Below, one piece after another: positions 1-64,000 of a DNA stretch of 64,000 bases (the first letter of the stretch is position 1; each line of letters opens with the position of its first letter). Origin of the DNA: Arenimonas daejeonensis. GTDB taxonomy: Bacteria; Pseudomonadota; Gammaproteobacteria; Xanthomonadales; Xanthomonadaceae. The notes under the pieces are model-generated. The model ran no database searches, had not been told where the DNA came from, and was given only the letters and a program-made list of their open reading frames with translations. The translations under genes were made by a program, and so were the position numbers. The stretch is from NCBI RefSeq assembly GCF_007993735.1, contig NZ_CP042453.1, forward strand, positions 372,001 to 436,000. Reading direction: 5' to 3'.

Positions 1-446
1 CGCATGCCGCTGCCGTAGATCAGGCTGGCCATCAACCAGGGCCGCCCTTCCATCGCGGCCAGAAGCGCGCGCACCTCCGCCACCGACAGCACGGTGGGCA
101 CCCGCAACGGGCGTTTGGCCCGTACCACCTGCTCCATCCACGGCAGGTCCTGCTTCAACACCTCGCGATAGAGGAAGAGCAACGCCGACAGCGCCTGGTT
201 CTGGGTGCTGGCCGCCACATGGCCACGCACCGCCAGCAGCGAGAGGAAAGCCTCGACCTCGCGCCCACCCAGGTCGCGCGGATGCCGACGCTGATTGGCC
301 AGGATGAACCGCTTGATCCACCCGACATACGCCGTCTCGGTGCGGATGCTGTAGTGACGCACCCGCAAACAGCGCCGAACTTCGTCCAACAAGCGAGGAG
401 CCCGCCCACCCCCACCCCCACCGGATATCCCCGCGTCCGCGCTCAA
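1..446 (-). CDS. intI: Integron integrase (tyrosine recombinase), N-terminal part, cut by window edge
   Basis: The reverse strand is open from the left edge. It encodes the N-terminal SAM-like domain of an integron integrase: LLDEVRRCLRVRHYSIRTE, then YVGWIKRFILANQRRHP, ASTQNQALSALLFLYREVL and LPTVLS-type text (RVPTVLSVAEVRALLAAM). The visible part ends at GSGM, just before the first catalytic arginine, two bases of whose codon are present. IntI inserts and excises cassettes at attI and attC. The start is uncertain: there is no in-frame ATG, so TTG at 444-446 or the TTG pair at 387-392 are candidates. It is divergent from the cassette array, as in all integrons. Family identity is strong; the start is an inference. 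Confidence 0.9.
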   Translation of the reverse strand, partial: MSADAGISGGGGGGRAPRLLDEVRRCLRVRHYSIRTETAYVGWIKRFILANQRRHPRDLGGREVEAFLSLLAVRGHVAASTQNQALSALLFLYREVLKQDLPWMEQVVRAKRPLRVPTVLSVAEVRALLAAMEGRPWLMASLIYGSGM

Positions 447-539
447 TAACCAGATATCCGTCGTTTGAGCTCCATAACGCCGAATCATCCGGATTGCCCG
501 GAGAAGTCAACATCAGACAACCCATTGGCCCTGCGTAGG

Positions 540-618
540 ATTTCGCTTGACGCCTCCACCGCAACCGGAGAACCATACGGTCCTACGCCTCATTTTCGAG
601 GCCTAATAGGCGTTAGGG
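540..618 (+). other. attI region with integration point
   Basis: The stretch between intI and the first cassette gene holds no gene. It ends in GGCGTTAGGG, whose GTTAGGG (612-618) matches the GTTRRRY recombination core, so cassette 1 begins here. A TTGACG at about 553 could be part of a cassette promoter (Pc), but no convincing -10 lies at 17 bp, so Pc is not assigned. Confidence 0.6.
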
Positions 619-637
619 CTCTTTGGAGATCAACGCA

Positions 638-1078
638 ATGCGCAGTGTTCTCTTATTCGCTGGACTTGCCGCTTCCTGCCAAGTAATAGCTCAGGACTCC
701 GCCGATTTCGCCCGCATGAGCAGGGCTTCGTGGGCAGCGTTCGAATGCGCAGCGCTGGCCTCCGTCTTGGAGAGGCCAGCCGACCAAGAGCGTCTATTTC
801 ACTACGGGTACGACCAGGGCAAGAAGTTCCTAGTTGCGGCGCAAGCTGGTCGCGTAGAAAAAAGCGACATTAACTCCATTGCCCCTTCGGGCTTCCTCAT
901 GGTTGCACAGGGTCCAACAATCGATTTTATGCTGGGTCGCGTTTTCGAATCTGCACAGGAGAACGCGCTCAAGGACGTTATCACCGCGGATACGGTCTTG
1001 CACGACGATTTGAAGCAGAGTTTGGCGTCCAACAAGTTCGTTGCTGGCAACTGCGAAATTCTCGGGCGTGAGCCCTAA
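638..1078 (+). CDS. Cassette 1: small exported protein of unknown function
   Basis: This 146-residue product begins MRSVLLFAGLAASCQVIAQ, a clear Sec signal peptide, so it is probably periplasmic. The mature part has two cysteines (FECAAL and GNCEIL) that could pair. The ATG at 638 is preferred over an in-frame TTG upstream because a GGAG lies at 625-628. It sits directly behind attI and so is probably the best-expressed cassette. Its TAA stop lies in the R'' part of the following attC. No family recognised. Confidence 0.75.
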   Translation: MRSVLLFAGLAASCQVIAQDSADFARMSRASWAAFECAALASVLERPADQERLFHYGYDQGKKFLVAAQAGRVEKSDINSIAPSGFLMVAQGPTIDFMLGRVFESAQENALKDVITADTVLHDDLKQSLASNKFVAGNCEILGREP

Positions 1079-1128
1079 CTAATCATTCAAGCCGACGCCT
1101 TCGGCGCGGCTTAACTTAGGCGTTAGGC
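1072..1128 (+). repeat. attC site 1
   Basis: Imperfect palindrome running from CCCTAAC to GTTAGGC, with an inner stem AAGCCG/CGGCTT and a GCC-TTCG-GGC tip. It is nearly identical to the next attC sites. Confidence 0.9.
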
Positions 1129-1129
1129 A

Positions 1130-1393
1130 TTGAAAAGCGCGGCCCTCCCTAATTCAGCACGCACGATCGCATTGGGCCTTGCGATTTTCGCTTGCGTAGC
1201 TGCCGTTACAGTTTTTCTCTGGTGGGTGCAGCCCCTTGCTGCTGGCGCGCTAGGCTTTCTGGTTTTATTTGGCAGCGCGCCAACGATTTTGCATAGCACG
1301 GGTCCGCGGCAGGCTGCATCAATAGGTGTCGTTACCGGCTTTCTCATTGGCTCAGCCGTAGCATTGCTTTCGAGCACCTTCGGCGCAGCCTAA
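1130..1393 (+). CDS. Cassette 2: small membrane protein
   Basis: The 87-residue product has three likely membrane segments, around residues 11-32, 35-54 and 62-84. The reading frame opens with TTG only one base after the GTTAGGC recombination core, so the AGG of the attC site is the only possible ribosome-binding sequence. The stop TAA lies in the GCCTAAC of the next attC. No family recognised. Confidence 0.65.
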   Translation: MKSAALPNSARTIALGLAIFACVAAVTVFLWWVQPLAAGALGFLVLFGSAPTILHSTGPRQAASIGVVTGFLIGSAVALLSSTFGAA

Positions 1394-1443
1394 CTAAACA
1401 TTCAAGCCGACGCCTTCGGCGCGGCTTAACTAGGGCGTTAGGA
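1388..1443 (+). repeat. attC site 2
   Basis: Palindromic site from GCCTAAC to GTTAGGA, with the same inner stem and TTCG loop as site 1. Confidence 0.9.
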
Positions 1444-1448
1444 ATCAC

Positions 1449-1940
1449 ATGGCAGACAATCGCGAGATTGAGAGAATCTACCGAGATGGCATGCGAACCT
1501 CGGTTACTGAACGCCTGACTGAAGCAGCCCTTGAGCGCATGCGCACTTCTGCTATCGGCGGCGCAAGCATCGCACTCGGTGTAGTTCTACTTCTGCTTCA
1601 AACAGACCTTGGCAGCCGCGCCCTAATCGTTGCTTTGTACTCGGCAATCTTTGCAATTCCTGCGTGGATTACTGCATGGCAGTATGTCGAGGCTTATATG
1701 TTCTGCGGCAAGGAGTCCCACGAGCACTTCAATAGCTTCAAGGGTTCTTTAGTCGCCGTTTCACTTGCGCTCGCTGGCATGCTTTTACTTTTCGTTTCTG
1801 TAGTCTCGCTCATCTGGCACATGTCGGTCACGGCAGCCATTGTCTTTCTAGCGGTTTCCATTGCGGCATCAGTTCTCATCTCCAGACATCACCACGCCGT
1901 TCGCGTCTTCGCTGACCGTGCACGCGCCGGTGGTTCCTAA
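1449..1940 (+). CDS. Cassette 3: four-pass membrane protein
   Basis: The 163-residue product has a charged N-terminal segment (DNREIERIYRDGMRTSVTER, about 35 residues) and then four hydrophobic segments around residues 37-52, 58-77, 100-120 and 124-142. The ATG is six bases after AGGA, which belongs to the recombination core of the upstream attC. The stop TAA is inside the next attC. Function unknown. A cytosolic sensor-like head followed by membrane helices resembles small effector proteins of defence systems, but nothing in the sequence proves that. Confidence 0.75.
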   Translation: MADNREIERIYRDGMRTSVTERLTEAALERMRTSAIGGASIALGVVLLLLQTDLGSRALIVALYSAIFAIPAWITAWQYVEAYMFCGKESHEHFNSFKGSLVAVSLALAGMLLLFVSVVSLIWHMSVTAAIVFLAVSIAASVLISRHHHAVRVFADRARAGGS

Positions 1941-1991
1941 CAACTCATTCAAGCCGACGCCTTCGGCGCGGCTTAACTCAAGGCGTTAGGC
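1935..1991 (+). repeat. attC site 3
   Basis: Palindromic site from TCCTAAC to GTTAGGC with the shared inner stem and TTCG loop. Confidence 0.9.
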
Positions 1992-1993
1992 CG

Positions 1994-2338
1994 GTGAAAG
2001 CATTTCGCGTCGCCACTGTCGGTTTGTCACTTTTGCTAGGCCTCGCGGCGATGCTCCACGTGGTTCTCTTGGCTTCGGACGGAGAGGTCTATCGTCGCTG
2101 GGTCTATCTGCAGATGGCTTTACTGTTCACGTGCTCGGCCCTACTTATGGCATCACGGGGGACTCGTGTTGTCCTCCTTATGTCCGCTGTGGCGGTAGCG
2201 GCACCGGCAATATTCATCAACCACACGTATCTCAACTACGGCGGGTCTGCCGCGGCGTTGGTGTTGCCTGCGTTGGTGGCGTTGGCGGTAGGCGGCGTGG
2301 CAATCTACCAGTGGCTTGGGCGCGGGAGCCCGGCCTAA
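1994..2338 (+). CDS. Cassette 4: four-pass membrane protein
   Basis: The 114-residue, strongly hydrophobic protein has about four membrane segments, around residues 8-27, 38-53, 59-75 and 85-105. The GTG start is two bases after GTTAGGC, so translation again depends on the attC sequence. The stop TAA lies in the next attC. No recognised family. Confidence 0.7.
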   Translation: MKAFRVATVGLSLLLGLAAMLHVVLLASDGEVYRRWVYLQMALLFTCSALLMASRGTRVVLLMSAVAVAAPAIFINHTYLNYGGSAAALVLPALVALAVGGVAIYQWLGRGSPA

Positions 2339-2388
2339 CCAATCATTCAAGCCGACGCCTTCGGCGCGGCTTAACTAGGGCGTTAGGC
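2333..2388 (+). repeat. attC site 4
   Basis: Palindromic site from GCCTAAC to GTTAGGC, near-identical to sites 2 and 5. Confidence 0.9.
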
Positions 2389-2391
2389 TTG

Positions 2392-2697
2392 ATGCTCAAT
2401 ATCTCCGACAAGATCCGTGACAAGATTTTCTACGCGGGTGTAGCGCTACTGCTCATGGGCGGCGCACTTGCCTATTGGGCGCTGCAACATTTCGATGCAT
2501 TGCCCAACCACCTGCGGTTGGCCTCGCTTTTGCCCGTCATGTCAGGGGCAGCGATGCTTCAGGTCGACAATTTTCGAAACTGGTCCACTGTTCACGGACT
2601 TGCAAAGGGGCGTGCCATCGGCACCCTTATTGCTCCGCCGATGCTATTACTTGGTGCGGCGCTCTGGTGGTTTATCGCCCCAGATGCTCGTGCCTAA
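2392..2697 (+). CDS. Cassette 5: small membrane protein
   Basis: The 101-residue product begins MLNISDKIRDKIFYAG and has hydrophobic segments around residues 14-30, 43-57 and 76-96. The ATG is three bases after GTTAGGC, and an in-frame TTG immediately precedes it. The stop TAA is part of the next attC. Function unknown. Confidence 0.7.
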   Translation: MLNISDKIRDKIFYAGVALLLMGGALAYWALQHFDALPNHLRLASLLPVMSGAAMLQVDNFRNWSTVHGLAKGRAIGTLIAPPMLLLGAALWWFIAPDARA

Positions 2698-2747
2698 CCA
2701 ATCATTCAAGCCGACGCCTTCGGCGCGGCTTAACTAGGGCGTTAGGC
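2692..2747 (+). repeat. attC site 5
   Basis: Palindromic site from GCCTAAC to GTTAGGC with TTCG loop. Confidence 0.9.
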
Positions 2748-2999
2748 CTTCATCCGCTTCTTCTACTTCGGCCCGTGCGCGGGCCGTTGTCGTTTCTGGG
2801 CTTCGGCTGCGCTGGTGGCAGTTCACGCCGCCCGCGTTTGTGGGTTCACGCCCGTGCTGCTCATGCCGCCCGGATCGGTCGCGCTTGAGGACCAGCATTG
2901 GGGCGGGCAATCGCTGGCCGTTACGGCCTCTCGCTCCGCGGGCCCGTCCAGCTCGGCCAGCCCCCACTTGCAAGGCGCCAGTCCGTGGCTTAGCGTCCG
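2748..2999 (+). other. Cassette 6 body: no convincing gene
   Basis: Between attC 5 and attC 6 I find no reading frame with a sensible start, ribosome site and protein-like composition on either strand. Several short overlapping frames are open only because the DNA is GC-rich, and their translations are rich in Arg, Pro and Ala. This may be a cassette with an RNA product, a promoter-carrying cassette or a decayed gene. Confidence 0.5.
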
Positions 3000-3090
3000 G
3001 CCTAACCATTCATTCAAGCCGACCGCCGGGGATGGACGCGTCACAAGTCATGCTTCTTGGGCCGGCGGCGGCTTAACTTAGGCGTTAGGC
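3000..3090 (+). repeat. attC site 6, long variant
   Basis: Runs from GCCTAAC to GTTAGGC over about 91 bp instead of 56. The outer arms match the other sites (CATTCAAGCCG and GCGGCTTAAC), but the centre is a different, longer stem rather than the TTCG tip. Confidence 0.8.
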
Positions 3091-3141
3091 CTCAATGAAG
3101 CTAGAGAACGCACTTCTAAAAGATCAGGGCAAATCTGGAAG

Positions 3142-3429
3142 ATGCGAACGATGTATGCGTGTCTCGTCGGTGCAGCGATATTGATGGCGTCTGGCATGTG
3201 GCAAATTGACTCACTTGCTGCCGGCACTTTTGCGCTGCTCGTGCTTGGCGGCTCAGCACTCGGCCTGCTTGGTCTCGCGTTCTCCTGTATCGCGATACGC
3301 TGCGGAAGCTGCGACGCACCATGGTTTTGGCAAGCGGTGAGTAGCAAGCACAGCTCCTCCTGGCTTTCCTGGCTCGAGTCTCAGCAAAGCTGTCCAACCT
3401 GCGGCGCCTACAAAGCTGACGGCGCCTAA
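3142..3429 (+). CDS. Cassette 7: membrane protein with C-terminal CxxC pairs
   Basis: The 95-residue product has two hydrophobic segments (about 5-20 and 28-52), followed by CGSC and CPTC pairs near residues 57 and 86, a spacing that suggests a small metal-binding ribbon. Start: ATG 3142, or more likely ATG 3151, which has GGAAG at proper distance. An ATG at 3095 opens a separate 29-codon frame that overlaps this start. The stop TAA lies in attC 7. Family unknown. Confidence 0.65.
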   Translation: MRTMYACLVGAAILMASGMWQIDSLAAGTFALLVLGGSALGLLGLAFSCIAIRCGSCDAPWFWQAVSSKHSSSWLSWLESQQSCPTCGAYKADGA

Positions 3430-3479
3430 CTCATCATTCAAGCCGACGCCTTCGGCGCGGCTTAACTAGGGCGTTAGGC
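3424..3479 (+). repeat. attC site 7
   Basis: Palindromic site from GCCTAAC to GTTAGGC with TTCG loop. Confidence 0.9.
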
Positions 3480-3482
3480 CTC

Positions 3483-3758
3483 ATGACGGTAAATCTCGCG
3501 CCGCAACCAAAGCGCACATCCGCCGAGATCGAAGCAATCGTCGATGCCGAGGTTGCACGCTTCTCGGACAAAGGCCTAGCCGGGCCGTTTCGCCGTTTCG
3601 TGGTCGCACCGCGCCATGAGTCCCGGATTTGGGATTGGGCGCCGGGCGCCTTGGAGTTCCCCACTTGGGTTGTCGCCGAAAGCCAACGGTACAACTATGG
3701 GATCGTCTACTCGGAGGGGTTCTACCCCGTTTCCACGGACGGTTTGATTAAGGCCTGA
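3483..3758 (+). pseudogene. Cassette 8: soluble protein truncated by an IS
   Basis: The frame starts at an ATG three bases after GTTAGGC and reads MTVNLAPQPKRTSAEIEAIV... to about YGIVYSE at 3716. Beyond this it runs into the terminal repeat of the IS3-family element, so the last 14 or so codons ([12 protein letters not shown]) are IS-derived. Unlike most cassettes here the product is soluble, with many aromatic residues. The native C-terminus is not recoverable: on the far side of the IS the sequence resumes about eight bases before attC 8. Function unknown. Confidence 0.6.
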
Positions 3759-4399
3759 AACTCCCGGTCACGCCGGGCAACTCTACGACGCATTCTCGGG
3801 TTGTGGAACCGCTCGAGGTAGCCGAAGACATCGGCCCGGGCCTCATCGCGGGTGCGGTAGCTGGTGCGGTGAATCCACTCGCGCTTGATGATCCCGAAGA
3901 AACCCTCGCAGGCCGCGTTGTCGCCGCAGTGGCCGACCGCGCTCATGCTGCAGACCAGGGCGTGGCCTCCGAGGAACTTCTGGTAAGTGTCGCTGATGAA
4001 TTGCCCGCCGCGGTCGGAATGCAGGATCACCTCGTCGCCGCCTTCGCGCTGCCAAACGGCCATCTGCACGGCGCGCACGACCATGTGCCGGTCCTGGCGA
4101 TGATGCATCGACCAGCCCATGACGAGCTTGTTGTAAAGGTCGAGTACGACGCATAAGTGCAGCTTGCCTTCCTGGGTGACGATCTCGGTGATGTCAGTGA
4201 CCCACTTGGTCTCCGGCTCCAGCGCGGTGAAATCCCTTTCCAGCAAGTTCCTGACGCCGGCCGGCCGAGTGCCCGGCGGGCGCTTGGGCGCGCCCCGCTT
4301 CTTGCGGCGTGGCCAGCCCTGCAGGCCGGCCTTCGCCATGATCCGGGCCACCCGGTTCAGGCTGACCTTTTCGCCTTCGTCGGTCAGATCCTCATGCAT
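3722..4399 (-). pseudogene. IS3-family transposase OrfB, catalytic C-terminal fragment
   Basis: The fragment reads [19 protein letters not shown], then the integrase core with DITEI (first Asp), HSDRGGQF (second Asp) and the downstream glutamate in [14 protein letters not shown]: the DDE triad is complete. It lacks the N-terminal part, which lies beyond the IS21 insertion (about 6593-6665, reading YTVIERCRSEYPVGMMCRCL). About 45 codons of a normal OrfB, covering the GYYAW to GTYGSPR region, are absent from both pieces. It cannot make an active transposase. Confidence 0.9.
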
Positions 4400-4470
4400 G
4401 TGTCAAACGACACCCAGTTTCACGCATTAAGGCGACACCCAGATTTACGCACCTCGGGCCGGGGTGAAGG

Positions 4471-5243
4471 TCAGTTGCGGGGTGTTCCGAGGGTGGCTTC
4501 AAGGTCTCTGAGTCGGTAGCTCCTTCCCTTGATGTTGAGGACGTGGGCCTTGTGCAGCAGGCGGTCGAGGATGGCGGCGGCCAGGGCTTCGTCGCCGGCC
4601 AGCAGTTCGGTCCAATCGCGCACGGACTTGTTGGTGGTGATCAGGATCGCGCCGCGGCCGTAGCGGTAGGTGACCAGGCGGAAGAACAGGCTGGCCTCGT
4701 CGCGGGTCATCGGCTCGAAGCCCAGTTCGTCGATGACCAGCAGGGCGGTGGACAGGTACTTGCGCCGGCGCAGCCGGGCCGGCGGCAGGTGGGCGTCGGC
4801 CTTGAGCTGGAGCTTGAGCTCGTCGAAGCGGTAGAACTGGGCGGAGAACCCGTGTTCGACCGCCTTGATGCCCAGGCCGACGGCCAAGTGGGTCTTGCCG
4901 ACGCCGGGCGGGCCTGGATCAGCACCGTCTCGGCGGCGCGGATGAAGGCGCAGGTGGCCAGGGTATCGATGCGCGAGCGCTCGATCGCCGGCTGGAACGC
5001 GAAGTCGAAGTCGGCCAGGGTCTGGCCGCTGGGCAGGCTCGAGAGGCGCAGCGCGGTGCGCACGCGGCGGCCTTCGCGGGCCTGGTGTTCGGCATCGAGC
5101 AGCGCGTCGAGGACCGCGTGCGGCGCCTGGCCCTCCTTGACCGCCTCGCTGAGCACGGGTTCGAGCTGGTCGGCGGCGTGGGCCAGGCCCAGTCCGAGCA
5201 GGCGTTCGCGGGTGCGGTCGAGGTCGAGCTTGCGCCGGCTCAT
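4471..5243 (-). CDS. istB: IS21 helper ATPase IstB (one frameshift)
   Basis: IstB is the AAA+ ATPase that assists the IstA transposase. The N-terminal part starts MSRRKLDLDRTRERLLGLG. After correction the Walker A is GPPGVGKTHLAVGLG, with Walker B LLVIDELGFEP, the RDEASLFFRLVTYRY segment and sensor ITTNKS. Corrected length is 257 residues, normal for the family. The frame breaks at about 4911, where one G is missing in the Walker A codons (CAGGCCCG instead of CAGGGCCCG on the coding strand). The ATG overlaps the istA stop in ATGA. The frameshift may be a read error. Confidence 0.88.
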
Positions 5244-6490
5244 CGGGCCACCTCCGCCAGGGCGGCGTAGAGGTCCAGGGGCCGGTGCTGGACCGGCATC
5301 GCGGCCAGTTCCTGCAGCCTTCGCCCCATCCGTCCCAGCGGCGTCGGGGCCTGCACGGTCGCGGTACTGGGGCCCTCGTAGTGCGCGGGATCGAGCAGCA
5401 CGCGGCAATCGGTGTGGCGCGGATGCTGGGCGATGATCTGCTGGTCGGCCAGCACCTGTACGCAGCCGGCGGCGCCGCGCACTTCGACGGGGCGATCCAG
5501 ATACGCGAACGGCACCGAGTACTGGCGGCCTTCGAAGGCGACCAGCCCGTCGCGGCCGACGCGGCGGGTGGCGACGTGGTCGAACGGGGCCGGCAGGATC
5601 GGCAACGGGGCCAGGGCCGGGCGTTCGGCCTGCCAGGCGTCGAACACGCTGCTGCCGGTGGCCGGACAGCGGCGACGGCGGGCGCTGTCGCGCAGGGCGT
5701 CGTCGGTGGCCGCCTGCAGCTGGTCGACGCTGTCCCAGGCTTGGCGGGCCAGGTCGACGCCGCGATGCGTGCGCACCGCGCGTTCCACCTTGCCCTTGTG
5801 TTCGGGGCTGTAGGGCGCGCAGGCATCGACGTGGAAGCGCACGGTGGTGGCATAGCGGCGGTAGCTGTCGTTGAGCTGGCCCCAGGCGCCGGCACCCCGG
5901 ACCACGGCGGTCTTGGTGTTGTCCACCCGCAGTACCGCCGGGATGCCGCCGACGCGCTCGAACGCGGCGTTGTGCGCGGCCAGCCAGCACAGACTGTCTT
6001 GGGCCGGCATCCAGACCACGGCGCCGAAGCGCGAGTGCGAGAGCACCAGGTGGAAGGCGTGCAGCGTCACCGCCTGGCCGGCGACGACCATGCGCGGGAA
6101 CTGCGCCCAGTCGACCTGCGCCTGCGCACCGGGCGGCGTCTCCACCCGGCGGCGGGCCCGCCGGGGCGGCGGCGGGTAGCGGTCGGCGACGAAGCGCTGC
6201 ACCGAGCGCAGGCTGCCGGTGTAGCCGTGCTCCGCGGCCAGCCACGCGTGCAGCGCGGCGAGGTTGCTGCGGTCGTGGTGCGCCATCCAGTGCGCGATCG
6301 CGTCGGCGGCGACCAGCGCGTGGCGCGGCTGGTGGGCACGCCCGTCCAGGGCGCCGGCCGCCTGCCGGGCCAGGTGGTAGCGGACGGTGCCTTCGCTGAG
6401 GTCGAGCTGGCGGGCGATGGCCCGCCGGGGCAGCCCCTTGGCTGCCAGGGTCTTGATCGTCATGCGGATCTCCAGATCGGTGGTCGCCAC
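5240..6490 (-). CDS. istA: IS21 transposase IstA
   Basis: The 416-residue protein has an N-terminal helix-turn-helix (RAIARQLDLSEGTVRYHLAR), then the DDE integrase core: QVDWAQFPRM (Asp), RVDNTK (second Asp) and the glutamate in YSPEHKGKVERAV, followed by a C-terminal beta domain with FEGRQYSVPFAY. Length and motif order are complete, so this copy looks functional apart from the istB defect. It is translated just before istB with a 4-bp overlap. Confidence 0.93.
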   Translation of the reverse strand: MATTDLEIRMTIKTLAAKGLPRRAIARQLDLSEGTVRYHLARQAAGALDGRAHQPRHALVAADAIAHWMAHHDRSNLAALHAWLAAEHGYTGSLRSVQRFVADRYPPPPRRARRRVETPPGAQAQVDWAQFPRMVVAGQAVTLHAFHLVLSHSRFGAVVWMPAQDSLCWLAAHNAAFERVGGIPAVLRVDNTKTAVVRGAGAWGQLNDSYRRYATTVRFHVDACAPYSPEHKGKVERAVRTHRGVDLARQAWDSVDQLQAATDDALRDSARRRRCPATGSSVFDAWQAERPALAPLPILPAPFDHVATRRVGRDGLVAFEGRQYSVPFAYLDRPVEVRGAAGCVQVLADQQIIAQHPRHTDCRVLLDPAHYEGPSTATVQAPTPLGRMGRRLQELAAMPVQHRPLDLYAALAEVAR

Positions 6491-6647
6491 GCCCGCTCCC
6501 GTCCAGGACGAAAGCCAACGAGGCTACGGGGTCGACCCGGAGGTGCGTAAATCTGGGTGTCGCCTTAGCGGCAGATTAGGTGTCGCCTTACAACATCCAG
6601 GCAGCGGCACATCATCCCCACCGGGTATTCGCTGCGGCAACGCTCGA

Positions 6648-6951
6648 TCACCGTGTACCGCTCGGTGACTGCTTCGCGAAGAACGTTGCCGCGTCTCTTA
6701 AAAATCCCGCTCCTTCGTCACCCGACCCAGCTCGCGCTTGAGGCGGGCGAGCTCTTCATCGCGGGGCGTGCCACCCCAGGAAAGGCCTTGGTTCCGCCGG
6801 CGTCGGCTTCCCGCACCCAGCGGGTCAGCAAGGCCGGGTTGACCCCGACCTCCAGGGCGATCTGGCGGCAGCTGGACTTCGACCGGCGGACCAGTTCAAC
6901 CAGCTCGTGCTTGTACTCCGGGCTGTAACGCTTGCGCTTGGACATGGACAC
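6648..6951 (-). pseudogene. IS3-family OrfA (HTH protein), frames broken
   Basis: It starts MSMSKRKRYSPEYKHELVEL, with helix-turn-helix SSCRQIALEVGVNPALLTRW, as in the IS3-family OrfA that binds the IS ends. Continuity needs two corrections: a missing G near 6775 (after TKAFPG) and a missing T near 6703 (in RDFLRDAATFFAKQSPSGTR). OrfB would follow by -1 frameshifting but is broken by the IS21 element. ATG is preceded by AAAGGAGTG, a good ribosome site. Confidence 0.8.
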
Positions 6952-7014
6952 TCCTTTTCCCCAGTATGGGGCTTAGTGGAAGTGTCCGCAGAATCGGGGT
7001 AGAACCCTAGCGGC

Positions 7015-7070
7015 ACCTGACAACTCACTCAAGCCGACGCCTTCGGCGCGGCTTAACCAAGGCGTCAGGC
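7015..7070 (+). repeat. attC site 8
   Basis: Runs from ACCTGAC to GTCAGGC. The inner stem and TTCG loop match sites 1-7, but both outer cores carry compensating T-to-C and A-to-G changes. It is the end of the cassette that holds the IS elements. Confidence 0.85.
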
Positions 7071-7113
7071 CACGCAAGCGTTTCCCCAGCGGTTCGACAC
7101 AAAGGAGACCCTG

Positions 7114-7558
7114 ATGGCTATCACCATTCGCCCTGTCTCTCCCGCCGACCACGATCAGTGGGAGGTACTTTATTCAGGCTATGCCGACTTTTACAAAGTG
7201 CACCAGACGCCAGAGATGCGCGCTACCGTCTGGTCCTGGCTGAACGACAACTCGCACGAGCTGGAAGGGTTTGTTGCCGTGAACGAGGCAGGCGGGATTG
7301 TCGGCATCGCGCACTACCGTCCATTCTCCCGCCCGCTCTCGGCAACCGTGGGCGGATTATGGACGATCTGTTCGTTAGCCCGCGGCGCGCGGACAGCAAG
7401 CAGGTAAACAGTTGATCGCCGCCATTGCACAAGTGGGGCGGGAGCGGAAGTGGTCGGTCATACGCTGGTTGACGGCCGAAGACAACTACCGCGCCAGGAG
7501 CTCGTACGACAAAATTTCCACCCGGACGAACTTCCTTACTTACGACCTCAAGCTTTAA
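7114..7558 (+). CDS. Cassette 9: GNAT acetyltransferase (two frameshifts)
   Basis: The product starts MAITIRPVSPADHDQWEVLYSGYADFY, typical of GNAT N-acetyltransferases. After correcting the frame near 7357 and near 7400 it reads MDDLFVSP (beta 4), then the acetyl-CoA loop region and KQLIAAIAQVGRERKWSVIRWLTAEDN, ending YDKISTRTNFLTYDLKL. Substrate unknown. The ATG has AAGGAG seven bases upstream. Both breaks look like single missing bases; real decay in an old cassette is the alternative. Confidence 0.75.
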
Positions 7559-7564
7559 TCCTCG

Positions 7565-7626
7565 GCCTAACAAATCATTCTGGCCGAAGCCGCTTCGCGG
7601 CACGGCTCAACCAGGACGCCAGGTGC
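7565..7626 (+). repeat. attC site 9, degenerate
   Basis: Starts with an intact GCCTAAC and has an inner stem (GGCCGAAGCCGCTTCGCGG...), but the distal core has decayed from GTTAGGC to GCCAGGT. Confidence 0.7.
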
Positions 7627-7629
7627 CAC

Positions 7630-7992
7630 ATGCAAGACATAAGTCGCAACTTGAGTCCAGGCAGAGTGGTTATTGTCGGCACCCTCGTCGTCAATGTTCC
7701 TGTGCTGACCCTATTGTTTGGCCCGGGCTTTGCTGCCACCCGGCTTGGATATGAAGACTGGTTCCTCTACATCCTCGCGGCTTCTTTCTTCACCGCATGG
7801 AGTTGGTGGTCGTTTGCGTTGCCGCGATGGCGGCTTTGGGCCTACGAACGCGTAAAGAGTACTGGCGCGGTCCATGCCAGAGCGCTCGCTGCAGGTTTGG
7901 TCTGGCCCCGGGGCAGCCTCCTGACGCGGACGGAGTTCCAGAATGCCGACATGCGCAATCGTCAACTAGAGCTCGAGCGTGATTTTCCCTAG
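7630..7992 (+). CDS. Cassette 10: small membrane protein
   Basis: The 120-residue product begins MQDISRNLSPGRVVIVGTLV and has two or three hydrophobic segments (about 12-34 and 44-62), followed by a charged C-terminal tail (NADMRNRQLELERDFP) that would face the cytoplasm. The ATG is a few bases after attC 9. No family recognised. Confidence 0.7.
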   Translation: MQDISRNLSPGRVVIVGTLVVNVPVLTLLFGPGFAATRLGYEDWFLYILAASFFTAWSWWSFALPRWRLWAYERVKSTGAVHARALAAGLVWPRGSLLTRTEFQNADMRNRQLELERDFP

Positions 7993-7998
7993 GCTGGA

Positions 7999-8053
7999 AC
8001 CTGACAGATCATTCAAACCGACGTCTTCGGCGCGGCTCAACCCAAGGCCTTGG
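7999..8053 (+). repeat. attC site 10, degenerate
   Basis: ACCTGAC at the left, an inner stem AAACCGACG/CGCGGCT with TTCG loop, and a decayed right core (GGCCTTGGCC). Probably no longer an efficient recombination site. Confidence 0.6.
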
Positions 8054-8068
8054 CCTACAAAGGTATTT

Positions 8069-8470
8069 ATGCGGGCTCTCATCATTGTTGCCACCATGGC
8101 GCTTGGCATTCTTGCGATGCCTTCTTCCGCCTCCTTTACCAAGAAGACCGTTGACACGCGATTCGTTGGATTCTGGGAACTTGATTTCGACGAGGACGGA
8201 ACCCAACGGGACACGATGGAGTTCACCGCGGATGGAAGGTATGTAATGCATGGCACGAGTTGCGAAATCATGCAGAGCTTTCCGTACCACGTCCATCGCG
8301 GCGACCTGTTCGTAGCCCTTCACGTTCCCGGGAAGGGGCCGATTGCGATGGTCTTCCACAGAAACAAGGATGGACGCTTGAGCTTTACTTCGCCGCGAAC
8401 GCGCCAGAACGCTTACTACAAGAAACTGACCACCAATCCATGCATTGCAGCCGCCGTGGATCCTGACTAG
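8069..8470 (+). CDS. Cassette 11: small exported protein
   Basis: The 133-residue product has a signal peptide (MRALIIVATMALGILAMPSSA). The mature part (FVGFWELDFDEDGTQRDTMEFTADG...) resembles small lipocalin-like or beta-sandwich periplasmic proteins in pattern, with alternating hydrophobic strands and two cysteines. I assign no family. Start ATG 8069 was chosen because it opens the signal peptide. Confidence 0.7.
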   Translation: MRALIIVATMALGILAMPSSASFTKKTVDTRFVGFWELDFDEDGTQRDTMEFTADGRYVMHGTSCEIMQSFPYHVHRGDLFVALHVPGKGPIAMVFHRNKDGRLSFTSPRTRQNAYYKKLTTNPCIAAAVDPD

Positions 8471-8517
8471 TCATTCAAGCCGACGCATACGGCGCGGTTC
8501 AACAAAGGCACCAGGCC
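8461..8517 (+). repeat. attC site 11, degenerate; distal end of the array
   Basis: TCCTGAC at the left, an inner stem AAGCCGACG/CGCGGTT with an ATAC tip instead of TTCG, and right core ACCAGGC. It is the last recognisable attC in the window. Confidence 0.6.
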
Positions 8518-8534
8518 TGATCGGGGAGATTTCC

Positions 8535-8750
8535 ATGGATTTCAAAGCAGTTGTTTTCGCCATCATCGGCGTGCTGGTTGCCGCCTTCTACGGCCTCGAG
8601 TCCGCACTTTCGTTCCAGGCAAACGGAGTCACCGCTCCCCTGTTCGTCAAACTCGCCATCTGCGGCGCCGGCGTCTACTTCTGCTTCCGCAATGCAATGC
8701 GTGTCCGCAAGGGCGGAGCGGGCAGCGACTCGGCCAAGGCGACTGAATGA
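8535..8750 (+). CDS. Small two-helix membrane protein
   Basis: The 71-residue protein has hydrophobic segments around residues 5-22 and 34-50 and a charged tail (RVRKGGAGSDSAKATE). The ATG is preceded by GGGGAGA. It starts 18 bases after the last attC and overlaps the next gene in ATGA, so it may be either the final cassette or the first gene of the chromosomal flank. Function unknown. Confidence 0.65.
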   Translation: MDFKAVVFAIIGVLVAAFYGLESALSFQANGVTAPLFVKLAICGAGVYFCFRNAMRVRKGGAGSDSAKATE

Positions 8751-9151
8751 CCACACCGCCCACACTCTGGACAAGGATGTTCCTGTGGTTCCGGCGCCTG
8801 GTCATCCTTGTCCTCGCCGGGCTGCTGATCTTCCACCACAGCCTGATGCTCTACGAAATATATGTGCAGCCCGGCAACAGTGCGCACACCCTCTTCGACC
8901 ATGTGCAGTCGGTCTGTCGCTTTCTGATCACCGTGAGTCTGCTGCTTGTCGTCTTTGGCGTCCGCCGGGCGCTGTGGGGGATGTGGTTCAGTATCGGCGG
9001 ACTCGTGGCAACGCAGTATTGGGCCCATTTCGGCGACCTGCCCGTCGCCTTCACTGAAGGCAGGCATGCACTCTCCTACCTGAAAGGGTTCATCTTCCCG
9101 ACCATCATCACCTTGGCGTTCCACTCCCCGGGCCGGCGGGGCATTTCATGA
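8747..9151 (+). CDS. Hypothetical four-pass membrane protein
   Basis: The 134-residue protein has about four hydrophobic segments (15-35, 52-74, 76-96, 109-124) joined by short loops. It overlaps both neighbours by 4 bp (ATGA), so these small genes are co-translated. No family recognised. Confidence 0.7.
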   Translation: MTTPPTLWTRMFLWFRRLVILVLAGLLIFHHSLMLYEIYVQPGNSAHTLFDHVQSVCRFLITVSLLLVVFGVRRALWGMWFSIGGLVATQYWAHFGDLPVAFTEGRHALSYLKGFIFPTIITLAFHSPGRRGIS

Positions 9152-9555
9152 TTCAAGCCGTATTCCACCTTTCGTTTCCGGTGCGCGACCTCGCCGCCGC
9201 CAAGACGTTCTATTGCGACCTGCTCGGCGCCACGGTGGGTCGGGACACCGGGCAATGGGCCGATATCGTGTTGTTCGGGCACCAGCTGACCTTGCATGAG
9301 CGCCCCGAACAGGTGCTGCCGCCCGAGCAACGCGGCGTTCGCCACTTCGGCGCCATCCTTGCCTGGCGGGAATGGGAAGCGCTCGGCGCATCGCTGCAGG
9401 GAAAGGGCTGCGCTTTCCTGCGTCCGCCGACCCTCATCGACCCGGGCACGGCGCAAGAGCACGGCAAGATGCTGCTCTGCGACCCCAGCGACAACGTGAT
9501 CGAGATCAAGGCCTACCGGGACGTCTCCGGCGTTCTGGGCGCGGCGCAACCATGA
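9148..9555 (+). CDS. VOC-superfamily (glyoxalase-like) protein
   Basis: The 135-residue protein has the paired beta-alpha-beta-beta-beta pattern: FHLSFPVRDLAAAKTFYCDLLGA at the start and LLCDPSDNVIEIKAYR at the end. Metal ligand candidates are His7, His in HLTLH-type text (GHQLTLHER) and Glu in VIEIKAY. Members are metal-dependent dioxygenases, lyases or resistance enzymes; the substrate cannot be told. It is translationally coupled to the gene before it. Confidence 0.8.
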   Translation: MIQAVFHLSFPVRDLAAAKTFYCDLLGATVGRDTGQWADIVLFGHQLTLHERPEQVLPPEQRGVRHFGAILAWREWEALGASLQGKGCAFLRPPTLIDPGTAQEHGKMLLCDPSDNVIEIKAYRDVSGVLGAAQP

Positions 9556-9569
9556 CGCGCTACTGACCC

Positions 9570-10240
9570 ATGCCCCGCGACCGCCTGATCCACAGCTGGA
9601 CCGCCAACGCCGCCGCGTGGACGGCGGCGGTGCGCGGGGGCCGGATCGAAAGCCGGCGGCTGGTGACGGATTCGGCCATCGTGGCGGCCGTGACGGCCCT
9701 CGCGCCACGACGCGTGCTGGACGTCGGCTGCGGCGAAGGCTGGCTGTGCCGGGCACTGATGACGCAAGGCGTGGAGGCCGTGGGCATCGACGTCTCCGCG
9801 CCGCTGGTCGAAGCCGCACGCGCGGCGGGGCCCGGACGCTACGAAGTGATGGCCTACGAAGAACTGCGCGACGCACCGGTCCGGATCGGCACTTTCGATG
9901 CGGTGGTCTGCAATTTCGCCCTGCTCGACCAGGACATCGTGCCGATGCTGGCGGACCTGCGCGCCCTGCTGGCACCGGGCGGCCGGCTGCTGGTCCAGAC
10001 CGTGCACCCTGGAGCGCCTGCGGCGACGAGCCCTATCGCGACGGCTGGCGGCTGGAGACCTTCGCCGGCTTCGGCGACCAGGTGTTCCCGGAGCCGATGC
10101 CCTGGTATTTCCGCACCCTGGCCTCGTGGCTGGCGGCGCTGGAGGCAGGCGGGTTCGCCCAGGTCACGGTGGCCGAACCGGCCCATCCCGACACGGCGCG
10201 CCCGCTGTCCCTGCTGCTGGTCGCCACGCCGGCCGTCTGA
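9570..10240 (+). CDS. SAM-dependent methyltransferase (one frameshift)
   Basis: Class I methyltransferase: motif I VLDVGCGEGWLCRAL, acidic loop VGIDVSAPLVEAAR, motif IV FDAVVCNFALL and LLAPGGRLLVQTVHP. After HP the frame breaks at about 10009 (CACCCTGG where CACCCCTGG is expected), and the C-terminal third continues as WSACGDEPYRDGWRLETFAG to LLLVATPAV. Corrected length is 223 residues. Substrate unknown. It lies 14 bases after the VOC gene. Confidence 0.85.
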
Positions 10241-10321
10241 ACCCTGCCACCGCCCGGCCCCGGGCTGTGCCAGCATTCAGCCAGAACGGCCGATGATCCG
10301 GACGGGTCCGGGAGAACCACG

Positions 10322-10830
10322 ATGAACAAACCGCTATTCGCCGCCCTGGCACTGGCCGCGACACTGGCCGGCTGCGCGGGCACTTCCACCGTGATGACGG
10401 GCCAGGCCCGTCCGCCGATCGATCCGTCGCAGGTGCGCATCTACCGTACCCTGCCGCCGGATTCGGTGGAAATCGCACAGCTCGAATCCACCAGCGGTAT
10501 CGGTTTCGGCACCCAGGGCAGACCGATGCGGTCATCGCCCGACTCAAGCGCGAAGCCGCGGCCCTGGGCGCCAATGGCGTGATCCTGATGGGCATGGGCA
10601 CTGGCGGTTCGCCGGTGGACATGTCGGTGGGTGCCGCGTCCTACGGCAGCAACGGCGGTGCCGGCCTGTCCATGGGCATCCCAACCCAGCAGAAGTACGC
10701 GGCTGGCATGGCCATCTATGTGCCGCCGGCGGGGCCGGACACTTCCCGGCATTACGCGCCGCCCGAGAACTACGGGCCGGCCACGCCCGAAACGTCGGAC
10801 AGCGACACCGGCGCGCCGCCGGAAGACTGA
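10322..10830 (+). CDS. Lipoprotein of unknown function (one frameshift)
   Basis: MNKPLFAALALAATLAGCAG is a lipoprotein signal with lipobox LAGC. The body (PSQVRIYRTLPPDSVEIAQL) is followed, after one missing base near 10518, by DAVIARLKREAAALGANGVILMGMG and a Gly/Ser-rich stretch, and ends in an acidic tail. The motif of a residue-repeated alpha segment followed by GANGVIL is seen in small envelope lipoproteins. No named family assigned. Confidence 0.7.
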
Positions 10831-10849
10831 TCGCCCCGGAATCCGCCGA

Positions 10850-12151
10850 TCAGCCGCCGTCGGCGGATTTCGCGGATACCGTACGCTGCGTGGACTTGAG
10901 CCGCGCCAGCGCCTGGGCGATCACCGCGTCGCCCTGGATCACTTCGCCGCGGGCATAACCATCGCCCACTTCTTCGTCGCCACGCAGGTGGCCCGGCAGG
11001 TCCTGTTCGCGCAGGCCGCGGCTGGCTTCGCCGCGCACCTCCACGTCGGGGCGGATGCCACGCGCCTGGATGGACTTGCCGCTGGGCGTGTAATAACGCG
11101 CGGTGGTGAGCTTGACCGAGTCGCCGTTCTCCAGCGGCACCACGGTCTGCACCGAACCCTTGCCGAAGGTGCGGCTGCCCATCACGGTGGCGCGGTCGTG
11201 GTCGCCCAGCGCGCCGGCCAGCACTTCGGCAGCGCTGGCGGTGCCGGCGTCCACCAGCACGATCACCGGCGCGCCGATCAGCAGGTCGCCCGGCTTGGCG
11301 TGGTAGCGCGCGTTGGAGTACGGCAGGCGGCCGCGGGTGCTGACGATCAGGCCTTCCTCCAGCAGCGCGTCTGCGGCTTCGACCGCGGCGTTCAACAGGC
11401 CGCCGGGATTGCTGCGCAGGTCCAGCACCAGGCCCTGCAGCGGCCCGCCCTCGCCTTTCGACAGTTGGCGCAGGTGGCGGATCACTTCCGGCCCGGTCTC
11501 GGTCTGGAAGGTGCTGATGCGCAGGTAGCCGTAGCCGGGTTCGAGCAGGCGGCTGCTGACGCTGGTGACGCGGATGATCTCGCGGGTCATCACCAGTTCG
11601 CGCGGCACGGTTTCGCCGGCACGCACCAGGGTGACGGTGACCGGCGTGCCGGCCTCGCCGCGCAGGTCGCGGCTGGCGGCGTCGGCGCCGGTTCGGGCCA
11701 GTGGCTGGCCATCAATGGCGATGATCAGGTCGCCGGCGCGCAGGCCGGCGCGCTGGGCCGGCGTGCCGTCGATCGGCGACACGACCAGGATGCTGCCGTC
11801 GGCGCGTTGTTCGATTTCGACACCGACGCCGGAATACGCACCCTCGGTCTGTTCCTGCAGGTCCTCGGCTTCTTCCTGCTCGAGGTAGGCGCTGTGCGGG
11901 TCGAGGTCGGCCAGCAGGCCGCGCAGTGCGGCCCGCATCAGTTCCTGGTCGTCGAGCGGTTCGACGTAGGCGTCCTTGATGGCGCGATAGACGGCGACGT
12001 AGCGCTGGATTTCTTCCAGCGGCACGGTGCGCGGCGCGGGTTCGGCCAGCACAGGCGCATCGGCTTCGGCGAGCTCGTCGACATCCAGTTCGGACTGGGC
12101 GACGGCCAGCGGGGCCAGGGTGGACAACAGCAGGATCGGGAAGAGGCGCAT
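10850..12151 (-). CDS. S41-family carboxy-terminal processing protease
   Basis: CtpA/Prc-type periplasmic serine protease of 433 residues. It has a signal peptide (MRLFPILLLSTLAPLAVAQ), N-terminal helices, a PDZ domain (YSGVGVEIEQR to AIDGQPL) and a catalytic domain with LVLDLRSNPGGLL, serine in GTASAAEVLAG and lysine in GSRTFGKGSVQ. Start ATG at 12151 is preferred over an upstream one because it opens the signal peptide. It is the last gene of a gpmI-envC-ctp run, the common order in related bacteria, linking it to cell-envelope protein turnover. Confidence 0.9.
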   Translation of the reverse strand: MRLFPILLLSTLAPLAVAQSELDVDELAEADAPVLAEPAPRTVPLEEIQRYVAVYRAIKDAYVEPLDDQELMRAALRGLLADLDPHSAYLEQEEAEDLQEQTEGAYSGVGVEIEQRADGSILVVSPIDGTPAQRAGLRAGDLIIAIDGQPLARTGADAASRDLRGEAGTPVTVTLVRAGETVPRELVMTREIIRVTSVSSRLLEPGYGYLRISTFQTETGPEVIRHLRQLSKGEGGPLQGLVLDLRSNPGGLLNAAVEAADALLEEGLIVSTRGRLPYSNARYHAKPGDLLIGAPVIVLVDAGTASAAEVLAGALGDHDRATVMGSRTFGKGSVQTVVPLENGDSVKLTTARYYTPSGKSIQARGIRPDVEVRGEASRGLREQDLPGHLRGDEEVGDGYARGEVIQGDAVIAQALARLKSTQRTVSAKSADGG

Positions 12152-12192
12152 GCGCCGATTATGCCCGTCCGCCACCCGGGCGGCGCGTGAAA

Positions 12193-13348
12193 TCAGGGCC
12201 GCAGCCAGGGTTTGGGGTCCTGCGGCTGGCCGTTGCGGCGCAGTTCGAAATACAGCGCCGGGCGGCCCTGGCCGCCGGAGCTGCCGACCGTGGCCAGCGG
12301 TTCGCCGCTGCGCACCCAGTCGCCGACGTCCTTGAGCAGGGCGTCGTTGAAGGCGTACAGGCTCATCCAGCCGTCGCCGTGATCAATGATGGTCAGCAGG
12401 CCGTAACCCTTGAGCCAGTCCGAATAGGCCACCCGGCCCGGCGCCACCGCGCGCACCTCGGCGCCGGCGGTGCCGGCGATCAGCAGGCCGTCGCTGGGGC
12501 GGCCGTCGGGCAGGCGGCCGCCGAAGGCCGCCAGGGCGGTACCAGCCAGGGGACGGCCCAGTTGGCCGCGGCGGCTGGCGAACGGCCGGTTGTCGTCCAC
12601 CTGGCGCGGGATGTCGGCGACGGCGTCGCGCAGTTGTTCGAGCAGCTTGAGCACGGCCTTCTCGTCGCGGCCGAGGGCGGCCAGGCGGGCAGCGCGGTCC
12701 TTGAACTGCGACTCGACCGTGGCCAGTACGCCGGCGCGTTCGCCGCGTTGGGCCTCCAGCGCGTCCAGTTCGGTCTGCTGCTGCAGGCGCGCGGCTTCCA
12801 GGATCTGGCGCTGGTCGGTGATCTGCTGGGCAACGGCGGCCAGTTCGCGCAGTTCGGCCAGCAGGCCGGTGATGCGCTGCTGGCGGTCGGCCTGGAAATA
12901 GCGGTGGTAGGCCAGCACGCGGGCCAGGTCGCTCATGCGGTCCTGGGCCAGCAGCAGTTTCAGCTGTTCGTGGCGGCCGAGCGCGTAGGCCGAACGCACC
13001 AGCGCGGCCAGCGCCTCGCGCTGTTCGGACAGGCCGGCTTCGAGCGTGGTCTTTTTCCCTCGAGCTGCTGCAGCTCGATTTCCCAGTGGCGATGCCGGCT
13101 TCGGTGCGGCGCAGGGCGCGCACGGCTTCGTTCACCTGGCCGTCGGCGGCGCGCAGGGCCTTGGCGGCGTCGCCGCGTTCGGCTTCCAGGTCGCGCTGTT
13201 CTTTCGCGATCGCCTTGATCTGGCTGCGCAGGGTGTCCAGGCGCTGCTGGGCGGCGGCTTCCTTCTGCGCGCGTTCCGGTGCGCCCTGGGCGAAGGCGGC
13301 GGGCGCGGCCAATGCCAGCGCGATCAGCAGCGCGGTCGTGCGGATCAA
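12193..13348 (-). CDS. envC: EnvC-type murein hydrolase activator (two frameshifts)
   Basis: Periplasmic activator of division amidases. It has a signal peptide (MIRTTALLIALALAAPAAFA), long coiled coil (RAQKEAAAQQRLDTLRSQIK, later LEAARLQQQTELDALEAQR), then a degenerate LytM/M23 domain: GTAGAEVRAVAPGRVAYSDW, LLTIIDHGDGWMSLY and GRPALYFELRRNGQPQDPKPWL. The frame breaks twice within 30 bases (about 13057 and 13080), each consistent with one missing base next to an A/G run; the intended text is GIATGEIELQQLEGKKTTLEAG. It begins with TTG overlapping the gpmI stop (TTGA). Confidence 0.87.
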
Positions 13349-14910
13349 GCCAGGGTCACCAGCGGGCGGCCGGTCATTTCCGGCGGCTGCGGCAGGCCCA
13401 GCAGCGCCAGCATCGTCGGCGCGATGTCGCGCAGGGCACCGCCTGTTCGCAGCTGTGCCCGGCGGCCGAAATAGACGAAGGGCACCGGGCCGACGGTGTG
13501 CGAGGTGTGCGCCTGGCCGGTGTCCGGGTCGCGCATCATCTCGAGGTTGCCGTGGTCGGCGGTGACGATCATCTCGCCGCCGACGCTTTCCAGCGCGATG
13601 CGGATCGCGCCCAGTGCGTCGTCCACCGCTTCGGCGGCCTTCACCGCGGCGGCCAGGATGCCGCTGTGGCCGACCATGTCGGGGTTGGCGACGTTGCAGA
13701 TGATCACGTCGTGTTTGCGCGCGCGGATGTCGTCGGTGAGCCGGGCGGTGAGCAGCGGCAGGTTCATCTCCGGCTGCAGGTCGTAGGTGGCGACCTTGGG
13801 CGACGGGATCAGCGCGCGTTCCTCACCGTCGACCAGCGCTTCGCGGCCGCCGGACATGAAGAAGGTGACGTGGGCGTATTTTTCGGTCTCGGCGATGCGC
13901 AGCTGGCTCAGGTCGTGGGCGGCGAGCACGTCGCCCAGGGTGTTGCGCAGGTCTTCTGGCGCGAAGGCGACCGGTGCTGGCAGTTTGGCGTCGTATTCGG
14001 TCAGGCAGACAAATCGCGAGAGCGCGATCGGGCGCGGTTTGGCGAAGTCGCTGAAACCGGGCGAGACGAACACCGAGGCCAGCTGGCGCGCGCGGTCGGC
14101 GCGGAAGTTCATGAACACCACGGCGTCGCCGTCGCGCATCGGCCGGTGGCCGGTGATGACGGTGGGTTGCACGAACTCGTCGTTTTCGTCGCGGCCGTAG
14201 GCGGCGTGCAGGGCGGTGATCGCGTCCGAGGCGGTGTCGTCGGCATCGGCTTCGGCCATCGCGCGATAGGCGCGTTCGACGCGGTCCCAGCGCTGGTCGC
14301 GGTCCATGGCCCAGTAGCGGCCGCTGACGGTGGCGATGCGGGCGTCGCTGCCTTCGGCGCAGATCGCGGCCAGTTTCTCCAGGCTCGGTTCGGCCGAACG
14401 CGGCGGCGTGTCGCGGCCGTCGAGGAAGGCGTGCACGGCGATGTCGGCCACGCCTTCGCGGCGGGCCAGTTCGATCATCGCGAACAGGTGGTCTTCGTGG
14501 CTGTGCACGCCACCCGGCGACAGCAGGCCGAACAGGTGCAGGGTGCCGCCGGCGGACTTCGCGGCCTGGCAGGCGGCGACCAGTTCGGCATTGGCGTAGA
14601 AGCTGCCGTCCTCGATCGCGGCGTCCACGCGGGTCAGGTCCTGGTAAACGATGCGGCCGGCGCCGATGTTCATGTGCCCGACTTCGGAATTGCCCATCTG
14701 GCCGTCCGGCAGGCCGACGTGGCGGCCTTCGGTGTGCACCAGTGTGTGCGGGCAGTCGGCCAGCAGGCGGCGCCAGTTCGGCAACCGGGCCTGGGCCAGG
14801 GCGTTGTCCGTGGGGTCCTCGCGGTGGCCCCACCCGTCGAGGATCAGCAGCAGCAGGGGTTTGGGGCGGGGCTGGGCGGCGGACAAGGCGGACTCCGGGA
14901 CGAATGGCAC
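13345..14910 (-). CDS. gpmI: 2,3-bisphosphoglycerate-independent phosphoglycerate mutase
   Basis: Interconverts 3- and 2-phosphoglycerate in glycolysis, Mn-dependent. The 521-residue protein has LLLILDGWGHRED (metal Asp), QMGNSEVGHMNIGAGR (catalytic Ser), FNFRADRARQ-type text (FMNFRADRARQLA), HVTFFMSGG, PSPKVATYDLQPEM, and ICNVANPDMVGHSG and VTADHGNLE near the end. Complete and uninterrupted. Its stop overlaps the envC start. Confidence 0.96.
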   Translation of the reverse strand: MPFVPESALSAAQPRPKPLLLLILDGWGHREDPTDNALAQARLPNWRRLLADCPHTLVHTEGRHVGLPDGQMGNSEVGHMNIGAGRIVYQDLTRVDAAIEDGSFYANAELVAACQAAKSAGGTLHLFGLLSPGGVHSHEDHLFAMIELARREGVADIAVHAFLDGRDTPPRSAEPSLEKLAAICAEGSDARIATVSGRYWAMDRDQRWDRVERAYRAMAEADADDTASDAITALHAAYGRDENDEFVQPTVITGHRPMRDGDAVVFMNFRADRARQLASVFVSPGFSDFAKPRPIALSRFVCLTEYDAKLPAPVAFAPEDLRNTLGDVLAAHDLSQLRIAETEKYAHVTFFMSGGREALVDGEERALIPSPKVATYDLQPEMNLPLLTARLTDDIRARKHDVIICNVANPDMVGHSGILAAAVKAAEAVDDALGAIRIALESVGGEMIVTADHGNLEMMRDPDTGQAHTSHTVGPVPFVYFGRRAQLRTGGALRDIAPTMLALLGLPQPPEMTGRPLVTLA

Positions 14911-15008
14911 GGGGAATTGTAGCCCCGGCGGGGAGACTGGTCCTGCCCGCGCTTAAACCCTTCGCGCGGCTCCCGCATCCCAGCGGGGAATTCCACAGGA
15001 GCCACCCC

Positions 15009-15737
15009 ATGCGTATCCGCAAGCTGACGTCCCTGATTTCCCTGTCCCTGGTCCTGGCCGCCGGTCCGGCGCTGGCCCAGCAGAACATCGACAAGGTGTT
15101 CGGCGGCATCACCGCCGAGGCCGGCCAGGAGTACGGCTCGCTGGAGTCGGTCAACGGCGGCATCACCATCCGCGAAGGCGCCACGGTGCGCAGCGCGGAA
15201 ACCGTCAACGGCGGCATCACCATCGACGACAAGGCCCGGGTCGGCAGCGCCGAGGCCGTGAACGGCGGCATCAGCCTGGGCACCGAGGCCACGGCCCGCT
15301 CGGTCGAGACCGTCAACGGTGGCATCAAGCTGGACGAACGCGCCCAGGTCGAAGACGACGTCGAGACCGTCAACGGTGGCATCAAGCTGGATGAAAAGGC
15401 CCGTGTCGGCGGCGACGCCGAGACTGTCAACGGCGCGATCAGCCTGATCGGCGCCGAGGTCGGCGGCGGCATCACCACCACCAACGGCGACATCACCCTG
15501 GCCCGCGGCGCCGCCGTGCGCGGCGGCATCCTGGTCGAGAAGCCGCAGAGCGGCTGGTGGAGCAACGACCGCAACCGCAAGCCGCGCATCGTGATCGGCG
15601 CCAACAGCGTGGTCGGCGGGCCGCTGGTGTTCGAACGCGAGGTCGAGCTGTTCGTGCACCCGACCGCGAAGATCGGCGCGGTAACCGGCGCCACGGCCCA
15701 GGCCTTCACCGACGACCTGCCGCCGCGCGAAGACTGA
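15009..15737 (+). CDS. Exported protein with VNGGI beta-helix repeats
   Basis: The 242-residue protein has a signal peptide (MRIRKLTSLISLSLVLAAGPALA). It then carries at least six repeats of about 19-20 residues built on (E/S)xVNGGIxxxxxAxV, as in SLESVNGGITIREGATV and AETVNGGITIDDKARV. Such ladders fold as short right-handed beta solenoids, as in polymer-forming (bactofilin-like) or DUF4097-type envelope proteins. The C-terminus (RIVIGANSVVGGPLVFEREV, VHPTAKIGAVTGA) continues the solenoid. The product is probably a periplasmic or surface protein; the role is unknown. Confidence 0.75.
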   Translation: MRIRKLTSLISLSLVLAAGPALAQQNIDKVFGGITAEAGQEYGSLESVNGGITIREGATVRSAETVNGGITIDDKARVGSAEAVNGGISLGTEATARSVETVNGGIKLDERAQVEDDVETVNGGIKLDEKARVGGDAETVNGAISLIGAEVGGGITTTNGDITLARGAAVRGGILVEKPQSGWWSNDRNRKPRIVIGANSVVGGPLVFEREVELFVHPTAKIGAVTGATAQAFTDDLPPRED

Positions 15738-15747
15738 CTGAACAAGC

Positions 15748-15814
15748 CGAACCAGGTTCATTTTCTTTCTGCCTGAGACGCTGTCTCAGGCAGAAAGAAA
15801 ATGAACCTGGTTCG
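15748..15814. repeat. Perfect 32-bp inverted repeat
   Basis: Arms 15748-15779 and 15783-15814 are exact reverse complements with a 3-nt loop (GCT). The arms include a TTTTCTTTCT tract. It lies between the VNGGI gene and the M28 peptidase gene and may act as a terminator, but the exactness over 32 bp suggests a palindromic mobile repeat. Confidence 0.85.
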
Positions 15815-15884
15815 ATGCGGGTCGGGCGTCGGCCCCTGCGAAGTGGCTAGAATCGGGGTTCCCCGCCTCCGAGGAACCCCAGGA

Positions 15885-17630
15885 ATGAAGCACACCCTGC
15901 TATTTGCCGCCGCCACGCTGGCCCTGGCGGCCTGCAGCCCTGCACCGGAACCGTCGGCGTCCGCCGACCCGGTCGCCCAGGCCCCCGCCGCTTCCGAACA
16001 CGGCTTCGGGCCCGAAATCTCCGCCGAAGACTTCGCCGCGCATGTGAAAGTGCTGGCCTCCGACGAATTCGGCGGCCGCGCCCCGGGCACCGACGGGGAA
16101 CAGAAGACCGCCGACTACCTGGTGGCCCAGTTCCAGCGCCTCGGCCTGCAGCCGGGCAATGGCGAAAGCTGGTTCCAGGACGTGCCGATGGTCGAGACCA
16201 CGGCCGATGAAAGCACCTCCAGCGCCACCATCACGCTCAATGGCGCGGCCCAGCCGCTGGCCTTCGGCACCCAGATGGCCCTGGGCACGCGCACCGCGCA
16301 GCCGGAAGTGAAGGTGGATGCCAGCGAGATGGTGTTCGTCGGTTACGGCGTGAATGCGCCGGAAGCCAACTGGAACGACTACGCCGACCTGGACGTGAAG
16401 GGCAAGACCGTCGTCATCCTGGTCAACGACCCGGGTTTCCACGCCGGTGACGAGCAGCTCTTCAGCGGCAAGAAGATGACCTACTACGGCCGCTGGACCT
16501 ACAAGTACGAAGAGGCCGCGCGCCAGGGCGCCGCCGCCGCGCTGATCATCCACGACGATGCCGGTGCCGGTTACGGCTGGGACGTGGTGAAGAACAGCTG
16601 GTCCGGCGCGCAGTACGACCTGCCCGCCAGTGCCGACCCGGAACCGCGCCTGCCGATGCAGGGCTGGATCACCGGCGAGGTGGCCAGCAAGCTGTTCGCC
16701 GATGCCGGCCTGGACCTCGACGCGCTGCGCGCCGCCGCCAACAAGCCCGGCTTCACCGCCGTGGACCTGGGCGATGCCAGCTTCAGCGCCACGCTCAACA
16801 GCACGATCAAGGAATCGAGCTCGCGCAACATCCTGGCCAGGCTGCCCGGCAGCGAACGCCCGGACGAGGCCATCGTCTATACCGCGCACTGGGACCACCT
16901 GGGTGACCACAGCGCCACCCATGGCGGCGACAAGGCCGCGGATGCCGCCGCCACCGAAGGCGAGGACCACATCTACAACGGCGCCATCGACAATGCGACC
17001 GGCGTCGCCGGCGTGCTGGAGATCGCCGAGGCCTTCACCGTGCAGGACCCGAAGCCGGCGCGTTCGGTGGTGTTCCTGCTGGTGACGCTGGAGGAGTCGG
17101 GCCTGCTGGGTTCGAAGTACTACGCCGCCAATCCGGTGATCCCGCTCAAGGACACCGTCGCGGTGGTGAACCTGGACGCGATGAGCGTCGTGGGTCCGAC
17201 CAAGGACTTCGTGGTGATCGGGCTGGGCAACAGCGAACTCGACGACGTGCTCAAGCCGATCGCCGAAGCACAGGGCCGCGTGCTGGTGGAAGAGGACGGC
17301 GTCGAGAAGGGTTATTTCTTCCGCTCCGACCACTTCAGCTTCGCCAAGTTCGGCGTGCCGGCGCTTTACGCCAAGGGCGGCATCGACCACGTCGAGAAGG
17401 GCGCCGACTTCGGCCGCCAGGTGCAGGCCGACTACACCTCGGTGCGCTACCACAAGGCCGCGGACGAGTACGACCCGGAATGGGACCTGCGTGGCGTGAT
17501 GCAGGACCTGACCGCGCTGTACGGCGTGGGCCGCGAACTGGCCGGCAACGAGGCCTGGCCGAACTACGTCGAGGGCAATGCCTTCAAGGCGGCGCGCGAC
17601 GCGTCGCGGGCGGAAGCCGCCGCGAACTGA
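15885..17630 (+). CDS. M28-family zinc aminopeptidase, lipoprotein
   Basis: The 581-residue protein has lipobox LALAACS, a PA domain (about residues 130-280, with GYGVNAPEANWNDYADLDVKG) and the M28 catalytic domain. Zinc ligands are seen as YTAHWDHLG (His, first Asp), IDNATGVAG (bridging Asp), EESGLLGS (Glu-Glu) and HFSFAKFGVP. It is an envelope-anchored exopeptidase for peptide scavenging. Start ATG 15885 is preceded by CAGGA; a longer in-frame start inside the palindrome is unlikely. Confidence 0.92.
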   Translation: MKHTLLFAAATLALAACSPAPEPSASADPVAQAPAASEHGFGPEISAEDFAAHVKVLASDEFGGRAPGTDGEQKTADYLVAQFQRLGLQPGNGESWFQDVPMVETTADESTSSATITLNGAAQPLAFGTQMALGTRTAQPEVKVDASEMVFVGYGVNAPEANWNDYADLDVKGKTVVILVNDPGFHAGDEQLFSGKKMTYYGRWTYKYEEAARQGAAAALIIHDDAGAGYGWDVVKNSWSGAQYDLPASADPEPRLPMQGWITGEVASKLFADAGLDLDALRAAANKPGFTAVDLGDASFSATLNSTIKESSSRNILARLPGSERPDEAIVYTAHWDHLGDHSATHGGDKAADAAATEGEDHIYNGAIDNATGVAGVLEIAEAFTVQDPKPARSVVFLLVTLEESGLLGSKYYAANPVIPLKDTVAVVNLDAMSVVGPTKDFVVIGLGNSELDDVLKPIAEAQGRVLVEEDGVEKGYFFRSDHFSFAKFGVPALYAKGGIDHVEKGADFGRQVQADYTSVRYHKAADEYDPEWDLRGVMQDLTALYGVGRELAGNEAWPNYVEGNAFKAARDASRAEAAAN

Positions 17631-17651
17631 GCGTCACCCGTGCGACAACGG

Positions 17652-17683
17652 AAAAGGCCGCGCACTGCGCGGCCTTTTCTTTT
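17652..17683 (+). terminator. Rho-independent terminator
   Basis: AAAAGGCCGCGC/GCGCGGCCTTTT stem with a 3-nt loop, followed by CTTTTC. It lies between convergent genes and can serve both. Confidence 0.88.
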
Positions 17684-17702
17684 CAGCCGGAAATCACCGG
17701 GC

Positions 17703-18212
17703 TCAGTACTTGCCCATGAAATCCTTCTTGCCGATCTCCACGCCGCCGTGGCGCAGCAAGGCATAGCTGGTGGTGACGTGGAAGAAGAACTGAGGCAGGC
17801 CGTAGTTCAGCAGGTAGGCCTGGCCCTCGAGCCGGCGTTCCTTGGGCGTGCCGGGGCGCAGCAAGATCTCGCGGGTGCCGGCCCCTTCGAACGCCGCGGC
17901 GTCGAGGCTGCCGATGAACTCCACGGTGCGGGCGATGCGCGCCTGCAGGTCGTCGAAATTCTTTTCGTTGTCCTCCCAGGCCGGCACGTCGGCACCGGCG
18001 AGGCGGGCGCTGACGCCCTTGGCGAAATCGCAGGCGATCTGCACCTGGCGTTGCAGCGGGAACATGTCCGGGAACAGGCGCGACTGCAGCAGCGCGTCGG
18101 GTTCGATCTTGCGTTCGGCGGCGTGGGCCGCGGCCTTGGCCAGCACGTCGGCGAGACCGCCGAGCAGCTGGGTGAACACGGGAACGGAAGCAGTGTGCAG
18201 GGAAAGGGACAT
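17703..18212 (-). CDS. DUF1993-family protein
   Basis: The 169-residue protein runs MSLSLHTASVPVFTQLLGGL, then FPDMFPLQRQVQIACDFAKG and YLLNYGLPQFFFHVTTSYALLRH to the end. It is the typical helical-bundle pattern of the DUF1993 group, distantly DinB-like. No enzymatic residue can be assigned. It stands alone downstream of the MFS gene on the same strand with a 40-bp gap. Confidence 0.8.
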   Translation of the reverse strand: MSLSLHTASVPVFTQLLGGLADVLAKAAAHAAERKIEPDALLQSRLFPDMFPLQRQVQIACDFAKGVSARLAGADVPAWEDNEKNFDDLQARIARTVEFIGSLDAAAFEGAGTREILLRPGTPKERRLEGQAYLLNYGLPQFFFHVTTSYALLRHGGVEIGKKDFMGKY

Positions 18213-18252
18213 GGGCGACTCGTGCGGGAAGAAAGCGCGATGGTACGCCGGT

Positions 18253-19470
18253 TCAGGCCGGCTGCGGCTCGGCGTGCACGATGCGCGCCTCGCGGATCGG
18301 CAGGTTGACGATCGCCGCCATCAGCGCCAGCGCGATGTCGGCGTACCACATCCAGGTGTAGTCGCCGAAACGCGTGAAGGCGAGGCCGCCCAGGTAGGCG
18401 CCCAGGAAACCGCCGATCTGGTGCGAGAACAGCGTCAGTCCGAACAGCGTGGCCAGGTAACGCACGCCGAAGAGTTTGCCGACGATGGCCGCGGTCGGCG
18501 GCACCGTCGCCAGCCAGGTGAACCCCAGGCCGGCGGCGAACAGGTAGAAGGTCAGGTCCGTGCGCGGCGCCATCAGGTAGAGCGCGATCAGCAGCGCGCG
18601 CGAAGCGTACATCCACGCCAGCACGTACTTGCTGCGGTATTTCGACACCCACGCGCCCGCGAACAGGCTGCCGACGATGTTGGCCAGGCCGATGATCGCC
18701 AGCGACCAGCTGGCCACCGACGGCGGCAGGCCGCACAGCTCCACCTCGCCCGGCAGGTGCGTGACCAGGAAGGCGATATGGAAACCGCAGGTGAAAAAGC
18801 CCAGGTGCAACAGCAGGTAGCTGCGGTCGCGCAGGGCGCCGGACATCGCATTCACCACGCCGGTGTCGCCGGCCTGTTTGGGCATCGGGATCGGCGCGCT
18901 GCGTGTCAGGCGGCCGATCATCGGCAGCGCCGCGAGGGTCATCAGCGCCAGCGACCACATCGCCCCCATCCAGCCGAAGGCCTGGATGAGCTTCTGCAGG
19001 ATCGGCGCGAACACGAACTGTCCGAACGAGCCGCCGGCATTGATCACGCCCGAAGCCGCACCACGCGCTTCCGGCGGCAGCCGCTGCGCCGCGGCGCCGA
19101 TCAGCACCGAGAAGCTGCCGGCACCGGAACCGATCGCCGACAGCAGGCCCAGCGACACGATCAGCCCGAAGCCGCTGCCCATGAACGGCGTTACCGCACT
19201 GCCCAGCGCCAGCAGCAGCACGCCGGCGATCAGCACCACGCGTGGACCGTAGCGGTCGGCCGCGGCACCGGCGATCGGCTGCACCGCGCCCCAGCTGAAC
19301 TGGCCGATGGCCAGGGCCAGGCTGATCGCGGCGATGCCCAGGCCGGTGCTGTCGTCCATCGGTCCGATGAACAGGCCCATGGACTGGCGCGCGCCCATGG
19401 TGATCATCAGCACGCCGGCCGCGGCCAGGGTCGTGATCAGGATCTCGCGGGTGCCTAGGGCCTTGAACAT
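18253..19470 (-). CDS. MFS transporter
   Basis: The 405-residue protein has about twelve membrane segments in two halves. The loop 2-3 motif is GAAADRYGPRVVL, and GAASGVINAGGSFGQFVFAPI is typical of the oxalate/formate-like or general anion/carboxylate MFS group. Substrate unknown. Complete frame. Start ATG 19470 lies behind a GC-rich leader without a strong ribosome site. Confidence 0.88.
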   Translation of the reverse strand: MFKALGTREILITTLAAAGVLMITMGARQSMGLFIGPMDDSTGLGIAAISLALAIGQFSWGAVQPIAGAAADRYGPRVVLIAGVLLLALGSAVTPFMGSGFGLIVSLGLLSAIGSGAGSFSVLIGAAAQRLPPEARGAASGVINAGGSFGQFVFAPILQKLIQAFGWMGAMWSLALMTLAALPMIGRLTRSAPIPMPKQAGDTGVVNAMSGALRDRSYLLLHLGFFTCGFHIAFLVTHLPGEVELCGLPPSVASWSLAIIGLANIVGSLFAGAWVSKYRSKYVLAWMYASRALLIALYLMAPRTDLTFYLFAAGLGFTWLATVPPTAAIVGKLFGVRYLATLFGLTLFSHQIGGFLGAYLGGLAFTRFGDYTWMWYADIALALMAAIVNLPIREARIVHAEPQPA

Positions 19471-19608
19471 GGGCGGGAGCCGGCGCGCCGGCGGGCGGGA
19501 GGATGGCGCAGCTTAGGCCCGGTCCCGACCCCGGAACAGAGCCAAATCCGCATCACTGTGTGGCGCCTGGCGGTTCTGGCGCCGTGGGTGGCCCGGCCCG
19601 GAACCCGA

Positions 19609-20574
19609 CTAGCCGCCGGAGCGGACGGATCCGAGGAACTGCGAGAGCGCTTCCGACACCTGGCGCGGCTGCGCCATCAACGGCATGTGCCCGCAGCCCG
19701 ACAGGATCACCGTGGTGCTGTCGCGAAGGCCGCGGCGGAAAGTTTCGGCGGCACTGACGTCGATCACCTTGTCGTCCCGGCACCACAGCAGCAGGGTCGG
19801 CGCCTGGATGCGGGCCAGTTCGGTCTCCAGAACCAGGGCGTCGGGCCCACGGCCGATCTGGTCCAGCACCTGCTGCTCGAAGGCGGCGTCGGCGCGGCGC
19901 CGGCGCGCCGGGGCTTCGTTCGCCGGCCACGGCACGAACGGCGGGTCGGTGAAGACGATGCCGAGGAAACGCTTGAGCTCGCCGCGCGTGGTCACCTGGT
20001 AGGGATTTTCACCGGCAAGCACGGCGTTGGCGAAGGCGTTCTCTTCGAAGGTGACGCCGGCCGACGACATCAGCGCGATGCGCTCGACGAGCTGCGGCTG
20101 CCGCGCCGCCAGCAGGCCGACGATCTGCCCGCCCATCGAGTGGCCGACCAGCAGCGCCGGCTTGCCCGGCAACGTGCCCAGGAACTCGGCCAGCCGCCGC
20201 ATCTGCGCAACCGGGCCGTAGTCGGCGCCGGGCTGGCGTTCGCTGTCGCCCCAGCCCGGCAGGTCGGGCGCGACCAGACGGTAGGACTTGCCGAGTTCGC
20301 GCATCACCGGCAGCCAGTTTTCCTTGCTGCCGACGAAACCGTGCACCAGCACCAGCAGCGGCTTGTCCGGATCACCCGCTTCCAGCACCGACCAGCGGTG
20401 GCCGGCGACCTGCACCTCGCGCACCTCGGCGCCGGCCAGCCAGCGCTGGCGGGCAAATTCGGCTTCCAGCACACGCTCGGGCGCCGTCGCGGCAAAGCCG
20501 ACCGCGCCCAGGACGAGCCCGAGCGAGGCGGCGAGCACGATCTTGCGCGGCCGGGCCGCGCGCCGGGCTTTCAT
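19609..20574 (-). CDS. Alpha/beta-fold hydrolase with N-terminal membrane anchor
   Basis: The 321-residue protein has a single hydrophobic segment (KIVLAASLGLVLGAVGFAA), then the hydrolase fold: LVHGFVGSKENWLP (oxyanion region), LLVGHSMGGQIVGLL (nucleophile Ser in GHSMG), LLLWCRDDKVID (Asp) and GCGHMPLMAQP (His). It resembles lipase/esterase proteins of the meta-cleavage hydrolase-like group. The triad is complete. It ends 5 bases from the aminopeptidase gene on the same strand. Confidence 0.87.
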   Translation of the reverse strand: MKARRAARPRKIVLAASLGLVLGAVGFAATAPERVLEAEFARQRWLAGAEVREVQVAGHRWSVLEAGDPDKPLLVLVHGFVGSKENWLPVMRELGKSYRLVAPDLPGWGDSERQPGADYGPVAQMRRLAEFLGTLPGKPALLVGHSMGGQIVGLLAARQPQLVERIALMSSAGVTFEENAFANAVLAGENPYQVTTRGELKRFLGIVFTDPPFVPWPANEAPARRRRADAAFEQQVLDQIGRGPDALVLETELARIQAPTLLLWCRDDKVIDVSAAETFRRGLRDSTTVILSGCGHMPLMAQPRQVSEALSQFLGSVRSGG

Positions 20575-20578
20575 CCGG

Positions 20579-22448
20579 TCACGGTGCCGGCGCGTTGCGG
20601 GCTTTTTCCAGCACCGTTTCCACCGAAGCGCTGGTGATGGGGTGGTAGCCGGGTTTGGCCATCCGGTAGATCTGGCTGGCGAAGGCCAGGCCGTCGGCGG
20701 TCTGCACCAGGGCCTCGTAGGTCGGCATGATCAGCTTGCGGCGGCCGATCTTGCGCAGGAACAGCGACATCGCCGGGCGCGCCTCGAAATATTCGCTGCG
20801 CACGGTCAGCGGATACCAGCGCTGGGCGATCTCGCCGTTGGCGGTGCCGGTGAAGCGGAAGGCCTGGTCCAGTTCGACCAGGCGCTCGGGATCGAGCGAG
20901 GCCGGCAGGCCTTCGAGGAAATACACCCACTCCTGCGTGGTCCAGGCGCCGACCTTGAGTTCACGCGCGGCGGTGCGACGCTTGAGCCAGGCTTCGCGGG
21001 TGGCGTCCACCGCGTCGAAACGCGGCGAGGCCGTCTGCGGCGCGAAGGCCGGGATGCCGGGCTCCGACAGCCAGGCCGTCAGTTCGGCATCGGTGACCAG
21101 GCCGGGGTGTTTGGCCATCAGCTCGCTGCGCAGGAAGGCGACGAACTGTTCGGTGCTCACGCTCTGGAAGGCGTGGCTGTCGAACCAGCTGCGCAGGAAG
21201 GGGTCGAACAGGTCGCGGCCATAGCGTTGTTAGGAACTGCAGGAACCACGCGCCCTTGTCGTAGGCGATCGAACCCAGTGCGTCTTCCGGATCGGAACCC
21301 GTGCGTGCCGGCAGCATCAGCACCTGCTGCTCGGCAGGAATGTCGGCCAGGTCCGCCTTCAGCCCGTTGCGGCTGTTGACGAACTCCATGTCGGCGCGCT
21401 CCTTGCCGTACAGCGCCTCGACGATGCGGTTCTCGACGTAGCTGGTGAAGCCCTCGTTGAGCCACATGTCCTTCCAGCTGGCATTGGTGACCAGGTTGCC
21501 GGACCAGGAATGCGCCAGTTCGTGCGCGATCAGCGACACCAGCGACTTGTCGCCGGCGATCACGGTGGGCGTGATGAAGCTGATGCGCGGGTTTTCCATG
21601 CCGCCGAACGGGAACGAGGGCGGCAGGATCAGCAGGTCGTAACGTTCCCAGCGGTAGGGGCCGTACAGCGATTCGGTGACCTCGATCATCTTCTCGGTGT
21701 CTTCGAACTCCTTCACCGCCTTGTCCACGGTGGCCGGCTCGGCCCAGACGCCGGCGCGGGCGGAGATCGGCTTGAACACCAGGTCGCCGGCGGCGATCGC
21801 CATCAGGTAGGACGAGATCGGCTGCGGCATCCTGAACGTGTAGTCGCCGTCGCGCGGCGCGGCCGGGTCGTTGTCGGCGCTCATCAGCGCCATCACGTCG
21901 GCCGGCGTGCGCACGCGCGCGGTGTAGGTGTAGCGCACCGACGGCGTGTCCTGCAGCGGCACCCAGCTGCGGGCGTGGATGGCCTGGGACTGGCTGAACA
22001 TGAAGGGCGTCTTGCCGCCGGCGGTCATGGACGGCGCCAGCCACTGCAGGCCGGAGGCTTCGGGCGAGGTGGCGTAGGTGACGCGCACCTGTTCGTACTG
22101 GCGCGACAGGGTGATGGTGAGCTTACTGCCGAATCGGGCATCGCGTTCGGCCAGGGTGAAGTCCACGGCGCGCCACTTGCGCTTGCCGTTGCGGGCTTCG
22201 ACGGCGGTGATGCTGAGGTCGCGGGTGTCGAGCACGAGGTCGCGCTGGTCTTCGTCGGCCCAGGCCAAGGTGTAGGTGGCGGTGCCGGCCAGCTGGCGTT
22301 TGTCGAAGTCCACCTGCAGGTCCAGGCCCAGGTCGGCGATCCGGACCTTGTCGGGCTGGGCGTAGGAGTGTTCGTCGGTGCGCCGGTCCTGGGCCAGGGC
22401 CGGCAGGGTGGCGGTCAGCAGGACGAGCAGGAGGGCAAGGCGGTGCAT
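20579..22448 (-). CDS. M1-family zinc aminopeptidase (one frameshift)
   Basis: Exported aminopeptidase related to the leukotriene A4 hydrolase branch. It has a signal peptide (MHRLALLLVLLTATLPALA), FGGMENPRISFI exopeptidase loop, zinc motif HELAHSWSGNLV and the second ligand in WLNEGFTSYVENRI. The frame breaks at about 21228, just after KGAWFLQFL; the C-terminal third continues RYGRDLFDPFLRSWFDSHAF and ends PITSASVETVLEKARNA, including the armadillo-like C-terminal domain. It is the first gene of a pair with the alpha/beta hydrolase. Confidence 0.88.
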
Positions 22449-22596
22449 GGGCGGTTCCGGGCGGGTGGACCGCGCGATTCTAGCGCGGGCGGGGCGGGGG
22501 CGTCCGTGCCACCAAGGTCGGGGTTGGCGGTGGGCCGGGCTTGCTTCGCAAGTGGATCAAGGGCTCGTGGTCGGTTGATCCGGCGTGCGCCGCCCC

Positions 22597-22926
22597 GCAT
22601 CGGTAGTGACCCCTGCCCGCCATTCGCAGCGGCGTCCTGCCCAGCGGATGGCGGCCGTTACGGCATCCTGCCTCCACTTCAGGGGTCACTACCGATGCGT
22701 GCCGTCGCCACGACTCATCTCCGCGAGCCGTTGAAACCCCACCCGTGCCCTCCGGTCACGAAGAGCAGGGATGCCGCAGGTGGCGAGCTCTCACGAACTC
22801 GATAGCCCGGCCCGGATGGTTCGCAGGCCGTCGTGCGTGAGGTCTTTTCCGGGGCTTCGAAAACATGGACGTTTTCGAAGAGCCCCCATGGATGGGTTCA
22901 CGGCGTCCCCGGAAAAAGACCTCACG
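22597..22926. repeat. Intergenic region with two large palindromes
   Basis: The 525-bp gap between the aminopeptidase and ubiE has no gene. Palindrome 1 has exact 19-bp arms (22597-22615, 22680-22698, core CGGTAGTGACCCCTG). Palindrome 2 has 19-20-bp arms (22836-22854, 22907-22926, core GTGAGGTCTTTTCCGGGG) around an inner hairpin (22855-22880). Both look like the palindromic intergenic elements dispersed in xanthomonad genomes. Confidence 0.75.
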
Positions 22927-22973
22927 TACGGCGGCCTATCGCCTCGAACGATCCCGGCACAAACAACCCCCGG

Positions 22974-23732
22974 TCAGAGTTTGTAGCCGGAATGGATGGC
23001 GACGATGCCGGCGCTGAGGTTGCGGTAGTCGGTGCGTTCGAAACCGGCCGCCGACATCATGGCCTTGAGCTCGTCCTGCGGCGGGTGCTTGCGGATGGAC
23101 TCGGCCAGGTACTGGTAACTGCCGGCATCGTTGGCGAACAGCTGGCCCAGGCGCGGCAGCACCTTGAAGGAATGGAAGTCGTAAACCGGGCGGAACCACT
23201 CGGGCTGCACCTGCGAGAACTCCAGCACCAGGGCGCGGCCGCCGACCTTGAGAACACGATGCATTTCCTTCAGCGCATTGGCCTTCTCGGTGACGTTGCG
23301 CAGGCCGAAGGCGATCGTGACCAGGTCGAAGCTGGCGTCGGGGAACGGCAATGCCTCGGCGTTGAGCTGCACGTATTCCAGTCCGCGCACCAGGCCGCGG
23401 TCGGTCAGGCGGTCGCGGCCGACGCCGAGCATGGCGGCATTGATGTCGCCCAGCACCACGCTGCCGGAGTCGCCCACGCGCTCGTGCAACAGCGCGGCGA
23501 TGTCGCCGGTGCCGCCGGCCAGGTCGAGCACGCGGTCGCCGCGCTTCACGCCCGAGGTGCCGACGAAATAACGCTTCCACACGCGGTGGATGCCCAGCGA
23601 CATCAGGTCGTTCATCAGGTCGTACTGGCGCGCGACCGAACTGAAGACCTGGCCGACCAGCTTCTTCTTCTCGGCCACCGGCACGTCGCGGAAGCCAAAA
23701 TGGGTGGTGCCGTCGGGGGTCTTCTCGTCCAT
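22974..23732 (-). CDS. ubiE: Ubiquinone/menaquinone biosynthesis C-methyltransferase
   Basis: The 252-residue protein has [21 protein letters not shown] and [18 protein letters not shown], the UbiE signature, then the SAM motif [15 protein letters not shown] and [16 protein letters not shown]. It methylates the demethylated quinone ring (DDMQH2/DMKH2) in the cytoplasm. Complete; monocistronic between two palindrome-bearing gaps. Confidence 0.96.
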
Positions 23733-23749
23733 GCCGGCATTATAGATGC

Positions 23750-23796
23750 GGGGTCGGATGATCTTGACGTCTGAAACGTTAAGATCATCCGTCCCC
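23750..23796. repeat. Palindromic repeat with GGGG(A/T)CGGA ends
   Basis: Arms 23750-23770 and 23776-23796 match at 19 of 21 positions, with loop CTGAA. The outer bases GGGGTCGGATGATCTT pair with AAGATCATCCGTCCCC. It shares its end sequence with the palindrome at 43304-43361. Confidence 0.8.
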
Positions 23797-23814
23797 GAAA
23801 CCAGGTGACGAGCA

Positions 23815-24163
23815 ATGTTGCGTTATTGGCATAACCCGCGCTGCAGCAAGTCCCGCGAAGGCCTGGCCCTGCTGGTCGGGCATGGCCTGCAGCCTGAGAT
23901 CGTCGATTACCCTGGGCCAGCCGCCGACCGCGGCCCGGCTCAAGGGCCTGTTCAGGAAGCTGGGCGGTGACCCGCGCGAGCTGGTGCGGTTCAAGGAAGA
24001 CGAGGCCCGCGACCTGGGCCTGTCACCCGATGACAAGCGTTCGGCCGCGGCCTGGGCCACCCTGCTGGCGGCGCACCCGCGCCTGATCGAGCGGCCGGTG
24101 CTGGAGACCGCGGACCGTGCGGTGATCGGGCGTCCGGCCGAACGCCTGTTGGAGCTGATCTGA
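23815..24163 (+). CDS. ArsC/YffB-like reductase-family protein (one frameshift)
   Basis: It starts [20 protein letters not shown], with the CxxS active-site position of the ArsC family at residue 10. Past the break at about 23911 it reads [18 protein letters not shown], then [21 protein letters not shown] and [18 protein letters not shown], the conserved end of the family. Corrected length is about 116 residues. It acts as a glutathione-linked oxidoreductase or arsenate reductase; which one cannot be told. Confidence 0.85.
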
Positions 24164-24283
24164 CCGGACAGGACCGGGCGCGCTGGACGCGCAACGTGCC
24201 GGAATTTCACGCCCCTGGCCTTCGGCCCGCTTGTAAGCTTGCGGGCCCGGCCCCATCCCGGGAGTTCCCCCAAGGAAGACCGC

Positions 24284-24822
24284 ATGGACCCCACCGTTTT
24301 CCACGCCACCACCATCCTGTCCGTGCGCCGCGGCGACCGCGTCGTGGTCGCCGGCGACGGCCAGGTCACCTGGGCCACACCGTGATGAAGGCCAATGCCC
24401 GCAAGGTCCGGCGCCTGGCCGGCGGCAAGGTGCTGGCGGGTTTCGCCGGCGCGGCGGCCGATGCGTTCACCCTGTTCGAGGTGTTCGAGGCCAAGCTCGA
24501 CAAACACGGCGGCAAACTGCTGCACGCCGCGGTCGAGATGGCCAAGGAATGGCGCACCGACCGCCGCCTGGGCAAGCTCGAGGCGCTGCTGGCGGTGGCC
24601 GACAAGGACAGCTCTCTGATCATCTCCGGCAACGGCGACGTGATCGAACCCGAGGACGGCCTGGTCGCGATCGGCTCCGGCGGCCCCTACGCCCTGGCCG
24701 CGGCACGCGCCCTGCTGCAGCACACCGACCTGGATGCCCGCGCCATCGCCGAAGCCTCGCTCAACGTCGCCGGCGACATCTGCATCTACACCAACCGCAA
24801 TCTCGTGATCGAGGAACTGTGA
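24284..24822 (+). CDS. hslV: HslV peptidase subunit of the HslUV protease (one frameshift)
   Basis: N-terminal threonine protease of the cytoplasmic ATP-dependent HslUV complex. [20 protein letters not shown] precedes the catalytic Thr (TTIL), then [19 protein letters not shown]-type text and [20 protein letters not shown] to [13 protein letters not shown]. The frame breaks at about 24370: GTCACCTGGG instead of GTCACCCTGGG, losing the Leu codon of QVTLGHTVMK. One missing C restores a 179-residue protein. Its stop overlaps the hslU start (TGATG). Confidence 0.93.
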
Positions 24823-26159
24823 TGAGCCAGCTGACCCCGCGCGAGATCGTCGGCGAGCTCGACCGTTACATCGTCGGCCAGGCCGCGGCCAAACGCGCCG
24901 TCGCCATCGCCCTGCGCAACCGCTGGCGGCGCATGCAGCTCGACCCGGCGCTGCGCGACGAGGTGATGCCCAAGAACATCCTGATGATCGGCCCCACCGG
25001 CGTCGGCAAGACCGAGATCGCGCGCCGGCTGGCGGCGCTGGCGAACGCGCCGTTCGTGAAGGTGGAAGCCACACGATTCACCGAGGTCGGCTACGTCGGC
25101 AAGGACGTCGAGCAGATCATCCGCGACCTCGCCGACGGTGCGGTGAAGATGTTCCGCGAACAGGCCAAGGTGCGCGTGCGCACGCAGGCGGAAGAACGCG
25201 CCGAGGACCGCATCCTCGACGCGCTGCTGCCCAAGCGCCGTGGCCCGGGTTTCATGGTCGAGGTCGCGCCCGACGGCGAAAGCGACACGCGCAGCAAACT
25301 CCGCAAGCAGCTGCGCAGCGGCGAGCTGGACGACCGCGAGATCGAACTCGAACTCAGCCCGCCCACCGGCGGCATGGACATCATGACCCCGCCGGGCATG
25401 GAGGAAATGGGCCAGCAGCTGCGCCAGATGTTCCAGAACCTGGGCGGCGGCAGGGCGCAGAAGCGCAACGTGACCATCCAGGCGGCGCGACCGATGCTGG
25501 TCGAGGAAGAGGCCGCCAAGCTGGTGAACGAGGAGGATATCCGCACCCAGGCCATCACCGCCTGCGAACAGAACGGCATCGTCTTCATCGACGAGATCGA
25601 CAAGGTGGCCAAGCGCCAGGACGAGATCGGCGGCGGTGGCGTCAGCCGCGAAGGCGTGCAGCGCGACCTGCTGCCGCTGGTCGAAGGTTCGACCGTCAGC
25701 ACCAAGTACGGCGTGGTGCGCACCGACCACATCCTGTTCATCGCCTCGGGCGCCTTCCACCTGTCCAAGCCCTCGGACCTGATCCCGGAGCTGCAGGGCC
25801 GTTTCCCGATCCGTGTGGAGCTGACCGCGCTCAGCCGCGACGACTTCAAGCGCATCCTGACCGAACCGAAAAACGCGCTGACCCGGCAGTACATGGCGCT
25901 GCTGGCGACCGAAGGCGTGAACATCGGCTTCGACCCGGACGCCGTCGACCGCCTGGCCGAGATCGCTTTCCAGATCAACGAACGCCAGGAAAACATCGGC
26001 GCCCGCCGCCTGCACACGGTGCTGGAAAAGCTGCTCGAGAAACTCAGCTTCGAGGCCCCGGACAAGGGCGGGCTGTCGCTGATGGTGGACCGGGCCATGG
26101 TGGACGCCCAGCTCGGCGATGCCGTGAAGGACCCGGACCTGAGCCGTTACATCCTTTGA
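24822..26159 (+). CDS. hslU: HslU unfoldase ATPase subunit of HslUV
   Basis: AAA+ protein of 445 residues: [17 protein letters not shown] at the start, Walker [16 protein letters not shown], pore loop VGYVGKD, the inserted I domain (about residues 110-240), Walker [14 protein letters not shown], and the sensor and C-terminal region ending LSRYIL, which docks into HslV. Complete. Translationally coupled to hslV. Confidence 0.97.
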
Positions 26160-26216
26160 TCCCGGCGATGGCTGTCAGGTTTTCCGCCCGGGCCCGGTCT
26201 ACCGGACCGTGCCCCT

Positions 26217-26795
26217 ATGGAAACCCGCATGCCCGCCGCCGCCCTCGCCCGCCTGCCAACGCCGCGCGCCCCTGCGCGGCCGGCGCCTGAGCCGGCCGTG
26301 ACCACGGCATTGGTCGACATCGAGACCGTGCTGCGCGAGCACGGGTCGATGCTGGCGCGCATCGCCGGCAGCTACGAGTCCGAACACGCGCGCCGCGACG
26401 ACCTGCTGCAGGAAATCACGATGGCGGTGTGGCGCGCCCTGCCGTCCTGGCGCGGCGACGCCTCGCTGCGCACCTTCGCGGCCCGCGTGGCGCACAACCG
26501 CGCCATCGACCACCTGGCCCGCGAAAAGCGCGCCCAGGGCGACGAACTCGACGAGCACCACCCCGACCCCGAAGCCAGTCCGCTGCGCCACGCCGAAGCC
26601 GAGCAGCGCCGCGAAGACCTGGTCGCCGCCGTGCGCCGGCTGCCGCTGGGCCAGCGCCAGGTGGTGGTGCTGGCGCTGGAAGGGTTCTCGCAGAACGAGA
26701 TCGGCCAGGCCCTGGGCCTGGAGGACAACACCGTGGCGCAACGCCTGAGCCGCGCGCGCCGGCAGCTGCAGCAGTGGCTGCAAGGAGAGGGCTGA
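26217..26795 (+). CDS. ECF-type sigma-70 family RNA polymerase sigma factor
   Basis: The 192-residue protein has region 2 (about 45-105: RRDDLLQEITMAVWRALPSW and FAARVAHNRAIDHLAREK) and region 4 (about 135-190: LPLGQRQVVVLALEGFSQNE, LGLEDNTVAQRLSRARR). The N-terminal 35 residues are Ala/Pro-rich and not part of the fold. It overlaps the following gene in TGATG, which encodes a membrane protein that may be its anti-sigma partner. Confidence 0.88.
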   Translation: METRMPAAALARLPTPRAPARPAPEPAVTTALVDIETVLREHGSMLARIAGSYESEHARRDDLLQEITMAVWRALPSWRGDASLRTFAARVAHNRAIDHLAREKRAQGDELDEHHPDPEASPLRHAEAEQRREDLVAAVRRLPLGQRQVVVLALEGFSQNEIGQALGLEDNTVAQRLSRARRQLQQWLQGEG

Positions 26796-27373
26796 TGGAT
26801 CCGAACCTGGACTGGAAGGCCCTGGGCGATACGTGGCGCGGCCAGGCGGTGCCGACGATCGATGTCGACGCGATCGGCCGCGAGATCCGCCGTCGCGGCC
26901 GACGCCTGCGTTGGCTGGTCGCCTCCGAGGCGGTGATGACTGTGCTGATGGTCGCGCTTTGTGTGTGGATCGTGCTCCAGCCGGGCACGAGCACGATGGA
27001 CCGCACCGTTTTCCTGGGGCTGGGCGTGGCGCTGGTCGTGTACCAGATCGGCGTGTTGTGGTTGCGCCGCCGCCAGCTGCGCGACGATGGGCGCAGCGTC
27101 GCCGACCTGGTGGACCTGGAGATCCGGCGCACGCGTTCGGGCATCACGTATTGGCGGATCAGCCTCTGGACCGCCATGGCGATGTGGCTGGCGCTGTCCC
27201 TGGTGGTCTGGTTCGATGCCAGCGACGCGCTGCGGGCGGGCTTCTGGCTGATGGTCGCCATCAACGCCCCGATCATGCTGGCCGCGGCGGTGTTCGTCTG
27301 GTGGCGTGGGCGGCGCTCGCTGGCGCGCATCGCCCGCTTCGAGGCGCTGCGCGAGCAGCTGCGCGCGCCCTAG
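26795..27373 (+). CDS. Membrane protein coupled to the sigma factor, possible anti-sigma factor
   Basis: The 192-residue protein has a cytoplasmic N-terminal part of about 45 residues (DWKALGDTWRGQAVPTIDVD), then four hydrophobic segments (about 46-66, 74-90, 121-142, 148-168). It has no zinc-binding HxxxCxxC motif, so the anti-sigma role rests only on translational coupling to the sigma gene and its topology. Confidence 0.7.
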   Translation: MDPNLDWKALGDTWRGQAVPTIDVDAIGREIRRRGRRLRWLVASEAVMTVLMVALCVWIVLQPGTSTMDRTVFLGLGVALVVYQIGVLWLRRRQLRDDGRSVADLVDLEIRRTRSGITYWRISLWTAMAMWLALSLVVWFDASDALRAGFWLMVAINAPIMLAAAVFVWWRGRRSLARIARFEALREQLRAP

Positions 27374-27382
27374 AATGGCGGC

Positions 27383-27739
27383 ATGTCGAACCCGCCCCGC
27401 CCCACCGACCTGATCCTGCACCAGGCCTCGCACGCGCTGGAAGTCGCCTTCGACGACGGCAGCCGTTTCCGCCTGCCCTGCGAATACCTGCGGGTGGAAT
27501 CGCCCAGCGCCGAAGTGCAGGGCCATGGCCCCGGCCAGAAAGTGCTGGTGGCCGGCAAACGCGACGTCAACGTGCGCGCGATCGAACCGATGGGCAACTA
27601 CGGCGTGCTGCTGCGCTTCGACGACGGCCACGACACCGGCATCTTCAGCTGGTCGCTGCTGCACGAACTCGGGCGCGAATACGAAGGCCGCTGGGCCGCC
27701 TACACCGCGGCGCTGGAAGCCGCCGGCAAATCCCGCTGA
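27383..27739 (+). CDS. DUF971-domain protein
   Basis: The 118-residue protein is LILHQASHALEVAFDDGSRF and LPCEYLRVESPSAE, then VNVRAIEPMGNYGVLLRFDD and GIFSWSLLHELGREYEGRW. It is a stand-alone copy of the domain found at the N-terminus of gamma-butyrobetaine hydroxylase. In many proteobacteria it lies near hslVU, as here, and is linked to iron-sulfur handling by proposal only. It converges with xerC. Confidence 0.88.
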   Translation: MSNPPRPTDLILHQASHALEVAFDDGSRFRLPCEYLRVESPSAEVQGHGPGQKVLVAGKRDVNVRAIEPMGNYGVLLRFDDGHDTGIFSWSLLHELGREYEGRWAAYTAALEAAGKSR

Positions 27740-27740
27740 A

Positions 27741-28640
27741 TCAGGGTTTTCGCTTCGCGCGCGGATGCGCGGCGTCGTAGACCTTGGCCAGGTGCTGGAA
27801 GTCCAGGTGGGTGTAGATCTGGGTGGTGGCGATGTCGGCGTGGCCCAGCAGTTCCTGCACGCCGCGCAGGTCGCCGCTCGATTCCAGTACGTGGCTGGCG
27901 AAGCTGTGCCGCAGCAGGTGCGGATGCACGCGCTTGAACAGTCCCTGCTGCATCGCCAGCTGGCGCAGCCGCACCTGCACCGTGCGCGGGCTGATCGGCC
28001 CACCGGCGCGTCCCGGGAACACCGGCGCGTCGGCCGCGGGTTTCGATTGTTCGCGCCAGGCCTGCAGCGCATCGCGCGCATGGCTGCCGACCGGAACCAC
28101 GCGGGTCTTGCGGCCCTTGCCGGTCACCGTCACCAGGCCGTCGGCCAGCGCCAGTTCGCGCCAGCGCAGCGCGCACAGTTCCGACAGGCGCAATCCGGAC
28201 GAATAGAACAGCTCCAGCATGGCGCGGTCGCGCAGGCCCATCGGCGTGTCGGCGGGCACTTCGACCAGGCGCGTCATCTCGTCGGCGTCGAGCACCTGCG
28301 GCAGTTTGCGCGGCGATTTCGGCGCGCGCAGGCCGCTGGCCGGGTCCAGTTCCGAGGTCTGGCTGCGGTTGAGCCAGCGGTAGAAGCTGCGCACCGCCGA
28401 CAGCCGCCGCTGCAGGCTCTTGCCCGACAACCCGCGCCGGTGCGCGCCGGCGACATAACCACGCAGGGCTTCCTGGCGCAGGCGGCGCCAGTCGTCGAAA
28501 CCCTGGTCCGACATCCAGGTGGCGAGATCGGTGAGGTCGCGCCGATAGGCGTCGAGCGTGTTCGGCGACAGCCGGCGCTCGATGCCGAGGTAGCCGAGGA
28601 ACCCGGCCAGTTCGCACTGCAGCGGCGCGTCCGCGTTCAT
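27741..28640 (-). CDS. xerC: Tyrosine recombinase XerC
   Basis: Resolves chromosome dimers at dif with XerD. The 299-residue protein has an N-terminal SAM-like domain (LSPNTLDAYRRDLTDLATWM) and catalytic residues Arg in YSSGLRLSELCAL, Lys in GKGRKTR, HLLRHSFASH (His, Arg), His in LLGHADIATTQIY and the nucleophile Tyr in QIYTHL. Start ATG 28640 overlaps the DUF484 stop (ATGA). Confidence 0.95.
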   Translation of the reverse strand: MNADAPLQCELAGFLGYLGIERRLSPNTLDAYRRDLTDLATWMSDQGFDDWRRLRQEALRGYVAGAHRRGLSGKSLQRRLSAVRSFYRWLNRSQTSELDPASGLRAPKSPRKLPQVLDADEMTRLVEVPADTPMGLRDRAMLELFYSSGLRLSELCALRWRELALADGLVTVTGKGRKTRVVPVGSHARDALQAWREQSKPAADAPVFPGRAGGPISPRTVQVRLRQLAMQQGLFKRVHPHLLRHSFASHVLESSGDLRGVQELLGHADIATTQIYTHLDFQHLAKVYDAAHPRAKRKP

Positions 28641-29313
28641 CCGCGCGGGTATCGCCCCAGGGCGGTGACCAGTGACTCGGCCATCAGCCGCAGGAACAGC
28701 GTGCCCATGCCCGGGAAGAACCGGTTCGGGTCCGAGCTGCCCACGCTGAGCATGCCGACACCGGCCAACGGCAGCAGCACCGACGAGGACGCGCGCTCCT
28801 GGCGGTCGCCGTACAGCAGGGCCAGCTTGTCCTGGTTGAGGCGGCCGCACAGCGGTTCATTGCCGGCCATGAAATCGCGGAACGGCGCCAGCGACGGGTC
28901 CTTCTCGGGGATCACCTGCAGCCAGTCGGCGTCCAGGCCTTCCACCGGATGGAACAGCACGACACGGACGACCTCGCCCTGGAAGTCCTCGCCCAGCACC
29001 GCGACCATGGTGCGCACGGTGTCGGCGGCGGAGCCGGCGCGCATCAGCGCCAGGCCCAGCTGGTGCGTGCGCACGGTCAGGCGCTCGTTTTCCTGGGCGT
29101 TGGCGAACAGCTCGTTCAGGCGCCGGGTCAGTTCGCGGTTCTTGTCGCGCAGCACGTCCAGCTGGTAGCTGGCCAGCGACGAGGCCTGCCCTTCCTCCTT
29201 GGGCACCACCAGCGACAGCGCCAGGTCCGGGAACTGGCCAGGAACTTCGGGTTGCGGCGCAGGAAGGTCGCCACTTCGTGGGCGCTCAGGCGTTCGTTCT
29301 TCTCTTCGATCAT
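28637..29313 (-). CDS. DUF484-family protein (one frameshift)
   Basis: It starts MIEEKNERLSAHEVATFLRR. After one missing base near 29237 (GCCAG instead of GCCCAG) it continues FPDLALSLVVPKEEGQASSL, a coiled coil (LRDKNRELTRRLNELFANAQ) and a GAF-like C-terminal part ending FLRLMAESLVTALGRYPRG. It lies between dapF and xerC with a 4-bp overlap to xerC, the standard enterobacterial/xanthomonad order. Molecular role unknown. Confidence 0.88.
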
Positions 29314-29353
29314 GTGCGGCTCCTGCTGCGACGGCGTTCCGGGATGCCCGGCA

Positions 29354-30198
29354 TTATGGCTGGCCCAGCTCGCCTTCGAACACGAAGGCGGCCGGTCCGG
29401 CCATGGTGATGCCGGCGTCGTCCGCCGGCCAGGTGATGTCCAGCGTGCCGCCCGGCAGCTCGACCGCCACGCGCCGGCCGACGCGGCCCTGGCGCACCAG
29501 CACCGCCACCGCCGCGCAGGCGCCGCTGCCGCAGGCCAGGGTTTCGCCGGCGCCACGTTCATGCACGCGCAGGCGGATGCGGTCGGGCGCCAGCACCTGG
29601 GCGAAACCGACGTTCACGCCTTCGGGGAATTCGGGCCGGGCCTGCAGCGCGGGGCCGAGCGTGGCTATCGGTGCGTCCGCGGCCGACGCGACTTCGATCA
29701 ACGCATGCGGGTTGCCCATCGAGACGGCGCCGAAACGTACTGCTCCGGTCGCCAGCGGCAGTTCGTAAACCGCCGCCTCGGCGGCGGCCTGCAACGGGAT
29801 GCGTTCGGGGCGGAACTCGGGCCGGCCCATGCCCAAGGCGTAATGGCCTTCCGGCAACACGTCCACGTCGATCGGGCCTGCCGGACTGTCGAGCCGGAAC
29901 CGCGGCCCGGTCGCCGCGCCGTCGCGCCGCAGCCAGGCCGCCACGCAGCGGGCGCCGTTGCCGCACTGCTGCGCGGCGCTGCCGTCGGTGTTCCAGATAC
30001 GGTAGCGGGCGACGCTGCCGGGGCCGACCGGGTCCTCGATGGTCAGCAGCTGGTCGAAGCCGACACCGGTGTGGCGGTCACCCAATGCACGCGCCAGCGC
30101 CGGCGTGGGCGCCGGTTGGCTTCCGCGCAGATCGATCACGACAAAATCGTTGCCTGCGCCGTGCATCTTGGAAAACGCAGGGGGCGGTCGGCGCTCAT
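29354..30198 (-). CDS. dapF: Diaminopimelate epimerase (start region frameshifted)
   Basis: Converts LL- to meso-diaminopimelate for lysine and peptidoglycan. FSKMHGAGNDFVVIDL, then NTDGSAAQQCGNGARCVA (first catalytic Cys), SMGNPHALIEV and LACGSGACAAVAV (second catalytic Cys). No normal start opens this frame. The ATG at 30198 overlaps the lptM stop (ATGA) and would read MSADRPPAFSKMHG if one C were added to the C run near 30181, so I take that as the start. Confidence 0.93.
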
Positions 30199-30386
30199 GG
30201 CGCGGTGGCGGGCTCTGGCGGCGTCTGCGGCTCAACAGCATCCACCGGCTCGCTGGACGGCTCGGATGATTCTTCGTTCGACCCGGCCGGACCGGCCTTG
30301 TCGGGCAGCACCAGCGGCCCCTTGGTGCCGCAGGCGGCGACCAGGACCAGGCTCATCAGCAGCAGGGCGTAACGGGCTGTTTTCAT
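30195..30386 (-). CDS. lptM: LptM-like small lipoprotein
   Basis: The 63-residue protein has lipobox LVAACG followed by GTKGPLVLPDK, the CGxKGPLxxP signature of LptM (YifL), which assists oxidative maturation of LptD. The C-terminal half is acidic and Pro-rich. It is directly upstream of dapF, as in Escherichia coli and relatives. Too short for many gene finders but well supported. Confidence 0.88.
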   Translation of the reverse strand: MKTARYALLLMSLVLVAACGTKGPLVLPDKAGPAGSNEESSEPSSEPVDAVEPQTPPEPATAP

Positions 30387-30431
30387 GCGGCGAGTATAGT
30401 CCGGAGCAGGTTCTTCGCGGACGGAGGCGGC

Positions 30432-31088
30432 ATGACGTTGTCGGTCTGGATCTGGATAAGCGCTGCCGTGCTGGCGCTGCTGGCCATGCTGGCCTGGGGC
30501 CGACGCCCTGCCGGCCGCCGCGGCCAGGGGCCGGGCGCGCTGCGGCGCGGCTTCGCGCTGCTGCTGTTGCTGATGGCCCTGGGCCTGACGGGGCTCGGCT
30601 GGCTGCTGCGCACCTACGCCTGGCTGCTGGACGACGTGCCGGTGGCCACACTGTCCCTGGTCGAGCAAGCGCCGCAGCGGTATCGCGCCACGCTGGTGCC
30701 CACCGGCGGCGTCGGCACCGACTACGTGCTGCTGGGCGATGAATGGCAGCTCGACGCACGCGTGATCCGCTGGACCCTGCCCGCGCAGCTGGGTGGCGTG
30801 CCGCCGGTGTACCGGTTCGAACGCCTGTCGGGCCGTTATGGCGACCCGAAGCAGGAGCTGGCGGCACAACGCAGCGTGCACGACCTGCGCCGGCCCTGGG
30901 ATTTCTGGGATTTCCGCCAACAGTGGCTGGCCGACCTGCCGATCGCCGACGCCCACTGGGGCAGCGCCGCCTACCTGCCGATGCTGGACGGCGCGCGTTA
31001 CGAGGTCTTCATCAGCCCGCGCGGCGGGCTGGTGGCCAAACCCGCCGATGCGGCGACCGAGGCGCTGCTGGACCAGGCGGGCTGGTGA
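30432..31088 (+). CDS. Hypothetical membrane-anchored protein
   Basis: The 218-residue protein has two N-terminal membrane segments (about 3-21 and 40-62) and a soluble part with WDFWDFRQQWLADLPI and YEVFISPRGGLVAKP. Members of this type are annotated as cation/multidrug efflux-related, but no transporter fold is visible here: only two helices and an extracytoplasmic domain. Divergent from lptM-dapF. Function unknown. Confidence 0.75.
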   Translation: MTLSVWIWISAAVLALLAMLAWGRRPAGRRGQGPGALRRGFALLLLLMALGLTGLGWLLRTYAWLLDDVPVATLSLVEQAPQRYRATLVPTGGVGTDYVLLGDEWQLDARVIRWTLPAQLGGVPPVYRFERLSGRYGDPKQELAAQRSVHDLRRPWDFWDFRQQWLADLPIADAHWGSAAYLPMLDGARYEVFISPRGGLVAKPADAATEALLDQAGW

Positions 31089-31094
31089 AATGAA

Positions 31095-31121
31095 AAGGGC
31101 CGGAGCGATGCTCCGGCCCTT
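31095..31121. terminator. Bidirectional hairpin terminator
   Basis: AAGGGCCGGAGC and its complement GCTCCGGCCCTT with loop GAT, between two convergent genes. The A run on one side and CCTTG on the other give only weak T tracts. Confidence 0.75.
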
Positions 31122-31141
31122 GCGTCATTCCCCACGTCCGG

Positions 31142-33339
31142 TCAGGGCGCGGCGGGCAGGCCCAGGCGCTCGATCACGAAGGCGTATTCCTCGGCGCGCT
31201 CGCGGTAGCGCTGGAAGCGGCCGGACTTGCCGCCGTGCCCGGCTTCCATGTTGATGCGGAACAGCAGCGGGTTGGCGTCGGTCTTCTTCGCGCGCAGGCG
31301 GGCCACCCACTTGGCGGGCTCGAAGTACTGCACCTGCGAATCCCACAGGCCGGTGGTCACCAGCATGGACGGATAGGCCTTGGCGGCGACCTGGTCGTAG
31401 GGCGAATACGACAGCATGTAGTCGTAATAGACCTTGTCCTTGGGATTGCCCCACTCGTCGAATTCGTTGGTGGTCAGCGGGATGGACTCGTCCAGCATGG
31501 TCGTCACCACGTCCACGAAGGGCACGTGGGCGACGATGGCCGTGTATTTTTCCGGCGCCAGGTTGGCGACGGCGCCCATCAGCAGTCCACCGGCGCTGCC
31601 GCCCATCGCGGCCACGCGGTCCGGTGCGGCCCAGCCTTCCTTCACCAGGAAATCGGTGACGTCGATGAAGTCGGTGAAGGTGTTGGTCTTCTTGAGCAGC
31701 TTGCCGTCTTCGTACCAGGACCGGCCCATCTCCTGGCCGCCGCGGATATGGGCGACCGCATAGAGCGCGCCGCGATCCACCAGGCTCAGCACGTTGCCGT
31801 TGAAACCCGGGTCGCTGCTGCTGCCGTAGGAACCGTAGGAATACTGGTACAGCGCCGCCTGGCCGTTCTTCTCGAACCCTTTGCGGTACAGCACCGACAC
31901 CGGCACCTTCGTGCCGTCGCGGGCGGTGGCCCACAGACGCTCGGTGACGTAGTTGGCCTTGTCGAAGCCGCCCAGCACCGGCTGTTCCTTCAGCAGCTTG
32001 CGCTCGCCGGTGCGCACGTTCACCTCGTAGGTGCTGGCCGGAGTGGTCAGCGAGGTGTAGGTGTAGCGCAGCCAGTCGGTGTCCGGCTCGGCGTTCACCG
32101 ACACGCCCATCGAATAGGCGCTCTCGTCGGCCTTCACGAACTCCTGCCGGCCGTCGTCGTGGCGCACGCGCACGCGCTGCAGGCCGCCGGAACGTTCGCT
32201 GATGGCCATGAAACCGTCGAACAGGGTCACGCCCGAGATCAGCACGTCGGCCGAATGCGGCACCAGTTCCTGCCAGCGGTTGCGGTCGCCCCAGGGCTGG
32301 CCGTCGGCGAAGGTCATGATGCGGAAGTTCTGCGCATTCCAGTTGGTGTTGATCACCCAGCGGCCGTTGAGATGGTCGGCCTCGTATTCGAAGTCGCGCT
32401 GGCGCGGCGCCAGCACCTTGAACTCGCCCGGCTTGTCCGCATCGGTGCAGCGCAGTTCCGAAGACACGGTGCTGCTGACGCCGATGCACAGGTAGTCGTC
32501 GGACCGGGTGCGGCCGACGCCCATGTAGAAGGTGTCGTCCTTCTCTTCATAGACCAGGCGGTCCTGCGCCACCGGCGCGCCCAGCACGTGGGTCTTCACC
32601 CGCTTGGTCAGCAGGGTCTTGGGGTCGTTCTCGACGTAGTAAAGCGTGCGGTTGTCGTCACCCCACATCAGGTTGGCGGACACGCCGGTGATCACGTCGG
32701 GCAGGATCTGGCCGGTGCGCAGGTCCTGATGCGGACGGTGTACTGGCGGCGGCCGACATCGTCCTCGGCGAAGGCGGCCAGCTGGCCGTCCGGGCTGATC
32801 TCGTAGGTGCCGATCTGGTAGAAGTTCTTGCCTTCGGCCATCACGTTCACGTCGAACAGCACCTGCTCGGGCGCGTCCATCGTGCCCTGGCGGCGGGCAT
32901 AAATCGGGTATTCCTTGCCGGTCTCGAAACGCGTGTAGTACCAGTAGCCGTCCTCGAGGTAGGGCACGCTGGCGTCGTCCTGCTTGATGCGGCCGACGAG
33001 TTCGTCGTACAGGGTCTGTTCCAGCGCCTCGAGCGGCTTGAGCACCGTGTCGGTGTAGGCGTTCTCGGCCGTGAGGTAGGCCAGCATCTCCTCGTTCTTG
33101 CGGGTGTCGTCGCGCAGCCAGTAGTACTCGTCGTTGCGCGCGGCGCCGTGCGGGGCGCGCACTTCATATGGCTTCTTCGCGGCGACCGGCGCCGCCGGCA
33201 ACGCGGCCAGCGCGATCGGCGCGGCCTGGGCCGGGGTTTCGGCGGCAGCCGGAGCCGTGGCGTCGCGTGCCGGCGCACCGGCGCAACCGGCGAGCGCGGT
33301 GGCCAGGAAGGCGGCGGTGAACGGAAGATGGCGTTTCAT
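31142..33339 (-). CDS. ptrB: Oligopeptidase B-type S9 serine peptidase, lipoprotein (one frameshift)
   Basis: It has lipobox TALAGCAG at the start, an alanine-rich linker, then KPYEVRAPHGAARNDEYYWL and a beta-propeller. The frame breaks at about 32726, after QYTVRIR, and continues DLRTGQILPDVITGVSANLM. Catalytic domain: YGSYGSSSDPGF, HIRGGQEMGRSWYEDGK, GGSAGGLLMGAVAN (Ser), GLWDSQVQYFEPAKW (Asp) and MEAGHGGKSGRF (His). It cleaves after basic residues in short peptides. The lipid anchor would place it in the periplasm. Confidence 0.9.
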
Positions 33340-33464
33340 CTCATTTCCCCTTGAACAGCTTCTGCTACAGGAAGGTATAGGCCAGCGCGCCCATGCAGGC
33401 CGAGGACGGTGCACAAGCGCCCGAACCTAGCATGCGGTCCGGTGAAGCCGCCGTAGGCACAAAG

Positions 33465-33923
33465 TCATGGTGCCGCCCAGGCACGGGCGTAGCGCCAGCC
33501 GCTGCCGCCGTCCTGGTAGTAGGCCGGCAGCGCCGCCTGGCGCCGGTAGCCGGCGGCTTCGTACAGGGCGACGGCCGCGGCATTGTCCTGGCGCACTTCG
33601 AAGCGCAGGCCGCGACGGCCCGCGACACGGGCCTGGCGTTCGGCATCGGCCAGCAGGCGCCGGCCCAGGCCGCGGCCACGCGCGGCGGGGTCCACGGCGA
33701 TCGAATACAGCCGGGCCCAGGCACTGCCGGCGCGCAGCAGGACCAGGTGGTATCCCGCCACCTGCCCGCCGGCAACGGCCACCCGCAGCCGGGCCCGCGG
33801 GTTGCCCAGGTGGTGGCGGAACTGCCGGGCCGACAGCCGGTCGCCCGGGAACCGCGCCTCCAGGGCGAGCAGGCCGGGCAGGTCGGTGGCGCGGGCAGTG
33901 CGCAGGCGGTATTCCGGGGGCAT
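33465..33923 (-). CDS. RimI-like GNAT acetyltransferase
   Basis: The 152-residue protein starts MPPEYRLRTARATDLPGLLA. It has LYSIAVDPAARGRGLGRRLL, the acetyl-CoA-binding motif A, followed by LRFEVRQDNAAAVALYEAAGY, typical of RimI-type protein N-acetyltransferases. The target is not known. Divergent from the RimK-like gene with 66 bp between them, a pairing that suggests joint control of amino-acid or protein modification. Confidence 0.85.
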   Translation of the reverse strand: MPPEYRLRTARATDLPGLLALEARFPGDRLSARQFRHHLGNPRARLRVAVAGGQVAGYHLVLLRAGSAWARLYSIAVDPAARGRGLGRRLLADAERQARVAGRRGLRFEVRQDNAAAVALYEAAGYRRQAALPAYYQDGGSGWRYARAWAAP

Positions 33924-33989
33924 GGCGGCAGTCTATCCAAGCCGTTGGCGAAGGATCAGACTCGCGGCCATCGCCCCCAGCCCGCCGCC

Positions 33990-35488
33990 ATGAGCCGCCT
34001 CGTCATCGTCGTCGAAAAGCCCTCCGACTGGGGCTCGTACTACCCCTCCGACAATGTCGTGGCCGCCGCGGATTACCTGCGCGGCGACGTCGCGGCCGAA
34101 AACGAACGCACGCAGGTGATCAACCTGTGCCGCAGCTACAAGTACATGGGCACCGGTTATTACGTGTCGCTGCTGGCCGAGGCGCGCGGGCACAAGGTGA
34201 TCCCCAGCGTGCGCACCATCAACGACCTGCGCCGACGTTCGCTGTACGGCGTGGACATCGAGGACCTGAACACGCAGCTGGGCAAGTTCCTGCCCGAGGG
34301 TTCGCGCGACGCCAGCGACTTCGGGCTGCTGGTGTATTTCGGTCGCACCCACTACGCGCCATTGGAGGACCTGGCCCAGCAGGTGTTCGAAACCTTCCCC
34401 TGCCCGGTGCTGCGCATCGAGTTCGAACGCCAGCGTGTATGGCAGATCGCGGCGATCAAGCCAGGCAGCCTGCACACCCTGTCGGATGACCAGGAGACCG
34501 CTTTCGCCAACGCGCTCGAAGCCTTCAGCCGCAAGCTCTGGCGCAAGCCGCGGGCGCGGCCCAAGTACCGCTACGACCTGGCCATGCTGCAGGACCCGGC
34601 CGAGCTGATGCCGCCCTCGAACCGGAAGGCGCTGAAGCAGTTCATCGAGGCCGGCAAGGAGATCGGCATCGAGGTGGACCCGATCGGCCGGCGCGACTTC
34701 GCCCGTCTGGCGGAATACGACGCGCTGTTCATCCGCGAGACCACCGCGATCGACAACCACACCTACCGCTTCGCCCACCGCGCCGAGCGCGAGGACATGG
34801 TGGTGATGGACGACCCGGTGTCCATCCTCCGCTGCACCAACAAGATCTACCTGCACGACCGGCTGCGCAGCCGCAAGCTGCCGACGCCACGTACCGAGAT
34901 CGTGTTCCGCGACGATGCGAAAAACTGGCCGCCCTGCCCGACCTGCTGGGCCTGCCGATCGTGCTCAAGATCCCCGATGGCAGTTTCTCCCGCGGCATCC
35001 ACAAGGTGGAGACGCCGGAGCAACTGCGTGCGGCCGCCGACCTGCTGTTCCAGCAGACCGCGCTGCTGCTGGCGCAGGAATACCTGTACACCGGGTTCGA
35101 CTGGCGCATCGGCGTGCTGGACGGCGAGCCGCTGTACGCCTGCCAGTACTTCATGTCGCGCGGGCACTGGCAGATCTACGACCATTCGCCGAAAAACGGC
35201 AGCGCCAAGGGTACGGTGCGTTCGGGCGGCTTCAAGACCCTGCCGATCCGCGAGGCACCGTCGGAAGTGGTGCGCCTGGCCACGCGCGCCAGCAACGCCA
35301 TCGGCAACAGCCTGTACGGCGTGGACCTGAAGCAGGCCAGGGATCGCACGGTGATCATCGAGGTCAACGACAACCCCAGCATCGACGCCGGCGTCGAGGA
35401 CGCCTACCTGGGAGAGGATCTGTACCGCCGCATCATGGAAGAGTTCCTGCGGCGGCTGGAGCGCAAGCGGCTGGGCGTCCGGGACTGA
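33990..35488 (+). CDS. RimK-type ATP-grasp ligase with RLAN N-terminal domain (one frameshift)
   Basis: The first 200 residues (EKPSDWGSYYPSDNVVAAAD, INLCRSYKYMGTGYYVSLLA, SVRTINDLRRRSLYGVDIED) form the domain that precedes some RimK-like ATP-grasp enzymes. The ATP-grasp part has LRCTNKIYLHDRLRSRKLPT, breaks near 34924 (AAAAAC lacking one base), then LGLPIVLKIPDGSFSRGIHK, DWRIGVLDGEPLYACQYFMS and VIIEVNDNPSIDAGVED. It links amino acids to a peptide or protein; the substrate is unknown. Corrected length is 499 residues. Confidence 0.87.
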
Positions 35489-35515
35489 ACGCTGGCCTGA
35501 TCGCAGCGCGACTGG

Positions 35516-35872
35516 TCAGAAGCGCGCGCCACTGGCCGGGCGATGTCCCGGCAACGCACGCTCCCGACGCTTCTTCTGGAACAGCGGCTCGGACACCCGC
35601 CGAGCGCCGAAGCGCCGGCGGCGGCGTGGCGTGGCGCGGACGAGGCGCGCACGCCACGCCGCCGCCAGGGCATGGCGGTAGAGCGTGACCAGGGCGATGC
35701 CGGGCGCCAGCACCAGCCAGAAAGGCATGTTGCCCAGCAGGTAGACCGGCCCGCGCGCGGCGGGCACCAGCAGCATCGCGATCACGCCCAGCGCCAGCCA
35801 TTGCCAGAGCGTGCGCGCCAGGCGCGGGTCGACGGCGGGGTTGCGGGCATCAACAGGCTGCAGGATCGGCAT
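35516..35872 (-). CDS. Small membrane protein with basic tail
   Basis: The 118-residue protein has two hydrophobic segments (about 26-43 and 49-70) and a C-terminal tail very rich in Arg (RATPRRRRRFGARRVSEPLF). Start ATG 35872 is preferred to an upstream in-frame ATG because GAGGA lies in front. No family; moderate support as a real gene. Confidence 0.55.
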   Translation of the reverse strand: MPILQPVDARNPAVDPRLARTLWQWLALGVIAMLLVPAARGPVYLLGNMPFWLVLAPGIALVTLYRHALAAAWRARLVRATPRRRRRFGARRVSEPLFQKKRRERALPGHRPASGARF

Positions 35873-35957
35873 GGCGGGGTCCTCCGTGGGCGTGGACACA
35901 GCCTGGCCGGTGGCCGTCTCATGGACCGAGACGCTGGGATCGATCCCCTTCGCGGGC

Positions 35958-36903
35958 TCAGAGCCCGGCGTCGTCGAGCGCCTTCTCGGCCGCCTCGCGG
36001 CCTTTTTCAACCAGCTCGGAGGCGCGCCAGAACTCGTAGAAGGTGGCGGTTTCGCGCGAGAGCTGGATCAGCAGGTCGGGCGGGTCCTGCGCCAGCTGCA
36101 CGCGGGCCATGTGCGCCTGCATGGTGTCGAGCGAACGCGACATCAGGTCCATCACGCCGCGGCTTTTTCCGGCTTGGCGTCGTTGCCACGGCCCAGTCCT
36201 CCCAGAGGGCGGCCATGCGTTCGCGCAGGCTGCCGGGCTGGTCTTCGTCCAGGGCTTCCGTGCTGTCGTCGATGCCGTGGCCGGCCGCGATTTCCTCGGG
36301 CCGGGGCTCCAGCTTCGTGTTCATCCACGACACCGGGCCGTTGACGTCCACCGCGATCACGCGGTCCACCCGCATCTGGCGGGTGGCGGCGATCGGCACC
36401 GGGGCCAGCAGGCCGCCGTCCACCAGTTCGCGGCCGTCCAGCAGCTGCGGCGTGAAGATCATCGGGATGGCGATGGAGGCGCGGATGGCGTCGAACAGCT
36501 TGCCGCGGTTCAGCCAGACCTCGCGCTGGCTGGCCAGGTCGGTGGCCACCGCGGTGTAGGGAATCGGCAGGTCCTCGATCAAATGGTCGCCGACCAGTTC
36601 GCGCAGTGCGCCAATGACCCGTTCGCCGCGGATCAGGCCGGGAAAACCGAAGGCGAAGTCGAGCAGGCGCAGCACGTCGCCGCGTTCCAGGCCGCGCGCC
36701 CATTCGCTGTATTCCTCCAGCCGGCCTGCCGCGTAGATGCCGCCGACCAGGGCGCCCATCGAAGCGCCGGCGATGCCGGCGATCTGGTAACCGCGCGCCT
36801 CGATCGCCTGCACCACGCCGATATGCGCCAGGCCGCGCGCGCCACCGGCGCCCAGCACCAGCCACCCGCCGGCCGGGCGGGCGACGGGTGCCGGAATCCT
36901 CAA
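35958..36903 (-). CDS. Patatin-like phospholipase (one frameshift)
   Basis: RssA/NTE-type lipid acyl hydrolase. WLVLGAGGARGLAHIGVVQA gives the oxyanion loop, IAGASMGALVGGIYAAG the nucleophile Ser and LVDGGLLAPVPI the DGG Asp. The C-terminal region breaks near 36165, inside an A5 run, and continues DLMSRSLDTMQAHMARVQLA to EKALDDAGL. The start is a TTG overlapping the upstream stop (TTGA); no ATG is in this frame. It probably acts on phospholipids at the inner membrane. Confidence 0.87.
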
Positions 36904-37868
36904 CGCTCATAGGCGGACAGCGCGAGCTGCAGCAGGGTACGCGCCTGCTGGCGCAGCGACTCGGGTTCGCTGACTTCGGCGTCGGCGCCGTAGCGCAGCA
37001 CGTCCATCAGCAGTTCCTTGGCGTGGCTGTAGGGCAGCTTCAGCTCGTAGCGGCCATCGGGCAGGAAGCGGCCCTCCTGCTTGGAATGCCAGTGCTCGTC
37101 CGCGACCCAGCGCGCGGCCTTGGCCGAAAACACGATCGTGGCCACGCCTTTCGGCGTGCCGGAGAAGATGCCGTAACTCGAGGCCAGGTGCTGGTTGAGT
37201 TCGGTGTCTGGCAGGTCGCGTGCGGCGCCCTCCAGCAGTTTCGCGTGCTGGATGCGGTCCACGGAAAAGCTGCGCAGGCCTTCGCGCTCGTGGTCCCAGG
37301 CGTCCAGGTACCAGTTGTCCTTGTAATGGGTCAGCCGCTGTGGCGACACCTTGCGGTGGGTACGTTCGTTGGTGGACCGCGCCAGGTAGTCGAACTCGAG
37401 CTGCCGGCGCTCCAGCACGGCGCTGGCGACAAGCCTGAACGCGAGTTCGTCGCGCCGGCGCACGCCGCTGGCGATCACGCGCACGCGTTCCACCGGCCAG
37501 CGTTTGCCGCCGGCCTGCTGGGCCAGCAGCGACTCGATGCGGCCCTTGAGCGGCGCCAGCGCGCTCGACAGCACGCCCTGGCCGGTGCGGTCGAGCAGCT
37601 GGTGCGCGGCCAGCAGGGCGTGCAGTTCGTCGGAATTGAGCCACAGGCCAGGAAGTTCGAAACGTTCCGCCTCTTTTTCGTCGTAGCGGATGCTGCCCTC
37701 GCCTTCGCTCTCGACCGGCGCGCCCAACGCGTCGCGCAGGAAGGCGATGTCGCGGTAGAGGGTGGCGCGCGAGCAGGCCAGCTCCTCCATCAGCCCCTTG
37801 ATAGAGACCGGATAACGCGCGGTCTTCAGGCTGCGGTGCAGGGCGAGGATGCGCTCGTAGCGGTCCAT
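36900..37868 (-). CDS. WYL-domain transcriptional regulator
   Basis: The 322-residue protein has an N-terminal winged helix (about 1-60: MDRYERILALHRSLKTARYP, CSRATLYRDIAFLRDALG), central WYL domain (NWYLDAWDHEREGLRSFSVD) and WCX C-terminal domain ending LLQLALSAYER. Such regulators sense nucleotides or nucleic acids and often control defence or DNA-repair genes. Here the only co-transcribed partner is the patatin gene, which overlaps it by 4 bp, a patatin-WYL pair worth noting. Confidence 0.9.
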   Translation of the reverse strand: MDRYERILALHRSLKTARYPVSIKGLMEELACSRATLYRDIAFLRDALGAPVESEGEGSIRYDEKEAERFELPGLWLNSDELHALLAAHQLLDRTGQGVLSSALAPLKGRIESLLAQQAGGKRWPVERVRVIASGVRRRDELAFRLVASAVLERRQLEFDYLARSTNERTHRKVSPQRLTHYKDNWYLDAWDHEREGLRSFSVDRIQHAKLLEGAARDLPDTELNQHLASSYGIFSGTPKGVATIVFSAKAARWVADEHWHSKQEGRFLPDGRYELKLPYSHAKELLMDVLRYGADAEVSEPESLRQQARTLLQLALSAYER

Positions 37869-37945
37869 GGAGTGTCCGGAAGGGTCGCGAAGATACGATT
37901 AGAATGGCACCCCTCGACCGCGTTCCAACTGCCCGGGAGATCCGC

Positions 37946-38566
37946 ATGACCCGCACGACCGCACGCCTCGCCCTTTTCCTCGCCGCCCTGCTGCTGGCCG
38001 GGCCCGCCAGTGCCGACGCCCGCGCCGACCTCAAGGCCGCCTACGAGAAGTTCATCGCCGCCACCAGCTTCCGCGCCACGATGACCGACCTGGAGACCGG
38101 CCGGACCGTCAACCAGATCGAGTTCGTGGCCCCGGACCGTTTCGCCATCACCATCGAGGGCGGAATGCGCCAGGTGGTGATCGGCCGGACCATGCACATG
38201 AACATCGGCGGCCGCACGATGTCCATGCCGCTGCCCGAGCAGATCAACCCCAGCCAGTACCGCAACCAGAAGGCCCTGGACGACCTCACGCAGGACATCG
38301 TCGTCACCCGCCGGCCGGACTCCAGCGAGGCAGGCGAACCGGCCAGCGTCTTCCACTTCGCGTCCACCGCCGACGGCAAACCCACCGAGACCCTGACCTG
38401 GGTGTCCAAGGCCAGCGGCCTGCCGATCCAGATCCAGACCAACGGCGGCGACGGAAGCAAGAACTACCGCTACCAGATCCGCTACCGGGACTTCAACGAC
38501 CCGTCCATCGTGATCTCGGCGCCGGGCGCGCCCGCCGCTCCGGCGACCCAGCCCAGGGCGCTGTAG
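37946..38566 (+). CDS. Exported LolA-like protein of unknown function
   Basis: The 206-residue protein has a signal peptide (RLALFLAALLLAGPASADA) and a body with ATSFRATMTDLETGRTVNQI, EFVAPDRFAITIEGGMRQVV and TLTWVSKASGLPIQIQTNGG, the strand pattern of LolA/LppX-type lipid-binding half-barrels. It ends in an Ala/Pro tail. Divergent from the WYL gene. Lipid-carrier function is a structural guess only. Confidence 0.65.
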   Translation: MTRTTARLALFLAALLLAGPASADARADLKAAYEKFIAATSFRATMTDLETGRTVNQIEFVAPDRFAITIEGGMRQVVIGRTMHMNIGGRTMSMPLPEQINPSQYRNQKALDDLTQDIVVTRRPDSSEAGEPASVFHFASTADGKPTETLTWVSKASGLPIQIQTNGGDGSKNYRYQIRYRDFNDPSIVISAPGAPAAPATQPRAL

Positions 38567-38600
38567 GCAGACCTCGCGGGATCGCGCCGCGCCCGGCACA

Positions 38601-41538
38601 ATGCCGGGCATGCGCGAGCCCGATCTCGACCTGCAGGCCCCGGTAGGCGACGAGGTCAAGCAGACCACCTGTTACATGTGCGCCTGCCGGTGCGGCATCA
38701 ACGTGCACCTGCGCGAGGGTCGCATCCGCTACATCGAGGGCAATCCGGCGCACCCGGTGAACCGCGGCGTGCTCTGCGCCAAGGGTTCGGCCGGCATCAT
38801 GCAGCACTATTCGCCGGCGCGGCTGGACAAGCCGCTGCTGCGGGTGGGTGAACGCGGCGAAGGCAAATTCCGCGAGATCGAATGGGACGAGGCGCTGGCG
38901 CTGGCCGCCGGCTGGCTGCGCGAGACCCGTGAACGTGATCCCGACCACCTGGCCTTCTTCACCGGCCGCGACCAGTCGCAGGCGCTGACCGGCTGGTGGG
39001 CGCAGCAGTACGGCACCATCAACTACGCGGCGCATGGCGGCTTCTGCTCGGTGAACATGGCGGCAGGCGGGCTGTATACGCTCGGCGGCAGCTTCTGGGA
39101 GTTCGGCGAGCCGGACTGGGAACACGCGAAGTACCTGATGCTGTGGGGCGTGGCCGAAGACCACGATTCCAACCCGATCAAGCTGGGCCTGGGGCACATG
39201 AAGGGCCGCGGCGCCAAGGTCGTGGCGGTGAATCCGGTGCGCAGCGGTTACGGTGCCATCGCCGATGAGTGGATCGGCATCCGGCCGGGCACCGACGGGC
39301 TGTTCGCGTTCGCGCTGGCGCATGAACTGCTGAAGGCCGACAAGATCGATCTCGATTACCCGGTGCGCTATACGAATGCGCATTGGCTGGTGGTGCAGGA
39401 CCCCGGCGGCGCGGATGACGGACTGTTCGCGCGGGATGCCGATGGCCGCGCACTGTGCGGCCTGTCTCCTCCCCCTGCTGGCAGGGGGAGGCCGGGAGGG
39501 GTGGAACTTCGGAGCCTTATGGCAAGGACCCACCCCTCCCCAACCCTCCCCTGCAAGCAGGGGAGGGAGTCATAGGACTTGCGGAAAGCGCCGGAATCTC
39601 CCCCGCCATCGTCGGCGAGTTCGTGCTGCCCGACGGCCGCCGCGCGGTGCCCGCCTTCCAGCTGATGGCGCAGCGTTACCTCGACCCGCAGTACGCGCCC
39701 GAGGCCGTGGCCGAACGCTGCGGCGTGCCTGCCGACACCATCCGCCGCATCGCCCGCGAACTCGCATCCGCCGCGTTCGACGAACCCGTGGTGCTGGACC
39801 AGCCCTGGACCGACAGCCACGGCCGCGTGCACGAGAAGATGATCGGCCGCCCGGTCGCCTTCCACGCCATGCGCGGCATCAGCGCGCACAGCAACGGTTT
39901 CCACACCTGCCGCGCGCTGCACCTGCTGCAGCTGCTGCTGGGCGCGGTGGATACGCCGGGCAGTTTCCGTTACCAGCCGCCGTTCCCGCGGCCGATCCCG
40001 CCGGCGAACCGGCCGGGCAGGACGCGGCTGGCCAACGGCGCGCTCGATGCGCCGCCACTGGGTTTCATCCATGGCCCCGAAGATCTGCTGGTGGACGCGG
40101 ACGGGCAGCCGCGACGGCTGGACCACGCCTATTCCTGGCGTTACCCCCTGGCCGTGCACGGCATGCTGCACACGGTGATCCGCAACGCCTGGGCGGCGGA
40201 TCCAAAACCGGTGGACCTGTTGTTCCTGTTCATGGCCAACATGAGCTGGAACTCGGCGATGAACACCGCGCAGACCATGCAGTGGCTGACCGACAAGGGC
40301 GCCGACGGCGAATACCGCATCCCGAAGATCATCTATTCGGATGCGTATTCGAGCGAGATGGTGGCGTACGCCGACCTGGTGCTTCCGGACACGACCTACC
40401 TCGAACGGTTCGACGCGATTTCGCTGCTGGATCGCCCGATCTCCGATGCCGACCGCGCGGCCGATGCGATCCGCCATCCGGTTCTGGACGCCGGTGCGCA
40501 ACGTGAAGGGCGCGACGTGCGCGGGTTCCAGAGCGTGCTGCTGGACCTGGGCGCCCGCATCGGCCTGCCGGCGCTGGTGGATGAGGACGGGTCGCCACGT
40601 TACGCCGACTACGCCGACTACCTGCGGTCAACCATGAACGCGCGCCCGGTGTCGGCCTGCTGGCCGGTTGGCGCGGCGACGGTTCGCTGCATGGCAAGGG
40701 CCCGCCGAATCCGGCCCAGCTCGACCGCTATCGCGAGAACGGCGGTTTCTGGACCGCGGAAGTCCCGGCGTCCGCGCGTTATTTCAAGATGGCCAACCAC
40801 GATTACCTGCACTGGTCGCAGGGCATGGGCTTCATCGCCAAGGCTGAGCCGGTGGTGCTGCAACTGTATTCGGAGACACTGCAGAAGTTCCGGCTCGCGG
40901 CGTTGGGACACGGACCCGTGCAGCCGCCGGATGCCGAACGCGAGCGTGTGGCCGCCTATTTCGACCCGCTGCCGATCTGGTACGAACCCTTCGAGGGCGC
41001 GCAGCTGGAAAGCACGCGTTTCCCGCTGAGCGCGGTGACCCAGCGCCCGCCCTTCATGTACCACGCCTGGGGCTCCCAGAACGCGTGGCTGCGGCAGATC
41101 ACCGCGCGCAACTTCCTGTACCTGCATCCAGACACCGCCGCGCGGCACGGCCTGGCGGACGACGACTGGGTGCACGTGGATTCGCACCACGGACGCATCA
41201 CCGTGCAATGCCGGCTGGCCGGCAACGTGCAGCCGGACACGGTGTGGACCTGGAACGCGATCGGAAAACGCCGCGGCGCCTGGAAACTTTCCGCCGACGC
41301 GCCCGAGAGTGCGAAGGGTTTCCTGCTCAATCATCTGATTTCCGACGTGCTGCCCAGGAACGACTACGCCAATGCCGACCCGGTCACCGGCCAGGCGGCG
41401 TGGTTCGACCTGCGCGTGGCGATCCACAAGGCCGAGGCAGGCGAAGTCTCGCTGCCGCAGTTCGCGCCGCTGGATGCAAACCCCGCGCCGGATTCCCCGC
41501 TGCGTTACGGCGCACAATTCCGCAAGACCGGCCGATGA
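38601..41538 (+). CDS. soeA: SoeA-type molybdopterin oxidoreductase, interrupted by a repeat and a frameshift
   Basis: Large catalytic subunit, complex iron-sulfur molybdoenzyme family. TTCYMCACRCGINVHLREGR binds the proximal 4Fe-4S cluster, then GNPAHPVNRGVLCAKGSAGI, FFTGRDQSQALTGWWAQQYG and AAHGGFCSVNMAAGGLY. There is no Tat signal, as in cytoplasmic SoeABC sulfite dehydrogenases, which these motifs resemble most. A 116-bp palindromic repeat (39461-39576) splits the gene after DADGRALCG, shifting the frame by +2. A second break near 40645 lacks one C. The molybdopterin-binding C-terminus (FMYHAWGSQNAWLRQITARN) is present. The copy as given is inactive. Confidence 0.75.
39461..39576. repeat. 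116-bp palindromic repeat inserted in soeA
   Basis: The insert contains CTCCCCCTGCTGGCAGGGGG-type and CCCTCCCCTGCAAGCAGGGG-type hairpins at its two ends and CCGGGAGGGGTGG/CCACCCCTCCCC complementarity between them. Removing it restores ALCG-LAESAGIS in one frame. Similar C/G-rich palindromes are usually intergenic in xanthomonads. Confidence 0.75.
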
Positions 41539-41569
41539 ACATCACCCCGATCGTCGGCCAAGGAAACCC

Positions 41570-42325
41570 ATGACCACCCTGCCGCCGCCATCGAAGAAGA
41601 AACTCGGCCTGGTGATCGACCTCGACACCTGCGTCGGCTGCCATGCCTGCGCCGTGTCGTGCAAGGAATGGAACGCGGGCGGCGTCGCCGGCCCGCTGAC
41701 CGACGAGAACGCCTACGGCAAGGATCCGTTCGGCGTCTGGTTCAACCGCGTGCACTCGTACGAAGTCGCGGCCACGGACGCCCAGCCCGCGACCACCCTG
41801 CACTTCCCGCGCAGCTGCCTGCACTGCGAAACGCCCGCCTGCGTCACCGTCTGCCCGACCGGCGCCAGCTACAAACGTGCCGAGGACGGCATCGTGCTGG
41901 TGGACGAGGACAAGTGCATCGGCTGCAAGCTCTGCAGTTGGGCCTGCCCCTACGGCGCGCGCGAATACAGCGCGGTCGAAGGCGTGATGAAGAAGTGCAC
42001 GCTGTGCGTGGACCGCATCTACAACGAATCGATTCCCGAGGAATCGCGGCAGCCGGCCTGCGTGCAGGCCTGCCCGACCAAGGCGCGCCATTTCGGCGAC
42101 CTGGGCGATCCGGATTCAAAAGTGTCGCAGCTGGTGGCGCAACGCGGTGGCGTGGCGCTGATGCCCGAGCTGGGTTATGCGCCGGTGAACCGTTACCTGC
42201 CGCAGCGTCCGCGCCGTGCCGGCGAAACTTCGACGCCCAAGGCATCGGCCGCTCCCGACGAAAAACTCGACACCACCCAACTCAACCCGCTGCTGCGCTG
42301 GCTCGACCGCGCCCTGAGCCGCTGA
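41570..42325 (+). CDS. soeB: SoeB/DmsB-type 4Fe-4S ferredoxin subunit
   Basis: The 251-residue electron-transfer subunit has four cysteine clusters: CVGCHACAVSCKEW, CLHCETPACVTVCPTGA, CIGCKLCSWACPYGA with CTLCVDR, and CVQACPTKA. It passes electrons between the molybdenum subunit and the membrane subunit. The ATG follows CAAGG, 31 bases behind soeA. Intact. Confidence 0.85.
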   Translation: MTTLPPPSKKKLGLVIDLDTCVGCHACAVSCKEWNAGGVAGPLTDENAYGKDPFGVWFNRVHSYEVAATDAQPATTLHFPRSCLHCETPACVTVCPTGASYKRAEDGIVLVDEDKCIGCKLCSWACPYGAREYSAVEGVMKKCTLCVDRIYNESIPEESRQPACVQACPTKARHFGDLGDPDSKVSQLVAQRGGVALMPELGYAPVNRYLPQRPRRAGETSTPKASAAPDEKLDTTQLNPLLRWLDRALSR

Positions 42326-42326
42326 C

Positions 42327-43293
42327 ATGCATCCCGCCTTTTCCGTCCTGTTCTTCACCACCCTGTCCGGCGCGGGTTACGGGCTGCTGGTCTGGCTGTG
42401 CGTGGTGACGCTACCGCTGCGCGACAACGCGCTCTACGGCAACGGCGCGGTTTTCCTGCTGGCGCAGCTGGCGCTGGCGGCGTTGCTGGTGTCGGCCGGC
42501 CTGCTCAGCTCGCTCGGGCATCTTGGCCAGCCGCAGCGGGCCTGGCGGGCATTTTCCCAGTGGCGCAGCTCCTGGCTTTCGCGCGAAGGCGTGCTGGCCG
42601 TGGCGACCTTCGTCCCGATGGGGCTGCTGGCCTGGGCGCTGACGCGACCGTGGCGGGTGCCGTCGGGTGGCTCGGCGCTGGGCGAGCTGGGAACCGCCAG
42701 CCTGGTCGCCGCGGCCGTCGGCGCGGTGCTCACCGTGGTCTGCACCGCCATGATCTATGCCTCGCTCAAGCCCATCCCCGCCTGGCGCCATGCGCTGGTG
42801 GTGCCGGCCTACCCTGGTGTTCGCGCTGCTGACCGGGCTGCTGCTGCACGCGGCCGCGCTGCCGCTCGCCGGCGGTACCGCTCCGCCGCAGATGCTGGCG
42901 ATCCTGGCCACGCTGGCGGTCATCGCCGGCATCACCAAGCTGGCCTACTGGCAGGCGATCGACCGGCAGCCCCTGACGGCTTCCCGCGCCAGCGCGCTGG
43001 GCCTGCCCGCGGATCGCCAGGCCACGGTGTTCGAACGCCCGCACACCGAAGCCAACTACCTGACCCGCGAGATGGGCTTCGTGTTGGCGCGAAAGCACTC
43101 GCGCAAGCTGCGTGCGATCTCGCTGCTGCTGTTCGGGCTGCTGCCGCTGCTGGCCTGCGCACTGGCCTGGACGGCGCCGGGCTTCGCGACGGCTGCCATC
43201 GCCATCGCTGCGCTGTGCGGGCTGCTGGGTGCTTTGGTCGAACGCTGGCTGTTCTTCGCCGAAGCCAAGCACCTCGTCACCCTTTACTACTGA
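42327..43293 (+). CDS. soeC: SoeC/DmsC-type membrane anchor subunit (one frameshift)
   Basis: Membrane quinone-reacting subunit with about eight hydrophobic segments. It starts MHPAFSVLFFTTLSGAGYGL and LSSLGHLGQPQRAWRAFSQW, the DmsC-family text. The frame breaks near 42812 (CCTACCCTGGTG), after HALVVPAY, and resumes LVFALLTGLLLHAAALPLAG to YLTREMGFVLARKHSRKLR, ending EAKHLVTLYY. It follows soeB after 1 base, so the three genes are one operon. Confidence 0.82.
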
Positions 43294-43303
43294 GCCAAAA
43301 AAG

Positions 43304-43366
43304 GGGACGGAGGTATTTAACGTTTCAATCTCCTGCTTGAAACGTTAAATACCTCCGTCCCTTTTT
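43304..43366. repeat. Perfect 25-bp palindrome with T run
   Basis: Arms 43304-43328 and 43337-43361 are exact complements (GGGACGGAGGTATTTAACG...), loop TCTCCTGC, followed by TTTTT. Outside it, GAGCCAAAA and TTTTGGCTC add a second stem. It sits between the convergent soeC and hemC genes and probably terminates both. Confidence 0.85.
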
Positions 43367-43379
43367 CTGAGCTTTTGGC

Positions 43380-44288
43380 TCAGGGCAACAGGGCGTCGGC
43401 GCCGCGGGCCACCAGCATGTCGGCGACCTGTTCGCCCAGTTTTTCGGGTTCGCTCATCGGGCCGCTGGCGTAACCGCGCACGGTCTTGCCCGTTTTCGCG
43501 TCGCCGACCAGGCCTTCGAGCGACATCCGTTCCTTGTTGAGGGTCGCGTAGGCGGCGATCGGAACGTGGCAGCTGCCGCCCAGCGCACGGGTCATCGCCC
43601 GCTCGGCACTGACGCAGGCGCGGGTCGGTCCGTGGTCGAGCACGGCCAGCAGGTCGCGCACGGCGGCATCACCCTGTCTGCATTCGACCGTCACCGCACC
43701 TTGCGCCGCGGCGGGGATGAAACGCGGCGCGGTCAGGCGCTCGCGGATGCGGTCGCCCATGCCGAGCCGCTCAAGACCGGCGCAGGCCAGCACGATGGCG
43801 TCGTAGTCGCCGGCGTCGAGCTTGGCGAGGCGCGTATTGACGTTGCCGCGCAGGTCGGCCAATTCCAGGTCGGGACGGTGCGCACGCAGCAGCGCCTGGC
43901 GTCGCAGCGACGAGGTACCGACGCGGGCACCGAACGGCAACTCCTCGAAGGCTTCGTACTTCACCGACACGAAAGCGTCGAAAGGATCGGCGCGCTCGAG
44001 GATGGCCGCCAGCTCGAACGGGCCGTCGAGCTCCATCGGCACGTCCTTGAGCGAATGTACGGCGGCGTCGGCCCGGCCTTCGAGCATGGCCACCTCGAGC
44101 TCCTTCAGGAACAGGCCCTTGCCACCGATCTCCACCAGCGGCTGGTCGATGGCCTGGTCGCCGCGCGTGGTCATCGGCACCAGCACAACCTCCAGACCCG
44201 GGTGCGCCTCGCGCAGCTTCGCGGCGACATGTTCGGTCTGCCAGAGCGCGAGTGCGCTCTCGCGGGTGGCCAGGCGGATGGTCGGCAT
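43380..44288 (-). CDS. hemC: Porphobilinogen deaminase (hydroxymethylbilane synthase)
   Basis: Polymerises four porphobilinogens in heme synthesis. The 302-residue protein has [89 protein letters not shown], and [15 protein letters not shown] with the cofactor-binding Cys. Complete. It lies 11 bases behind the AlgR-like gene, the same pairing as in Pseudomonas. Confidence 0.96.
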
Positions 44289-44299
44289 GCGGTGTCCCC

Positions 44300-45034
44300 T
44301 CAGAGATGTTTCAGGCGTTCGCGCAGCAGCGGCAGGCAGCGGCGGCTGACCTCCAGCGGGCCGCCGCCGTGGCGCAGGATGGCGTGCACCTGGCCGTCGG
44401 TGCAGCGCTTGAGTTCGGCGAACTCGTCGCTGGCGACCAGGCAGTTGCGGTGGATGCGGATGAAGCGGTCGGCGAACTCGTGTTCGAGCGACTTCAGCGA
44501 TTCCTCGATCAGGTCTTCGCCGCGCGCGTGATGCACGACCACGTATTTTTCCTCGGCCTGCAGGTAGTGGATGTCCACCACCGGGATCAGGCGCAGGCTG
44601 CCGCGCAGGCGCGCACTGAGATGACTGCGGCGGCGCTCGGGGCCGGAGGGCGGCAGCATCGGCAGTTCCTGCGCGGCCCGCTGCCGGCGCGCGCGCTCCA
44701 GCGCCTCGGCCAGGCGTTCGGGCCGCACGGGTTTGACCAGGTAGTCGACCGCGGCGGCCTCGAACGCCGCCAGCGCGTGCTGGTCGAAGGCGGTGCAGAA
44801 CACCAGCGCCGGCGGCGAGGCCAGCCCGGCCAGGTGCTGCGCGGCCTCCAGGCCGTCCATCACCGGCATGGCGATGTCGAGCAGCACCACGTCCACGCCC
44901 AGCGATTCGGCCATTTCCACCGCTTCGCGGCCGTTGCCGGCCTCGCCGGCGATCTCGTGGCCGCCCAGTTCCCGCACCAGGGCGGCCAGGCGCTGGCGGG
45001 CGAGCGGTTCGTCGTCGACCAGGAGCAGTTTCAT
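44300..45034 (-). CDS. algR: LytTR-family response regulator, AlgR-like
   Basis: The 244-residue protein has an N-terminal receiver ([20 protein letters not shown]; phospho-acceptor Asp in [13 protein letters not shown]; Lys in [11 protein letters not shown]) and a LytTR DNA-binding domain ([35 protein letters not shown]). It resembles AlgR, which controls exopolysaccharide and pili in pseudomonads. The usual kinase gene (algZ) is not beside it: an esterase gene is, so its signal partner is elsewhere. Confidence 0.88.
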
Positions 45035-45055
45035 GGCGGGCAGTATGCCCCGCGA

Positions 45056-45736
45056 TCAGCCGGCCAGGAAACGCTGCTGCAGCCATTCGCCGAGGTCGCG
45101 GATCTCCTCGGCGCAGACGCTGTGCGGCATGGCGTAGCTGCGCCAGTCCACCGACACGCCCAGGCCGCGCATCAGGTCGCGGCTGCGGGCGCCCAGGCCT
45201 TCGGGCACCACCGGGTCGAGCTGGCCGTGCGCCATGAACACCGGCGTGGCCTTGCCGGCGGGCGTGGTTTCGACGGCGGTCGTGTCGGCCATCGGCAGGT
45301 AGGTCGAGAGCGCGACGATGCCGGCGACGCCAGCCTCGCGGCGCAGGCCGGCGGCCAGGGCGATGGCGCCGCCCTGGGAAAACCCGGCCAGCAGGATGCG
45401 CTGGTTCGGAATTCCGCGCAGGTTCTCGCGCGCGATCAGGGCCTCGACCTGGGCGATGGATTCGCGCACGCCCTGTTCGTCGGCGCGCTGTTCGATCGAC
45501 AGGTCGCGGATGTCGTACCAGGCGCGCATGCGCGCACCGTTGTTGATGGTGACCGCGCGCACCGGCGCATGCGGGAACACAAAACGGATCTGCGGCCAGC
45601 CGGCGCGCAGCAGTTCGGGCACGATCGGCGCGAAGTCATGGCCGTCGGCACCCAGACCATGCAGCCAGACGATGGACCAGCGCGGCTCGGGGCCGGTTTC
45701 GCGTTCGACGGTTTCCAGCAGGGTCATCGTGGGCAC
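45056..45736 (-). CDS. Carboxylesterase/phospholipase-type hydrolase
   Basis: The 226-residue protein has [55 protein letters not shown] (nucleophile Ser in GFSQG), [14 protein letters not shown] (Asp) and [13 protein letters not shown] (His). Family is the small cytosolic carboxylesterases (acyl-protein-thioesterase-like). The triad is complete. A second ATG nine bases downstream could be the true start. Confidence 0.9.
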
Positions 45737-45777
45737 ACTCGGCGGGGCGAGCCGGCATTATGCCCAGCGCGCCGCGT

Positions 45778-46326
45778 TCATTGTGCCCAGTGCAGCTCCG
45801 GCGCCAGTGCGTCGAGCGCGAATCCCGCCACGCCGGCCTGCCGCGCGATGCGCGATGCACAGGCCTGGCCCAGACGCGAAAGCCCGACATCGGTGGCCGC
45901 CAGCCGCAAGTCGCCACGGGCATCGGCGACCACGTGCAGGCGCAGCGCGCAGGCATGCCATTGCGGCGCGATGCGGCGTTTTCCGGACCAGAACCGTCGC
46001 CAGGAGGAAGCGCTTTCGGCCTGCACCGGCAAGCGCGACAACAGTCGTTCCCAGGCATGGAAATCGCTGTCGGGCAGCAGGTAGAGACGCCAGCAACCGG
46101 TGCCGGCTTCGTCGAAGAAATGCAGGGCTTCGCTGGGGCCGTCGCTGTCGAGCCGGACCTGGGCCAGCAGCCGCTGCGCGCGGCTCCAGCCGGACAGCAG
46201 GTGCGGATCGGCGGCGCCGTGCAGGCAGAGCAGCGGGCCGAGTGCGCTCAGCGCTTCGGGCGGGCAGGCACCGATGCCGACGGCAGGGGCACCCGCGGGG
46301 TCGTTCGCGGCCAAGAGCGGCGACAT
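45778..46326 (-). CDS. Unknown protein next to hemP
   Basis: The 182-residue soluble protein reads MSPLLAANDPAGAPAVGIGA, GCWRLYLLPDSDFHAWERLL and WRRFWSGKRRIAPQWHACAL, with many Trp and Arg. I do not recognise a family. It lies 67 bases downstream of hemP on the same strand, behind the only Fur box in the area, so an iron- or heme-linked role is plausible from context alone. Confidence 0.6.
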   Translation of the reverse strand: MSPLLAANDPAGAPAVGIGACPPEALSALGPLLCLHGAADPHLLSGWSRAQRLLAQVRLDSDGPSEALHFFDEAGTGCWRLYLLPDSDFHAWERLLSRLPVQAESASSWRRFWSGKRRIAPQWHACALRLHVVADARGDLRLAATDVGLSRLGQACASRIARQAGVAGFALDALAPELHWAQ

Positions 46327-46393
46327 GTCGATTCCAGGGCTGGCCGGCGGAGCTGGCGGCCGGAACTCCGGCGGGCGGGCGACCGGGAAGGGG

Positions 46394-46597
46394 TTATTTG
46401 ACGAGGATGAGCTTGTCGTTGCGGGTGTGGCGCAGCCGATAGACCTGGCCGGCGTGGCGGATCAGCACCTCACGGCCGCCGCGCATCAGCTCGTGGCTGT
46501 CGAATTCGGCCTGTTTCGCCGGGTCGGCGAGTGCTGCGGGGCTGACTGAAGCGGCAGCCGGCAGGGTCGGAACGGGCGGGGCATGCAGGGCGGCCAT
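46394..46597 (-). CDS. hemP: Hemin uptake protein HemP
   Basis: The 67-residue protein has the conserved end SHELMRGGREVLIRHAGQVY and LRHTRNDKLILVK, the HemP signature. In related bacteria HemP/HmuP is needed for expression of heme uptake genes under iron limitation. A Fur box lies 30-50 bases upstream. Confidence 0.92.
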   Translation of the reverse strand: MAALHAPPVPTLPAAASVSPAALADPAKQAEFDSHELMRGGREVLIRHAGQVYRLRHTRNDKLILVK

Positions 46598-46626
46598 GGC
46601 GGTGTCCGGGTGGGTCCGAACTTGAT

Positions 46627-46645
46627 GATAATGATTCGCATTTGC
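46627..46645. promoter_or_regulatory. Fur box upstream of hemP
   Basis: GATAATGATTCGCATTTGC matches the 19-bp Fur consensus at 14 positions, including all of the left half. It lies between the TonB-like gene end and the hemP start, consistent with iron repression of hemP. Confidence 0.8.
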
Positions 46646-46660
46646 GAGTCAAGCCCTTCC

Positions 46661-47593
46661 CTACCGGCCCGCCTGGGCCAGCCGGAACTGCACCACCCGG
46701 GCTGTCGTGACCGCGGCGGGGGTGCGTTCGAAGCGCCAGCGGGCCGCCGCCACCAGCGCGGCCTCCTCGAACAGCCCCGGCGGATCGGCCGACACCACCC
46801 GCGGCGACGTTACGCTGCCGTCGGGCTGGATGGTGAACTCGACGGTCACGCTGCCCTCGATCTTGCGGCGCAGGGCCACCAGCGGATAACGGGGCGGCGG
46901 TGCGCTGAGCAGCTGCGGCGTGGCCGATGCCACAACCGGGGCCGTGGGCTGCGGTTTCGGTTGGACAGGAGCGGGCGGCGGCACAACGGCCGGTGGGTTT
47001 GCCTGGGCCGTCGCGGCCACCGGAGCCGCCACGGCAGCCACCGCTTCAACCTGGCGAGCGCGTGCGGCTTCGGCTTCCGCCGCGGCGGCCCGTGCCGCTT
47101 CCTGCTCCAGGCGTTTCGCCGCTTCGGCTTCCGCGATGATGCGACGCGCGGATTCGGCCTCGGCAGCGACGATGCTGTCGCGCAGGCGCGTCAGCGCCGG
47201 CGCCTGCGGATCGACCTGTTCGATCAGGGCCAGCAGGCGGCGGGCTTCAGGAAAATCCTCCCGCCCCACCGCCTGTTCGCTGCCGATGAGCGCATAGGGC
47301 AACAGCTCGAGCAGCGCGGTGGCCAGGGTGCTGTCATCGGCGTGCAGCCGGCGCAGCGCGAGGTAGTGCTCGATGGCGTTGTCGCCCGCCGGCGTGTAGA
47401 TGCGCTGCTCGGACAAGGCCGCGGCCGCGGCCTTGCGCAGGCCGGCTTCGTCGGTGATGGCGGGCGCCGGAGTTTCGCTGCCCGCCGCTGCGGCAGGGGC
47501 GGCGGAATCGGCCGGCGACGGTGCGGAAGGCGAACACGCCGACAACACGAGCGCGAGGCCCGCGGCGGCGAAAACACAGAAGTGGTGGCGCAT
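46661..47593 (-). CDS. TonB-like C-terminal domain protein with lipoprotein signal
   Basis: It has lipobox ALVLSACS at residue 20, a helical region (NAIEHYLALRRLHADDSTLA), an Ala/Glu coiled coil (RRIIAEAEAAKRLEQEAARA), a Pro-rich linker (VVPPPAPVQPKPQPTAPV) and a TonB C-terminal domain (PPPRYPLVALRRKIEGSVTV, FTIQPDGSVTSPRVVSADPP). True TonB is anchored by a membrane helix; a lipidated form is unusual. It may link energised transport or act as a structural envelope protein. Start chosen at ATG 47593, which opens the lipoprotein signal. Confidence 0.82.
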   Translation of the reverse strand: MRHHFCVFAAAGLALVLSACSPSAPSPADSAAPAAAAGSETPAPAITDEAGLRKAAAAALSEQRIYTPAGDNAIEHYLALRRLHADDSTLATALLELLPYALIGSEQAVGREDFPEARRLLALIEQVDPQAPALTRLRDSIVAAEAESARRIIAEAEAAKRLEQEAARAAAAEAEAARARQVEAVAAVAAPVAATAQANPPAVVPPPAPVQPKPQPTAPVVASATPQLLSAPPPRYPLVALRRKIEGSVTVEFTIQPDGSVTSPRVVSADPPGLFEEAALVAAARWRFERTPAAVTTARVVQFRLAQAGR

Positions 47594-47710
47594 GCGGCAT
47601 TCCCGGATCCGGAGCCGCACAGGCTAGGCGGCCCGCATGACGGGAATGCGGCAGCTGATCTTCAGCGCGCCAGGCGATCCGTCGCCGGGCCTCGTCCGCC
47701 GGGGCTCAGC

Positions 47711-48286
47711 TCAATTCAGGTCTTTGTCCGCGTAGTACTTGGTGCCCTTGATGCCCAGTTCCGCGGCCAGTCCCTTGCCGGTGATCTGGTACACCCAGAC
47801 GCCCGGAGAAACCGAAACGGCACCTTCGACCGCCTTGCCCTTGTCGTCCACCTTGGCCGCCGCCGTCGCCTGGCCACCGGCTTCCCAGCCCTTGGTCACG
47901 AAATCGTTCATCGCCGCTGCATTCTGGAACACGAAGATGACGTCGTATTTCTTGATGCCCAGGCCCAGGCCCGCCGAACCCTCGACGAAGCGCATGAAGG
48001 TTTCCTTCTTGGACGGGACCGCAACCGCCAGGCCCTTGCCCACGCCGCCGCCGACGACCCCGAGTGTCAGGCCGATGCGGCTGAAGGTTGCATAACCTGC
48101 CGACCCGGCGATCACGCTGCGTGCCGACGGCTGGGCGGCATAGAGGCGTTGCAGGACCTCGGCGGACTGCTCGCGGATCTTGGCGCGGTCTTCTTCCGGC
48201 TCCTTTGCGGCAACCGTCGTGGAGGCCAGCAACAGGCAAAGGAGGGCTGAGGTCAGGACTTTGGAAAAGCTTCCTATTCTGCTCAT
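47711..48286 (-). CDS. SYLF-domain (Ysc84-like) exported protein
   Basis: The 191-residue protein has a signal peptide (KVLTSALLCLLLASTTVAA) and the SYLF domain: AGYATFSRIGLTLGVVGGGV, FMRFVEGSAGLGLGIKKYDV and IFVFQNAAAMNDFV. The family binds lipids or sits at the outer membrane in bacteria. Divergent from the DUF1302 operon; its start is about 140 bp from that operon's operator. Confidence 0.87.
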   Translation of the reverse strand: MSRIGSFSKVLTSALLCLLLASTTVAAKEPEEDRAKIREQSAEVLQRLYAAQPSARSVIAGSAGYATFSRIGLTLGVVGGGVGKGLAVAVPSKKETFMRFVEGSAGLGLGIKKYDVIFVFQNAAAMNDFVTKGWEAGGQATAAAKVDDKGKAVEGAVSVSPGVWVYQITGKGLAAELGIKGTKYYADKDLN

Positions 48287-48429
48287 GGGGGACCCTTGGT
48301 GGCGGAAGCGCAGGACGCGCGTTCAGGAACCCAGCCTGCGCCCGTCACCGCGCCCCGGCAATGCGTCCTGGACCTACGGACCGCGGCTCTGTGACGCGAT
48401 GCATGGAACGCTGGGGCCACCTGCCCGGT

Positions 48430-48530
48430 CTGTCACGAAATGACAAGTTATTGTCGCCGTTTGGCAAGAATCGCAGCTCGCTTCCTCCCTATAGTCGAAC
48501 GCAACCGGCCCCTGACAAGGGGCCTTTTTA
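48430..48530 (+). promoter_or_regulatory. Operator, -10 box and leader hairpin of the DUF1302 operon
   Basis: The 40-bp operator at 48430-48469 has TGTCA-N5-TGACA, ATTGTCGCC and TTTGGCAAGA elements. TATAGT at 48490-48495 is the likely -10. Eleven bases later a hairpin GGCCCCT/AGGGGCC (48507-48524) is followed by TTTTTA. The same arrangement occurs in reverse at 63770-63861. Confidence 0.8.
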
Positions 48531-48597
48531 TCCGGGAATCCGCCGCGACAGAACGGCGGGGCCGGGAGTCCGGGCCACAAGCACCTGGGAGGGTGAA

Positions 48598-50472
48598 GTG
48601 AAGTCATTGCACACAAGGAAGGCGTCCCCGAAGACGTCCAAGCGCCTGCTCAGCACCATGATCCTGGCCGCTCTGGCGGCCACCGGCAGCGCCGGCGCGG
48701 TCGAGATCAAAACCGGCAATCCGGACCTGGTCCTGCGCTGGGACAACACGGTCAAAATCAACCTGGCCAACCGGGTCGAGAAAGAAGATCCGTCCATCCT
48801 CGCCAGCCCGAACTTCGACGACGGCAACCGCAACTTCGGCCGCGGCATGGTCTCCGAACGCCTGGACCTGCTGACCGAGTTCGATCTCGTCTGGCAGGAC
48901 CGCATGGGCTTCCGCGTCAGCGCCGCCGGCTGGTACGACGCCGCCTACGGCAACCTCGAGCGGGGCAGCCCGGCCACCTCCAACCACCTGGAGAACGGCC
49001 GCGCCACCGTCGGCCTGAGCGACGCGACCGACAAGTACTTCCACGGCCCGTCCGGCGAACTGCTGGACGCCTTCGTATTCGCCAAGTTCGACCTGGGCAA
49101 CGTGCCGCTCAACGTCAAGGCCGGCCGCCACACCGTGTTCTGGGGCGAAGCCATGCTCAGCCCGGTGCACAGCCTGAGCTACGGCCAGTCTGCCCTGGAC
49201 CTGGGCAAGCTGTTCTCGGTCCCGGGCACGGAAGCCAAGGAACTGTTCCTGCCGCGCGAAGCGGTCTCGATGCAGCTCCAGGCCACGCCGGAACTCTCGT
49301 TCGCGGGCCAGTACTTCTTCGACTGGGAACAGGCGCGCATCCCCGAAGCCGGTTCCTTCCTGGGTTTCAACGACCACCTGCTGCGTGGCGGCGAGTCCTT
49401 CATCTTCGGACCCGCGGCCGTCAGCCCGGCCAACCCGCTGGGCATCAACCGCCTGGTGCGCGGCAGCGACAGCGACCCGGACGACACCGGCGACTGGGGC
49501 CTGTCCACGCGTTGGAGCCCGGACTGGCTCGACGGCACGCTCGGCGCCTATTACCGGGTCACCGCCGACATCCTGCCGCAGGGCAACGCCACCCCGGCCG
49601 TGCGTCCCAACACCCCGCCGGCCGTCTGCGGCGCGCTGGGCAGCGTCATGCTGGGCCCGACCACCTGCTACATCAATCCGGGTGCGGCGACCGTACCGGA
49701 GATCATCGGCGGCACCATCGGCCGCTACGGCGCGGCCTATGCCGGCGACATCAGGATCTACGGCCTGAGCTTCTCCAAGAACCTGTGGGGCACCAGCGTC
49801 GGCGCCGACCTGAACTACCGCAAGGACATGCCGCTGCTGAGCGACATCGTGAACGTGCTGCCGGCCTCGTTTGCCCCGTTCGCCCCGCTGCTGCCGCCCG
49901 GCAGCCTGTTCGCGGCACCGGAAGGCGGCGAAACCGGTGGCGCGCGCGGCAACACCTGGCACGGCGTGCTGAACACCTTCACCACCTTCGGTGAAACGCC
50001 GGTCTGGGATTCGGCCAACCTCATCGTCGAGCTGACCTGGAACCGTTGGGCCGACGTCACCTCGGGTGCCGCCGTCTTCAAGGGCCGCGACAACTACCTG
50101 GTCGCCGGCCCCGGCGGCACGATGGTGACGCCGGCCGACAAGGTGACGAAGGACTTCTACGGCCTGGCGGTCAATTTCACGCCGACCACGTACCAGATCT
50201 TCCCGGGCGCCGACCTGTCGCTGCCGATCAGCTACTCGCGCGGCCTGAGCGGCAACTCCGCCGTGCTGCTGGGCGGCAACGAGGACGCCGGCAGCTATTC
50301 GTTCGGCGTGGCCCTGGACCTGCGTTCGAAGTACCGCTTCGACCTCAAGTACGTGGACTTCTTCGGCGACACCACCGTCAATGCGCTGAACGCGATCTCC
50401 TCCTCCGGCGGCGCCAACGCGCTGCTCAGCGACCGTGGCTTCGTGGTTCTGACCTTCAAGACCACGCTGTGA
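48598..50472 (+). CDS. DUF1302-family outer-membrane protein
   Basis: The 624-residue protein has a long signal region (SKRLLSTMILAALAATGSAGA), then beta-strand-rich text from DLVLRWDNTVKINLANRVEK to GFVVLTFKTTL, ending in a Leu after an aromatic-rich last strand, as in beta-barrels. DUF1302 proteins occur in operons with DUF1329 and MMPL transporters for hydrophobic substrates. Start GTG 48598 follows GGGAGGGTG. First gene of a five-gene operon behind the shared operator. Confidence 0.9.
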   Translation: MKSLHTRKASPKTSKRLLSTMILAALAATGSAGAVEIKTGNPDLVLRWDNTVKINLANRVEKEDPSILASPNFDDGNRNFGRGMVSERLDLLTEFDLVWQDRMGFRVSAAGWYDAAYGNLERGSPATSNHLENGRATVGLSDATDKYFHGPSGELLDAFVFAKFDLGNVPLNVKAGRHTVFWGEAMLSPVHSLSYGQSALDLGKLFSVPGTEAKELFLPREAVSMQLQATPELSFAGQYFFDWEQARIPEAGSFLGFNDHLLRGGESFIFGPAAVSPANPLGINRLVRGSDSDPDDTGDWGLSTRWSPDWLDGTLGAYYRVTADILPQGNATPAVRPNTPPAVCGALGSVMLGPTTCYINPGAATVPEIIGGTIGRYGAAYAGDIRIYGLSFSKNLWGTSVGADLNYRKDMPLLSDIVNVLPASFAPFAPLLPPGSLFAAPEGGETGGARGNTWHGVLNTFTTFGETPVWDSANLIVELTWNRWADVTSGAAVFKGRDNYLVAGPGGTMVTPADKVTKDFYGLAVNFTPTTYQIFPGADLSLPISYSRGLSGNSAVLLGGNEDAGSYSFGVALDLRSKYRFDLKYVDFFGDTTVNALNAISSSGGANALLSDRGFVVLTFKTTL

Positions 50473-50504
50473 CCACCGTCCAGGCATCCCATCAGGAACT
50501 CACC

Positions 50505-51863
50505 ATGAAATATGTGAAGACGATCCTCGCCGGCGCCCTGCTGGCCGCCCTCGGCACCGCGCAGGCGGCGGTCAGCCCGGAAGAAGCCAGGCAGCTGGGC
50601 GACACCCTGACCCGCGTCGGCGCCGAAACCGCCGGCAATGCCGACGGCACCATCCCGGCCTACACCGGCGGCCTGACCACGCCGCCGGCGGGTTTCACCG
50701 CCGGCAGCACCGTGCGGCCCGACCCGTTCGCCGGTGAGAAGCCGCGCCTGACCATCACCTCGAAGAACATGGCGCAGTACGCGTCGCAGCTGACGGTGGG
50801 CGCGCAGGCGCTGCTGAAGAAGTACCCGGACTACCGCATCGACGTGTACCCGACCCACCGCACCGTGGCCCTGCCCGACCGCGTGCTCGACGCCACCGCC
50901 GCCAACGCCACCCGCGCCAGCACCAGCAACGGCGGCCTGGGCATTTCCGGCGCCATCGGCGGCTACCCGTTCCCGATCCCGAAGACCGGTTACGAGGCGA
51001 TGTGGAACCACCTGCTGCGCTACGTCGGCGTCGCCAGCAACTTCCGCTACGACAACTGGAACGTGGACGCCTCCGGCAAGCCGGCGCTGGCCACCAGCGG
51101 CAAACTCTTCGTCGAATACCCGTACTACGACCCGAAGAACACCGCCCCGGCCGCGGAAACCGACGTCTACTTCCGCACCAAGATCTTCTACAACGCCCCG
51201 GCCCGCCGCGCCGGTGAAGCGCTGATGGCCGTGGACGTGGTCAACCCGCTCGAGCGCCCGCGCCGCGCCTGGCTGTACCTGCCGGGCCAGCGCCGCGTGA
51301 AGCTGGCGCCGGACATCTCCTACGACACGCCGAACCCCGGCACCGCCGGTTCGGCCACGTACGACGACTCCTGGATCTTCAACGGTGCGATGGACCGCTA
51401 CGACTTCAAGCTGGTCGGCAAGAAGGAGGTGCTGGTTCCGTACAACACCTACCGCCTGACCACGCACAAGAGCGCCGCCGAAGTGACCACGCCGCGTTTC
51501 CTCAACCCGGACCTGGTGCGCTGGGAACTGCACCGCGTCTGGGTGGTCGAGGCGACGCTGAAGCCGGGCAAGCGCCACATCTACGCCCGCCGCACCTTCT
51601 ATCTGGACGAGGACAGCTGGACCGCGCTGTCGGCTGACCAGTACGACGCCAGCGGCTCGCTCTACCGCGCGTCCTTCGCGCACATGTCGCCGAGCTACGA
51701 CGCGAAGACGCCCAACGCCGAGACCCAGGTGTTCTACGACCTGACCTCGGGCGTCTACAACGTCAGCTTCCTGATGGGCCCGTATGGCGGCGTGCAGTAC
51801 ACCGACCCGCTGCCGGCCAACCAGTGGTCGCCCGACGCCCTCGCCGGTGCTGGCATCCGCTGA
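50505..51863 (+). CDS. DUF1329-family exported protein (LolB-like fold)
   Basis: The 452-residue protein has a signal peptide (YVKTILAGALLAALGTAQAA). The body holds GNADGTIPAYTGGLTTPPAG, the family's N-terminal signature, then RRAWLYLPGQRRVKLAPDIS, YDFKLVGKKEVLVPYNTYRL and FYLDEDSWTALSADQYD. DUF1329 proteins are periplasmic, distantly LolB-like, and probably ferry lipid-like molecules between the barrel and the inner-membrane pump. It is 32 bases behind the DUF1302 gene. Confidence 0.92.
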   Translation: MKYVKTILAGALLAALGTAQAAVSPEEARQLGDTLTRVGAETAGNADGTIPAYTGGLTTPPAGFTAGSTVRPDPFAGEKPRLTITSKNMAQYASQLTVGAQALLKKYPDYRIDVYPTHRTVALPDRVLDATAANATRASTSNGGLGISGAIGGYPFPIPKTGYEAMWNHLLRYVGVASNFRYDNWNVDASGKPALATSGKLFVEYPYYDPKNTAPAAETDVYFRTKIFYNAPARRAGEALMAVDVVNPLERPRRAWLYLPGQRRVKLAPDISYDTPNPGTAGSATYDDSWIFNGAMDRYDFKLVGKKEVLVPYNTYRLTTHKSAAEVTTPRFLNPDLVRWELHRVWVVEATLKPGKRHIYARRTFYLDEDSWTALSADQYDASGSLYRASFAHMSPSYDAKTPNAETQVFYDLTSGVYNVSFLMGPYGGVQYTDPLPANQWSPDALAGAGIR

Positions 51864-51948
51864 GACCTGAGGCCAGTATCTCCGGCAGCGGCCACGCCGC
51901 TGCCGGAGTTCCGCGTTTCCAGGTCGCCCCACTGCTGGACATCCGCCC

Positions 51949-53052
51949 ATGAACCTCCCTGCCCGACGCCTGGCCGTTCCGTTCGGACTGGCCGCCCTGT
52001 TCGGCGTGACGACGCTGTTCGCCGCACCGACCGTGCCGGGCGAACGTTTCGTCGACGTGCTCGACCAGCCCGCCATGGAAAGCGCCCTGGTCACCCAGCG
52101 CCTGCTGCAGGCCAGCGCCATCGCCGGCGACCGGCTGGTCGCGGCCGGCGCACGTGGCCACATCGTGTATTCGGATGACGGCGGCACGAGCTGGCAACAG
52201 GCACGGGTGCCCGTCAGCGCCGACCTGACCGCGCTGTTCTTCGTCGATGCGATGCGCGGCTGGGCGGTGGGCCACGAAGGCGTGGTGCTGCACACCGCCG
52301 ACGGCGGCGTGTCCTGGGACCTGCAGCTGGACGGTCGCCGCGCCAATGCGCTGGTGCTGGAACACGTGAACAGCCTGCCCGCCGATACCGACCCGGTCCT
52401 GCTCGAAACCCTGAAGTCCGAAGCCGGACGCGCCGTGGCGGACGGCCCCAGCCTGCCCTTCCTCGACGTCTGGTTCGCCGATGCGCAGGAAGGTTTCGTG
52501 GTCGGCGCCTACAACCTGATCTTCCACACCCGCGACGGCGGCAAGACCTGGGAACCCTGGGTCGAACGCACGCAGAACGAGCGCTTCTACCACCTGTACG
52601 GCATCCGTGGCAGCGAAGACGGTGTGTACATCACCGGCGAACTGGGCCTGGTGCTGCGCCTGGATGCCGACGCCGGCCGCTTCCTCGCGTTGTCCACACC
52701 CTACGAAGGCAGCTGGTTCGGCCTGCTGGCAAAACCCGGCCTGGTGCTCGCCTATGGCCTGCGCGGCACGGCTTTCCGATCGTTCGACGGCGGCCAGACA
52801 TGGGAAGCCGCGACCACAGGCATCACCACTTCGATCACCGCCGGCCAGGTGCTGGCCGACGGCCGCCTGCTGCTGTGTTCGCAGGCGGGCGACGTGCTGG
52901 TCAGCGACGACGACGGCGCCAGTTTCCAGCGACTCGCGTTGAAGGCGCCGATGTCCTACGCCGGCCTCGCCGCCGCCGGCGACACGCTGTTGCTCAGCGG
53001 ACCACGCGGCGTGCGTGTCGAACGCCTGCCACCGCCCGTCGCCACGCCGTAA
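51949..53052 (+). CDS. Ycf48-like BNR-repeat exported protein
   Basis: The 367-residue protein has a signal-like N-terminus and several repeats of the sialidase/BNR type: IVYSDDGGTSWQQARVP, VLHTADGGVSWDLQLDG, IFHTRDGGKTWEPWVER and FRSFDGGQTWEAATTG, forming a beta-propeller. In such operons it accompanies the MMPL pump and may act as its periplasmic assembly partner, by analogy with Ycf48/HCF136. Ninety bases behind DUF1329. Confidence 0.9.
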   Translation: MNLPARRLAVPFGLAALFGVTTLFAAPTVPGERFVDVLDQPAMESALVTQRLLQASAIAGDRLVAAGARGHIVYSDDGGTSWQQARVPVSADLTALFFVDAMRGWAVGHEGVVLHTADGGVSWDLQLDGRRANALVLEHVNSLPADTDPVLLETLKSEAGRAVADGPSLPFLDVWFADAQEGFVVGAYNLIFHTRDGGKTWEPWVERTQNERFYHLYGIRGSEDGVYITGELGLVLRLDADAGRFLALSTPYEGSWFGLLAKPGLVLAYGLRGTAFRSFDGGQTWEAATTGITTSITAGQVLADGRLLLCSQAGDVLVSDDDGASFQRLALKAPMSYAGLAAAGDTLLLSGPRGVRVERLPPPVATP

Positions 53053-53079
53053 CCCGGACCGCCTGCAAGGACTCCCCGC

Positions 53080-55490
53080 TTGAATACGTCCCGCCCATTG
53101 CCCGACGAGATGCCGGTCGTCCGGTCCATCGAGGATTTCGACCACCGTTCCGGACACGTGTTCGAGCGAGCCATCTTCAACAACCGGCGCTGGATCGTGC
53201 TGGGCTGTCTCCTGCTGACCCTGCTGTTCGGTTTCCAGGCCACGAAGCTGACGGTAAACGCCGGCTTCGAGAAGATGATCCCGCACGGCCACGCCTACGT
53301 GCAGAACTACCTGGAGAGCCGCGGCAGCCTGCGCGGCCTGGGCAATTCCGTGCGCGTGGTGGTCGAGAACACCGACGGCGACATCTTCGATCCGGAATAC
53401 CTCGAGATCCTCAAGCAGGTCAACGACGAGCTGTTCCTGATACCCGACGTCGACCGCGCCTGGATGAAGTCGATCTGGACGCCGGCGGTGCGATGGAGCG
53501 AGGTCAACGAGGAAGGTTTCGTCGGCGGGCCGGTGATGCCCGACAACTACGATGGCTCGCCGGCATCGGTGGATGCGCTCAAGCTCAACATCCGCCGCGC
53601 CAACATCGTCGGCAACCTGGTGGCCAACGACTTCCGTTCCAGCATGGTGTTCGTGCCCCTGCTCGAAACCAATGCCGAGACGGGCCAGCGGCTGGACTAC
53701 CACGCCTTCTCGCAGCAGCTCGAACAGCGCATCCGCGCCAGGTACGAAGGCGGCGACGACGGCAAGGTCAGGATCCACGTGATCGGCTTCGCCAAGCTCG
53801 TCGGCGACCTGATCGAAGGCCTGGCCAAGGTCGCCAGCTTCTTCCTCGCGGCGGCGCTGATCGCCGGCCTGATCATCTTCCTCTACACCCGCTGCCTGCG
53901 CAGCACCCTGCTGGTGGTCGCCTGCTCGGTTGTCGCGGTGGCCTGGCAGCTGGGCCTGGTGCAACTGCTCGGCTTCGAGCTCGACCCGTTCTCGGTGCTG
54001 GTGCCCTTCCTGATCTTCGCCATCGGCGTCAGCCATGGCGCGCAGAAGATGAACGGCATCATGCAGGATGTCGGCCGCGGCACCCATCGCCTGGTCGCCG
54101 CCCGCTACACCTTCCGCCGGCTGTTCCTGGCCGGCCTGACCGCCCTGCTGGCCAACGTGGTCGGCTTCGCCGTGCTGATGGTGATCGACATCCCGGTGAT
54201 CAAGGAGCTGGCGCTGACCGCCAGCATCGGCGTCGGCGTGCTGGTGTTCACCAACCTGATCCTGCTGCCGGTGCTGCTGTCGTATGTCGGCGTCAGCCCG
54301 GCGGCCGCGGCGCGCAGCCTGCGCGAAGAGACCGAGCAGGAACGCGGCCGCGGCCTGGGCGCGGTCTGGAACCTGCTCGACCGCTTCACGGAGCGTCGCT
54401 GGGCGCTGGCGGCGATCGGCTGTGCGGCGGTGCTGGCGGTCGGCGGTCTGTGGATCAGCCGCGACCTGCAGGTCGGCGACCTGGATCCGGGGGCGCCGGA
54501 GCTGCGCAAGGATTCGCGCTACAACCAGGACAACGCCTACATCACCGCGAACTACGCGCTGTCGAGCGACCTGTTCGCGGTGATCGTGCAGACGCCCGAC
54601 GACGCCTGCCTCAACTACAAGACCCTTGGTGCAGGCCGACCGCCTGGGCTGGGCGCTGCAGCAGGACCCCTCGGTGCAGACCACGGTGTCGCTGGCCGAC
54701 GCGGTGCGCAACATCACCGCCGGGTCCTTCGAGGGCAATCCGAAGTGGCTGACGCTCAACCGCAACCAGGGCGTGATCAATTATTCGGGCCAGCAGGCCA
54801 CGGTGCTGAACCCTGACCTGTTCAACACCGAATGTTCGGTGCTGCCGGTGATCGCCTACCTGTCCGACCACAAGGCGGCCTCGCTCAAGCGCGTGGCGGC
54901 GATCGCGGAGGATTTCGCCGCGCGCCACAACGACGCCGACGTGACCTTCAAGCTCGCGGCCGGCTCGGCTGGCATCGAGGCCGCGACCAACGAAGTGGTC
55001 GGCCGCGCCAGCCGTTCGATGCTTCTGTACGTGTTCGGCGCCGTGGCGCTGCTGTGCTTCGTCGCCTTCCGCAGCTGGCGGGCGGTGGTGGTCGCGGTGC
55101 TGCCGCTGATGCTGACCTCGATCCTGTGCGAGGCGCTGATGGTCGGGCTCGACATCGGCGTGAAGGTGGCGACCCTGCCGGTGATCGCGCTGGGCGCCGG
55201 CATCGGTGTCGACTACGCCCTGTACCTGCTCAGCGTGCAGCTGGCGCAGCAGCGTGCCGGCGTGCCGCTCGCGGCCGCCTACCGGAATGCCGTGAGCTTC
55301 ACCGGCAAGGTGGTCGCGCTGGTGGGCATCACCCTGGCGGCGGGCGTCTTCACCTGGGCGTTTTCGCCGATCAAGTTCCAGGCCGACATGGGCATCCTGC
55401 TCACCTTCATGTTCGTCTGGAACATGATCGGCGCCCCTGGTGCTCATTCCCGCGCTCTCGCATTTCCTGCTACGCAAGGTGGAGGCCTGA
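53080..55490 (+). CDS. MMPL/RND-superfamily lipid transporter (two frameshifts)
   Basis: Inner-membrane proton-driven transporter with two six-helix halves. It starts MNTSRPLPDEMPVVRSIEDF from a TTG. First half: FGFQATKLTVNAGFEKMIPH, then IFAIGVSHGAQKMNGIM. After a break near 54627 (ACCCTTGGTG) it continues VQADRLGWALQQDPSVQTTV and the second-half motif LGAGIGVDYALYLLSVQLAQ. A second break near 55436 (one extra C) is followed by LVLIPALSHFLLRKVEA. Corrected length about 803 residues. It moves hydrophobic molecules across the envelope. Confidence 0.9.
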
Positions 55491-55491
55491 C

Positions 55492-57129
55492 ATGTTCGGT
55501 TTGATGCAGGAACACCCGCTGCTGGTCTCGTCGCTGATCGAGCATGCGGTGGCCAGCCATCCCGGCGTCGAGATCGTCTCGCGCACGGTCGAAGGCCCCG
55601 TCCACCGCTGCACCTGGCGCGACATCCACCGGCGCGCAAAACAGGCTGCCAACGCACTGACTGCGCTGGGCGTGAAGCCGGGCGACCGGGTCGCGACCCT
55701 GGCCTGGAACGGCTACCGGCACATGGAGCTGTACTTCGGCGTGTCGGGCATGGGCGCCGTGCTGCATACGGTCAACCCGCGGCTGTTCCCGGAGCAGCTC
55801 GAATACATCATCAACCACGCCGAAGACGGCGTGCTGTTCTTCGACCCGAGTTTCATCGCGCTGGTCGAGAAACTCGCCCCCAAGCTCGGGAGCGTGCGCG
55901 CCTTCGTGCTGATGGCCGACCGTGCGCACATGCCGGAGACAACGATTCCAGGCCTGCTGTGTTACGAGGAGCTGCTGGCGGCGCAGTACGATGAATTCAC
56001 CTGGCCCGACATCGACGAACGTTCGGCGGCCTCGCTGTGTTACACCTCGGGCACCACCGGCAAGCCCAAGGGCGTGCTGTATTCGCACCGCTCTACCGTG
56101 CTGCACGCCTTCGGTGCCTGCACCGTGGACAGCCTGGCCGTTTCACGCAAGGAAACCGCACTGCTGGTCGTGCCGATGTTCCATGTCAACGCCTGGAGCA
56201 TGCCCTACGCGGCCGCGATGAGTGGCGCCAGGCTGGTGCTTCCCGGTCCGGCCCTGGACGGCGCCAGCGTCTATTCGCTGCTGCGCGACGAACAGGTGAC
56301 ACTGGCGCTGGGAGTTCCCACCGTATGGTTGATGTTGCTGCAGCACGTTTCAGCCGCAGGACTGAAGCCCTACGCCGAACTGGCGCTGCATCGTGTCGTG
56401 ATCGGCGGCGCCGCGGTTCCGCGGGCCATGATCGAAGCCTTCGAGGACGATTTCGGCGCGATCGTCGTGCATGCCTGGGGCATGACCGAGACCTCGCCGG
56501 TGGGCACGGTCAACAATCTGTTGCCGACACAGCGCGCGCTGCCGCCGGAGCAACGCCTGGACGTGCAGACGACACAGGGGCGGGCCGTGTTCGGCGTTCG
56601 CCTGAAGCTGACCGATGGCGAGGGCCGCACCCTGCCCCACGACGGCCAGGCCGCCGGACACCTTAAGATCCGCGGCCCCTGGGTCGCGAGCGCCTACTAC
56701 CGCGACGAAGGCGGTCCGATCCTGGATGACGAGGGCTGGTTCGACACCGGCGACGTGGCGACCATCGACTCCGATGGCTACATGCACATCACCGACCGGT
56801 CCAAGGACGTGATCAAGTCCGGCGGCGAATGGATTTCTTCGATCGCGATCGAGAACGCCGCCATGGGCCACCCGCTGGTCGCCGAAGCCGCCGTGATCGG
56901 CATCGCCCACCCGAAGTGGCAGGAGCGCCCGCTGCTTCTGGTGGTCGTCAAACCGGGCCAGACCCTGGAGCGTGAGGTGGTGCTGAACTACCTCAAGGAT
57001 CGCATCGCCAAGTGGTGGCTGCCCGACGACGTGCTGTTCGTACACGATCTGCCGCACACTGCCACCGGCAAACTGCTCAAGGCCAAGTTGCGCGAGCAGT
57101 TCCGCGACTACCGTTTCCCCGACGCCTGA
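55492..57129 (+). CDS. Fatty-acyl/medium-chain acyl-CoA synthetase
   Basis: Adenylate-forming enzyme of 545 residues. [20 protein letters not shown] is the P-loop (A3), [10 protein letters not shown] is A5, [20 protein letters not shown] is A7, [20 protein letters not shown] is A8, and the catalytic Lys lies in [13 protein letters not shown] (A10). It resembles AlkK-type medium-chain ligases that activate imported carboxylic acids. The ATG follows GGAGG and is 1 base behind the transporter stop. Last gene of the plus-strand operon. Confidence 0.93.
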
Positions 57130-57135
57130 ACCGGC

Positions 57136-57162
57136 GGGCCGGAGCGTGCCGCGCTTCGGCCC
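57136..57162. terminator. Hairpin between the two convergent operons
   Basis: GGGCCGGAGCG pairs with CGCTTCGGCCC at 10 of 11 positions, loop TGCCG. It has no T tract, but its place between the two convergent operons suits a bidirectional terminator. Confidence 0.55.
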
Positions 57163-57198
57163 GGACTACCGGGCTCGCCTTGCCCGTCGCGTTGCGTT

Positions 57199-57761
57199 TC
57201 AGCGGTCCAGCCGCTCGATCAGTTCCAGCGCCTGCGGCCATTCGCCGTAACCCGCGGCCGGATTGAGATGGCCGACCGGGCCGATATCAGGAACCCGCTG
57301 CCCCAGTCCTGCGCCAACGACTGCGCCCGCGCGAACGTGCATAGCGGGTCGTCCTGGCTTGCCGCCAGCAGGCTCGGGAACGGCAAGGGCTCGCGCGGGA
57401 TCGGCAGCCAGCCGTGTTTCTGGAGATCGTCCGTGCTCGGATAACCCGCCGGGAACCGGCTCTCCATGTCCGCCGGCGTGGCCAGCAGTGCCCCCTTGAT
57501 CGGGCGATTGGGCCGCGACAGCCGCGACCAGTGCGCCAGCATCATCACGCCGGCGCTGTGCGCCACGACGATGACCGGGCCGCTGATCGTGGCCAGGGCA
57601 TGGTCCAAGGCGTCGACACGCGCGGCGCGGCTCAGCTTGTCCCGTTCGAGCGGCGGCACGGTTTGCACCCTCGAGAGCCTGGCGGCCAGCAGGGTCTGCC
57701 AGTGCTCCGGCACGTGTTCACGCAGGCCGGGGACGATGAGAACGGTGGTGTCCTGGGTCAT
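57199..57761 (-). CDS. RBBP9/YdeN-type small serine hydrolase (one frameshift)
   Basis: The protein is MTQDTTVLIVPGLREHVPEH, then VIVVAHSAGVMMLAHWSRLS (nucleophile Ser in AHSAG) and LLAASQDDPLCTFARAQSLA (Asp). The frame breaks near 57294; the intended end is IGPVGHLNPAAGYGEWPQAL (catalytic His in GHLN) and ends at 57199. Corrected length about 187 residues. Last gene of the minus-strand operon; may cleave an ester in the pathway. Confidence 0.85.
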
Positions 57762-57794
57762 CGGGTTTCTCTGTTCATGACGGATTGACGGGTT

Positions 57795-58790
57795 TCAGTT
57801 CCCAAGCCACAACAGCAACAGCACCAGCGCCGCGAGGAAGACGGTCTGGCCGAGCATCAGCAGCACCGGTCGGATGCCGACCGTGGCCAGTTCCCTGAGC
57901 TGGATCTTCATGCCCAGTGCGCCGATCGCCGTGACCAGGCACCAGGTGGACAAACTGCTGCCGAAGGCCTGCAGCGGGGGCGTGATCGCACCGAGGCTGC
58001 CGAGCACGGCCAGGCCAAGGAAAGCCACGGCGAACCATGGCAGCAGTGGCGGCCGCTCGCCGCTTTGATGCCCGCCGCGGGCGCGGGTGATCATGACCGC
58101 GACGATGATGACCGGCAGCAGCATGGCCACGCGGATCAGCTTCACCACCGTGGCGGTGTCGCCGACCTCGTGCGAGAGGCTGTAGCCGGCGCCCACCACC
58201 TGGGCGACGTCGTGGATGGTGCCGCCGATGAATACACCGGCATCGATCGGGTCCAGCCCGAGCGCCCGCGTGATCACCGGGTAGATGATCATCGCCGCGG
58301 TCGACAGAGCCGAGACGCCGATCACGGTGAACAGGGTCGCGCGTTCCTTGCCCGGATGCGCCGGCAACGCCGCCGCCAGCGCCAGCGCCGCGGATGCACC
58401 GCAGATCGCGGTCGCGCCGCCGGAAAGCAGGCCGAACAGCACGTTGAAGCCCATCGCGCGCGCCACCAGCATCGACACGGCGATGGTGAGCACCACCGAG
58501 ACGACCACCAGCAGCACCGGATGCCAGCCCAGCGAGGCGATCTGTTCCAGGGTGATGCGGGTGCCCAGCAGGGCCACGCCCAGGCGCAGCACGCCGCGCG
58601 CGGCCAGATCGATGCCTGGCTTGCAGGGACCGTCCGTCGACAGGAAGTTCATCGCCATGCCCAGCAGCAGCGCGAACAGCATCACCGGCGCGCCGTACTG
58701 GCTGGCCAGCGAACGCGCGGCGATGGCGACGACGACGCTGGCCAACAGGCCGGGCAGGTAGCGTCCGGCGGACACCTGCAGTCTGTTCAT
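57795..58790 (-). CDS. YeiH-family (UPF0324) membrane exporter
   Basis: The 331-residue protein has about ten membrane segments: GLLASVVVAIAARSLASQYG, LFALLLGMAMNFLSTDGPCK, LSGGATAICGASAALALAAA and IGGTIHDVAQVVGAGYSLSH. The family is annotated as putative sulfate exporters; related proteins accompany sulfonate catabolism. It overlaps the DsbA-family gene by 4 bp (ATGA). Its presence with a TauD enzyme hints at sulfite or sulfate export. Confidence 0.87.
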   Translation of the reverse strand: MNRLQVSAGRYLPGLLASVVVAIAARSLASQYGAPVMLFALLLGMAMNFLSTDGPCKPGIDLAARGVLRLGVALLGTRITLEQIASLGWHPVLLVVVSVVLTIAVSMLVARAMGFNVLFGLLSGGATAICGASAALALAAALPAHPGKERATLFTVIGVSALSTAAMIIYPVITRALGLDPIDAGVFIGGTIHDVAQVVGAGYSLSHEVGDTATVVKLIRVAMLLPVIIVAVMITRARGGHQSGERPPLLPWFAVAFLGLAVLGSLGAITPPLQAFGSSLSTWCLVTAIGALGMKIQLRELATVGIRPVLLMLGQTVFLAALVLLLLWLGN

Positions 58791-59447
58791 GCGGATCCGG
58801 TCGTGGCCGGCGCCAGCATCGCCCGGCGCATGGTCGCGACCAGGGTGTCGGCATCCTGCGCGCCGGACAGGGCCAGGCGCTGGTTGAACATGAAATGTGG
58901 CACGCCGGTGATCGCGCGCCCGACCGGAAGCTCGGCGGCGGCGCCTGCTCCTGCACCGGCGATCCGTTCCGGCGGCACGCCGACTTCCCCGGCCAGCCGC
59001 TGCAGCGTCGCGGCATCGCCGATGTCCTCGCCACGCTGGAAGTAGGCGGCGAACAGGCGCTCGAGCATCGCCTCATGCAGTTCCGGCTCGCCCAACCGTG
59101 CGACCCGGCGCAACAACCCATGCGCACGCGCCGTATTCGGAAAGCGTTCGATCCGCGCCAGGTCGATGTCGAGGCCGGCGCCGTCGGCCGCCTGCGCGAC
59201 CTGTCGCTGCCGCCGCCGCACGGCCTCGGGCGAACCGAGGCGGCGTTCGTAGAACTCCGCGAAGGGCAGGCCCTGCTCCGGCACGTCGGGCACCAGCTGG
59301 ATCGGATACCACATCGTCGCCACCACGATGTCCGGATGCTGGGACGCGAACTGTTCGCGCGCGACATCGAGCTGGCGCTTGCCGATGAAACAAGGGACAG
59401 ATCAGGTCGAAGTCGATGCCGATCGTGAGCCTTTTTGCGCCGCTCAA
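58787..59447 (-). CDS. DsbA-family oxidoreductase, FrnE-type (frameshift)
   Basis: 2-hydroxychromene-2-carboxylate-isomerase/FrnE-like thioredoxin-fold protein. It begins with TTG overlapping the MFS stop (TTGA): SGAKRLTIGIDFDLICP. Two bases appear to be lost near 59391 in the CPWC-FIGKRQ region; the rest reads VVATMWYPIQLVPDVPEQGL and ends FMFNQRLALSGAQDADTLVA. Cytoplasmic, no signal peptide. Corrected length about 220 residues. Confidence 0.83.
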
Positions 59448-60765
59448 ACCGACGCCCCCATGCCGGCCCCAACCGCCTGCAGGCGACCCACCTGCTGCAC
59501 ATCGGCCAGGTAGTTCTGCTTGGCGAACCAGAACACGGCCGCGGCCGCCACGCTGATCAGGGGCACCATCTGGAACGCGCTCGCCAGGCCTGGGGCATCG
59601 GCCAGCAGGCCGGTGACCAGCGGCCCGGCGGCCAGGCCGAGCAGGTTGTTCACCAGGGTCAGCATCGCGAACGCCGTGCCATGGATCGGCAGCGGCGTGA
59701 GGTTGGCGACCATGGCGCCGGCGGGCCCGCTGGTGCCGGCGGCCAGGAACATGCCCAGCGCGATCATCACCAGCTGCGGGGTGCCGTGCGGCAGCGCGAA
59801 GGCCAGCGACAACAGGGCGCAGCTGCCCAGCGCGTAGGCGATCGCCAGGCTGAATTTGCGCTCCGGACGGCTCCGGCAAAGTCGGTCGCTGAGCATGCCG
59901 CAGGCGATCATGCCCAGGCCGGCGACCAGCACGATCATGGCGGCCACGCCACCCGCGGCGTCGGTCGCCATGGCGTAGTAGCGGTTGAGGTAACTCGGAA
60001 TCCAGACGATGACCGTTCCGCCCACGAACAGCTGCAGGCCGCTGCCGACGTAGGCACCGAGCACCGAGCGGCTGTTGACCAGGCTACGCAGCGGCACCTT
60101 CGCCGCCGTCACGGTGGCGGGCCGGGTGTCGCCGATCTGCGACGGCGGTGTGATGCGTTTTTCCCTGACGACGATGGGATAGATGAGCGCCAGCACCAGG
60201 CCGAACAGGGCCATGGCCGCGAACGCCCAGCGCCAGCCCATGCTGGCGGCGATGGCACCGCCCAGTGCCATGCCCAGCACCGAACCGAACATGCCGCCGG
60301 CCATGAAGGCGCCGGTCAGCGTCGCCCGCATGTGTTTCGGAAACACCGACAGCACCACGGCGACACCGACGCTGCCATAGGCCGCCTCGCCGACACCGAC
60401 GAAAAACGCGCGGCGAGCATCTGCGGATAGTCCTGCGCCAGCCCACAGGCCAGGGTCGCGAGGCTCCACACCGCCGCCATGATCGCCAGGCTCTTCACCC
60501 GCCCGAAGCGGTCGGCCAGCAGCGACAGGGGGAAGGTCAGCAGCCCCACCATCAGCGCGACGATGCCGCTGAGCAGGCCGAGCCGGGCATCGGTCAGCGC
60601 CCATTCCGCCTTCAGCAGCGGGAACACCGCGTTCAGCACCTGGCGGGACATGTAGTCCGAGAGCAGCAGGCCGAAACTCAGTGCGAACACGACCCAGGCG
60701 TAACGCCGCGGGATGCGTGCACCAGGATCGTCTTCGCCGATGGTCGGAAGGGTGTAGTGCGCCAT
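59444..60765 (-). CDS. MFS transporter of the organic-acid type (one frameshift)
   Basis: It starts MAHYTLPTIGEDDPGARIPR, then helix 1 YAWVVFALSFGLLLSDYMSR and the motif SLLADRFGRVKSLAIMAAV. The break near 60404 lacks one T in a T6 run; the text resumes FFVGVGEAAYGSVGVAVVLS, a feature of the sphingolipid-transporter-like/organic-acid MFS group, and continues to FWFAKQNYLADVQQV. About 440 residues. Probably imports the pathway substrate or an intermediate. Confidence 0.86.
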
Positions 60766-60791
60766 GTCGTGCTGCCGGGTCGAAGGGTGGA

Positions 60792-61847
60792 TCAGGCCGG
60801 GGAAGGAACGCCTTTCCAGACCGGCCGGCGGTTTGGCGCGAAGCCGTTCGCCGCCAGGGTCTCGTCGGCATCCTTGTAGAACGTGCCGATCCGGTAGATC
60901 TCGCGAGCCTCCTTCGCCGTCGCCACATCGCGGCCGAACTCCTTCGCGATCCGCACCAGCTGCTCGACCTGCTCGACGCTGCCCATCTTGCGGTCGCGCT
61001 TCTGCGTCCAGAGGTTGTCCTCGTTGCCGCAGCGCACGTGCAGGCCCATGGCGATCGCCATCATGTTCAGCGGCAGCACGTTGAGCATGGAGGACTCCAG
61101 CGTCAGCACCGAACCGTCCGGGCAGGCGCGCACGAAGTTGGCCAGGTTGTAGATGTTCGGCGAATCGAAGCCACCGCCGATCGCCACCCAGGTCAGGATC
61201 AGCGGCACGTTGCAGGTGCCCTTGCGCATCATGCGCTCCACCGTCTCGAACTGGGCGATGTTGGCCAGCTGGAAGTGGGTCTGGATGCCCTTGGCCGACA
61301 GCCGGCGGATGTGTTCCTCGACCCACTCCGGGCCGGCCGGGATGGTCATCTCGCGGTAGGCGCGGTAGCCCTCGGGCGTGCCCAGGCTGGTGCCGGCGAT
61401 GTCGGCCTCGCACATCTGCTCGACCACGTTCATCTGGTTGGTGTTGATCGCGATCGTCACCTGGTCCGGCGCCGGCGTCAGCTCCGCCAGCATGTGCCGG
61501 GTGTCGTCCGACAGCCACTTTGCCACCTCGCCCTCGCCTTCCGGCATGAACGAGATCGAACCGCCGACCTGCAGGATCATGTCCGGCACGCGGGCGCGGA
61601 TGCCGGCCAGCAGTTCGTTGAACATGGACAGGCGCTTGCTGCCCTTGCCGTCGAGCTCGCGCACGTGCAGGTGCAGCACGGTGGCGCCGGCGTTGTAGCA
61701 GTCCACCGCCTTCTGGATGTGTTCCTCCATCGTCACCGGGATGTCTTCCGGGAAATCGGCCGGCAACCACTCCGGGCCATAGGGAGCGACGGTAATTACC
61801 AGCTTCTGCTGGTTCTCCGGGAACAGCGACCCATCGATGAAGTTCAT
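60792..61847 (-). CDS. Beta-keto acid cleavage enzyme (BKACE, DUF849)
   Basis: The 351-residue TIM-barrel enzyme has VITVAPYGPEWLPADFPEDI, the zinc-binding motif TVLHLHVRELDGKGSKRLSM (two His), LQVGGSISFMPEGEG, HFQLANIAQFETVERMMR, and ANFVRACPDGSVLTLESSML to AIAMGLHVRCGNEDNLW. BKACE enzymes transfer the carbanion half of a beta-keto acid onto acetyl-CoA, giving acetoacetate and a new CoA ester. The exact substrate is unknown. Start ATG 61847 follows GGAGAG. Confidence 0.92.
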   Translation of the reverse strand: MNFIDGSLFPENQQKLVITVAPYGPEWLPADFPEDIPVTMEEHIQKAVDCYNAGATVLHLHVRELDGKGSKRLSMFNELLAGIRARVPDMILQVGGSISFMPEGEGEVAKWLSDDTRHMLAELTPAPDQVTIAINTNQMNVVEQMCEADIAGTSLGTPEGYRAYREMTIPAGPEWVEEHIRRLSAKGIQTHFQLANIAQFETVERMMRKGTCNVPLILTWVAIGGGFDSPNIYNLANFVRACPDGSVLTLESSMLNVLPLNMMAIAMGLHVRCGNEDNLWTQKRDRKMGSVEQVEQLVRIAKEFGRDVATAKEAREIYRIGTFYKDADETLAANGFAPNRRPVWKGVPSPA

Positions 61848-61893
61848 ATTCTCTCCGTGAATCAACGCGGCAAGGCGGTCGGGTGGTGGCGGT

Positions 61894-62741
61894 TCAGTAG
61901 GGCACGTCGCCGATGATCCCGGCCCGTTCCATCTTGCGGTGGCAGGGCGGGTAGTCCATCACCGCGTAGTGCTGGGTGCTGCGGTTGTCCCAGATGGCAA
62001 CGCTGTTGGGCTGCCAGCGCCAACGCACCTGGTACTCCGGGACGTGCGCCTGGCTGATCAGGTACTGCAGCAGCTGCTGCGCGCCCGCCGTGTAGTCCTG
62101 GCCGTAGCGCACGCGCCCCGGCGTGTGGAAGTTGGTGAAATGAGTGGTGAAGGCATTGACGAACAGGATCTTCTCGCCGGTGTCCGGATGCGTGCGCACC
62201 ACCGGGTGTTCGGCATCCGGAAACTGCTGCCGCAGGGCCAGCCGCTTCTCGGCCGGAAGGACGGCACCGAAAGTGGCTTCGATGCTGTGCCTGGCGCGCA
62301 GGCCGGCGATCTGCTGCTTGATGGTTTCCGGCAACTTCTCGTAGGCCAGCGCCATGTTCGCCCACATCGTGTCGCCGCCGACTGGCGGGCATTCGACGCA
62401 ACGCAGCACACAGCCGAACGGCGGTGCCTCGCGCCAGGTCGCATCGGTATGCCAGGCGTTCTCGTAGCGGTCGTTGGGCTGCTCCGGGGACTTGTAGATG
62501 CGCACCAGCCCCGGATGGTTCGGATCGCTTCCGGCCACCGGATGGTCTTCCAGCGGGCCGAAGCGGCGGGCGAAGGCCACGTGCTCGGCACGGCTGATGT
62601 CCTGGCCACGAAGGAAAAGCACCTTGTGCCGGACCAGCAGCGCGCGCAGTTATGGAACAGGCCGTCGTCGTGCACGGCGTCGGCCAGGCTGACGCCCGAA
62701 AGTTCGGCTCCGATGGCACAGGTCAGTGGCTCGACGCGCAT
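61894..62741 (-). CDS. TauD/TfdA-family 2-oxoglutarate dioxygenase (one frameshift)
   Basis: It starts MRVEPLTCAIGAELSGVSLA, breaks near 62651 (one missing base), and resumes RALLVRHKVLFLRGQDISRA. Iron ligands are AWHTDATWREAPP (His-x-Asp) and the distal His in DNRSTQHYAVMDYP. The 2-oxoglutarate Arg lies in CHRKMERAGI. About 282 residues, full family length. Such enzymes hydroxylate sulfonates, sulfate esters, phenoxyacetates and other acids. Eleven bases behind the quinone oxidoreductase gene. Confidence 0.9.
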
Positions 62742-62751
62742 TCGGTTTGCC

Positions 62752-63732
62752 TCAGATGACGAAGATCGAAGAGCCGGTGGTCTTGCGCGATTCCAGGTCG
62801 CGATGGGCCTGCACCGCGTCTTCCAGCGCGTACCGCTGGTTGATCTCGATGCGGATGCGGCCGGCGCCGACTTGCTCGAACAGCTCGGCAGCCAGCTCGG
62901 CCTTTTCGGCCGGGTCGGCGATGTAGTCGGCCAGCGCCGGCCGGGTCAGGTAAAGCGAACCCTTCATCGCCAGCAGCTGCGGGTTGAACGGCGGGATCGG
63001 ACCCGAGGCGGTGCCGACGCAGACCATCAGGCCGCGGCGCCGAAGCGAATTCAGCGAGGCCTCGAAGGTGTCCTTGCCGACACTGTCGAACACCACGTCC
63101 ACGCCCGTGCCACCGGTCAGCTCGCGCACGCGCGCGGCGACATCCTCGTGGCTGTAGTTGATGACGTGGTCGCAGCCATGGGCGAGGGCGAGCCCGGCCT
63201 TGGCCTCGGTCGAGACGGTGCCGATGACGGTCAGGCCGAGCAGCTTCGCCCACTGCGACACGATCAGGCCGACGCCACCGGCGGCGGCATGCAGCAGGAT
63301 CGAATCGCCGGCCTTGAACGGATGGATCCGGCGCATCAGGTAGGCCGAGGTCAGGCCGCGCATGGTCATGGCCGCGGCGGTCTCGTAGCCGATGGCCTCG
63401 GGCAGCCTGATCAGCGGCGCGGCCGGCACCAGGCGTTCGGTGCTGTAGGCGCCCAGGGTGTTGACGAATCCGGTGTAGGTGACGCGGTCGCCGACGGCGA
63501 CCTGGTCGACGCCCGGGCCCACGGCCTGGACCACGCCCGCCGCCTCGACGCCGATGCCGGCCGGCAGCGGGACCGGGTAGGTGCCGTTGCGGAAATAGGT
63601 GTCGGCGTAGTTCAGGCCGACCGCGACATGGCGCAGCCGGACTTCGCCCGGACCCGGCTCGCCGACCTCGACGGTCTCGTAGCGCAGGACTTCCGGGCCA
63701 CCGGCCCTCTGGAATCGAACGGCATGTGCCAT
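62752..63732 (-). CDS. NADPH:quinone oxidoreductase-type dehydrogenase (MDR family)
   Basis: The 326-residue zinc-free medium-chain dehydrogenase has MAHAVRFQRAGGPEVLRYET, the quinone-oxidoreductase text GLNYADTYFRNGTYPVPLPA, and the nucleotide-binding motif LLHAAAGGVGLIVSQWAKLL. It ends SSIFVI. It reduces enones or quinones with NADPH. First gene of the minus-strand operon; its start lies about 65 bases from the -10 box of the shared promoter module. Confidence 0.92.
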   Translation of the reverse strand: MAHAVRFQRAGGPEVLRYETVEVGEPGPGEVRLRHVAVGLNYADTYFRNGTYPVPLPAGIGVEAAGVVQAVGPGVDQVAVGDRVTYTGFVNTLGAYSTERLVPAAPLIRLPEAIGYETAAAMTMRGLTSAYLMRRIHPFKAGDSILLHAAAGGVGLIVSQWAKLLGLTVIGTVSTEAKAGLALAHGCDHVINYSHEDVAARVRELTGGTGVDVVFDSVGKDTFEASLNSLRRRGLMVCVGTASGPIPPFNPQLLAMKGSLYLTRPALADYIADPAEKAELAAELFEQVGAGRIRIEINQRYALEDAVQAHRDLESRKTTGSSIFVI

Positions 63733-63769
63733 GGCAGGGTGCTGGAGCCTCTGGACAGGGAACCGGATG

Positions 63770-63861
63770 GGCCCCGGAAGGGGCCGGACGCCTTGGACTA
63801 TAGGCAGGAGGGGTGCGCAACTCTTGCCAAAGGGCGACAATGACTTGTCATTTCATGACAG
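63770..63861 (-). promoter_or_regulatory. Operator, -10 box and leader hairpin of the quinone-oxidoreductase operon
   Basis: On the minus strand, 63861-63822 is a 40-bp operator identical at 37 positions to 48430-48469. TATAGT is at 63802-63797. Eleven bases later GGCCCC-TTCC-GGGGCC (63785-63770) forms a hairpin. The operator also lies just upstream of the divergent AraC-type gene, so the regulator probably controls itself. Confidence 0.82.
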
Positions 63862-63885
63862 GCCACCGAAAGGCGGAACCGCCCC

Positions 63886-64000
63886 ATGAGCAGCCTGATC
63901 CGCGCCGCGACGCTGAAGAACTATTTCGAGGTCGCGCAGCAGCTCGACCTCAACCCGCAGCCGCTGCTGCACGCGGTCGGCCTGAGCCGGACCATGCTGG
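63886..64000 (+). CDS. AraC-family transcriptional regulator, N-terminal part, cut by window edge
   Basis: The visible 38 codons read MSSLIRAATLKNYFEVAQQL and DLNPQPLLHAVGLSRTML, the standard start of the AraC regulators with an arabinose-binding-like N-terminal domain (OruR/ArgR-like group). The DNA-binding domain is outside the window. Its ATG is 25 bases from the shared operator. It is the natural candidate regulator of both operons. Confidence 0.87.
   Translation, partial: MSSLIRAATLKNYFEVAQQLDLNPQPLLHAVGLSRTML

Follow-up and report, generated by a model that had tools for sequence, protein, structure and literature searches.

Two copies of a 39-bp operator and a divergent AraC-family gene in Arenimonas daejeonensis indicate a regulon of the AraC/XylS kind

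We propose a model in which two convergent operons of Arenimonas daejeonensis are switched on together by an activator encoded by the AraC-family gene at 63886, with each of the two copies of a 39-bp sequence at the heads of these operons being, very probably, an operator of that activator. As far as sequence comparison can tell, this is a well-supported and previously uncharacterised regulon of the well-known AraC/XylS kind, and no description naming such a regulon was found in the open literature. Here the window denotes the whole stretch of DNA that was analysed, 64,000 nucleotides in length (G000:C1:372001-436000), in a genome that consists of one contig of 3.03 Mb with a completeness of 86%.

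The operator pair and the genes that it encloses

The initial annotation had noticed that 37 of 40 bases are identical between 48430-48469 on the plus strand and 63861-63822 on the minus strand, and direct comparison of the two sequences gives the same count. Operator copy 1 (48431..48469, plus strand) consists of half-site 1 at 48431-48448 and half-site 2 at 48452-48469, with a period of 21 bp, and operator copy 2 (63822..63860, minus strand) consists of half-site 1 at 63860-63843 and half-site 2 at 63839-63822. Beyond both copies the −10-like TATAGT is present, as had also been claimed: after 20 nt at 48490-48495 on the plus strand, in the promoter of the DUF1302 operon, and after 19 nt at 63802-63797 on the minus strand, in the promoter of the QOR operon. 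The pair is unique in the window, again in agreement with the earlier reading, with the 39-base pattern at up to three mismatches occurring at exactly two places and in none of 100 dinucleotide shuffles. In the whole 3.03-Mb genome no third copy was found either with the 29-base core at up to three mismatches (the reversed control giving 0) or with a 39-position profile at E<=0.1, the profile itself containing both window sites. With a matrix built from nine sites, of which two are the window's own, scores of 61.3 and 58.7 are obtained for the two copies, and no other place in the window exceeds 9.6.

Between the copies lie five plus-strand and seven minus-strand genes, which form the two inward-facing operons described before, with several of the frames being broken. 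The plus-strand operon begins with a DUF1302 outer-membrane-type, AmeA-like protein (48598..50472, Pfam PF06980), followed by a DUF1329 protein that is AmeB-like by gene order (50499..51863, PF07044), a YCF48/BNR-repeat protein that is AmeC-like by gene order (51949..53052, PF14870), an AmeD-like MMPL/HAE3-type RND transporter (53080..55504, assigned by eye and by gene order, with the frame broken at about 54.6 kb) and an acyl-CoA ligase of the 3-(methylthio)propionyl-/long-chain fatty-acid-CoA ligase family (55492..57129, NCBIfam NF005426, 847 bits against a cut-off of 822). The minus-strand operon, read from its head, contains an NADPH:quinone reductase-type oxidoreductase (QOR; 62752..63732, NCBIfam NF008024, 359.2 bits against a cut-off of 348), a TauD-family alpha-ketoglutarate dioxygenase (61894..62741, PF02668, frame broken near 62.65 kb), for which the nearest solved chain is 5vn6, a beta-keto acid cleavage enzyme (BKACE; 60792..61865, PF05853), an MFS transporter (59444..60780, by eye, frame broken near 60.40 kb), a DsbA-like oxidoreductase/isomerase (58787..59326, PF01323, the 5' part being in another frame), a YeiH-family membrane protein of the putative sulfate exporter family (57795..58790, PF03601), which reaches 134.4 bits against TIGR00698 and is thus under the cut-off of 232.6, and an RBBP9-like serine hydrolase (57219..57761, PF06821, the 3' end being out of frame). 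Relative to the cluster of Pseudoxanthomonas koreensis, the frames are broken in the MMPL gene at about 54.6, the hydrolase gene at 57.29, the DsbA-like gene at 59.39, the MFS gene at 60.40 and the TauD gene at 62.65 kb. With the genome being a single contig of 86% completeness, indels introduced during assembly seem a likelier origin of these five broken frames than real decay.

The regulator gene begins on the plus strand at 63886, with its start codon 25 bp from operator copy 2, continues through the end of the window at 64000 to G000:C1:436893, and encodes a protein of 335 aa (P0001), with an Arabinose_bd domain at residues 23-203 and an HTH_18 domain at 257-329. The C-terminal helix-turn-helix is of the AraC type, with PF12833 (E 1.2e-15) and PF00165 (E 1.3e-6) both above their cut-offs. 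Against the NCBIfam equivalog models the protein stays under the cut-offs for QhpR (179.9 of 250 bits), GliR (142.1 of 570) and CypR (79.2 of 500).

Two observations concern the surroundings. When the left-flank gene was compared with 26 genomes of the genus, the best match outside its own genome was 48% identical (G1344), with the others among the matches listed being 24-31% identical. At 1075-8482 on the plus strand of the window, eleven copies with up to three mismatches of a 20-base CTAACAAnTCATTCAAGCCG-like sequence are present, where 0.01 would be expected by shuffling; we take these repeats to resemble integron attC cassette ends, and they are perhaps a chromosomal integron cassette array.

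Architecture of the operator

From 38 loci of the window, the named relatives and Pseudomonas, 55 different sites were collected, with the consensus TGTCATnAAATGnnAAGT-N3-TGwCGnnnwATGnnAAGC, that is, a direct repeat of two half-sites with a period of 21 bp. At a shift of 21 the self-identity is 60%; the remaining shifts between 8 and 29 give 12-29%, save the shift of 26, which gives 47% over 13 positions. With the −10 element called as the best TAnnnT 14-25 nt past the operator, the gap between the operator and the −10 element is 19 nt in 47 sites and 20 nt in the other 8. In all 55 sites the −35 element is poor, with no more than two of the six bases of TTGACA being matched at a distance of 16-18 bp from the −10 element (one match in 19 sites and two in 36). 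If the spacer is 17 bp long, the first 3-4 bases of the −35 element would lie within half-site 2. Because of the constant gap of 19-20 nt and the poor −35 element, the promoter appears to be activator-dependent, and the geometry of two half-sites together with the poor −35 element fits a site for an activator of the AraC/XylS type.

The same overlap could be read in the opposite sense, namely that the AraC protein or another protein at the sites represses both operons and that induction lifts the repression. A protein bound over the −35 region could block the polymerase, and with the operator only 25 bp before the start codon of the AraC gene, autorepression of the regulator gene would be plausible. 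We consider repression unlikely: the constant gap and the poor −35 element in 55 of 55 sites fit an activator-dependent promoter, and XylS, which is an activator, likewise binds direct repeats, as it is described in PMC5481539.

A further reading arises from the initial annotation itself, in which the palindrome TGTCA-N5-TGACA was taken as the motif. This part of the annotation does not stand, the palindrome being incidental and occurring in only 4 of the 55 different sites, which are both window copies, the QOR copy of P. koreensis and the copy of Lysobacter niastensis. That the palindrome is the operator of a different, unlinked dimeric regulator, with the AraC gene being an incidental neighbour, would account for these four carriers and is nevertheless very improbable, because the columns of the direct repeat are near-invariant across the 55 sites whereas the palindrome is confined to the four, and because 57 of the 58 genomes that have the operator also have the AraC gene.

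Regulator and operator in other genomes

The regulator is 90% identical to its counterpart in P. koreensis, 85% in L. prati, 85% in L. niastensis and 59% in Pseudomonas resinovorans DSM 21078; we set aside a fifth match, which is 23% identical over a short stretch and comes from a MAG of Flavobacteriaceae. Among 299 genomes of the order, the 29-base core was found in the own genome and in G282 only, and a strict exact core pattern gave no match in a set of genome contigs that may exclude the own genome, with P. koreensis differing in that core. In P. koreensis the 12-gene convergent layout is identical, both operators are present and an unbroken RND homologue is situated at the matching place. 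In L. niastensis the layout contains an extra gene between the operons, a site adjoins the AraC gene (the QOR copy) and no operator was found on the DUF1302 side of the locus. In L. prati a weaker site with 10 of 39 mismatches adjoins the AraC gene, the locus ending before the DUF1302 side. It is also noted that in L. niastensis (L007:13400-18045) the regulator gene is followed by methylcitrate-pathway-like genes (aconitase-like and PrpF-like, by eye), a neighbourhood unlike that of the regulator gene of A. daejeonensis, which has a sigma-factor-like gene (by eye).

In P. resinovorans, diverged sites with 14 and 17 mismatches precede both operons. From a longer list of DUF1302 matches in this species, 11 loci (10 genes) were scanned; the two genes that adjoin such an AraC gene have a site with 14 of 39 mismatches, and the remaining loci scanned gave nothing better than 17 mismatches. 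More broadly, 30 loci centred on the best regulators were scanned with the nine-site matrix and all 30 have a site, with top scores of 34.5-49.3; elsewhere in these loci the next best score is 15.4, not counting a second site at the seed locus L027. As 29 of the 30 AraC-centred loci contributed no site to the matrix, they are its independent test. The site is followed by the hydrolase and DUF1302 genes in 29 of the 30, and in L028 by a CoA ligase gene instead. A further 40 regulator-centred stretches, 20 of them of 20 kb and many from the same genomes, have at least one site each, in 40 of 40 cases. In the control, for which each of the 40 stretches and the window were shuffled five times (3.43 Mb in total), no place scored above 25 bits, the highest score being 19.1.

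This comparison bears out the earlier view of the two operons as a single regulon, since operators are present at both operon heads not only in P. koreensis but also in 19 of 20 Pseudomonas stretches of 20 kb, where the second operator precedes QOR-TauD-BKACE genes at a distance of about 8-12 kb. The exception is L076, a paralogue locus in which a CoA ligase gene replaces the hydrolase operon. At L076:3897-3935 the paralogous AraC gene (in G959, 55% identical to that of the window) has its own diverged site before the CoA ligase gene, and this regulator with its site is perhaps a sister regulon. In these Pseudomonas stretches the regulator gene is beside the hydrolase-DUF1302 operon and in Xanthomonadaceae it is beside the QOR operon, and despite the differing arrangement both promoters retain the site. 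The pairing does not extend to every relative, as L. niastensis is without the DUF1302-side copy and in one Pseudomonadaceae genome (G917) the single operator precedes sorAB. That the two copies are a recent promoter duplication with no shared regulation today, as the identity of 37 of 40 bases in the window might suggest, is extremely unlikely, because the flanks differ in ungapped comparison (18 of 60 positions identical upstream, 9 of 19 between the operator and the −10 element and 25 of 60 beyond the −10 element) and because separate, diverged sites precede the same two operons in Pseudomonas in another gene order.

The divergent AraC gene had been named as the obvious controller, which is supported by the co-occurrence of the regulator and the operator among 298 Pseudomonadaceae genomes. 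The regulator (E<=1e-70, with at most seven candidates scored per genome) is present in 57 of these, and the operator, searched under strict filters with profile R1 (E<=0.001), in 58; both are present in 57, the operator alone in one (G917) and the regulator alone in none (Fisher p 7e-61, with shared ancestry ignored). Profile R1 was made of 30 sites, by sequence only, from the window, P. koreensis, two Lysobacter species and Pseudomonas; because the profiles include sites from their source genomes, the scores of R1 and of the matrix in those genomes are partly circular. In G917 the lone strong operator at L147:7982-8020 is situated before sorAB (sulfite dehydrogenase). No close regulator was found in that genome, the best relative having E 5.7e-50, so that either the operator is owned by another regulator or the regulator has been lost.

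Among 398 genomes of the phylum, a regulator profile at E<=1e-90 found the regulator in 15, the own genome included, and returned 20 loci. Scanning 15 of these loci, with the own and the Pseudomonas-like ones excluded, showed a site (E<=1) in four, the match in one of these spanning just 17 positions. The order AraC gene, site, QOR gene, with the 21-bp repeat, is seen in G1277 and G1197, which belong to other families of the class; in G1267 the regulator is present and no operator was found genome-wide at E<=0.1. A single-sequence regulator search among 369 genomes of the class (E<=1e-40, at most five candidates per genome) gave the own genome only, the sample excluding the carriers found later in the phylum.

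It had been suggested to look whether the matches in related genomes always precede DUF1302 and quinone-oxidoreductase/TauD genes. They do precede such genes, and in some genomes the operator has further targets as well. We chose by hand 20 further Pseudomonas sites among the matches listed and assigned the genes behind them by tblastn, so that their proportions are no census. The genes are PHA synthase in nine cases, another PhaC-like gene in two, sorA in two, a second CoA ligase in two, QOR in one, DUF1329 in one, a small lipoprotein-like gene in two and a chemoreceptor-like gene in one, the last two kinds being assigned by eye. The QOR case is L155, in which the QOR operon is on its own contig, and the sites at L168 and L169 are situated 10-13 kb from a regulator gene. 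An operator also precedes PHA synthase at L138, L139 and L141 in addition to the nine chosen loci, and the genomes with a PHA synthase site include G664, G772 and G734. The one PhaC protein that was checked with Pfam and NCBIfam, that of L141, scores under the cut-off of the class II PHA synthase model that it matches, the end of this protein being cut off. SorA and SorB were checked by Pfam/NCBIfam on L147, and the operator before sorA occurs in three genomes only, G917, G923 and G928. G821 and G772 have one extra site each, before a gene with no evident link. The PHA synthase sites suggest that storage polymer synthesis belongs to the response.

Proposed mechanism and comparison with known systems

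Based on our model, the AraC protein would bind both copies on sensing a hydrophobic acid or the product of one, and the bound protein, most likely a class II activator, would recruit RNA polymerase to both promoters. The plus-strand operon would then supply an AmeABCD-like export system and an acyl-CoA ligase, and the minus-strand operon, induced at the same time, would supply a catabolic set of an oxidoreductase, a dioxygenase, BKACE, transporters and a hydrolase. A hydrophobic acid, or its product, is a fair guess for the inducer because, by analogy, AmeABCD is connected with monoterpene tolerance and DUF1302/DUF1329 proteins are needed on Tween 20, as discussed below.

The TauD protein, the YeiH family and sorA give a hint of a link to organic sulfur. 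Tentatively, and with the odds clearly against it, we can imagine that the regulon, which Pseudomonadaceae would share with a few Xanthomonadaceae and with genomes from other families of the class, serves the use of a hydrophobic carboxylic acid that is sulfonated or otherwise bears sulfur. The TauD-type dioxygenase would then release sulfite, which the SorA-type sulfite dehydrogenase would oxidise, and the YeiH-family protein would export sulfite or its product. Processing of the carbon skeleton would fall to the CoA ligase and BKACE and storage of the carbon to the class II PHA synthase, and the AmeABCD-like pump would deal with the toxic substrate.

The proposed regulon joins DUF1302, DUF1329 and a conserved set of enzymes in one controlled unit, for which both a regulator and a transferable promoter can be named, and with these two at hand the substrate becomes directly testable. 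Moreover, the operator model offers a route to more members genome by genome, as with PHA synthase, sulfite dehydrogenase and the second CoA ligase.

Among the known systems, SlfR/slf of plasmid pP62BP1 is described in PMC3346939 as an Arabinose_bd AraC regulator with predicted XylS-like repeats and a predicted organic sulfate operon. The likeness is in the Arabinose_bd AraC regulator and in the direct repeats before the operon; from what that article gives, the repeat there is TTGA(N6)AGGACA and the enzymes are a GMC oxidoreductase and an aldehyde dehydrogenase, unlike here. For PP_0765/PP_0766 of Pseudomonas putida, a DUF1302/DUF1329 pair, PMC10866462 reports that they are needed on Tween 20 and proposes a transport system. 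Both protein families are shared with the window, the likeness being one of protein family; no regulator is discussed in the part of PMC10866462 that bears on the pair.

AmeABCD of Castellaniella defragrans, as outlined in PMC6394551, is encoded by four adjacent genes, with AmeA having DUF1302 and AmeD being an HAE3 RND pump; it is reported there to act in monoterpene tolerance, and the export of hydrophobic compounds is suggested by its authors. The first four genes of the plus-strand operon apparently match this set, the first three by Pfam and the broken RND gene by eye, where DUF1302 (AmeA) and HAE3 (AmeD) were compared with that description and AmeB and AmeC were placed by gene order. Unlike AmeABCD, the set here has a CoA ligase gene joined to it and a link to an AraC gene; the main text of PMC6394551 nowhere contains the word "AraC".

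For XylS, PMC5481539 describes how this activator binds two direct repeats next to the Pm promoter, which is also the arrangement here, and a title in its reference list states that the XylS site overlaps that of RNA polymerase. The boxes described there are TGCA/GGTA, those here are TGTC/AAG, and no benzoate pathway is among the genes here.

In the form of its half-sites, the operator resembles the ARG box of the Pseudomonas AraC/XylS-family ArgR, given in PMC10963909 and PMC4997734 as TGTCGC-N6-G-N-AA repeated with 5 bp between. The Arabinose_bd N-terminus of the regulator here and its observed targets, which are other than arginine genes, set it apart from ArgR, and all sites compared here keep one spacing, whereas PMC10963909 describes a variable spacing in P. 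alloputida. In the window the half-sites are TGTCRY-N8-AA in tandem, with 16+5 giving the 21-bp period as in the ARG box; half-site 1 of the two copies reads TGTCAC/T-N8-AA, and half-site 2 of both copies reads TGTCGC-N8-AA, which is the ARG-box form.
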